From: Alphaproteobacteria bacterium | GTDB taxonomy: Bacteria; Pseudomonadota; Alphaproteobacteria; Sphingomonadales; Sphingomonadaceae | Direction of reading: 5' to 3' | Length of the DNA stretch: 34,026 bases | Assembly: GCA_003241875.1 (NCBI GenBank) | Contig: QBLU01000041.1 | Location: forward strand, 1-34,026 | Shown: piece after piece, positions 1-34,026 of the stretch | How positions within the stretch are numbered: the first letter of the stretch is position 1 | Layout: each line of letters opens with the position of its first letter | Notes under the pieces: model-generated | Database searches by the model: none | What the model saw: only the letters and a program-made list of their open reading frames with translations | Told to the model about the DNA's origin: nothing | Program-made: the position numbers and the translations under genes

Positions 1-150
1 ACGGAAGCCTTGGATCGTAGTACCCGTCAGCGCTTGACAGCCAAGACAGTCGCTCTCCTGCTGTCATGGGCCGCCTTGTGGTGCCGAACCCACACTCCCA
101 CAGGTCCACATATGTACAGGCGTACAGATCCACGGTTCCCCTGCCGCTGA
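1..150 (+). other. Open frame running in from the left edge, unidentified
   Basis: Frame 1 is open from the first base to a TGA at 148-150 (49 residues, rich in Arg, Thr, Leu and Trp). It could be the C-terminus of a gene that starts outside the window. I do not recognise the peptide, and the length is compatible with chance in GC-rich DNA. The rest of the stretch up to base 263 shows no gene or structure I can defend. Confidence 0.2.
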
Positions 151-263
151 CCGGTTAGGTCGCCTGTATCAAGTCCTGTTGCTGATGGTGTCCGGTGCGC
201 GGTCATTGCGTCGATAGGGCTAAACTGCCACCGTCCGCCAAATCGACATGGGATACCAAGCTG

Positions 264-731
264 ATGCGTATCATGGCTTTGTTAGGTTTCACTGCGCTGG
301 CAGCCTGCGGGTCAGACCAGAAAACGACGACGGTAGGCGGCACGACCTACACGGCCTCCAAGAATAGCGAGACGGCCACGATCGAGAGCGCCAAGGGGAA
401 AGTCTCTGTTGCCGGAGGGGCTTCGGCTGCGAACACGGCGATGCCGGCGTTCGCACCACAGTATCCAGGCTCGACGATCACCTCGCGCATCGAAAGCGAG
501 CGGGAAGGCCGCAAGAGCCTGATCGTGGCGCAAACCACGAGCGCCTCGGTTTCCGAGGTCGCCGGATTTTATCGAAGTGCGTTGCAGAACGCTGGCTTCA
601 AGGTGGATAAAGGCACCGTGATGGACACTGGAGCGATGTTCTCGGGCGAAGGGGCCGACGAGAAAGTCTCCCTAACGGTCGCCCGCGAGGAGCAGATAAC
701 GACAGCGATCGTCGCCATTAAGCAACGCTGA
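264..731 (+). CDS. Small secreted lipoprotein, unknown function
   Basis: 155 residues. The chosen ATG at 264 begins a classic lipoprotein signal (M-R-I-M, hydrophobic stretch, then LAAC-G with Cys15 as the lipidated residue). The in-frame start at 195 would place 23 charged residues before the signal and is unlikely. The mature part starts with a low-complexity Thr/Ser/Ala linker to about residue 60. A compact alpha/beta domain follows (about 70-155), with a stretch (VSEVAGFYRSAL) that resembles small periplasmic domains which bind or monitor polypeptides. I cannot assign a role. The gene stands alone, with the next gene on the opposite strand, so the locus gives no functional hint. Confidence 0.7.
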   Translation: MRIMALLGFTALAACGSDQKTTTVGGTTYTASKNSETATIESAKGKVSVAGGASAANTAMPAFAPQYPGSTITSRIESEREGRKSLIVAQTTSASVSEVAGFYRSALQNAGFKVDKGTVMDTGAMFSGEGADEKVSLTVAREEQITTAIVAIKQR

Positions 732-792
732 ACATCGTCGGCGCGCGCTGACCATAACGTCGCTCTCCCGAAATCCTGAGTCTGCCTTAGAG

Positions 793-814
793 CGATTTCG
801 ACCGGTCTGAATCG
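793..814. repeat. Imperfect palindrome, possible dispersed intergenic repeat
   Basis: The outer arms CGATT and AATCG surround a central ACCGGT. It lies between the lipoprotein gene and the terminator of the PEP-CTERM gene. It looks like the short palindromic units scattered between genes of alphaproteobacteria, but I see only one copy here. Confidence 0.3.
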
Positions 815-890
815 AAGGCGACCTTGGATCTGCTGAATCTTCAGTCATGGTGCGAACATCGCATACGCCGTCGGCAATGGCAGCGACGCT

Positions 891-924
891 GAAACGAAAA
901 CGGCCGCCCCGAGGGGCGGCCGTT
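891..924 (-). terminator. Rho-independent terminator of the PEP-CTERM gene
   Basis: Bases 899-924 form a perfect 10-bp GC-rich stem (AACGGCCGCC / GGCGGCCGTT) with a 6-base loop. On the minus strand the stem is followed by TTTTCGTTT, a T-rich tail. It starts about 20 bases beyond the stop codon of the minus-strand gene ending at 944. Confidence 0.82.
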
Positions 925-943
925 CATCGTTTCGCGGTCGGCG

Positions 944-1936
944 TCAGGCGCCGGCGAGCGCGCGGCGGCGGCGGGCAGCCACGCCAGCAAGGCCGAAGCC
1001 CACGATCAGCTGAATCCAGACCGACGGTTCGGGAACACCCGGGTTGACGATCACGCCGCCGACGCCATCGAACCCGAACATGAAGGTCGAGCCGTTGCCG
1101 CCGAACCGGTCGTTCGACGCCTGACCGAACGAATAGATCTGTGCGCCGACGGAGCTGAGCGATGTCAGAGCCGAGGCCTCGGTCAACGCCGCACCGTAGT
1201 AGATGTTGAAGCTGTAGCTTTCGCCGACTGCCAGCGCACCGAAATCGAAGCCGAAGGCGGCGCCGTGGTCGGTCGGGCCGGCATCGATGAAGTCACCGGA
1301 GAAGCTGCCCGAGCAGCCCACCAGCGGGTTGCTGGTGCAGAAGCCATTGTCATTGGCCAGGATCACATTGGTCGCCAAGGCAGTGCCCTGGATCGTCGAG
1401 TATTCGTTGAACGCGGTCGGTTCGATGTCCCAATCGAATGTGCGACGATACAGGAGATTGCTTGTTGCGGCGCCGCTGATGTTCTCGATGTTGACGTTCA
1501 CCTGGAACAAATTGGCGTTGATCGAAGGCGTGAAGGTGTGGGTGACGCGCAGCGCACCGCCCAGCGTCGTGACCGACGTCGCATTGGCACCTGCCGAAAA
1601 TGCCGAAATGCCAGTGCCGCCAAAGGTAAAGCTGGACAGCGACAGCGAGCCGAACGGGCTACCGTCGGTCGAGTTGTTGGCGCCGCCGGTAAGGCCGTTG
1701 ACCGAAACGCCCCAGCCTTCGCACTGGCAGCCATGCGATGTCGCCTCATAGCCGGTGCGCAAGTCACGCAGACCGACCGCGTTAGTGCCTTCAACCGGGC
1801 TGGACGGACCGCCCGAGACGTTCAGCTGGCCGTAACTGCCAACACCGAGCATGATAGTGCCGTTGTCGATGATGGCTTGCGCATTGGCGGCCGAAGCGGC
1901 GCCCATCAGCATCGCTGCCGTGAGAATGATCTTCAA
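944..1936 (-). CDS. PEPxxWA-type PEP-CTERM exported protein
   Basis: 330 residues from a TTG start at 1936. I chose it because AGGGGAG lies just upstream at normal spacing and the product then begins with a clean signal peptide (L-K-I-I-L-T-A-A-M..., cleavage near ANA-QA). Longer in-frame starts would bury this signal. The mature protein is rich in Gly, Ser, Asn and Thr and predicted all-beta. Near the C-terminus it has VPEPSVW, a hydrophobic helix and RRRR, the sorting tail recognised by the exosortase/PEP-CTERM system, typical of sphingomonads. Such proteins are exported and linked to exopolysaccharide or the cell surface. The gene is monocistronic with its own terminator. The specific role is unknown. 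Confidence 0.85.
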   Translation of the reverse strand: MKIILTAAMLMGAASAANAQAIIDNGTIMLGVGSYGQLNVSGGPSSPVEGTNAVGLRDLRTGYEATSHGCQCEGWGVSVNGLTGGANNSTDGSPFGSLSLSSFTFGGTGISAFSAGANATSVTTLGGALRVTHTFTPSINANLFQVNVNIENISGAATSNLLYRRTFDWDIEPTAFNEYSTIQGTALATNVILANDNGFCTSNPLVGCSGSFSGDFIDAGPTDHGAAFGFDFGALAVGESYSFNIYYGAALTEASALTSLSSVGAQIYSFGQASNDRFGGNGSTFMFGFDGVGGVIVNPGVPEPSVWIQLIVGFGLAGVAARRRRALAGA

Positions 1937-2521
1937 TTTACCTAGCTCCCCTGAGTATGAACAGATGTTCGAAACCGATGGTGCAAGGTCCATGCCAGTT
2001 GTTAACTGTCTGGAAACGCGCGCATGAGAGTTTGAATACAACGTAAACTGTAAGGTGTATCGACACGTTCTGTGCCAAATCGGTCTCGCAGCGCCCAGTT
2101 CCTGAGGCTGTGTTGGCCCGGAACAGCCTCGGCTCCTACGCAACCACCGGTCAGCAGTAATTGGCCAGGCAACAGCAAATCGGATGCTTGCCATGCCCGT
2201 AGCGACCCGTCCGGCGGACTTGCGGCTGGCGCCAGCATGACAGGTGCCAGCGCCAGCGGCGCCCCCACGACGCAACAAACGAACGCGACGCCAGCACCCA
2301 CCGATCACAGCTCGCCAGCATCTAACATCGCCGCCTGCCGTGGCGGCACTTTTCGGCCCTATCGAACGATTGTCAAAGGCGGAACACTATACGTGGATAG
2401 AGGTTGTGGTGATGCAGCGAGCGCACCCCCCGCTTTCGCTGCACAAAATGGGCCCGGTCGCGTTTGCTCGTGGAGCAGCAGCCTTTCCGGGGACGACCTA
2501 ATTGCGAGTTGGCGGGCGCGT
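1937..2521. other. 585-bp intergenic stretch, no gene seen
   Basis: The region lies upstream of the minus-strand PEP-CTERM gene and downstream of lldD. It must hold the PEP-CTERM promoter, and the AGGGGAG ribosome site adjoins the TTG start. Short open frames on either strand (for example 2072-2536 plus) have shadow-like composition and no recognisable domain. I see no RNA gene, strong hairpin or repeat. Confidence 0.5.
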
Positions 2522-3652
2522 TCAACTATGCAGTGACGGCCCAAATCGAGTCTGGCCGGTGAGCGCCATCGCCACGCGCAACTCGGCATCGAACATGGAA
2601 AGCAACTGCGCAACACCGCGCTCGCCGGCCGCGGCCAGCGCCCAGACCCAGGGTCTTCCTGCCAGCACCGCGTCCGCACCCAGTGCTCTGTATCTTAGGA
2701 TGTCAAGGCCGGAGCGCACCCCGCCATCGGCTAGAATCTTGACCGAACCGCCAACTGCATCGACAATGCCCGGCAATGCTGCGACCGCCGAAAACGCGCC
2801 ATCGAGTTGCCGACCACCATGATTTGACACGACGATCCCGTCTACGCCGATAGCTGCAGCGGCGCGCGCATCGTCGGGGTGGAGGATGCCTTTGACAATC
2901 AACGGCCCCTTCCAAAGCTGCCGGACCCACTCCAGATCGGCCCAGCTCGCTGCGGGATCGAAATTGTCAGCCAGCCATCCCAGAAAATCGCCTAATGGCG
3001 TGCCGGATCCCAGCACGCCCGCAACATTTCCCAACGTCAACGGACGGCCGAGCAGCCCGACATCCCAACACCACCGTGGTCTGGCCAGCGCCTGCCCGAG
3101 GCGCCGAAGATCGCCAGCCAAGCCCGGCGCGCCGGTAAGGCCTGAACGTCGGTCACGGTAACGTGCGCCCGGGACCGGCAGATCAACGGTAAACACGAGC
3201 GCCGGGCAATTCGCCGTCGCCGCCCGCTGCAGCATGGCGGCGACAAAACCACGATCGCGCAACATGTAGAGCTGAAACCATGGCGGATGGCCGCTGCCGG
3301 CGCTGACTTCCTCGATGCTGCAAGCCGAAACGGTGGAAAGGCACAGCACGGTACCAGCGGCAAGTGCCGCCCGGGCAGCCTGAACCTCACCGCGGCGGGC
3401 GTTAAGCCCGGCCAAGCCCACCGGCGCCAAGATTAGCGGTAGACTAAACCGCTGGCCAAACAGCGTGACCGAAGGGTCGACCGCCGAGACGTCCCGCAGA
3501 ACTCGCTGGTCAAGGCTCAGTTGCGCCAGATCAGCCACATTCCGGGCCAGGCTGACCTGCTGATAACTACCGCCATCGATGTATTCGAACAGGAAGTGCG
3601 GTAGCCGCCGGCGCGCGGCAGTGCGAAAATCCGCAACGTCGGCCAGGATCAT
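2522..3652 (-). CDS. lldD: FMN-dependent L-lactate dehydrogenase
   Basis: 376 residues of the FMN-dependent alpha-hydroxy-acid dehydrogenase family, which oxidises L-lactate to pyruvate at the membrane. The start MILADVADFR matches the usual LldD N-terminus; the in-frame extension to 3775 has no family resemblance. Visible active-site residues are Tyr24 (LFEYIDGG), Tyr129 (QLYM), Lys254 (IVKG), and His278 and Arg281 in SNHGGRQLDGA. The FMN phosphate loop is near 309-332 (ADGGVRSG, AGRP). Length is normal for the family. It is divergent from the TonB receptor and close to the fucose genes. The fucose route ends in pyruvate plus L-lactate, so LldD supplies the last step. Another short 2-hydroxy acid could be the true substrate. 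Confidence 0.88.
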   Translation of the reverse strand: MILADVADFRTAARRRLPHFLFEYIDGGSYQQVSLARNVADLAQLSLDQRVLRDVSAVDPSVTLFGQRFSLPLILAPVGLAGLNARRGEVQAARAALAAGTVLCLSTVSACSIEEVSAGSGHPPWFQLYMLRDRGFVAAMLQRAATANCPALVFTVDLPVPGARYRDRRSGLTGAPGLAGDLRRLGQALARPRWCWDVGLLGRPLTLGNVAGVLGSGTPLGDFLGWLADNFDPAASWADLEWVRQLWKGPLIVKGILHPDDARAAAAIGVDGIVVSNHGGRQLDGAFSAVAALPGIVDAVGGSVKILADGGVRSGLDILRYRALGADAVLAGRPWVWALAAAGERGVAQLLSMFDAELRVAMALTGQTRFGPSLHS

Positions 3653-3889
3653 GCGCTGGCCCCGAGCCAGCAATCGCCGGCTTTGGAATTTGATTTGTCG
3701 ACGGCCATTGCGCAGCTCTCCGGGCGCATTTCCATGCGCCCCTTGCGCTTGACACATGGTACAGGGCCGTTGCAATCTTAAAACAGCAGTTCACTTGTGC
3801 TTCGCGGAAAGGTCGGTCGCAGAACTGACAGGAGTGCAACGAAAGGCGAGGCCGGGGGCGTCCTTCGGCGGATTGGGGAGTGAATCACA
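3653..3889. promoter_or_regulatory. Divergent promoter region between lldD and the TonB receptor
   Basis: This 237-bp interval must carry promoters for both outward genes. An AT-richer patch around 3770-3790 is the likeliest core. GGGGAG sits 8-14 bases before the receptor ATG. There is one GTTGCA half-site at 3769-3774 and one TGCAAC at 3835-3840, but they are 60 bases apart, so I do not call them one operator. Confidence 0.4.
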
Positions 3890-6157
3890 ATGTCCGTTCG
3901 GCACGCGTCGGTTCTGGCTTCGGTTCTCGGTTTCACATCCATGCTGGCGCTGGCAGCGCCCGCACTCAGCCAGGAGGCCGGCACGGCAGCTGCCGGCGAT
4001 GGCCTCAACACTATAGTGGTGACGGCGCAACGCACGACGCAGAACCTGCAGGACGTGCCGATTGCAGTAACCGTGGTGAGCGGCGAGGAACTCGCCAAGC
4101 GGCAGATCCTCGACGTCAAAGGCCTAGAAATGGTCACCCCCAATTTGGTGATCAATCCCAACGCGGTTTCGGCCGGCGGTGCCAACATCTTCATTCGCGG
4201 TATCGGCACTGCCGATTTCGACCGCACATTCAGTCCGGCGGTGTCGCTGGTCGTCGACGGGGTGATTTTCGGCTCGTCGATCGCGGGGCAACTGCTGAAC
4301 GTGGTCGATGTGGAACGCCTCGAAGTGTTGCGCGGGCCGCAAGGCACATTGTTCGGCGCCAATTCGATCGGCGGTGTCATCAACATCACCCGGCCCAAAC
4401 CCAAGGACGAATTTGGCGGCAACGCCCAACTCACATTGGGCAATTATGGCGAATTCAACGTGCGCGGCGCCATTACCGGTCCGATCGTGCCGGGCAAGAT
4501 CGACGCCCGCCTCGCGATCAACCGCGTCACCAACGACGGCCAGTTCGTCAACCAGTTCGACGGCCGGCGCCGCGGGTTCGCCGATCTGTGGCTGGTCTCG
4601 CCGTCTCTGCGCTTTACGCCATCCGACGATGTCGAAGTTCTGCTCACCTATGATTATTTGCAGAACAGGGGTGATTGGGGCGTGTTGTTCAACCGATCCA
4701 ACCAGACCGAGTTGATGTGCCTTGGCATCTTGCTGACGACCATCCCGCGCTGCGCTGATCCGAACCAGGATCTGACGAGGCCGAACCAGGACACACCAAC
4801 CTTCCTCAACTCGGTCACCCATTCGGCATCATTAACCACCAACATCGCGGCCGGTGACGATGTTAACATAACGGCAATTACCGGGTTTAATCTGTTCCGT
4901 GAGGAAAAGCAGACCGATTTCGATGGTGTACCGATCCCGGTTTTCGCGAGCATCCAGCCGGTCACCGAGCGTCAGTTCATGCAGGAGTTTCGCGCCAACT
5001 GGAGGGTGAATGACCGGCTGACGCTGCTCGGCGGTCTATTTGGCCAGTTCGTCAGCTACAAGGACGGGGCCAATTCGCTCTTCGTGTTCGACCTGCTGGG
5101 TTTCCCCCCTAACACGGTGGAGGTCGTCGATCGTCAGCAGGACACGTACAGCTTTGGCGCATATCTGACCGGAACCTATCGACTGACCGACCAGCTCGGT
5201 CTTTCGCTGGGCGGCCGCTACACCTACGAATATAAGGAATTCACCTATCGCAACGGCTTCAACCAGGTCGGCGGCGGCTTTTTCCCAGACGCGCCCGGCT
5301 TCAATAATGAAGCCAATGGATCACAGGGCTGGAGCCAGTTCACCCCGCGCGTCGCACTCGATTTCAGCCCGCGCGAGGGTGTGCTGACCTATCTGTCATG
5401 GAGCCAAGGGTTTAAGTCTGGCGGTTTCAATGGCCGCGGCAACTCCACTGAAACGATCGGCCCCTATGATCCGGAACTGGTCAACACCTACGAGCTCGGC
5501 CTGAAAAGCGAGTGGCTCGATCGCACGCTGCGGGTCAATCTCGCAGGCTTCCTCACCGATTACACGAACAAGCAGGAAGAGATCATCCGTCGCAACCCTG
5601 CAACAAACGCCACCATAACCACTGTCACCAACGCCTCGTCGGTACGGTATTGGGGAGTAGAGGCGGAGGTCGTGGCGGTGCCGGCGAGGGGGCTCACCCT
5701 GTCCGGCACCGGCGGCTATCTGAATGCCCGCTATCGGGACTTCATCTTTGACAATTTCGACGTTTATAATTCGGTCCGGCCGCGCAACGCGCCGGCTTTA
5801 CAGTTGTCGGGCACAATTCAATATGAAACCAAGATTGGCGCTGTCGGCATTGATGCCCTCGTCACCTATCGCTGGACCGACAGCTACTTCTTCCACATGG
5901 GACCGCGCTTCGATGGCGGCGGGCCGTCGCCGCTAATCAACGATCCCCGCGGCGAGATCGCTGCCTATGGCCTGCTCGACGCGCAGCTGGGCGCGACCTT
6001 GCCGATGGGCAAGACCGAGCTGCGTGCAAGTCTCTATGGCCGCAACCTGACCAACGAACGGTTCTTCTCGGCATTCAACCCGGTAGCCAATCTCTGGGCC
6101 AACGGCGCCGTCAACCTGGGCCGGACCTATGGCGTGCGGCTTGGTGTGAGCTTCTGA
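3890..6157 (+). CDS. TonB-dependent outer-membrane receptor
   Basis: 755 residues. Signal peptide 1-27 (cleavage near ALS-QE), then a TonB box (NTIVVTA, about 39-45). The plug domain contains IFIRGIGT and ERLEVLRGPQGTLFGANSIGGVIN. A 22-strand-type barrel ends in the expected terminal aromatic residue (VSF). This is the sphingomonad receptor type often used for oligosaccharides, glycosides and other bulky nutrients. It probably imports the fucose-bearing substrate into the periplasm, judged only from its position next to the fucosidase and fucose genes. A strong terminator follows, so it can be transcribed separately from the enzymes downstream. An iron chelate is the usual alternative ligand, but no siderophore genes are nearby. 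Confidence 0.95.
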   Translation: MSVRHASVLASVLGFTSMLALAAPALSQEAGTAAAGDGLNTIVVTAQRTTQNLQDVPIAVTVVSGEELAKRQILDVKGLEMVTPNLVINPNAVSAGGANIFIRGIGTADFDRTFSPAVSLVVDGVIFGSSIAGQLLNVVDVERLEVLRGPQGTLFGANSIGGVINITRPKPKDEFGGNAQLTLGNYGEFNVRGAITGPIVPGKIDARLAINRVTNDGQFVNQFDGRRRGFADLWLVSPSLRFTPSDDVEVLLTYDYLQNRGDWGVLFNRSNQTELMCLGILLTTIPRCADPNQDLTRPNQDTPTFLNSVTHSASLTTNIAAGDDVNITAITGFNLFREEKQTDFDGVPIPVFASIQPVTERQFMQEFRANWRVNDRLTLLGGLFGQFVSYKDGANSLFVFDLLGFPPNTVEVVDRQQDTYSFGAYLTGTYRLTDQLGLSLGGRYTYEYKEFTYRNGFNQVGGGFFPDAPGFNNEANGSQGWSQFTPRVALDFSPREGVLTYLSWSQGFKSGGFNGRGNSTETIGPYDPELVNTYELGLKSEWLDRTLRVNLAGFLTDYTNKQEEIIRRNPATNATITTVTNASSVRYWGVEAEVVAVPARGLTLSGTGGYLNARYRDFIFDNFDVYNSVRPRNAPALQLSGTIQYETKIGAVGIDALVTYRWTDSYFFHMGPRFDGGGPSPLINDPRGEIAAYGLLDAQLGATLPMGKTELRASLYGRNLTNERFFSAFNPVANLWANGAVNLGRTYGVRLGVSF

Positions 6158-6189
6158 GCTGCCTCCGCTTCCGGTCTTCCCGACGAATT

Positions 6190-6228
6190 GGGTTATCGCT
6201 GCGGACAGCCGCAGCAATGACCCTTTTT
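6190..6228 (+). terminator. Rho-independent terminator after the TonB receptor gene
   Basis: A stem of about 15 bp with one mismatch (GGGTTAT-C-GCTGCGG paired with CCGCAGC-A-ATGACCC) and loop ACAG is followed directly by TTTTT at 6224-6228. It separates the receptor gene from the downstream oxygenase and fucosidase genes. Confidence 0.85.
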
Positions 6229-6296
6229 CGCACCGGCCTGGCTGCGGTAAACTGTTCCCGGCTTGCTGGCAGGTAAGCGGATGAAAGGGTTATCGC

Positions 6297-7685
6297 ATGG
6301 CCACGATTGACACTGCCGCCGCCCTCGAACCTGTGCCGGGAAATCCGTATCTGCTCGGCCCCTATGCGCCGATCAGCGGCGAGATGACGGCCGAATTGCT
6401 CGCCGTGACGGGCGTCCTGCCGCCGGGACTGGATGGCACCTACCTGCGCATCGGCCCCAATCCGATCACGCCGCCTAATCATGGCACCTATCACTGGTTC
6501 GCCGGCGACGGCATGATTCACGCGGTCCGCATCGGCGATGGCAAGGCGCTATGGTACCGCAATCGCTATATCCGCTCCAAGCGCGTCAGCGCCGTCCTGG
6601 GGGAGCCTCAGGTCCCCGGCCCGCGCCATGATCGCGGGGACAACGTTAACACCAACGTCATCGGCCATGCCGGCAAGATCCTCGCGCTGATCGAAGCAGG
6701 CGGGTTTCCGGTGGAAATCGATTCGCTGCTGGGCACCACCGCCTATACCGATCTCGATGGCACCCTCCGCTTGGGCGGCTTCACCGCCCACCCGCATCTC
6801 GATCACGACAGCGGCGAACTCCACGCGGTCTGCTACAATGGCGGCAATCGCGAATTCATCCGCCACGTCGTCGTCGGCCGCGACGGGCGCGTGCGGCGGG
6901 AAGTGAAGATACCGGTTCCCGATGGCCCGATGATCCATGATTGCGCCATCACCGCGCGGTTCGTCATCATCCTCGATCTGCCGATCACGTTCTCGATCGC
7001 GGCGGCGCGCGCCGGCATGTCGATGCCCTATGCCTGGAACACCGCCCATCCGGCCCGTGTCGGCCTGCTGCCTCGCGAAGGCAGCGCCGAGGATGTGATC
7101 TGGTGTGCGGTGGACCCGGCCTATGTGTTCCACCCTTGCAACGCCTATGATCTGCCCGATGGCCAGGTCGTCATGGATGTGTCGGTCCACGATCGTCTGT
7201 TCGTCGCCGAGGGCAGCGAGACCCCAGGCGGCTCCATCGTCACCTTCGAACGCTGGATCTGCGATCCCCGAACGCAGCGCGTCGAACGCCATGTGATCGA
7301 CACCGTGCCGCAGGAATTCCCGCGCTGTGACGAACGGTTGACCGGCCAGCCCTACCGCTACGCCTACACCGTCAGCCTGGACGAAGGGCGCAGCGCGCCC
7401 GGCGATGTCTGTGGCGTGTTCGCGCACGATCTTCAGGAAGGCACCCGCACTAGCCACGATTTCGGCGCCGGTCGCATACCCGGCGAGTTCGTGTTCGTTC
7501 CGCGCGCCGCCAATGCGGCCGAAAACGACGGCTGGCTGATGGGCTTCGTGCTCGATACGAACAGCGACACCACCGATCTGGTGATCCTCGATGCCGGCGA
7601 CATCGCGCGCCCGCCGGTGGCAGTGGTGGCGATGCCGCAACGTGTGCCGCTGGGCTTCCATGGCAACTGGGTCGCCGCCGGATGA
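6297..7685 (+). CDS. Carotenoid/stilbene cleavage oxygenase (RPE65 family)
   Basis: 462 residues, normal length for the carotenoid oxygenase superfamily. These non-heme Fe(II) enzymes cut a C=C bond with O2 in carotenoids, apocarotenoids or lignin-type stilbenes. All four iron-binding histidines are in place: His165 (TAHPHLD), His214 (MIHD), His279 (VFHPCN) and His455 (GFHGNW). The second-sphere Glu in PGEFVFVPR is also present. There is no signal peptide, so it is cytosolic. The fucosidase starts 7 bases after its stop, so both are expected on one transcript. Substrate cannot be read from sequence; the neighbours suggest an alkene-containing fucoside or its aglycone. Lignostilbene-type dioxygenase is an equally good label. 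Confidence 0.92.
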   Translation: MATIDTAAALEPVPGNPYLLGPYAPISGEMTAELLAVTGVLPPGLDGTYLRIGPNPITPPNHGTYHWFAGDGMIHAVRIGDGKALWYRNRYIRSKRVSAVLGEPQVPGPRHDRGDNVNTNVIGHAGKILALIEAGGFPVEIDSLLGTTAYTDLDGTLRLGGFTAHPHLDHDSGELHAVCYNGGNREFIRHVVVGRDGRVRREVKIPVPDGPMIHDCAITARFVIILDLPITFSIAAARAGMSMPYAWNTAHPARVGLLPREGSAEDVIWCAVDPAYVFHPCNAYDLPDGQVVMDVSVHDRLFVAEGSETPGGSIVTFERWICDPRTQRVERHVIDTVPQEFPRCDERLTGQPYRYAYTVSLDEGRSAPGDVCGVFAHDLQEGTRTSHDFGAGRIPGEFVFVPRAANAAENDGWLMGFVLDTNSDTTDLVILDAGDIARPPVAVVAMPQRVPLGFHGNWVAAG

Positions 7686-7692
7686 CCGTCTG

Positions 7693-8994
7693 ATGCGGCG
7701 CACGCGCGACTGGTTCGAACCGGCACGGTTTGGCCTCTTTGTCCATTGGGGCCCCTGGGCGCGGGCCGGGTGGGAAGCGAGCTGGCCACTGGTCGGCGGC
7801 GTCGTCACCTTGCCGCTGGGCCAGGATATTCCGGCCGATGAGTATCACGCCAACGCCGGCGGCTGGCAGCCCGATCCGGCCGCGCCCGAAGCCTGGGCTA
7901 CCGCCGCGGCCGCGGCTGGCATGCGCTATGCCGTGCTTACCACGCGCCACCACGACGGCTATGCGCTTTGGCCTAGCCGCCACGGCGCCCATGGCGTGGC
8001 GCATACCGCACCCGGCGTCGATATCGTCCGCACCTTTGCCGAAGCATGTCGCCGCCACGGGCTCAAGATCGGCTTGTATTACTCGTTGCCCGACTGGCAT
8101 CACCCTGATTATCCGGCGTTTACCGATGCGCAACGCCCCTATGTTTTCGGCGGCTATCCGTCCCCCAGCGCCGATGGCTGGCAGCGGTACATGGAGTATG
8201 TACGCGGCCAGATAACCGAGCTGTTGAGCGATTATGGCACCATCGACATGATCTGGTTCGATGGCGCATGGGAACGCAGCGCCGACATGTGGGATGTCGA
8301 CGCGCTGGAACGGCTGATCCGCGGCCTTCAGCCCTGCATATTGATCAACGACCGGCTGCCCGGCCACGGGAACTTCGCCACGCCGGAACAGTTCGTGCCG
8401 CCCGAACCCCCGGCCGAGCCGTGGGAAACGTGCCTGACGATGAACCGCAGCTGGGGCTACAACAGCAGCGACACCGATTACAAACTACCGGCCACGCTGG
8501 TGCACACGCTCAGCGAGGTGGCCGGGCGCGGCGGCAATCTGCTGCTCAACATCGGCCCGGATGGCGATGGACGCATCCCGCCGCCGCAGCAGGCGCGCAT
8601 GTCCGAATTCGCCCGCTGGATGGCACGACATGCCGAGGCGATCATCGGCACAAGCGCGGGGCTGAAGCCGTGGCAGTTCGCCGGGCCGACCACGTTGAAG
8701 GGCAACACGCTCTACTGCCACCTGCTGATGCAGCCGGTGGCGCCGGTGTCGGTGCGCGGCGTGCCAGTGCAGCATCTTAAGTCGGTGCGGGTGCTCGGCC
8801 ATGACGCGGCGCTGCCGTTTGAAATCCGCATTCCGGTTATGGATGAACTGATGCACATCGATGGGTCAGGCGAAGTGCTGATCGATTTGCCCGAAGCCCT
8901 GCGCGACCCCGTTGCGACGGTTCTTGTGCTGGAGTTCGATTGCGATCCGGCGCGCAGCGGTTCGGCCGCGCCATCACAGGAGACTGCGGCATGA
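7693..8994 (+). CDS. GH29 alpha-L-fucosidase, cytoplasmic
   Basis: 433 residues of glycoside hydrolase family 29, retaining exo-alpha-L-fucosidases. Visible motifs: FGLFVHWGPWA (13-23), TTRHHDGYALW (His86-His87 bind fucose) and DMIWFDGAW, with Asp190 the expected nucleophile. A small beta domain fills the C-terminus. The start at 7693 is the only one leaving the GH29 N-terminus intact and lies just after the oxygenase stop. There is no signal peptide, unlike many GH29 enzymes, so the substrate must be a small fucoside transported into the cell. The gene overlaps the next one by ATGA. It shares the fold but little else with the second GH29 gene at 31264. Confidence 0.92.
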   Translation: MRRTRDWFEPARFGLFVHWGPWARAGWEASWPLVGGVVTLPLGQDIPADEYHANAGGWQPDPAAPEAWATAAAAAGMRYAVLTTRHHDGYALWPSRHGAHGVAHTAPGVDIVRTFAEACRRHGLKIGLYYSLPDWHHPDYPAFTDAQRPYVFGGYPSPSADGWQRYMEYVRGQITELLSDYGTIDMIWFDGAWERSADMWDVDALERLIRGLQPCILINDRLPGHGNFATPEQFVPPEPPAEPWETCLTMNRSWGYNSSDTDYKLPATLVHTLSEVAGRGGNLLLNIGPDGDGRIPPPQQARMSEFARWMARHAEAIIGTSAGLKPWQFAGPTTLKGNTLYCHLLMQPVAPVSVRGVPVQHLKSVRVLGHDAALPFEIRIPVMDELMHIDGSGEVLIDLPEALRDPVATVLVLEFDCDPARSGSAAPSQETAA

Positions 8995-9833
8995 AACTGT
9001 TCCGCCACGGCGCCCCTGGCGCCGAACGCCCCGGGCTTGTCGCGCACGACGGCAGCCACCGCGATCTCGGCGGCGAGATCGGCGATCTGGCCGGGGCGGC
9101 GCTGCTGGCGGCGGGAATGCAGAAACTGCGCGACATCGATCCGCTCAGCCTGCCCGAACTTGCCGCGGGCTTCCGGTTCGGGCCATGCGTCGGCCAGGTG
9201 CCCAAGTTCATCTGCGTCGGTCTCAACTATGCCGATCACGCCGCCGAAACCGGCGCGACATTGCCGCCGGAGCCGGTGCTGTTCATGAAGGGGGTCAACG
9301 CCATCTGCGGCCCCGACGACGATCTCGAAATACCGCGCGGGTCCACCAAGACCGATTGGGAGGTGGAGCTCGGCGTGGTGATCGGTGCGCCGGCCAAATA
9401 TGTCGCCGAGGCCGACGCGCTGGCGCATGTCGCCGGATATTGCGTCGTCCACGACGTGTCCGAACGCGCCTTCCAGATGGAGCGAGAGGGCCAGTGGGTG
9501 AAGGGTAAGAGCCACGATACCTTCGGCCCTATCGGCCCCTATCTGGTGACGCCCGACGACGTGCCCGATCCACAGGCGCTCGATTTATGGTTAGAGGTCG
9601 ACGGGCATCGATACCAGCAGGGCAACACCCGGACCATGGTCTATGGCGTTGCCCATCTCGTCGCCTACATCAGCCAGTTCATGACTCTGCAGACCGGCGA
9701 CATCATCTCCACCGGTACGCCGCCGGGAGTCGGGCTGGGCCAGAAGCCGCCCGTCTATCTGCGCGCCGGGCAGTCGGTGCGGCTGGGCATCGCCGGGCTG
9801 GGCGAGCAGCGCCAGCGCACCGTCCAGTCCTGA
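8991..9833 (+). CDS. Fumarylacetoacetase-family hydrolase, probable 2,4-diketo-3-deoxy-L-fuconate hydrolase
   Basis: 280 residues of the FAH family. It hydrolyses a C-C bond next to a beta-diketone; in the oxidative L-fucose route this splits 2,4-diketo-3-deoxy-L-fuconate into pyruvate and L-lactate. Metal-binding acids are Glu124 and Glu126 (DWEVELGVVIG) and Asp155 (VVHDVSE). GLNYADHAAE and TGTPPGVGLG are the usual family blocks. The start overlaps the fucosidase stop as ATGA and has a good AGGAGA site. The specific substrate is inferred from the fuconate dehydratase and keto-deoxy-fuconate dehydrogenase nearby; other acylpyruvases look the same at this level. Confidence 0.88.
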   Translation: MKLFRHGAPGAERPGLVAHDGSHRDLGGEIGDLAGAALLAAGMQKLRDIDPLSLPELAAGFRFGPCVGQVPKFICVGLNYADHAAETGATLPPEPVLFMKGVNAICGPDDDLEIPRGSTKTDWEVELGVVIGAPAKYVAEADALAHVAGYCVVHDVSERAFQMEREGQWVKGKSHDTFGPIGPYLVTPDDVPDPQALDLWLEVDGHRYQQGNTRTMVYGVAHLVAYISQFMTLQTGDIISTGTPPGVGLGQKPPVYLRAGQSVRLGIAGLGEQRQRTVQS

Positions 9834-9857
9834 TCGCCCGGCCCGAGACAGCGGTTC

Positions 9858-11192
9858 TCAGGCCTTCCACACCTTGCCATCTGGAAAGCTGTAGTCGGCA
9901 CGCGACTGCGCCTTCATCTCGATGCTGTAGCCCGGCAGCTCAGGCGCCAGATAGCGCCCGGCACGAATGCGGATCGGATCGACAAAATGCTCGTGCAGAT
10001 GGGCGGCATGTTCGATCATGCGCCCCTCTGCACTGCCGGCGACCGCGGCGGCATCGAAGAAGCTGAGGTGCTGCACATATTCGCACAGCCCCACGCCGCC
10101 CGCATGAGGGCACACCGGCTTGTCGAATGCCGCGGCGAGCAGCAGGACGGACAGGACCTCGTTCACCCCGCCCAGGCGGCAGGCGTCGATCTGCACCACA
10201 TCGATGGCATTGGCCTGCAGGAACTGCTTGAACATCACCCGGTTGTGGCAATGTTCGCCGGTGGCGACACGGATTGGCGCCACGACGCTGCGGATGCGGC
10301 CATGGCCCAGGATATCGTCCGGGCTCACCGGCTCCTCGATCCAGTAGGGATCGAAAGGCGCCAGCGCCTTCACCCAGTCGATCGCCTCATCGACGTCCCA
10401 CACCTGGTTAGCATCGATCATCAGCAGCCGGTCGGGCCCCAGTACATCGCGCAGCACTTCGCAGCGGCGGATATCGTCCGCCCGGTTGCCGCCCACCTTC
10501 ATCTTGATCGCCGACCAGCCGTCAGTGATTGCGGCGCCCGCAAGCGCGCGGATCTTGTCGTCGTCATAGCCCAGCCAGCCGGCCGACGTGGTGTAGGCGG
10601 CATGGCCATCGGCCAGCAGGCGGGCGATGCGGGCCGGCTTGTCAGCGAGGTTACGCTTCAGCAGGTCGAGCGCCAGCGACGGCGGCAGCGCATCGGCGAT
10701 ATGGCGAAAATCGATCGCCGAAACAATCTGTTCGGGCGGCATGTCGGCAAGGTATCGCCACAAGGGCTTGCCGGCGCGGCGGGCCAGCATGTCCCACACG
10801 GCATTGACGATGGCGGCAGTCGCCAGATGCATGATACCCTTTTCCGGGCCCAGCCAGCGATACTGGCTGTCGCCGACAAGGCTGCGCCAGAAACCGGCGA
10901 GATCGTTCTCGATCCCGTCGAGGCTGCGGCCGATCACCTGCGGCAGCAGCGCATCGATGGCAGCGACGACCAGGTCGGTGCCACGCCCCAGCGTGAAGGA
11001 AAGCCCATGCCCCTCCAGCCCGTCGGCGTGCAGAATCAAATACGCCGCCGAATAATCCGGGTCGGGATTCATCGCATCCGATCCGTCAAGCGTGCGCGAA
11101 GTCGGGAAGCGGATATCGGCGGTGCGGGCGCGGCTGATCACCGGGCTGGCGAGCGCGCCATGATGCCGATTGCTGGCCTGGTCAATGGACAT
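9858..11192 (-). CDS. fucD: L-fuconate dehydratase (enolase superfamily)
   Basis: 444 residues. It dehydrates L-fuconate to 2-keto-3-deoxy-L-fuconate. The N-terminal block with RFPTSRTLDGSDAMNPDPDY is a hallmark of this subgroup and fixes the start at 11192, with GGAG upstream. Catalytic residues line up in full: Lys232 of the KMK motif, metal ligands Asp260, Glu286 and Glu313, and His363. Each sits 12 positions after the residues I remember for the Xanthomonas enzyme. It converges on the hydrolase gene (24-base gap) and diverges from the aldo/keto reductase operon, so one shared regulatory region can control both arms. Confidence 0.95.
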   Translation of the reverse strand: MSIDQASNRHHGALASPVISRARTADIRFPTSRTLDGSDAMNPDPDYSAAYLILHADGLEGHGLSFTLGRGTDLVVAAIDALLPQVIGRSLDGIENDLAGFWRSLVGDSQYRWLGPEKGIMHLATAAIVNAVWDMLARRAGKPLWRYLADMPPEQIVSAIDFRHIADALPPSLALDLLKRNLADKPARIARLLADGHAAYTTSAGWLGYDDDKIRALAGAAITDGWSAIKMKVGGNRADDIRRCEVLRDVLGPDRLLMIDANQVWDVDEAIDWVKALAPFDPYWIEEPVSPDDILGHGRIRSVVAPIRVATGEHCHNRVMFKQFLQANAIDVVQIDACRLGGVNEVLSVLLLAAAFDKPVCPHAGGVGLCEYVQHLSFFDAAAVAGSAEGRMIEHAAHLHEHFVDPIRIRAGRYLAPELPGYSIEMKAQSRADYSFPDGKVWKA

Positions 11193-11216
11193 TGATGGCG
11201 CCGCTCCGCATACTTA

Positions 11217-11231
11217 TGAACTGTAATTTCA
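11217..11231 (-). promoter_or_regulatory. Candidate operator TGAA-N7-TTCA upstream of fucD
   Basis: TGAACTGTAATTTCA is a 15-base inverted repeat (TGAA, 7-base spacer, TTCA) ending 25 bases before the fucD start codon. The same layout occurs at 18680-18694. A further TGAACC half-site lies at 11236-11241. The position would allow repression by steric block. The regulator is inferred only. Confidence 0.45.
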
Positions 11232-11321
11232 TCCATGAACCGTGCCACGGCCAATCGCCCGGTGCAAGTGGTCCCCACACCTCGTTCGAAAACGCGGCAT
11301 TTTGGCATTGCCAGCGACTCC

Positions 11322-11333
11322 GAACCATGGTTC
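11322..11333 (+). promoter_or_regulatory. Perfect 12-bp palindrome GAACCATGGTTC before the reductase gene
   Basis: The palindrome ends 9 bases before the GTG start of the aldo/keto reductase gene and covers the area where a ribosome site or promoter edge would be. Its core GAACCA-GGTT matches the site at 18680 (GAACCACGGTT), suggesting the same regulator. Confidence 0.5.
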
Positions 11334-11342
11334 TAATCAGGC

Positions 11343-12335
11343 GTGAAGCACGATTTCACCCATAAACCGGCACATCATATCGCATTGCCGGCGCTCGGCA
11401 TGGGGTGCGCCATGCTGGGCAATCTCTACGCCCCGGTCAGCGATGCCGAAGCCGATTCCGCGCTGCGGGCGGCCAGCACAGGCGGCGTGCATTATTACGA
11501 TACAGCGCCCTTTTATGGCCATGGCCTGTCGGAAGCCCGGCTGGGACGATTCCTCGCCAGCATGGAAACGCGGCCGCTGCTGTCCACCAAGGTCGGCCGC
11601 AGCCTCGCCCATGGTGAAATGCCGGGGGAAACCGGCTTCGTCGATGCCGCGCGCGCGCGGCCATATTTCGATTACAGCGCCGGCGCCGTCTCGCGCCAGG
11701 TCGCCGAAAGCCTTGGCCGCTTGGCGGTGGACAATGTCGACATGCTGCTGGTCCATGATCTCGGCGCGTTCACGCATGGCAGCGCGCACGAACGGCAGTT
11801 TGATACCGCCATGGCCGGTGCCTTTCCGGCGCTTGCCGGGCTTCAGCGGCAGGGCATCACCCGCGCCATCGGGCTCGGAGTCAACGAGGTCGCCATATGC
11901 CTCCAGGTGCTCGCCCAAATCGACATAGACGTGATCCTGCTGGCCGGCCGCTACACCCTGCTCGAACAGGCGCCGCTCGATGATCTCCTGCCGCTGTGCG
12001 AAGCGCGCGGCGTGCAGGTGATCGTCGGCGGGCCGTTCAATTCAGGCGTGCTCGCCGGCAGTCCGCATTATGATTATGGCGCTGTGCCGCCGGCGGTGGC
12101 GGCGCGCGTGCAGGCGCTGTCGGCTATCTGCGCTCGCCATGATGTGCCTCTGGCGGCGGCGGCGCTGCAATTCCCGCTGGCCCATCCGGCTGTGTGCAGC
12201 GTGATCCCGGGCTCCAGCTCAGCCGCCGAGATCCGCGCCAACATCACCCTCGTGGCCCGCCCCATCCCGGCCGCGCTCTGGGCCGATCTGAAGCAGGCCG
12301 GCCTCCTGCGCGCCGATGCCCCGGTGCCGGCCTGA
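11343..12335 (+). CDS. Aldo/keto reductase, probable L-fucose 1-dehydrogenase
   Basis: 330 residues of the aldo/keto reductase superfamily, close in layout to D-threo-aldose/L-fucose 1-dehydrogenases that oxidise L-fucose to L-fuconolactone with NAD(P)+. The catalytic tetrad is visible: Asp53, Tyr58 (DTAPFYGHG), Lys83 (STKVGR) and His138 (LVHDLG). NAD(P)-binding residues lie in the SVIPGSSSAAEI block near the C-terminus. I accept the GTG start at 11343 because the first beta-strand (ALPALGMG) would be lost with the next ATG. The ribosome site is weak. The gene is followed at 5 bases by the lactonase, fitting a dehydrogenase/lactonase pair. Confidence 0.85.
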   Translation: MKHDFTHKPAHHIALPALGMGCAMLGNLYAPVSDAEADSALRAASTGGVHYYDTAPFYGHGLSEARLGRFLASMETRPLLSTKVGRSLAHGEMPGETGFVDAARARPYFDYSAGAVSRQVAESLGRLAVDNVDMLLVHDLGAFTHGSAHERQFDTAMAGAFPALAGLQRQGITRAIGLGVNEVAICLQVLAQIDIDVILLAGRYTLLEQAPLDDLLPLCEARGVQVIVGGPFNSGVLAGSPHYDYGAVPPAVAARVQALSAICARHDVPLAAAALQFPLAHPAVCSVIPGSSSAAEIRANITLVARPIPAALWADLKQAGLLRADAPVPA

Positions 12336-12340
12336 ACACG

Positions 12341-13174
12341 ATGCGCATCGATGCCCATCAGCATTTCTGGCGCCGCGATCGCGGCGATTATGGCTGGCTG
12401 ACCCCGGCGCTGACGCCGCTGTGGCGCGATTACCTGCCCGACGATCTGGCACCGCTTCTGGACGAACACGCCATCACCGGCACCGTGCTGGTGCAGGCGG
12501 CCGCAACCGCGGCGGAAACGGCATTCATGCTGCCGCTGGCGGCGGCGCATGATTTCATCCGCGGCGTCGTCGGCTGGACAGATCTGGCCGCACCCGATGC
12601 GCCCGATCGGATCGCAGCGCTGGCCGCCGAGCCGAAACTCGTTGGTCTGCGGCCTATGCTGCAGGACCTGCCGGACGATCGCTATATTCTTGATCCTGCC
12701 GTGCAACCGGCGCTGGCGGCGATGGCGCGCCACGGCCTGGCGCTCGATGCCCTGATCCGCCCGCGCCAGCTGCCGCAGATGCTCGCCTTGCATGCGGCGC
12801 ACCCTGATCTGCGCATCGTCATCGATCACGCCGCCAAGCCCGATCTTGCCTCGGGCGATCTCGCGCGATGGCGCAAGGACATCGCCCATGTCGCCGCTAC
12901 CGGACAGCTCTTCTGCAAGCTGTCGGGCTTGGCGACTGAGGCGGGACCGGGCTGGACGCCGGCACAACTGCAGCCGGCGGCTGAGTTTGTGCTCGGCGTC
13001 TTCGGAACGGATCGGGTGATGTGGGGCAGTGACTGGCCGGTGCTCAATCTTGCCGGTGACTACGCCGGGTGGGTGGCGGCAACGCAGGAATTGCTTGCCA
13101 GCCTGGGTGATGAGGGCAAGGCCGCCGTGCTCGGCGAAACCGCCCGACAATTTTACCGGCTCCAGGACATCTGA
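12341..13174 (+). CDS. Amidohydrolase-family L-fuconolactonase
   Basis: 277 residues of the amidohydrolase_2 family. It opens L-fucono-lactone to L-fuconate. Metal and active-site motifs are HQH in the first strand (MRIDAHQHFW, His6 and His8), VIDHAAKP in mid-protein and WGSDWPV near the C-terminus (catalytic Asp). The start at 12341 sits exactly at the HQH motif as usual in this family. Its stop overlaps the next start by one base (TGATG), so translation is coupled to the mutarotase. Specificity for the fucose lactone is inferred from the pathway around it. Confidence 0.88.
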   Translation: MRIDAHQHFWRRDRGDYGWLTPALTPLWRDYLPDDLAPLLDEHAITGTVLVQAAATAAETAFMLPLAAAHDFIRGVVGWTDLAAPDAPDRIAALAAEPKLVGLRPMLQDLPDDRYILDPAVQPALAAMARHGLALDALIRPRQLPQMLALHAAHPDLRIVIDHAAKPDLASGDLARWRKDIAHVAATGQLFCKLSGLATEAGPGWTPAQLQPAAEFVLGVFGTDRVMWGSDWPVLNLAGDYAGWVAATQELLASLGDEGKAAVLGETARQFYRLQDI

Positions 13175-13497
13175 TGCAGCGCCGTGCCATGGTGATAAGG
13201 GTCAAACCCGATAGGCTCGACGAATACAAGGCACTCCATGCCAAGCCCTTTGCCGGCGTGCTTGCCGCGCTGAAGGCAGCGAATGTCTCGAACTATTCCA
13301 TCTTCCTCAAGGACGATATCCTGTTCGCCTATCTCGAATATTCCGGCAGCGATTGGGATGCGGACATGGCGCGGGTGGCTGCCGATCCAGAAACCCAGCG
13401 CTGGTGGCAGTTGACTGATCCCTGCCAGACCCCATGGCCCACGGCGCATCAGGGCGATTGGTGGTCCGACATGGAATGCGTATTCTACATGGCTTGA
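13174..13497 (+). CDS. L-rhamnose-mutarotase-family protein, likely L-fucose mutarotase
   Basis: 107 residues of the small ferredoxin-like mutarotase family typified by RhaM. It speeds exchange between alpha and beta anomers so the dehydrogenase sees its preferred form. Tyr18 and His22 (EYKALHAKPF) correspond to the active-site Tyr/His, and the Trp pair in RWWQLTDPCQ is also typical. Full family length. Placement between the lactonase and SDR genes of a fucose pathway makes L-fucose the likely sugar; L-rhamnose is the alternative. Confidence 0.88.
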   Translation: MQRRAMVIRVKPDRLDEYKALHAKPFAGVLAALKAANVSNYSIFLKDDILFAYLEYSGSDWDADMARVAADPETQRWWQLTDPCQTPWPTAHQGDWWSDMECVFYMA

Positions 13498-13507
13498 AGG
13501 ACGAACG

Positions 13508-14245
13508 ATGGGGCGCTTGACAGGCAAGCAGGCTTTCGTGACAGCGGCCGGGGCCGGCATCGGGCGGGCGACGGCGCTGGCCTTCGCGCGCGAAGGCGCA
13601 AGCGTCACGGCAACCGATATCGACGAGGCTGCACTCGCCAGCCTCGCAGGCGAAGCGCCCGGCATTACCGCTGCGCGGCTCGACGTCCGCGATGGCCAAG
13701 CGGTGGCTGCGGCATTGGCCGGGCTTGCACCCGATGTGCTGTTCAATTGCGCGGGCTTCGTTCACCACGGCACCATCCTCGACCTCCGCGATGCCGACTG
13801 GGACTTCAGTTGGGACCTCAACGTCACTTCAATGGTGCGCACCTGCCGGGCGGCCTTGCCCGGCATGCTGGCACGCGGCAGCGGGACGATCATCAACATG
13901 GCATCGGTTGCGTCATCGATCCGCGGTGTGCAAAACCGCTTTGCCTATGGTGCCACCAAGGCGGCCGTCATCGGCCTGACCAAGGCGCTCGCCGCAGATT
14001 ATGTGACGCAAGGCATCAGGGCCCATGCCATCTGCCCGGGCACGGTCGAATCGCCCTCGCTCGAGGGCCGCATCAATGCCCAGCCCGATCCGGTGGCGGC
14101 GCGCGCGGCTTTCATAACGCGCCAGCCCATGGCCCGCCTCGGCCGGCCGGAAGAAATAGCGGCACTGGCGGTCTACCTAGCTTCGGACGAGGCTAGCTAT
14201 ACCACCGGCCAGGCCCATGTCATCGATGGCGGCTGGAGCAATTGA
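13508..14245 (+). CDS. SDR dehydrogenase, probable 2-keto-3-deoxy-L-fuconate 4-dehydrogenase
   Basis: 245 residues of the classical short-chain dehydrogenase/reductase family. The Gly-rich cofactor loop is AAGAGIGRA (13-21). An acidic residue at the end of beta-2 (TATDID, Asp37) favours NAD over NADP. NCAG is at 80-83. The active site is Ser (SVASS) with Tyr147 and Lys151 (YGATK). Expected role: oxidation of 2-keto-3-deoxy-L-fuconate at C4 to give the 2,4-diketo acid, the substrate of the hydrolase at 8991. It closes the plus-strand operon and converges on the permease gene with a 9-base gap. Confidence 0.88.
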   Translation: MGRLTGKQAFVTAAGAGIGRATALAFAREGASVTATDIDEAALASLAGEAPGITAARLDVRDGQAVAAALAGLAPDVLFNCAGFVHHGTILDLRDADWDFSWDLNVTSMVRTCRAALPGMLARGSGTIINMASVASSIRGVQNRFAYGATKAAVIGLTKALAADYVTQGIRAHAICPGTVESPSLEGRINAQPDPVAARAAFITRQPMARLGRPEEIAALAVYLASDEASYTTGQAHVIDGGWSN

Positions 14246-14254
14246 CCCTTTGAT

Positions 14255-15661
14255 TCAAGCGGGCACACTACCCTCCTGCGCCGAAAGCTTTGCTCTCAAT
14301 TCGGCCTGCATGGCGCGGGTGATCGGGAAGTTCCAGGTCAGCGCAATGATCGAAAGCTTGCAAAGCACCGGCACACCAACGAACATCACGGCCAGCCACA
14401 TCAGCGGCGCGCCGCTGTTGCCGCCGTTGGGATTGAAACCGACCAGATCTAGGAGCGGGAACAACAAGCCGACGGGCAAGGCATAGCCGATCTTGTTGGT
14501 CATCGACATCAGCGCGAAGAAAAAGCCGGTGCGCTGCTCGCCGGTTTGCGCTTGGTCGAGATCGACGACATCGGCAAGCATGGCGCGGTCGAGGAAGGGC
14601 GCCGCGCCGAAGGCTATGCCGTTCACCAAATAGAACACCGAAGCCGCGAGGAAATCCCCCTTCGGCATGATCATCGCATAGCCAAAGGCGGCTATGGTGA
14701 CCAATGCAGATGCCGCTACCGCCCGGTGCTTGCCGACGCGGTATGACAGCTTCAGCCACAGCGGCACGCCGAAAAACGCCCCCAGATAGGTAAAGATCAG
14801 AAGCGCACCGGGATCGACCGCGACTCCGCCGAGGCTCAGGGCACCCTGCAGCCGGAACAGATCAGTGGTGACATAGACGAACAGCCCGCTCGCGGTCCCA
14901 CCTGCGAGCCCGGCCAGCATGTCCACCCCCAGCAGGCGCAGCAGCGCCGGGTTGCGCGCGGCCAGCTTTAACCCTTCGCCGAAACCCATTGGTCGCTCGC
15001 CCGGTACCCGGCGCGGCACCGGCTTTTCCTTCACCATGAACACTGCAGCCAACACGGTGATAGGCAGCAGCACCGCCGCATAGATGCCCATCGCTTCCAC
15101 TTTCTGCTCGAGCCCGCTGTCACCGAGCACGGCCCCAACTAGGATCGGCGCCGTCAGCACCAGCAGCAAGCCCGAAAAATACACGGCAAGCACCCGGCTC
15201 TGGATGCGCGAGCGCTCGTCGTAGCTGTCCGACAGTTCTGCCGCCCAGGCGATGTGGCAGAGGTGGATCAGCGTCCACCAGATGTAGATGAAGCTGAGCC
15301 AGAAGAAGAGATAGAAGGCGCCCGCACCTGCGGGCGGAAAACAGATCGCCACGGTGCCGCCGACCATCAGCGGAGTGGAGACCAGCATCCAAATCTTGCG
15401 CCGGCCCCAGCGCGTTGGAAACCGGTCGGCTGCCCAGCCGAGCAGGCCATCGGTGAACACGTCCCAGAAGCGGGTAAGCATGAAGATGAAGCCGGTGGTC
15501 GCCAGCCCCAGCCCCATCGGTCCGGCATAAAAGGCCGGCAGATAGATGACGATCGGCAGGCCCAGTGTGGCAAGCGCCAATTGCGGCGAGGCGAACAGGA
15601 AGAAGCGGAAGCCATGCGGGACCTGCTGCTGCGCCGCTTCGGGCCGAACTTGCGCATCCAT
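14255..15661 (-). CDS. GPH-family sugar:cation symporter (MFS superfamily)
   Basis: 468 residues, about twelve membrane segments. The N-terminal block includes YAGPMGLG and TRFWDVFTDGLLGWAADRFPTRWGRR, the signature loop of glycoside-pentoside-hexuronide symporters between helices 2 and 3. It should bring a sugar or small glycoside across the inner membrane with a cation. Being in the fucose locus, L-fucose or a fucoside is the natural guess. It is preceded by the IclR gene on the same strand, with a palindrome at 15731-15751 in the 114-base gap, so it may be specifically controlled. Confidence 0.9.
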   Translation of the reverse strand: MDAQVRPEAAQQQVPHGFRFFLFASPQLALATLGLPIVIYLPAFYAGPMGLGLATTGFIFMLTRFWDVFTDGLLGWAADRFPTRWGRRKIWMLVSTPLMVGGTVAICFPPAGAGAFYLFFWLSFIYIWWTLIHLCHIAWAAELSDSYDERSRIQSRVLAVYFSGLLLVLTAPILVGAVLGDSGLEQKVEAMGIYAAVLLPITVLAAVFMVKEKPVPRRVPGERPMGFGEGLKLAARNPALLRLLGVDMLAGLAGGTASGLFVYVTTDLFRLQGALSLGGVAVDPGALLIFTYLGAFFGVPLWLKLSYRVGKHRAVAASALVTIAAFGYAMIMPKGDFLAASVFYLVNGIAFGAAPFLDRAMLADVVDLDQAQTGEQRTGFFFALMSMTNKIGYALPVGLLFPLLDLVGFNPNGGNSGAPLMWLAVMFVGVPVLCKLSIIALTWNFPITRAMQAELRAKLSAQEGSVPA

Positions 15662-15730
15662 CTCGCGGCGCCTCCCATCGCGCGCGGGCGGCTCGTGCCG
15701 ACCCAGATCGCCTCGGCAGCGATGATGCGT

Positions 15731-15751
15731 GTTGCAGAAATAAAATGCAAC
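15731..15751 (-). promoter_or_regulatory. Palindrome GTTGCA-N9-TGCAAC before the permease gene
   Basis: Perfect 6-base arms separated by the A-rich spacer GAAATAAAA, 70-90 bases upstream of the permease start and directly after the IclR gene end. The form suits a dimeric repressor or activator. The obvious candidate is the adjacent IclR protein, but no second full copy is seen in the window. Confidence 0.5.
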
Positions 15752-15775
15752 TTCACATATGCGTTTTGATTGGAT

Positions 15776-16558
15776 TCAGTCGGAGGCCAATCCCGGCATG
15801 CCGACAGCCATTTCGGCCGACACTGCTGCCGCTTCCCCCGCAACCATGGCGATGGCATCCTCCAGCCCGGCTTGGGCACCGTCGCGCAGGATGAACGGTA
15901 CGGTGAGCGCCGCAACCGCCCAGCCCGTTTCGCCGATGATCGGCGCGCTGATGTCGGTTACCCCCCTCACTGTGCGGCTGGGGCCATGCTCATGGCCTTG
16001 CGTGACCACCCGCTCGATACGCGCGCCGAAATCGGCGGCGTCGAAATCCGGATGCGCATCCGCCAGCTTGCTGATCAAGCGTTGTCGATCGGCCGAGCTG
16101 GCAAAGGCCGCGAGCACCCGCCCCGAGGTGGAATGATCGACGCGGCGGCGATAGCCTAAGCGAACGGCAAAGCCGAGTTCGCCGGGCGCTTCCACCCGGG
16201 CGATCACCACGATCTGCGTGTCGGACAGCACGGCAAGGTGACAGGACTGGTCGAGCACATGCGCCACCGCCGAGATATGCGGCATCGCCGTCTGGATCAG
16301 ATTGCGGGTCGGCGGGGCTTTCATTGCCATTTCAAACAGGCGATTGCCGATCAGAAAGCCGTCGCTGGCCTCATCGCGCATGATATAGCGGCGGCGTTCC
16401 AGCGCGACCAGCATCCGAAAGATTTCGCCTTTTGAGCGGCTTAGCCGCTCAGCGATCTGGCCCATGGTGAGCGGTCGGCTGCTTTCTGCCAGCAGCTCCA
16501 ATATGTCCAACCCCTTGTCGAGGGCCGGCGCCGAATATTTTGCACTTGTCTCGGCCAT
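15776..16558 (-). CDS. IclR-family transcriptional regulator
   Basis: 260 residues. An N-terminal winged helix-turn-helix (about 10-70: LDKGLDILELL, MGQIAERLSRSKGEIFRMLVALE) is followed by the IclR effector domain (about 80-255), with the conserved region DHSTSGRVLAAF. IclR proteins often bind a small pathway acid and control nearby catabolic genes. It lies between the alcohol dehydrogenase (55-base gap) and permease genes on the same strand, and probably controls the fucose genes. The effector may be a keto-deoxy acid, lactate or fuconate; this cannot be told from sequence. Confidence 0.9.
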   Translation of the reverse strand: MAETSAKYSAPALDKGLDILELLAESSRPLTMGQIAERLSRSKGEIFRMLVALERRRYIMRDEASDGFLIGNRLFEMAMKAPPTRNLIQTAMPHISAVAHVLDQSCHLAVLSDTQIVVIARVEAPGELGFAVRLGYRRRVDHSTSGRVLAAFASSADRQRLISKLADAHPDFDAADFGARIERVVTQGHEHGPSRTVRGVTDISAPIIGETGWAVAALTVPFILRDGAQAGLEDAIAMVAGEAAAVSAEMAVGMPGLASD

Positions 16559-16613
16559 CGTTGGTGCCCTGCTGTCGTGGCCTTCATGGCATGACAGTGT
16601 GGAATGGCAAGGC

Positions 16614-17648
16614 TCAGCCGGTGATGCGCACCACAGCTTTCAGGCTGCGGCGGCCCGCCACGGCGGCGATGGCATCGCCGATGCTGTCAAGTGGGTAGGG
16701 GGCAGCCGGATCGAACCACAAGCGCGCATCGAGCGCACCCGATGCCATCATCGCCGCGGCCTGGTCATGGGCTTCGCCTTCGGCATAGTCGCCGGGCCCG
16801 TGCACATCGAAGCCCTGCGCCGCGATGGTCTTGAGAGCGGCCATGCGCTCGCCGAGCGCCTCGATGCCATATAGCCCGATGGCGGCACCGGGCGCCAGCA
16901 TCGGCAGCACGGCCTCTATTCCGCCGCTATGGCCGACGGCATCCACCAGCATGTCGAAGCCGGCGGACCCGGCGATCGTGCCCAGCCCGGCCACGGCCGC
17001 CGGGTCGCGATAATCGGCGAATCCGGCTGCGCCGGCATCGCCTGCATGAGCCGCCCAGCCCGGGTTGCCGACCATCGCCACGGCTTCGGCACCGAGGGCA
17101 AGCGCCAGAACCAAGAACGAAAATCCGTTGCCGCCCGATCCCAGGATCAACAGCCGTTTACCCGCAACTGGGCCCAGCCGCGTAATATAGCTTAATGTCT
17201 CGCGCCAGGTGATCATCATGGTGGCGGCGGCGGCATCGGTGCCCGGAGGCAGCACCCGGTTGATCAGATGCGGGCTCCAGTCGGCTTCGGGGAGACCATC
17301 GTCGCGCATGGCGGCGAAATCGCTCGCCAATCCCAGTTCGGCAAAGCCGCCCCAGTACGCCGCACAGCCGTCCGTCGCCGGCGCGCCACTGCGGGTGACG
17401 AGATCGCCAGGTTTCATGTTGCGCACCTTTGCGCCCACCGCGATTACCTCGCCGATTGCTTCATGGCCGAGGATCAGCGGATAGCTGATGCCGGGGATCG
17501 GCAGCGCTCCTTCGACGAGATGCCTATCGGTGGCGGCACAGATGCCGCCGAACAACTGCCGAGTCAGCGCCTCGTAGGGACCGGGCACTGGATCCGACAA
17601 TGTGCGGATGGCAAGTACGCCTGGAGCTTCGACAATGGCAGCACGCAT
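16614..17648 (-). CDS. Zinc-dependent alcohol dehydrogenase (MDR superfamily)
   Basis: 344 residues. The N-terminal GroES-like domain has the catalytic zinc ligands Cys37 (GICAATD), His62 and Glu63 (GHEAIGEV). The Rossmann domain begins at LLILGSGGNGFSF (about 166). The four-cysteine structural zinc lobe is missing: its place holds an Ala/Gly-rich loop with a single Cys. The substrate is unknown; sugar alcohols, L-fucose itself or a hydroxy group on an aglycone are all possible. It is 11 bases downstream of the aldo/keto reductase gene and probably co-transcribed with it. Confidence 0.85.
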   Translation of the reverse strand: MRAAIVEAPGVLAIRTLSDPVPGPYEALTRQLFGGICAATDRHLVEGALPIPGISYPLILGHEAIGEVIAVGAKVRNMKPGDLVTRSGAPATDGCAAYWGGFAELGLASDFAAMRDDGLPEADWSPHLINRVLPPGTDAAAATMMITWRETLSYITRLGPVAGKRLLILGSGGNGFSFLVLALALGAEAVAMVGNPGWAAHAGDAGAAGFADYRDPAAVAGLGTIAGSAGFDMLVDAVGHSGGIEAVLPMLAPGAAIGLYGIEALGERMAALKTIAAQGFDVHGPGDYAEGEAHDQAAAMMASGALDARLWFDPAAPYPLDSIGDAIAAVAGRRSLKAVVRITG

Positions 17649-17659
17649 GATGCGTCTCC

Positions 17660-18649
17660 TCAGATCGGGCCGACGGCAGGGGTGCCGGCATAGGGACGCC
17701 CGAAGGGCAGGGCGAAGGGTTCATCGTGCGGGCGGAACGGCACCATGGCGGCAATCTCGTCCAGCCGCGCCATCAGCGCTGGCGGCAGCGGCCCTTTCGC
17801 GACGGCGTCGATATTGCTGTCGACCTCCTCGACACTGCGAGCCCCCATCAGAATGGTCGACAGCCGCGGGTCGGCCAGCAGGAAGCGCAGCGAAAGCTCG
17901 GGGACCGAAACATCGAGCTCATCGACTAGCGCGTAAAGCGCCCGGAACTGCTCGCGGCGCGGCTTCGACAGCCAGTCGGCGCTCTCCACCTCGTCGCGCC
18001 AGATGCGGGCGAGGGCGCCCTGCTGCAGCGGCGATGCAGCGATGATGCCCATGCCCTGTTCGGCCGCGGCCGGGATGAGCTCGTGCCAAGCTTCTCGCCA
18101 CATGAGGCTGGTGTTGAAAGCGGTCAGTACCACATCGAAGCGGCCGGTGCGGATCAGCCGCGCCATGTCATAGGCGGTAGTGCCGCCCAGCCCGGCAAAG
18201 CGGATGCGGCCTTCGCCCTTCAGCCGGTCGATCACCTCCATCACCGGCCCGCGGGCGGCGTCCATCGCCTCCCACCAGTCGAATTGGCGTGGGCGGTCGG
18301 GCTCGTGGATCATCAGGATGTCGATCTGGCGGCGGCCGAGTAAACGGCAGCTTGTTTCGAAAGACTCGAGCAACGCGGCGCCATCGCGCGGGTCGAAGGG
18401 CTGCGGCCGGGCCCCCAATTTGGTGGAAAGGATCACTGGCGCGCTGATTTCGGGCAGGATGCGGCCGAGCACCTCCTCGCTGTCGAGATACATTGGCGCG
18501 GTGTCGACATAGTTCACACCGCGCACAACGGCATGATGTACGGCCTCGCGCGCGCGCTCGAACGGGCCGCCGGCCGCAGATACGAACAGGCCCCCTAGCG
18601 AAACCACTCCCACTGACAGACCAGTGGATCCTAATGCGCGCAGTTCCAT
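17660..18649 (-). CDS. Second aldo/keto reductase
   Basis: 329 residues. The tetrad is complete: Asp49 and Tyr54 (YVDTAPMYLDSE), Lys77 (STKLG) and His115 (MIHEP). The ATG at 18649 has GGGGAG at good spacing and starts directly before the first strand; the in-frame ATG at 18676 lacks this support. It belongs to the same broad family as the reductase at 11343, and the two may divide work between free sugar and another aldehyde or ketone. It is first gene of the minus-strand unit that continues into the alcohol dehydrogenase and perhaps the IclR and permease genes. A candidate operator lies 31 bases upstream. Confidence 0.87.
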   Translation of the reverse strand: MELRALGSTGLSVGVVSLGGLFVSAAGGPFERAREAVHHAVVRGVNYVDTAPMYLDSEEVLGRILPEISAPVILSTKLGARPQPFDPRDGAALLESFETSCRLLGRRQIDILMIHEPDRPRQFDWWEAMDAARGPVMEVIDRLKGEGRIRFAGLGGTTAYDMARLIRTGRFDVVLTAFNTSLMWREAWHELIPAAAEQGMGIIAASPLQQGALARIWRDEVESADWLSKPRREQFRALYALVDELDVSVPELSLRFLLADPRLSTILMGARSVEEVDSNIDAVAKGPLPPALMARLDEIAAMVPFRPHDEPFALPFGRPYAGTPAVGPI

Positions 18650-18679
18650 CGAGTCGCACTCCCCAACGCCGTCCATATT

Positions 18680-18694
18680 TGAACCACGGTTTCA
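18680..18694. promoter_or_regulatory. Candidate operator TGAACCACGGTTTCA in the divergent promoter region
   Basis: A 15-base near-palindrome (TGAA, 7-base spacer, TTCA; inner ACC/GGT also pair) lies between the minus-strand reductase gene and the large plus-strand operon. It shares GAACCA-GGTT with the palindrome at 11322 and the TGAA-N7-TTCA layout with 11217, which would tie the fucose genes and the right-hand operon to one regulator. Confidence 0.5.
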
Positions 18695-18839
18695 CATGCA
18701 GTCGCGCTATGCAAGCGGCCACGGCCTTTAGCGGCTTGGAAACGGGTTGCCAGCCCCGCGATGTCATGCTTAAATCAATCTAAATCGGCGTTTTACCAGT
18801 GAAGTAGGTTACCCGAAGGACGACAGGGAGAGCACGATC

Positions 18840-18893
18840 ATGCCGTCAGCAGCCTCTCGTCGCACCCGGGCCGGCGGCCGCCAGTGGCTATGA
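18840..18893 (+). CDS. 17-codon leader frame coupled to the oxidoreductase gene
   Basis: The frame MPSAASRRTRAGGRQWL has the best ribosome site of the area (AGGGAG, 9 bases before its ATG). Its TGA overlaps the ATG of the next gene as ATGA. It may be a translated leader that couples entry into the operon. Alternatively it is the original N-terminus of the oxidoreductase, displaced by a short duplication: CAGTGG at 18882 and CAATGG at 18902 sit in a 20-base imperfect tandem repeat, and 20 bases is not a multiple of three. I cannot decide between these. Confidence 0.4.
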   Translation: MPSAASRRTRAGGRQWL

Positions 18894-19915
18894 GCGGCCA
18901 GCAATGGATCCTAGCGCAGCGTCCCCAGGGCCGGCTTCGCCCCGACATTTTCCGATTACAACCCCAGCCCGCCGACGAAGCCTCGCTGGCGCCGGGCGAG
19001 GTCGATGTGGCGCTGCGCCTGTTCTTGTGCGCGCCGACCATGCGCAACTGGATGGACCCGCCCGGCAACCATCTTTACCCCTCCGTGCCGATCGATGAGG
19101 CCATGCTGTCACCGGCGGGCGGACGCATCACGGCTTCCGCAGATCCCGACCGGCCGGTCGGCGCCGATGTGACCTGTTTTGGCCGCTGGCAGAGCCACAT
19201 CCGCGCGGCTGGCTGTGACACCGCGCTGGTGCCACCCACGCGTAGCCTCGTTGATGCCATGGGCCGGTTCGGTATCAACCCGCTTACTGCCTGGTTCGGC
19301 ATCAAGCGCATCGGGCAACTCCAGGCCGGTGAAACCCTGCTGGTCTCGGGCGCTGCCGGGTCGGTCGGCAGCATTGCCGTGCAGCTCGGCCGGCTGGCAG
19401 GCGCCCGAGTCGTCGGCATCGCCGGCGGGCCGGACAAATGCCGCTGGCTTACCGAAGTCATCGGCACCGATGCCGCGATCGATTACCGCAGCGAAAACCT
19501 GCCTGCAGCGATCGCCATCGCCTGCCCGAACGGCGTGGATGTGTTCTTCGACAATGTCGGCGGCAACGCGCTCGATGCGGCGGTCGATGCAATGAACCGC
19601 TTGGGCCGCATCGCGCTGTGCGGGCAGATCTCGGGCTACGATGGCGCCGACATGCGCGGCCCGGCCAACATGATGCGCCTCATCTACGGCGGCATCACCA
19701 TGCGCGGCTTCCTCGTCGGCGATTTCGCTTCGGAATGGGACGCCGCCCGCGCCGATCTCAAGGCCGGCTATGACAGCGGCGCAATCGTCTATCGCGACGA
19801 TCTGCGCGAAGGCTTCGAACAGCTGCCGCAGCATTTCTGCGACCTGTTCGAAGGCCGCAACAATGGCACGCTGCTGGTAATGAGCGATCGGCAAGCGCGG
19901 GAGCCGGCGCGATGA
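18890..19915 (+). CDS. NADP-dependent MDR oxidoreductase, enone/prostaglandin-reductase type
   Basis: 341 residues. It is a zinc-free medium-chain reductase of the PTGR/CurA group, which reduces the C=C bond of alpha,beta-unsaturated ketones with NADPH. The N-terminus MSGQQWILAQRPQG is typical. The cofactor loop is SGAAGSVGS (153-161), and VFFDNVGGNALDA (218-230) is the group hallmark. The ATG at 18890 is chosen over the GTG at 18884 because of the family N-terminus and the ATGA overlap with the leader frame. First full gene of the right-hand operon; its stop overlaps the next start (ATGA). A ketone-reducing role fits a pathway that handles a ketone aglycone. Confidence 0.87.
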   Translation: MSGQQWILAQRPQGRLRPDIFRLQPQPADEASLAPGEVDVALRLFLCAPTMRNWMDPPGNHLYPSVPIDEAMLSPAGGRITASADPDRPVGADVTCFGRWQSHIRAAGCDTALVPPTRSLVDAMGRFGINPLTAWFGIKRIGQLQAGETLLVSGAAGSVGSIAVQLGRLAGARVVGIAGGPDKCRWLTEVIGTDAAIDYRSENLPAAIAIACPNGVDVFFDNVGGNALDAAVDAMNRLGRIALCGQISGYDGADMRGPANMMRLIYGGITMRGFLVGDFASEWDAARADLKAGYDSGAIVYRDDLREGFEQLPQHFCDLFEGRNNGTLLVMSDRQAREPAR

Positions 19916-20634
19916 TCGTGCTGCCCACCGATAATCACCTGTGGGGCGGCGAGCCTAACTCGCCGCTGGTCGCCGCCATCCACCTGTCCGTCCGCGATCT
20001 CGTCCGCCGCCGATTGGTGCAAAGCGGCCTGGACTGGAATGCCTTCGTCAGTGGCCCGATTGACGATCTCATCGGCCAGGACGATTTCGCCGCCATCGAT
20101 GCGGCGGTCCTCGCCACCGGCCACCGCTACGCCTTTTCCGCTACGATTTCAGCGACCGAGCGTCCCGAAGCCTATCAGGGGCTGGCCACGCTCGATGGGG
20201 GCTTTGATCACCCCGACGCCCCCTCTGCCCCGCCTGATGCACAGGGCCGGGCGCTGTGTGGCACCGGCGACAATGTCGTGCAGGGCAGCGATGTGGAAGG
20301 CGTCGCCCGCTTCGTGCGCTCGGCCGGGCAGGTGATCGCATTGATGGAACAGGGCATCCCGCAAGGCAGCATCGCCATTATCGACGACAGCGGCGGCACG
20401 CTCACCGCGCCGATCCTCAATCGCTTCGCCGGCCTCGTCTGCGCCGGCGGCACCGTGCGCTCGCACCTGGGCATATTGGCGCGCGAATATGGCATTCCCT
20501 GCCTCATGAACGTACGGCTCGCCGGCATTCAGGATGGCGACCGCGTCCGGCTCGAAACCGGCGCGCCGGCGCGTACCGCCGAATCCTATCTATCGGGCAC
20601 CGAAATGCCCGCGCGCATCTGGAAACTGGCATGA
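19912..20634 (+). CDS. Stand-alone phosphohistidine swivel-domain protein
   Basis: 240 residues. The C-terminal half (about 145-215) is the PEP-utilising-enzyme mobile domain. Its motif GGTVRSHLGILAREYGIPC holds His185 where PEP synthase and pyruvate phosphate dikinase carry the phosphorylated histidine (usually TSHAAVVAR). The N-terminal 130 residues are not recognised. No ATP-grasp or barrel domain is present, so it must work with partners, presumably the dikinase-like protein at 24189 and the unknown protein that follows. Phenylphosphate synthase is a known multi-subunit precedent for splitting such domains. It overlaps both neighbours by ATGA. Confidence 0.75.
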   Translation: MIVLPTDNHLWGGEPNSPLVAAIHLSVRDLVRRRLVQSGLDWNAFVSGPIDDLIGQDDFAAIDAAVLATGHRYAFSATISATERPEAYQGLATLDGGFDHPDAPSAPPDAQGRALCGTGDNVVQGSDVEGVARFVRSAGQVIALMEQGIPQGSIAIIDDSGGTLTAPILNRFAGLVCAGGTVRSHLGILAREYGIPCLMNVRLAGIQDGDRVRLETGAPARTAESYLSGTEMPARIWKLA

Positions 20635-22112
20635 CCGGCCAACGTCCGGCTCCTGGCCCCGGCCCCGCCCCCAGCTACGCGCAGCTGCTCGAAACCAACC
20701 AGCTGATCCAGGCCTGCGGAGACATGACCTATTGGCTGTGCCTCACCCGCACCGTGCAGGGATCGAAGCTGTTCCCCGTCTCCGCCTATATCCTCTTGTC
20801 CTACCTCAACGCCTTCTACCGCTATCCCACTCTCATCCGGAAGGTGGAGGCGGTGATGCCTGCCGAAGCCATCGCCGATCGCGCCCGGCAGATGGGGGTA
20901 AAGGCCCAGAACAGCTCGATCGGCTGGGCCTTGCCCTGCTTCTACCTGCTGGGCCGTGAATATCTGATCAACCTCGGCTTCCTGCGCCCGCAGGACGCCA
21001 TTGAGGACGTGGTCACGGTCATGGACTTCTGGAAGCGCTTCCAGCTCGCCTGGCACCGCAACGACGGCCATCTCACCAACGCCGACAACAACCAGCGCGC
21101 CCAGATCCTGTCGCATGCCGATGTGACGCGCTTTGCCGGCGAGCTGCACAAGGTCGTGCCGGGCGACGCGCTGTCGGTGGCGGCCCAGCGCTTCCTCGCC
21201 ACCGTCTCGCAATATGGCTTCCTCGTCAGCGCTGAAAGCCGCATCAGCCTCACCAATTCCGGCCCCTATCGCCTCGATGCCGATCGCCAGCTGTTGATGC
21301 GCGATTTCATGGATCTCGGCGAAACCTCGCTGCCTTGGCTCGACGATATTGCCGCCGACATGCCGTTCAACAACCTGACCGTGGCGATGGAGGCGACCGG
21401 CTGCAATTTCCACCTCGTCGACGATTGGGGCAGCTTCGAAGCCACGCCGGAATTCACCACGGATCGGCTCACCGGCATAGGTATCTATGCCTCCGACACC
21501 TTGAGCGAAGGCCATGTGCCGGTGGCGATGGACAGTCCCGAAGCCCTGGCGGCCATGCTGCACGACCTGTCCGACCGCGCCAAGGTCGCGACCGACAGGC
21601 TGTGGATGCGCATGGCGGGGTGGAGCCGCGACCAGCTGATCGACGCCGGCGCCATCAGCTATTTCGCCATTTGCAAGGAGATCGCCCATATCGCCGGCGT
21701 CTTTGATCCCGCCGACTGGCTGGAGATCGATCCCCGCGCCGAGCGGTTCCGGCCGTTACTGTCGGATGAATATGCTGACAATGCATTGGGCGAGCTCGTC
21801 GGCGGCATATCCTTGCCCAGCCAGCAGACGGCGCCGCACTTCATGATGAAATGGTCCGATCAGCCGACGCGCGTGCTCACCCCGCTGCCGCTGTCGGTGC
21901 TCAACGGCGCGCCGTTTATGGGCCGGGTAGCGCCGACCCAGCCAGGCGCGTCGCATCTGCCGCCGAAGAACGACCGCTATCGCACCACCCGCGGCGTGCT
22001 GGGCCTCGCCGAATACAACGCTGCCGCGCGCAGCTTCGTGCCGGCGCGCTGCCAGCCCGGCCCGAACTTCACATGCGATACCACGCTTGCCTGGCCGGGC
22101 AGCGTCGAATGA
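20631..22112 (+). CDS. 493-residue protein of unknown family
   Basis: I do not recognise this protein. There is no signal peptide. The first 18 residues are Pro/Gly-rich. From about 20 on it is mostly helical, with polar-aromatic stretches and a possible amphipathic segment near 45-65 (VSAYILLSYLNAFYRYP). Conserved-looking polar patches are DFWKRFQLAWHRNDGHLTNADNN (split around 130-150) and CNFHLVDDWGSFEATPEF (around 258-275). It sits between a phosphohistidine swivel protein and an acyl-CoA synthetase, sharing 4-base overlaps with both, so dosage is coupled. A substrate-binding or acceptor subunit for the split dikinase is my inference, since neither swivel protein here has an acceptor barrel. 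Confidence 0.8.
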   Translation: MTGQRPAPGPGPAPSYAQLLETNQLIQACGDMTYWLCLTRTVQGSKLFPVSAYILLSYLNAFYRYPTLIRKVEAVMPAEAIADRARQMGVKAQNSSIGWALPCFYLLGREYLINLGFLRPQDAIEDVVTVMDFWKRFQLAWHRNDGHLTNADNNQRAQILSHADVTRFAGELHKVVPGDALSVAAQRFLATVSQYGFLVSAESRISLTNSGPYRLDADRQLLMRDFMDLGETSLPWLDDIAADMPFNNLTVAMEATGCNFHLVDDWGSFEATPEFTTDRLTGIGIYASDTLSEGHVPVAMDSPEALAAMLHDLSDRAKVATDRLWMRMAGWSRDQLIDAGAISYFAICKEIAHIAGVFDPADWLEIDPRAERFRPLLSDEYADNALGELVGGISLPSQQTAPHFMMKWSDQPTRVLTPLPLSVLNGAPFMGRVAPTQPGASHLPPKNDRYRTTRGVLGLAEYNAAARSFVPARCQPGPNFTCDTTLAWPGSVE

Positions 22113-23581
22113 GCCAGATCGCCGGTCTCATCACCCGCGCCGCCCGCCAGTTCGGCAGCCGTCCCTGCCTGGTGGAAGGCGGCCGCCGCGTCTCCTTCGC
22201 CGAATTCGATGCCGCCACCAATCGCTTTGCCAACGCCATGCAGACTTTGGGCCTGGCGCATGGCGATCGCGTCGGCGTGCTGCTCCCCAACGGAATCGAT
22301 TGCCTCATCGCCTATTATGGACTCGCCAAGGCCGGATTGGTGCGCGTCAGCCTCAACAGCCGGGACACCTTGGCAGATCTGCGCTTCAAGCTGGCCGAAG
22401 TCGGCAGCGGCGCGGTGCTGACCGCCGATGTTACAGCCGATCTCGGCGTGCCGATCACGTTCGCGCCGGCGCAGCTGCAGGCCATCATCGCGGCCGCCAG
22501 CGATGCGCCCTGCGGGATCGATCGCGGCCTCGATGATTCCTATCGGCTGGGCTTCACCGGCGGCACCACCGGCCGGCCCAAGGCGGTGACCCTCACCGAA
22601 CGCGGCGAGCTCGCCGAGCTGTCGGCCTTCCTCACCGATCTCGTGCCCGATATCGGCCCGCACGATCGCTTCCTGCACGCAGCACCCATTGCCCATGCAT
22701 CGGGCGCCTTCTTCCTGCCGGCGCTGGTGCGGGGTGCCACCTCGCTGGTGATGGCCAGATATGATGCAGCCGAATTCGTCGCGCTTGCCGCCGCCAGCCG
22801 CGCCACCATGACCTTCCTGGTGCCGACCATGCTCGCGCTCCTGCTCGACGATCCGGCATTAGAAGGCGCCGATCTGGCGCTGCGCCGCATTGCCTATGGC
22901 GCCTCGCCGCTGGCCCCGGCGGTCTATGCCCGCGCCGAGGCCCGCTTCGGCCGGGTGTTCGCCCAAACCTACGGTCAGGCGGAATCGCCGATGGTGATAA
23001 CCTGCCTCAAACCCAACGAGCACGACCGCATCGGATCGTGCGGCCGGCCGTTCACCCTCGCCGAGGTCGCGGTGATGGACGATGCCGGCACCCTGCTGCC
23101 GCCCGGCAGTGTCGGCGAAATGGTGGTGCGCGGGCCGCAGCTCATGGCGCGCTACTGGAACCGGCCCGAAGCCACGGCCGAGGCCTTTCGCGGCGGCTGG
23201 CTGCACACCGGCGATATCGGCCGCATGGACGATGAAGGCTTCTTCTACCTGCTCGATCGCAAGGGGGACATGCTCATCTCCGGCGGCTACAATGTCTATC
23301 CGCGTGAGGTCGAAGATGCGCTGCTGGCCTTTCCTGGCGTTGCTGAGGCCGCGGTCGTCGGCCTCCCCGATGAAACCTGGGGCGATCGGGTCCACGCCGT
23401 GGTGAGCGGGCAAGGCATCGACCAGCTGGCGCTGCTCGCCCACACCCGTGCCGTGCTGGCGGGATACAAGGCGCCCAGGTCGGTCGATGTGTGGCCAGAT
23501 CTGCCCAAGAGCCCCGCCGGCAAGATCCTGCGCCGCGAAGTCAGGCGGCTGGTGGTCGAAGCCCGGGAAGCGGTGGCATGA
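22109..23581 (+). CDS. Acyl-CoA synthetase (AMP-forming, ANL superfamily)
   Basis: 490 residues. The ATP loop is FTGGTTGRPKAV; A5-type motif TYGQAESP; LHTGDIGRMDDEGFFYLLDRKGDMLISGGYNVYP is read as separate A7/A8 blocks (about 367-400); the catalytic lysine is in KSPAGKILRRE near the C-terminus. It activates a carboxylic acid through an acyl-adenylate and transfers it to CoA. In this operon the logical substrate is the beta-keto acid made by the biotin carboxylase, giving a beta-ketoacyl-CoA for the thiolase. Benzoate- or fatty-acid-like substrates cannot be excluded. ATGA overlaps on both sides. Confidence 0.92.
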   Translation: MSQIAGLITRAARQFGSRPCLVEGGRRVSFAEFDAATNRFANAMQTLGLAHGDRVGVLLPNGIDCLIAYYGLAKAGLVRVSLNSRDTLADLRFKLAEVGSGAVLTADVTADLGVPITFAPAQLQAIIAAASDAPCGIDRGLDDSYRLGFTGGTTGRPKAVTLTERGELAELSAFLTDLVPDIGPHDRFLHAAPIAHASGAFFLPALVRGATSLVMARYDAAEFVALAAASRATMTFLVPTMLALLLDDPALEGADLALRRIAYGASPLAPAVYARAEARFGRVFAQTYGQAESPMVITCLKPNEHDRIGSCGRPFTLAEVAVMDDAGTLLPPGSVGEMVVRGPQLMARYWNRPEATAEAFRGGWLHTGDIGRMDDEGFFYLLDRKGDMLISGGYNVYPREVEDALLAFPGVAEAAVVGLPDETWGDRVHAVVSGQGIDQLALLAHTRAVLAGYKAPRSVDVWPDLPKSPAGKILRREVRRLVVEAREAVA

Positions 23582-24192
23582 GAAACCCCGGACCTGTCTG
23601 GCACCTGGCGCTGCATGGCCTCGCCATCCTGCGCGCCGCAACCCCCGCCGCGGTGGCCCGCCGCATGGCACTGGCCCCGGCAGAGGTCGAGGCCATGATC
23701 GATCTCGCCGCCGCACATGGTCGGGTGGTGCGCACCGGCGATCGGCTGATGCTGGCGCCACTGGCAAGGCTGGCGCTGGCGGCGGACTATTCGCGCACCT
23801 GCGCGGCGCTACGGGCCGATCCGGCGTTCAACGATGCAGCGGCGCGGTTCGAGGTGGTGAACCTCGATCTCAAGGCGTTGATGACCGATTGGCAGACCCG
23901 CGTCGTCGGCGGCCTTACTCTGCCGAACGATCACAGCGACCAAGCCCATGACGAACGGCTGATCGATCGCGTCGGCCGCTTCCACGATCGCGTCACCCCG
24001 CTGCTCGATGCCTTGGTCGGGCTGGTGCCACGCCTCGCAGTTTATCGCGACGGACTGCTGGCGGCACTGGAGCGCGCCGAAGACGGTGACATCGCCTGGG
24101 TCTCCGACGTGGCGTGCGAAAGCTATCACACCTTGTGGTTCGATCTGCACGAGGAGCTTCTGCGGCTCTCGGGGACGGAGCGGATCGAATGA
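23578..24192 (+). CDS. 204-residue protein with winged-helix-like N-terminus, unknown
   Basis: I do not recognise the family. Residues about 10-60 read like a winged helix (helix-turn-helix TPAAVARRMALAPAEVEAMI, then a short hairpin VVRTGDRLML). The remainder is helical with many acidic and Arg residues and Trp/His patches (NLDLKALMTDWQTR, ESYHTLWFDLHEELL). Because it is locked between the acyl-CoA synthetase and the dikinase-like gene by ATGA overlaps at both ends, it is more likely a subunit or regulator of the dikinase than a free DNA-binding regulator. Phenylphosphate synthase has a small regulatory third subunit, which is a loose analogy only. Confidence 0.75.
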   Translation: MRNPGPVWHLALHGLAILRAATPAAVARRMALAPAEVEAMIDLAAAHGRVVRTGDRLMLAPLARLALAADYSRTCAALRADPAFNDAAARFEVVNLDLKALMTDWQTRVVGGLTLPNDHSDQAHDERLIDRVGRFHDRVTPLLDALVGLVPRLAVYRDGLLAALERAEDGDIAWVSDVACESYHTLWFDLHEELLRLSGTERIE

Positions 24193-25577
24193 TCCTGCCG
24201 CTCGCCAATGATCTGGAGGCTGGCCCCGATCGCATCGGCGGCAAGGCGGCATCCCTGCTCGCCATGGCGCGGCTCGGCCTGCCGGTGCCGCCAGCCTTCG
24301 TAGTGCCCACCGATGTCGCGCGCACCTGGGCCGCCACAGGGCGCTTGCCGGATGGCTTTGCAGGCCAGCTGATGGAGGGGGTCCGCGGCCTTGAAGCCGC
24401 CTCCGGCCGCGGTTTCGGCGCCGCGCATCGCCCGCTACTGCTGTCGGTGCGCTCGGGCGCATCCGTGTCGATGCCCGGCATGATGGAAACACTGCTGAAC
24501 CTCGGTCTCGTCGATCAATCCGCCACCGGGCTCGCTGCCGAAACCGGCAACACCGCCTTTGTCGATGCTTTGCGCACCGGCTTCGCCGCCCAATTCAACC
24601 AATGCGTGGGGCCGGTGCCCGACAATGCGGAAGCGCAGTTGCTGGCTGCGGTCGAGGCGGTGATGGCATCTTGGAACAGCCGCCGTGCCCGCCGCTATCG
24701 CGCCCATCACGGCATCGCCGATGATCTCGGCACCGCCGTGACCGTGCAGGCGATGGTCTTCGGCAATCTGTGCGAGCGGTCGGGCACGGGGGTGCTGTTC
24801 AGCCGCAACCCCATCGATGGCGATTCGGCGCCCTGGGGGGAATGGCTGCCCGGCGCACAGGGCGAAGCACTCGTCGCCGGCACTCACGATGGCCAGCCGA
24901 TCGATGCCCTTGCAGCGGCACTGCCTGAGGCGCACGCGCAGCTGCTCGCCGGCGCTCGCGCTCTCGAACAGGCCGGGCGCGATGCCCAAGATATCGAATT
25001 CACCATCGAATCGGGCCAGCTCTACTTCCTGCAAAGCCGCGCCGCCAAGCGCACGGCGCGTGCCGCCGTCGCCATCGCGGTCGCGCTCCACGATGAAGGC
25101 CTGTTGTCGCGCGCCGAAGCGGTGGCGCGGGTCAGCCCCGATCAGATCGCCGCGCTGCTGGCACCTGTGCTCGGCGATGCCGGCGCCGCCCCGGTGCTGG
25201 CCAGCGGCACACCGGCCTCGCCCGGCGCCGGCGCCGGCCTTGCGGTTGGAACCGCCGCCGAAGCCGAAGCCCGCAGCGCTGCGGGTGAACCCGTGGTGCT
25301 GGTGCGGCCCACCACCAGCCCCGATGATGTCGGCGGCATGCTGGTGGCGATGGCGGTGGTCACCGGCGCCGGCGGCGCGACCAGCCATGCGGCTGTCGTC
25401 GGCCGCGCGCTCGGAAAGCCAGTGGTCACCGGGTGCGGCGCCGATGTGCCGGCGCGGCTTGTCGGCCAGCCGGTCACCGTGTGCGGTGCCAGCGGGCGGG
25501 TGTTCGCCGGGCTGCTGCCACTGGTACCCCCGCCCGTCGAACCGGCACTCGCCCGCTGGCGCGCGCTGGCAGGGTGA
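24189..25577 (+). CDS. Pyruvate-phosphate-dikinase-like protein lacking the PEP/pyruvate barrel
   Basis: 462 residues, about half of a normal dikinase. The ATP-grasp part follows PPDK closely: GGKAASLLAMARLGLPVPPAF (16-36 region), SVRSGASVSMPGMMETLLNLG and SGTGVLFSRNP, then DIEFTIESGQLYFLQSR. The swivel domain (about 340-445) carries the phosphorylatable His400 in GGATSHAAVVGRALGK. The protein then ends: the C-terminal PEP/pyruvate barrel (about 340 residues) is absent. The next gene starts 7 bases later, so this is not a frameshift. It should move phosphate from ATP to His400 and on to a non-pyruvate acceptor. Partners are probably the proteins at 19912 and 20631. Confidence 0.88.
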   Translation: MILPLANDLEAGPDRIGGKAASLLAMARLGLPVPPAFVVPTDVARTWAATGRLPDGFAGQLMEGVRGLEAASGRGFGAAHRPLLLSVRSGASVSMPGMMETLLNLGLVDQSATGLAAETGNTAFVDALRTGFAAQFNQCVGPVPDNAEAQLLAAVEAVMASWNSRRARRYRAHHGIADDLGTAVTVQAMVFGNLCERSGTGVLFSRNPIDGDSAPWGEWLPGAQGEALVAGTHDGQPIDALAAALPEAHAQLLAGARALEQAGRDAQDIEFTIESGQLYFLQSRAAKRTARAAVAIAVALHDEGLLSRAEAVARVSPDQIAALLAPVLGDAGAAPVLASGTPASPGAGAGLAVGTAAEAEARSAAGEPVVLVRPTTSPDDVGGMLVAMAVVTGAGGATSHAAVVGRALGKPVVTGCGADVPARLVGQPVTVCGASGRVFAGLLPLVPPPVEPALARWRALAG

Positions 25578-25584
25578 AGCACCG

Positions 25585-26013
25585 ATGACGATCACCCGCA
25601 GCGATATCGACGCGATTCTCGCCGCTTTCGAGGCCAGCGACTGGCGCAGCATCGTGCTCAAGGCCGATGGCGTCGAAATAGCCTTGTCGAAGGACGGCGC
25701 TACAGCGCCGGCGGCTACGATCGCGGCAGCCGCGCCCGTCTCGGCGCCCGCGCCACTGACCCCGGCGGACGGCGTGGAGGTCCGTGCCCCTACGCTCGGC
25801 AGCTTCTACCGCGCGCCGAAGCCCGGTGCCGCACCCTTCACCGATACCGGCGTCCGCGTCGCCGACGGCGACGAGCTGTGCTTGATCGAGGTGATGAAGC
25901 TGTTCACCAGCGTTCGCGCCCCCTGCGCCGGCGTGGTCACCGCGATCATGGCGAGCGACGGCGATCTCGTCGAACACGGCCAGCCGCTGCTTCGAATCGC
26001 GCCCGATGCCTAG
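25585..26013 (+). CDS. Biotin carboxyl carrier protein
   Basis: 142 residues. A short N-terminal helix, an Ala/Pro linker (about 38-62) and a lipoyl/biotinyl domain with the biotin lysine Lys105 in IEVMKLFTSV. The usual motif is EAMKM; EVMKL is an accepted variation. It resembles AccB in layout, including the 'thumb' insertion TLGSFYRAPKPGA, but has its own carboxylase and carboxyltransferase alongside. It overlaps the biotin carboxylase gene by 8 bases. This is a dedicated carrier for the carboxylase encoded here rather than the housekeeping AccB. Confidence 0.92.
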   Translation: MTITRSDIDAILAAFEASDWRSIVLKADGVEIALSKDGATAPAATIAAAAPVSAPAPLTPADGVEVRAPTLGSFYRAPKPGAAPFTDTGVRVADGDELCLIEVMKLFTSVRAPCAGVVTAIMASDGDLVEHGQPLLRIAPDA

Positions 26014-27340
26014 GCTGTTCGTGGCCAATCGCGGCGAGATCGCGCTGCGCATCATTAACGCCGCGCATGCGCTGGGCATCGAAACCGTGGTTGGCGTCTC
26101 GGCGGCGGATCGGGGCAGCCTGTGGGCGTGCGCTGCGGGCCGTGCGCTGGTCCTCGGACCGGCGCCGGCGCGGCAATCCTATCTCGATGGCCGGCTGCTC
26201 CTCCACGCCGCGCGCGCCAGCGGCTGCACCGCACTCCACCCCGGCTACGGCTTCCTGTCCGAAAATGCCGGTTTCGCCGCCGCCGTCGCCGATGCCGGCA
26301 TCGCCTTCTGCGGGCCGACGGCCGAACAGATGCGCGCGGTGGGGGACAAGCTGGCGGCACGGGCCCTGGCACGCCGGCTCGGCGTCGAAACCGGCCAGGC
26401 CAGCGAAGCCGTGTCCGATGCCGAAGGGCCTGCCGCTGCCGCCGCTCTCGGTTATCCGGTGGTCACCAAGGCCTCGGCCGGCGGCGGCGGACGCGGCATG
26501 CGCGTCGTGCACGCGGCCGGCGATCTCGCCGCTGCCATGGTCGCGGCCCGCACCGAAGCGGAGGCCGCGTTCGGCGATGGCCGCCTTTATCTCGAACCGT
26601 TCGTCACCGCTGCCCGCCATGTGGAGGTGCAGGCCTTCGGGCTCGGCGATGGCCGGGTCATCACGCTCGGCACCCGCGATTGCTCGATCCAGCGCCGCTA
26701 CCAGAAGCTGGTGGAGGAAGCTCCCGCCGGCGCCGTGCCCGGAGCCGCACGCGCCGCCATGGAAGCCGATGCGAAGCGCCTTCTCGGCGACATCGCCTAT
26801 CGCGGCGCCGGCACGGTCGAATATCTCTGGGATGAAGCGCGCGGGCACTATCGCTTCCTCGAGGTTAACGCCCGCATCCAAGTCGAGCATCCGGTCACCG
26901 AAATGGTCTGGGGCGTCGATCTGGTGCAATGGCAGATCGCCCTCGCGCTCGGTCGCTTCGAACCCCCGGCCGGCATTGCGCCCCGCGGCCACGCCATCGA
27001 GGTCCGGATCCTCGCCGAAGACGATGCCTTCCGACCTGCCCCCGGCTGCATCACCTGCTGGGCGCCGCCGCCCGGGGTGCGGGTGGATAGCGGCTTCGAC
27101 AAGGGCTGCCTGGTGTCCCCCTTCTACGACAGCATGGTCGCAAAGCTGATCGTTGCCGGCCCGACCCGCGCCGCAGCGGTGGAGCGCCTGCAACAGGCCC
27201 TGGCAGACTTCCGGGTAGAGGGCATCGCCACCTCGATCCCGTTGCTGCGCCGCATCGCCGGCCACCCCGATTTCGCCGCCGACCATCTGTCCACGCGCTG
27301 GCTCGATACCGGGCCGCTGGCGGTGGGGCAGGCGGCATGA
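26006..27340 (+). CDS. Biotin carboxylase subunit
   Basis: 444 residues, a normal AccC-type length. N-terminal domain FVANRGEIALRII, then HPGYGFLSEN, the Gly-rich ATP lid KASAGGGGRGMR, the ATP/metal-binding LEVNARIQVEHPVTE, and the C-terminal lobe RGHAIEVRILAED. It carboxylates biotin on the carrier using ATP and bicarbonate. It is coupled to the carrier gene by an 8-base overlap and to the carboxyltransferase gene by ATGA, making a three-subunit biotin enzyme. Confidence 0.95.
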   Translation: MPRLFVANRGEIALRIINAAHALGIETVVGVSAADRGSLWACAAGRALVLGPAPARQSYLDGRLLLHAARASGCTALHPGYGFLSENAGFAAAVADAGIAFCGPTAEQMRAVGDKLAARALARRLGVETGQASEAVSDAEGPAAAAALGYPVVTKASAGGGGRGMRVVHAAGDLAAAMVAARTEAEAAFGDGRLYLEPFVTAARHVEVQAFGLGDGRVITLGTRDCSIQRRYQKLVEEAPAGAVPGAARAAMEADAKRLLGDIAYRGAGTVEYLWDEARGHYRFLEVNARIQVEHPVTEMVWGVDLVQWQIALALGRFEPPAGIAPRGHAIEVRILAEDDAFRPAPGCITCWAPPPGVRVDSGFDKGCLVSPFYDSMVAKLIVAGPTRAAAVERLQQALADFRVEGIATSIPLLRRIAGHPDFAADHLSTRWLDTGPLAVGQAA

Positions 27341-28788
27341 AGGTCGAATTTCTCGATCAGACGCTGCGCGACGGGCAGCAGTCGCTCTGGGGCATGCGCA
27401 TGCAGGCGCGCCACGCGCTGCCCGCCTGCGACGCCCTCGATCGCACCGGCTTTCGCGTCATCGATCTTACTGGGTCGCATCATTTCGAAGTCCTGGTCCG
27501 CCATTGCCGCGAAGATCCCTGGGCGATGCTGGATGCGCTTGCCGCCGCCATGCCGCACACGGTGCTGCGATCGGGCATGCGCGCCAATGCCGCGATCAGC
27601 TTCCGCACCACGCCCGATGCGCTGATGGACCTGTGGATGCGGCAACTGAACTGCCACGGCGCCCGCAGCTTCTGGATCTACGATGTCCTTTTCGACATTG
27701 CCCGCACCCGGCGGCTGGCGCGGGTGGCCAAGGAATTCGGCTCCGAAATCGCCGGCGCGATCATGTTCACCTTGTCGCCGGTGCACACCGATGAATATTA
27801 TGCCGGCAAGGCCGCCGCGCTCGCCGCCTTGCCCGAAGTCGATACGCTGCTGCTCTACGATACCGCGGGCGTGCTCGAAAAGGATCGGCTGGCCACGCTG
27901 CTCCCCGCCATCCTGGCACAGGCGCGCGGCAAGCCCATCGAATTCCACGCCAACAACCTGATGGGCCAATCGGCCAAGGCCTATTGCGACGCGCTCGCCC
28001 TCGGCGTGTCGATCCTCCACACGGCCAGCCGGCCGATGGCCAACGGGCCGTCGGTGCCGTCGACCGAATGCATTGCCGCCAATCTCGCCCATCTCGGCCA
28101 CAGCCATGATCTCGATCTCGCTTGGCTGCCGCCGGTGGCGGCGCATTTCGAAGCGATGGGCGCCAAATGCGGCTTCCGCGTCAATCAACACGCCGAATAT
28201 GATCTGTTTGGGATTGCCCACCAGATCCCCGGCGGCATGGTCGGCACATTGCGCGCCCAGTTGCAGCAGCATGGCATGGAAGATCGCCTCCACGAGGTGC
28301 TTGCAGAAGTCGCCACCGTGCGCCGTGAACTCGGCTGGCCCGGCATGGCGACCCCGTTCAGCCAGCTCGTCGGCATCCAGTCGGTCCTCAACATCGTCAC
28401 CGGCAAACGCTGGTCGGTAATCCCCGAGGAAGTCATCACCTATGCCGCCGGCCATTACGGCGAGCCGGTGGCGCCGATCGACCCCCAGGTGCTCGATCGC
28501 ATCATGGCCGATCCCAAGGCCGCCCATGTGCTGGCCACCCCGCCCGAACAGCCGACCCTCGCCGAGCTGCACCGCCGCCACGGCACCGATGACGATGACG
28601 AGCTGTTCTTGCGCGCTCTGGTGCCCCAGGCCGATATCGACCGGATGCGCGCCGCAGGGCCGCTGGTCAGATCATTGCCGCTGGCTTCCTCTGCCGAGGC
28701 CGATCAGGTGATTCGCCTGATGCGCACCCTCGGCAGCCGGCACTTTCGGCTGGCCAGCGAAACCCTTTCGGTGGAACTGGCACGATGA
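27337..28788 (+). CDS. Pyruvate-carboxylase-type carboxyltransferase with altered active site
   Basis: 483 residues, HMGL-like barrel plus the conserved PycB/OadA C-terminal domain (HQIPGGMVGTLRAQL, TPFSQLVGIQSVLN, AGHYGEP). LDQTLRDGQQSLWGMRM marks it as pyruvate carboxylase/oxaloacetate decarboxylase-like. Asp12 and Gln15 are kept. The lysine that is carbamylated and binds metal (KDMAG in pyruvate carboxylase) is Tyr174 here (LYDTAG), and the HxH pair appears as His204-Ala-Asn206 (EFHANN). The catalytic Thr region (MTSQPS) reads MANGPS. It therefore probably carboxylates something other than pyruvate, likely a ketone. Stop and start overlap on both sides. Confidence 0.88.
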   Translation: MKVEFLDQTLRDGQQSLWGMRMQARHALPACDALDRTGFRVIDLTGSHHFEVLVRHCREDPWAMLDALAAAMPHTVLRSGMRANAAISFRTTPDALMDLWMRQLNCHGARSFWIYDVLFDIARTRRLARVAKEFGSEIAGAIMFTLSPVHTDEYYAGKAAALAALPEVDTLLLYDTAGVLEKDRLATLLPAILAQARGKPIEFHANNLMGQSAKAYCDALALGVSILHTASRPMANGPSVPSTECIAANLAHLGHSHDLDLAWLPPVAAHFEAMGAKCGFRVNQHAEYDLFGIAHQIPGGMVGTLRAQLQQHGMEDRLHEVLAEVATVRRELGWPGMATPFSQLVGIQSVLNIVTGKRWSVIPEEVITYAAGHYGEPVAPIDPQVLDRIMADPKAAHVLATPPEQPTLAELHRRHGTDDDDELFLRALVPQADIDRMRAAGPLVRSLPLASSAEADQVIRLMRTLGSRHFRLASETLSVELAR

Positions 28789-29954
28789 GGCACGCGGTCA
28801 TCGTCGATGGCGTGCGCTCGCCGTTCGGCAAGGGCAGGGCCGGCGGCGCGCTCCATGGGCTGCACCCCGTCGATCTGCTGGCCCGGTGCCTCGAAGCGCT
28901 GGCGTCACGCACCGGCATCGATTCCGCGATCATCGAGGATGTCATCACCGGCTGCGTGATCCAGGCCGGCGAACAGGCCGGCAATATCGGGCGCCAGGCG
29001 GTGCTGGCCGCGGGCTGGCCCGAACACATCCCGGCGGTCAGCCTCGATCGCAAATGCGGCTCGGCGCAGCAGGCCATCGATTTCGCCGCCTGCGGGATCA
29101 TCGCCGGCGCCTATGATGTGGTGGTGGCGGCCGGGGTGGAGATGATGTCCACGGTGCCCGCCAAGGCCAACCGGCTGGGGCGCGACAACCTCGGGGTGGG
29201 CTTCGCCACGCGCTACCCCGAAGGCCTGGTGCATCAGGGCGTCTCGGCGGAACTGATCGCGGCACGAGGGGGCATCGGCCGCGCGCAAATGGACGAGTTC
29301 GCGCTGCGGTCGCACCAACTGGCGGCAGCCGGGCCGGCGCCCGGGCTGGTGCCGGTGCAGGTGGGCGACCGGCTGGTGACCCATGACGAAGGTGTGCGCG
29401 CCGATTCGACCCTGGAACGGCTCGCCGCGCTGCCGCCGGCCTTCCACACTCCGGCAATGGCCGATCGCTTCCCGCAAATCGACTGGCAGGTCACCGCCGG
29501 CAATTCCAGCCAGGTCAGCGATGGCGCCTTCGCCATGCTGCTGATGGAAGAAGCCCGCGCCCGCGCCCTCGGCCTTCGCCCGCGCGCCCGGGTCACGCAT
29601 TTCGCCGTCGCCGGCGACGATCCGCTGTACATGCTCACCGCAATCGTGCCGGCCACCGGCAAGCTGCTGGCGCGGACCGGGCTCGGCATCGCCGATATCG
29701 ATGTTTTCGAGGTCAACGAAGCCTTTGCCAGCGTCGTTCTCGATTGGCTGGCCGCCACCGGCGCCGATCCGGCGCGGGTCAACGTGCACGGCGGTGCCAT
29801 CGCCACCGGCCATCCCGTCGGCGCATCCGGCGGCCGGCTGTTTCTCAACTGCCTTGCCGCGCTGGAGGCAACCGGCGGCCGCCACGGCCTCGTTACGATG
29901 TGCGAATCGGGCGGCATGGCCAATGCCACGTTGATCACCCGCTGCGAGGATTGA
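28785..29954 (+). CDS. Thiolase (acetyl-CoA C-acyltransferase type)
   Basis: 389 residues, normal thiolase length. Nucleophile Cys91 ([10 protein letters not shown]), His343 (GHPVGASG), and base Cys373 ([10 protein letters not shown]), with NEAFA at 311-315 completing the set. It cleaves a beta-ketoacyl-CoA with CoA to acetyl-CoA plus a shorter acyl-CoA. No enoyl-CoA hydratase or hydroxyacyl-CoA dehydrogenase is encoded in the window, so the beta-keto group is better explained by carboxylation of a ketone than by beta-oxidation. ATGA overlap with the previous gene; 2-base gap to the next. Confidence 0.94.
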
Positions 29955-29956
29955 AC

Positions 29957-31263
<1,307 letters not shown>

Positions 31264-31267
<4 letters not shown>

Positions 31268-32697
31268 CACACTATACGCCCGATCCCGAGAGCCTCGCCG
31301 CCCATCCGGTGCCGGCATGGTGGCGCGATGCCAAGCTGGGGGTGATGATCACCTGGGGCCTCTATTCGGTCCCAGCCTTCGCGCCGCGCGGCACCGATGT
31401 CGTGCAACTGCTCGCCGATCGGCCCGACGATGCGCTCAAGCTCACGCCCTATGCCGAATGGTATGAGAACAGCCTCAAGTTCGCCGATGGCCACACGGCC
31501 GCCCAGCATCGCGATCGGTTCGGCGATACGCCCTACACCGCTTTCCGCACCGCGTTCGAAGCGGGGCTGGAGGCCTGGTCCGCCGAACCGTTGATGGACT
31601 TTGTCGCCGGCATCGGCGCGCGCTATGTCGTGCCGATCACCAAGCATCACGACAGCTACTGCCTGTGGCCAACGCGCTTTCCCAACCCGCTGCGGGGTGC
31701 CGATTGGCATGCGCCGCGCGATCTGGTTGCCGAAATGGCGGTGGCAGCGCGGGCGCGGGGCCTACGCTTCGGCGTCTATTACAGCGCTGGGCTGGATTGG
31801 ACCCTCAACCCCGAACCCATCGCCAATCTTGGCGAAATGCGCGCCGCGCTTCCCGCCGGGCCGGCGGCGCGCCAGATGATGCGCGATCATTATCGCGAAC
31901 TGATCGCCGCCACCGATCCCGACATCCTCTGGAACGATATTGGCTATCCGGATGCAGATGATCTCTGGGAACTGCTCGCCGAATATTACAATGCGCGCGA
32001 CGATCGCCTGATCAACGACCGCTTCCAGCTGCCGACGCGCGGCCATGCCGCCATGACCGATCCGGCCGCGCGCGCAGCCTTCAATCGCGGCGTCGCCGGT
32101 GCCTTGCGCACCCCCGGCTTCGCCTTCGCCCCCGACACGCCGCCGGTGTTCGATCACCGCACGCCCGAATATGCCACTAGCGGCGGCATCGGCGATATCG
32201 CCTGGGAAACCGTGCGCGGCGTCGGACACAGTTTCGGCTACAAGGCGAATGAAACCTCCGCCGATTATCTCACCGGCGACGCCCTCATCGCGATGTTCCT
32301 GCGCATCGTCGGCAATGGTGGCAACCTGCTCATCAACATCGGGCCGCGTGCCGATGGCAGCATTCCCGATGAACAGACGGGACCGCTGCGCCAGCTCGGC
32401 GATTTCCTCCAGCGTAACGGCGATGCCATCTATGGCAGCCGGCCGTGTCAGGGCCTGCAGCAGATCGAGTGCGACGGCACCAGCATGCTCCCAGTCAGCG
32501 TCGGCCAGCGTCGTCACGTCCTTGTAGTCGGGCCAATACCTCCCCAACTCCGCCTCGCCGGCTGGGGCGGCGTCGCCGGGCTGGCGGCGCTGCACGGCCC
32601 GCACCTGGCCTGCAGGCGGGATGGGAACGATCTCATCGTCACCGTCCCGCCGCTCGTGTCCGCCGCCGCCGCGAGCGTGCTGACGGTGGCGCCATGA
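31264..32697 (+). CDS. Second GH29 enzyme (alpha-L-fucosidase), cytoplasmic
   Basis: 477 residues. GH29 hallmarks: [17 protein letters not shown] (19-35), [13 protein letters not shown] (His128-His129) and [10 protein letters not shown], with Asp225 the expected nucleophile. [19 protein letters not shown] closes the catalytic barrel, and a small C-terminal beta domain follows. No signal peptide. The sequence blocks differ clearly from the GH29 gene at 7693 (WNDIG versus WFDG), so they belong to different subgroups and probably cut different linkages or aglycones. It is ATGA-coupled to the acyl-CoA dehydrogenase gene, so expression is tied to the ketone/CoA genes. Confidence 0.9.
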
Positions 32698-32900
32698 AAC
32701 AGGTGCTGCTGCTCGGTCCCGCCGACAATGTGGTGGTCGCCATCGCAGATCTCCGCGCCGGGCAGCAGCTCGACGATGCCGGGCTGTCGGTCCGCCTCCC
32801 CGAACCGGTGCCGCTGGGCCACAAGCTGGCACGCCTGCCCATCGCCGCCGGCACGCGCATCGTCAAAATCAGCTCGGCCGCGGCCCACGAAGCGCCCTAA
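32694..32900 (+). pseudogene. SAF-domain small subunit, UxaA/altronate-dehydratase-like, C-terminally altered
   Basis: 68 residues. The N-terminal part (LLLGPADNVVVAIADLRAGQ, then PLGHKLARLPIAAGTRIVKI) matches the small SAF subunit of UxaA-type dehydratases. Family members normally continue with a K-x-G-x-PIG-x-A block and end in a HVHVHN-like metal site. Here the frame instead reads SSAAAHEAP and stops. The break lies between about 32868 and 32909, next to a transposase scrap. I read this as a 3'-truncated gene whose large-subunit partner would have followed. A naturally short SAF protein is possible but less likely. Confidence 0.6.
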
Positions 32901-32908
32901 GTCCTCGA

Positions 32909-32995
32909 TGGCTGACGAGCCATGGGACCACTTTGAATATCAAGGAGCATTACACCGACACGGGCGGCGCCACCGATCATGTCTTTGGGCTATTT
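32909..32995 (+). pseudogene. Fragment of a Tn3-family transposase
   Basis: One frame reads HGTTLNIKEHYTDTGGATD followed by HVFGLF (about 32921-32995). This is the highly conserved EHYTDTGG...DHVF block of Tn3-type transposases. No start codon or other domain is present. Similarity ends at about 32995, where the IS1595 element seems to begin. It marks a Tn3-type transposon remnant directly after the truncated SAF gene. Confidence 0.75.
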
Positions 32996-34026
32996 GAGGG
33001 CAGCGCGACCATTGTGAGATAAACAACGCCGCCATTATCAACCAAAGACAGCAGAAAGGCTGTAAGCCGCTGTGATAATGTGCTATTCTTCAGGACGGGG
33101 TAGGTCTGGAGGATAGCCGATGTTGCCCGACGAGTTACAGAAAGTTCGCACCGTCAGGGATATGGTGACAGCGTTTGCCGACGACTCCGGGTGCCGGTCG
33201 ATGCTCGAGGCGATGGTCTGGCCCGGCGGGCGGCAATGTCCGTTCTGCGGGTCGACACGATCAGGCGCGATCGGCGGCCGCTGGGCACGGCCCGGGCTCT
33301 ACCAATGCGGCAGGCGGGAGTGTCGCAAGCAATTCACGGTCACCACCGGGACGCCGCTACATTCCACCAAGCTGCCGATCCGCACCTGGCTCACAGCAAT
33401 GTGGCTGATCCTGCAGTCGGACAAAGGGCTGTCCTCGCCGCGCCTGGCTGAAGCGCTGGGTGTCAGCCAGCCCACGGCATGGCGGATCGGGCATGCCGTC
33501 CGGCTGATGCTGGCCCAGGACAAACCATTGGACGGCATGGTCGAGGCTGACATCAGCTACCTGGGCGGCCTGCCGCGGCACCATGCCGATGATCCTCGTC
33601 CGGGACGCGGTCGCAAGGGCCAGCGCCGCACCACCAAGGCGTCGATGCTTGGGCTGGTCGAGCGTCCTGCCGATCTGACGCCCGGCGCCCCTGCTGGCGA
33701 GGTGCGGGTCAGGACCGTTCCAAGCGGATCCAACGTCGAGATCGGCCGCATGTTCGAGACGACGATCAGCCCGGATGCTCATTTGATCAGCGACGAGGCC
33801 AAGGCTTTCGTGGCGATCGGCACAGCCTTTCCTGCCCACGACACTGTCTGCCACAAAGACCGCATCTACGTTCGCGGCACTGTCCACACCAATGGCGCTG
33901 ATGGCCTCGCTGACCGCATCCGCCGCACCGTGCTCGGTGTGTTCCACCACATCAGCCCGGCTCACGCCGACCTCTACCTCGACGAGATCGCCTGGCGCTG
34001 GTCGCAGCGTTACGTCACCGGCAGAG
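32996..34026 (+). mobile_element. IS1595-family insertion element, right end outside the window
   Basis: The left boundary is placed at about 32996 because Tn3 similarity stops there and base composition changes to a more AT-rich leader. I cannot define the inverted repeat or target duplication from one end only. The transposase gene it carries starts at 33121 and continues past the window. Confidence 0.65.
33121..34026 (+). CDS. IS1595-family (ISXO2-like) transposase, partial
   Basis: 302 residues visible, open at the right edge. The start has GGAGG nine bases upstream. An N-terminal zinc ribbon is formed by Cys40, Cys43, Cys63 and Cys68 (CPFCG ... CGRREC). A helix-turn-helix segment reads SSPRLAEALGVSQPTAWRI. 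The catalytic domain has acidic residues in VEADISYLGG and LISDEAKAF and the family block VHTNGADG ... HHISPAHADLYLDEIAWRW. The Glu often found in HTNxxE is Asp here. No frameshift in the visible part, so it may be active. Confidence 0.9.

What the first reader, a model, noticed from the sequence alone, without database searches (positions are those of the whole stretch)
18890..32900. Thirteen-gene coupled operon resembling ketone phosphorylation-carboxylation pathways, fused to fucosidase genes
The sequence shows a run of genes with 1-8 base overlaps or tiny gaps: enone reductase, swivel protein, unknown 493-residue protein, acyl-CoA synthetase, unknown 204-residue protein, barrel-less dikinase, biotin carrier, biotin carboxylase, carboxyltransferase, thiolase, acyl-CoA dehydrogenase, GH29, SAF subunit. 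As I recall, acetovanillone catabolism in Sphingobium SYK-6 (acv) and Rhodococcus (hpe) uses a split dikinase to phosphorylate the substrate, a three-part biotin carboxylase to make an aroylacetate, then CoA activation and thiolysis. This operon has each of these roles, plus a GH29 enzyme inside it. No enoyl-CoA hydratase or hydroxyacyl-CoA dehydrogenase is present, which supports a carboxylation origin of the thiolase substrate. A pathway for a fucosylated ketone would be new to my knowledge.
Basis: partly seen in the sequence, partly recalled or inferred. Interest (0 to 1): 0.88.

Follow-up and report, generated by a model that had tools for sequence, protein, structure and literature searches.

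The report
Fucose-linked ketone phosphorylation-carboxylation gene cluster
A bacterium carries a conserved block of genes that appears to strip the sugar fucose from an unknown, possibly carotenoid-derived compound and then break down the remaining ketone by adding phosphate and carbon dioxide, a route for which no description was found.

Summary
In detail: thirteen genes at 18890-32900 with nine 4-base overlaps, one 8-base overlap and two gaps of 2 and 7 bases. The locus is larger: 27 genes, including TonB, carotenoid oxygenase, a second GH29 and oxidative L-fucose genes, are collinear in another genus (G589). The part within G015's contig is syntenic too. G022 has the fucose locus but none of the 11 genes CurA-ACAD, so these form a discrete cassette.

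The Acv/Hpe reading is half right. The logic matches (kinase, biotin carboxylase, CoA ligase, thiolase), but the proteins belong to another, apparently uncharacterised lineage. Its core recurs in named Proteobacteria and Actinobacteria.

New clue: the "acyl-CoA dehydrogenase" is ACAD11/LvaC-type, with the phosphate-binding R..R..HCMR motif and catalytic Asp; no phosphatase homologue was found in the cassette loci. I propose phosphorylation, carboxylation, thiolysis, then phosphate elimination from a 4-phosphoacyl-CoA, starting from a gamma-hydroxy methyl ketone freed from an alpha-L-fucoside. Cyanobacterial myxol 2'-fucoside fits this chemistry. The substrate is inferred; no enzyme was assayed.

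The parts
2522..3775 (-). FMN-dependent L-lactate dehydrogenase-like; flank of the fucose locus
   Evidence: PF01070 1e-122; kept next to TonB in G589 and G022
3890..6157 (+). TonB-dependent receptor
   Evidence: Pfam; 78% in G589, 81% in G022 at the same place
6297..7685 (+). carotenoid cleavage oxygenase (CCO)
   Evidence: NCBIfam NF052295 8'-apo-carotenoid 13,14-cleaving dioxygenase, 676.9 vs cut-off 675; lignostilbene models 212.9 vs 800 and 173.3 vs 650; conserved in G022 and G589
7693..8994 (+). GH29 alpha-L-fucosidase a (start chosen 7 bases after the CCO stop)
   Evidence: PF01120 2e-80; start; no signal peptide seen by eye
8991..9833 (+). FAA-hydrolase family, 2,4-diketo-3-deoxy sugar acid hydrolase-like
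   Evidence: Pfam; best NCBIfam is the L-rhamnonate-type hydrolase, 388.7 vs cut-off 500
9858..11192 (-). enolase-superfamily sugar acid dehydratase (L-fuconate dehydratase-like)
   Evidence: MR_MLE Pfam; role inferred
11343..12335 (+). aldo-keto reductase (probable fucose dehydrogenase)
   Evidence: Pfam; role inferred
12194..13174 (+). Amidohydro_2 (probable fuconolactonase)
   Evidence: Pfam; role inferred
13174..13497 (+). RhaM-family L-fucose/L-rhamnose mutarotase
   Evidence: PF05336 3.5e-29
13508..14245 (+). SDR dehydrogenase (probable 2-keto-3-deoxyfuconate dehydrogenase)
   Evidence: Pfam; role inferred
14255..15661 (-). MFS_2 (glycoside/sugar) symporter
   Evidence: PF13347 1e-71
15776..16558 (-). 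IclR-type regulator
   Evidence: Pfam
16614..17648 (-). MDR alcohol dehydrogenase
   Evidence: Pfam
17660..18676 (-). aldo-keto reductase 2, divergent from the operon
   Evidence: Pfam
18890..19915 (+). CurA-like enone reductase; first gene of the cassette
   Evidence: ADH_N_2/ADH_zinc_N; NF058644 234.5 vs cut-off 440, so family level only
19912..20634 (+). swv: stand-alone phospho-histidine swivel, His185 in GGTVRSH
   Evidence: PF00391; AlphaFold model matches the rifampin phosphotransferase swivel at 1e-6; motif found in 72 of 96 related ORFs
20631..22112 (+). u493: proposed substrate-binding subunit of the kinase
   Evidence: no Pfam, no PDB fold match at E<=0.001; directly after swv in the window and in many module loci, but four genes away in a second arrangement; relative L027:9472-11100 carries swivel plus u493-like part
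22109..23581 (+). AMP-forming acyl-CoA (beta-ketoacyl) ligase
   Evidence: PF00501/PF13193
23578..24192 (+). u204: small partner of the dikinase
   Evidence: no significant Pfam match; found in 63 of 80 named module loci
24189..25577 (+). barrel-less PPDK-type dikinase, ATP-grasp plus swivel, His400 in GGATSH
   Evidence: NF004531 569.1 vs cut-off 456; PDB PPDK 1e-97
25585..26013 (+). biotin carboxyl carrier protein (EVMKL)
   Evidence: PF00364; motif
26006..27340 (+). biotin carboxylase
   Evidence: Pfam
27337..28788 (+). pyruvate-carboxylase-type carboxyltransferase
   Evidence: PF02436; tree
28785..29954 (+). beta-ketothiolase
   Evidence: Pfam; TIGR01930 above cut-off
29957..31267 (+). ACAD11/LvaC-type acyl-CoA dehydrogenase, predicted 4-phosphoacyl-CoA eliminase
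   Evidence: ACAD11 structures 4.6e-132 to 8.5e-134 and unnamed-function 4hr3 1.9e-135, next ACAD 4.1e-39; [12 protein letters not shown] and DGPDEV
31264..32697 (+). GH29 alpha-L-fucosidase b; conserved in G022 without the cassette
   Evidence: PF01120 1.5e-63
32694..32900 (+). truncated SAF small subunit of a GD_AH sugar-acid dehydratase; large subunit lost

Best explanation
The locus degrades an alpha-L-fucoside whose aglycone is, or becomes, a gamma-hydroxy alpha,beta-unsaturated methyl ketone, probably from a fucosylated carotenoid. Proposed steps: (1) TonB uptake; the CCO cuts the polyene. (2) Two cytoplasmic GH29 enzymes release L-fucose, which the oxidative fucose genes turn into pyruvate and lactate. 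(3) The CurA-like enzyme reduces the enone. (4) The dikinase with u204 takes phosphate from ATP, a swivel histidine carries it, and u493 presents the substrate hydroxyl. (5) BCCP/BC/CT carboxylates the methyl ketone to a beta-keto acid. (6) The ligase makes the CoA ester. (7) The thiolase releases acetyl-CoA and leaves a 4-phosphoacyl-CoA. (8) The ACAD11/LvaC-type enzyme expels phosphate, giving a 2-enoyl-CoA for beta-oxidation. Shown: gene content, conservation, cassette behaviour and catalytic motifs. Inferred: every substrate, the order of steps 3-8, cellular location, and the role of u493. One substrate makes every step line up: cutting C5'-C6' of myxol 2'-alpha-L-fucoside would give CH3-CO-CH=CH-CH(O-Fuc)-C(OH)(CH3)2, whose fucosylated oxygen becomes C4 of the acyl-CoA.
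For: Conserved full locus in G589, visible part in G015. G022 has 16 of 16 fucose-locus genes and 0 of 11 cassette genes, GH29b following AKR2 directly. Cassette and fucose genes diverge in step: 82.9 vs 80.8% to G015 (13 of 16 fucose genes), 79.3 vs 76.9% to G589. ACAD is ACAD11-type with the residues that PMC12440821 reports as binding the 4-phosphate by modelling and mutants (R626, H634, R637) and a catalytic Asp at the same distance, 116 residues, as D753. No homologue of the SurE, PTP, HAD or APH queries in the window, G015 or G589 loci. swv folds as an RPH/PPDK swivel. CCO matches the apocarotenoid 13,14-dioxygenase model. PMC5133782 passages: NACOX1 makes a methyl ketone, NosCCD cleaves myxol-2'-fucoside, CCD1 cleaves lycopene at C5-C6 to a C8 methyl ketone. 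PMC3131562 passages name myxol 2'-alpha-L-fucoside in cyanobacteria.
Against: No substrate is shown. The CCO score barely passes in the window (676.9 vs 675) and G589's falls below (668.2); in the PDB the CCO is almost as close to a lignostilbene dioxygenase (2e-51) as to a carotenoid 9,10-dioxygenase (6e-55). Known relatives cut at C13-C14, and NosCCD cut myxol fucoside at C9-C10 and C7'-C8', not C5'-C6'; a C18 ketone from 13',14' cutting would not place the oxygen at C4. G022 keeps the CCO and both GH29s without the cassette, so the aglycone can be handled otherwise or left. G060 has the fucose genes and GH29a with no CCO beside them. G015 has no close CCO (best 31%), though its contig ends inside GH29a. 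44 of 83 module loci carry SurE or PTP phosphatases and 5 of the 13 loci with the ACAD11 motif also have one, so elimination is not the module's general rule. The own genome does hold one SurE outside the window. u493 has no fold match and is not always next to swv.
Confidence: 0.42

Rival explanations
1. An Acv/Hpe-like pathway for a fucosylated hydroxyaryl ketone: phenol phosphorylation, carboxylation of the acetyl group, CoA activation and thiolysis to an aroyl-CoA.
For: Same order of activities as Hpe (PMC9618137). The CCO family includes stilbene cleavers, and the pBAR1 plasmid of Sphingomonas bisphenolicum carries an LSD-like oxygenase near an Acv-like carboxylase. The module occurs in Croceicoccus bisphenolivorans and Sphingobium estronivorans.
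Against: Kinase not homologous beyond generic domains. Carboxyltransferase in another clade. CCO scores far higher on the carotenoid than on the LSD models. No phosphatase homologue. ACAD11-type enzyme and enone reductase have no place in an aroyl-CoA route.
Confidence: 0.15
2. A phenylbutanoid or curcuminoid-type fucoside: enone reductase first, then phosphorylation of the phenol, carboxylation of the butanone, thiolysis to a dihydrocinnamoyl-CoA and ordinary dehydrogenation.
For: CurA-like first gene. An ACAD after a thiolase fits chain shortening of an alkyl ketone.
Against: The ACAD carries the phosphate-eliminating motif. No ring-degradation family among the window ORFs scanned. The CCO would be unexplained.
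Confidence: 0.12
3. The aglycone is an apocarotenoid methyl ketone of the ring side (ionone or apo-13-carotenone type) and the kinase makes an enol phosphate of the ketone itself, PEP-style, which the carboxylase then uses.
For: PPDK-type dikinase, a family whose normal product is an enol phosphate; pyruvate-carboxylase-type CT; apocarotenoid CCO.
Against: The PEP/pyruvate barrel is absent. Hpe precedent keeps the phosphate on a hydroxyl through carboxylation (PMC9618137). The ACAD11 motif would be unexplained.
Confidence: 0.15
4. The cassette and the fucose locus share a promoter region but serve unrelated substrates.
For: The cassette can be absent while the fucose locus persists (G022). 79 of 80 named module loci show no GH29 or L-fucose set in the flanks held (up to 10 kb, many shorter).
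Against: GH29b overlaps the last cassette gene by 4 bases. Linkage kept across two genera with equal divergence.
Confidence: 0.12

Closest known systems
Hpe/Acv hydroxyphenylethanone pathway (HpeHICBADEF, AcvABCDEF)
   Same: ATP dikinase, then three-part biotin carboxylase on a methyl ketone, then CoA ligation and release of acetyl-CoA; compact operon with 4-base overlaps (PMC9618137).
   Different: Substrate subunit without detectable similarity and a PPDK-type donor; CT only 35-38% identical to the five Hpe/Acv-like ones on hand; thiolase instead of hydrolase; no HAD phosphatase homologue; ACAD11-type enzyme, enone reductase and fucosidase added.
ACAD10/ACAD11 and LvaA/LvaC 4-hydroxyacyl-CoA route
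   Same: ACAD of the same subgroup with R-R-H-R-D phosphate-eliminating residues.
   Different: No homologue of the two APH-type kinase queries in the locus; a dikinase is proposed to supply the phosphate, and upstream of CoA ligation.
Barrel-less PPDK (NF004531, PRK05878) with its small neighbour
   Same: Dikinase passes the NF004531 cut-off; dik and u204 neighbours also on Rhodococcus, Diaphorobacter and M. avium plasmids.
   Different: Here tied to swv, u493 and a carboxylase.
Rifampin phosphotransferase (RPH)
   Same: swv matches its swivel domain best in the PDB.
   Different: u493 shows no PDB match at E<=0.001 by Foldseek and none to RPH by sequence profile.
Oxidative (non-phosphorylating) L-fucose pathway
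   Same: Mutarotase, dehydrogenases, lactonase-, dehydratase- and diketo-acid-hydrolase-like genes and a lactate dehydrogenase present.
   Different: Flanked by a CCO and TonB receptor and joined to the ketone cassette.

Membership tests
Hpe/Acv pathway | HpeH-type kinase subunit (substrate domain plus C-terminal swivel) | tested here: not met
   u493 profile vs HpeH-like L162 protein: probability 0.2%; swv only 26% over 93 aa of the swivel. HpeH-like named by gene order and motif, not compared with GD02 or SYK-6 proteins
Hpe/Acv pathway | HpeI-type ATP-grasp subunit without swivel | tested here: not met
   dik is PPDK-type and has its own swivel; 32% over 65 aa to HpeI-like
Hpe/Acv pathway | carboxylase of the Hpe/Acv/Xcc clade | tested here: not met
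   CT 35-38% to five rows labelled Hpe/Acv-like (one with Hpe order, two with HAD neighbours, two by similarity only); split from the window's group at 100/100, long-branch warning given
Hpe/Acv pathway | phosphatase after carboxylation | tested here: not met
   no homologue of one HAD, one SurE and one PTP query in the window, G015 or G589 loci at E 1e-3; one SurE lies elsewhere in the genome
Hpe/Acv pathway | activity on hydroxyacetophenones | not testable with these tools
   needs enzyme assays
ACAD11/LvaC subgroup | closer to ACAD11 than to other ACADs | tested here: met
   ACAD11 entries 4.6e-132 to 8.5e-134 vs 4.1e-39 for the next ACAD outside the subgroup; LvaC itself not compared
ACAD11/LvaC subgroup | R626, H634, R637, D753 equivalents | tested here: met
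   [12 protein letters not shown] then DGPDEV with the same 116-residue distance; residues from PMC12440821 passages; correspondence by motif and spacing
ACAD11/LvaC subgroup | phosphate elimination from 4-phosphoacyl-CoA | not testable with these tools
   needs assay
8'-apo-carotenoid 13,14-cleaving dioxygenase NF052295 | score over the curated cut-off | tested here: inconclusive
   window 676.9 and G022 686.6 pass 675; G589 668.2 does not
lignostilbene dioxygenase | score over the curated cut-off | tested here: not met
   212.9 vs 800 and 173.3 vs 650; the LSD-like control from pBAR1 (a 450-residue piece) scored 517.4 and 506.4, higher but also below the cut-offs
barrel-less PPDK NF004531 | score over cut-off, no PEP barrel | tested here: met
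   569.1 vs 456; only PPDK_N and PEP-utilizers domains found by Pfam
oxidative L-fucose pathway | full enzyme set | tested here: inconclusive
   fitting families present by Pfam; substrate specificity not shown

The most novel reading that the evidence does not exclude
A complete bacterial route for eating cyanobacterial carotenoid fucosides such as myxol 2'-fucoside. An oxygenase trims off a small fucosylated enone, fucosidases free the sugar, and a new four-part dikinase phosphorylates the very hydroxyl that carried the fucose. That phosphate survives carboxylation and thiolysis and is then the leaving group for an ACAD11-type enzyme, joining two phosphorylation-based strategies that I found together in no described pathway.
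Probability: 0.22. Interest if true: 0.88.

Novelty: new variant of a known kind. Interest (0 to 1): 0.72.

Why it matters
In the papers read here, phosphorylation followed by biotin-dependent carboxylation of a ketone is described for phenolic ketones only. Here a second kinase-carboxylase lineage, with an unrelated substrate subunit, recurs with the same core genes in named genomes of Alpha-, Beta- and Gammaproteobacteria and Actinobacteria. One branch is welded to a fucoside locus. The ACAD11-type enzyme suggests what the phosphate is for: a stored leaving group. If right, this gives the 493-residue family a function, and it makes bacterial turnover of cyanobacterial carotenoid glycosides directly testable.

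Tried and rejected
Rejected: membership in Acv/Hpe. LSD-type stilbene cleavage as the first choice. A one-strain accident. The SAF protein as a working subunit in this genome.

Led nowhere: fold search of u493 in the PDB (no match at E<=0.001); PDB profile searches of u493 and swv; paper searches for the module (one paper: the HpeHI study), for carotenoid plus fucosidase (0 papers), for isoprenoid methyl-ketone carboxylation (nothing on it in the 8 listed of 13), for Rhodococcus P23 with estradiol and plasmid (0 papers), for R. oxybenzonivorans (4 papers listed, none opened), for S. estronivorans (listing only), and for myxol plus fucosidase (none of the 10 rows listed of 252 held both words). 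The statement that no description was found rests on these searches of an open-licence library only.

Rows left out: A3 used 34 of the 80 named loci plus the window; L054 was dropped for a stop codon and the rest were not chosen. A4 used 36 of 61 candidate swv ORFs, and those 61 had been chosen for length and for holding RSH, so the invariant RSH in A4 is by construction; the unfiltered count is 72 of 96. The CT tree used 33 rows chosen from those on hand plus the window, after a 77-row run stopped at the display step. ORF component counts come from a mechanical ORF list on loci of unequal length, so they are lower bounds, and some of the 80 loci come from one genome (L061 and L090; L044 and L110). 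Only the first 50 fold matches are printed.

Full report
Observation. The 13-gene run is real. Its junctions are nine -4, one -8, +7 and +2. Left of the operon lie a lactate dehydrogenase, a TonB receptor, a carotenoid oxygenase (CCO), a GH29, and a set of genes that reads as the oxidative L-fucose pathway: mutarotase, aldo-keto reductase, amidohydrolase, enolase-superfamily dehydratase, SDR, FAA hydrolase. An MFS_2 symporter and an IclR regulator follow. The right end is damaged. Homology to G015 stops inside SAF near 32852, followed by a stretch that reads, from recall, like a Tn3 transposase piece and an IS1595-type transposase running off the contig. The GD_AH large subunit present after SAF in G015 and G022, and at the same place in G589 by the start of its translation, has no match in the own genome.

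Conservation. G015, in the same genus (its 32,043-base contig 75 matches in length and number the named record JAIXUQ010000030.1, a pond MAG, L042), has the cassette and the fucose genes as far as GH29a, where its contig ends. G589, in another genus, has all 27 compared genes collinear on one contig, with one extra OYE-like gene between SDR and MFS. G022, in the same genus, has 16 of 16 fucose-locus genes, including TonB, CCO and both GH29s, but 0 of 11 cassette genes on those contigs; AKR2 is followed directly by GH29b on one contig. u493 has no match anywhere in G022. Mean identities to the window are 82.9% (cassette) and 80.8% (13 of 16 fucose genes) for G015, and 79.3% and 76.9% for G589, so both parts diverge in step. 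The presence/absence pattern shows that CurA-ACAD is one unit. Loss in G022 or transfer are both possible; I did not test which. G060 has the fucose genes and GH29a (72%) with neither CCO nor cassette beside them. In the genus, 2 of 24 genomes have u493 and 3 of 24 have a CCO at 70% or more. GH29b at 77% or more was found in 3 of 397 family genomes (the own one, G022 and G589), among 46 with any match; G015 is not among the 46 rows and was evidently not in that draw.

A wider module. A genome-contig scan with a u493 alignment confirmed 90 relatives and kept 80 loci. Counts of 80 loci with a best match to each window gene: u493 80, ligase 72, swv 71, BCCP 66, BC 64, CT 63, dik 63, u204 63, window-type thiolase 24, ACAD 14 (weak ACAD matches included), GH29b 1 and the L-fucose set 1 (both the G015 record). 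Many loci are cut by contig ends, so these are lower bounds. The order swv-u493-ligase-u204-dik-BCCP-BC-CT recurs in Sphingobium estronivorans, Roseiarcus, Pseudooceanicola, a Rhodocyclaceae MAG, a Nevskia MAG, Rhodococcus and Pseudonocardia, among others. Many sphingomonads use u493-BCCP-BC-CT-ligase-swv-u204-dik instead. In a 398-genome draw of the phylum only the own genome matched u493, so the module is patchy. Biotin synthase-like genes adjoin it in L026, and in L043 with an ORF of the same cluster in L114.

The kinase. dik is a PPDK whose barrel is missing. swv is a free swivel: its motif stands in 72 of 96 related ORFs and its model matches the RPH swivel. u493 has no known domain and no fold match; the model is confident (pLDDT 87.6). 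Its place next to swv in the window-type arrangement, and a relative that carries swivel and u493-like parts in one protein (L027:9472-11100), suggest that it is the substrate subunit. Against that, in the second arrangement the two genes are four genes apart. Actinobacterial loci often carry two or three swv-u493 pairs beside one dik, which fits interchangeable substrate subunits sharing one ATP-using donor. This is inference.

Comparison with Hpe/Acv. PMC9618137 (abstract, Results part 1 of 3, Discussion read) and PMC12167813 (abstract, structural section, Discussion read) describe HpeHI, HpeCBA and HpeD. The Rhodococcus JS3073 plasmid stretch L162 has an Hpe-like order, with an HpeH-like swivel motif SDIGGIMCH. 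Against it the window proteins show only generic domain similarity. In the CT tree the window, G015 and G589 form a 100/100 group whose nearest relatives are S. estronivorans and Sphingosinicella (that join 93/91); five rows that I labelled Hpe/Acv-like (L162 by gene order, L032 and L163 by HAD neighbours, L161 and L034 by similarity only) are split from the rest at 100/100, and the program warns of long branches among them. GD02 and SYK-6 sequences were not on hand. So it works like Hpe but is not a member on these tests.

The phosphate. Hpe ends with a phosphatase. In the module at large, SurE or PTP genes lie in 44 of 83 loci (36 of 58 longer than 17 kb; family names). No homologue of the SurE, PTP, HAD and two APH queries lies in the window, G015 or G589 loci; elsewhere the own genome has one SurE and no PTP of that family. 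Instead the operon has an ACAD whose best named relatives are ACAD11. It carries R-x4-R-x2-HCMR and, 116 residues on, the Asp of a DGP stretch, equivalent by motif and spacing to mouse ACAD11 R626, R631, H634, R637 and D753. PMC12440821 reports from modelling and mutants that R626, H634 and R637 bind the 4-phosphate (passages). PMC11342911 (passages) reports phosphate elimination by LvaC and ACAD10/11. The motif occurs in 13 of 83 module loci, 5 of them with a phosphatase as well, so the two are not exclusive. A 4-phosphate after thiolysis implies a hydroxyl at the gamma position of the starting ketone.

The substrate. The CCO adjoins GH29a by 7 bases and keeps this place in G022 and G589. It matches the apocarotenoid 13,14-dioxygenase model narrowly; an LSD-like control scored high on the LSD models and low on this one, though below the LSD cut-offs. 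By PDB sequence search the two kinds are closer (6e-55 and 2e-51). PMC3131562 passages name myxol 2'-alpha-L-fucoside as a cyanobacterial carotenoid. PMC5133782 passages report NosCCD cleavage of myxol-2'-fucoside, a Novosphingobium enzyme making beta-apo-13-carotenone, and C5-C6 cleavage of lycopene to the methyl ketone MHO by plant CCD1. From the structure of myxol (recalled), C5'-C6' cutting gives an enone methyl ketone with fucose on the gamma oxygen, which accounts for the enone reductase, fucosidase, kinase, carboxylase, ligase, thiolase and ACAD11 in turn. The bacterial CCOs in that review cut elsewhere, so this stays a hypothesis. A BaiCD/OYE-like flavoenzyme lies near the locus in G022 and G589 and has close homologues elsewhere in the own genome (76%) and G015 (89%), which would suit polyene reduction.

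Verdict. A real, conserved, two-part catabolic locus; a new variant of ketone phosphorylation-carboxylation; mechanism plausible; substrate open.

Noticed in passing
window 32852-34026: SAF gene broken near 32852, followed by a Tn3-transposase-like remnant and an IS1595-type transposase that runs off the contig (family names from recall). The GD_AH large subunit has no match in the genome.
   Followed up: partly
L155 6380-6760: In G022 the fucose locus lacks the whole CurA-ACAD cassette, with GH29b directly downstream of AKR2.
   Followed up: yes
L091-L117 (Actinobacteria): Often two or three swv-u493 pairs beside a single dikinase, as if several substrate subunits share one phosphate donor.
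   Followed up: no
L027 9472-11100: One protein holding a swivel domain and a u493-like part, a natural fusion.
   Followed up: partly
L032 566-11351 and L163 4874-10356: Acv-like carboxylase plus HAD protein with a Tm-1-like ATP-binding protein where HpeHI would be expected; on bisphenol plasmid pBAR1 an LSD-like oxygenase lies upstream.
   Followed up: no
L033 12088-15458: R. pyridinivorans P23 has a second BCCP-BC-CT set, 45% identical in CT, with no dikinase among the annotated neighbours.
   Followed up: no
L153 14373-16436, L155 10337-12370, L171: BaiCD/OYE-like flavoenzyme near the locus in G589 and G022; close homologues elsewhere in the own genome and G015.
   Followed up: partly
L155 666-1730: Fatty-acid-desaturase-like gene next to the SDR in G022, without a match in the window, G015 or G589 loci.
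   Followed up: no
L125 (G000:C16:18999-20384): A second carotenoid oxygenase in the own genome, 38% identical to the window one; no NCBIfam match at 1e-40.
   Followed up: no
window 944-2308: 454-residue protein with a C-terminal PEP-CTERM signal and no other family.
   Followed up: no
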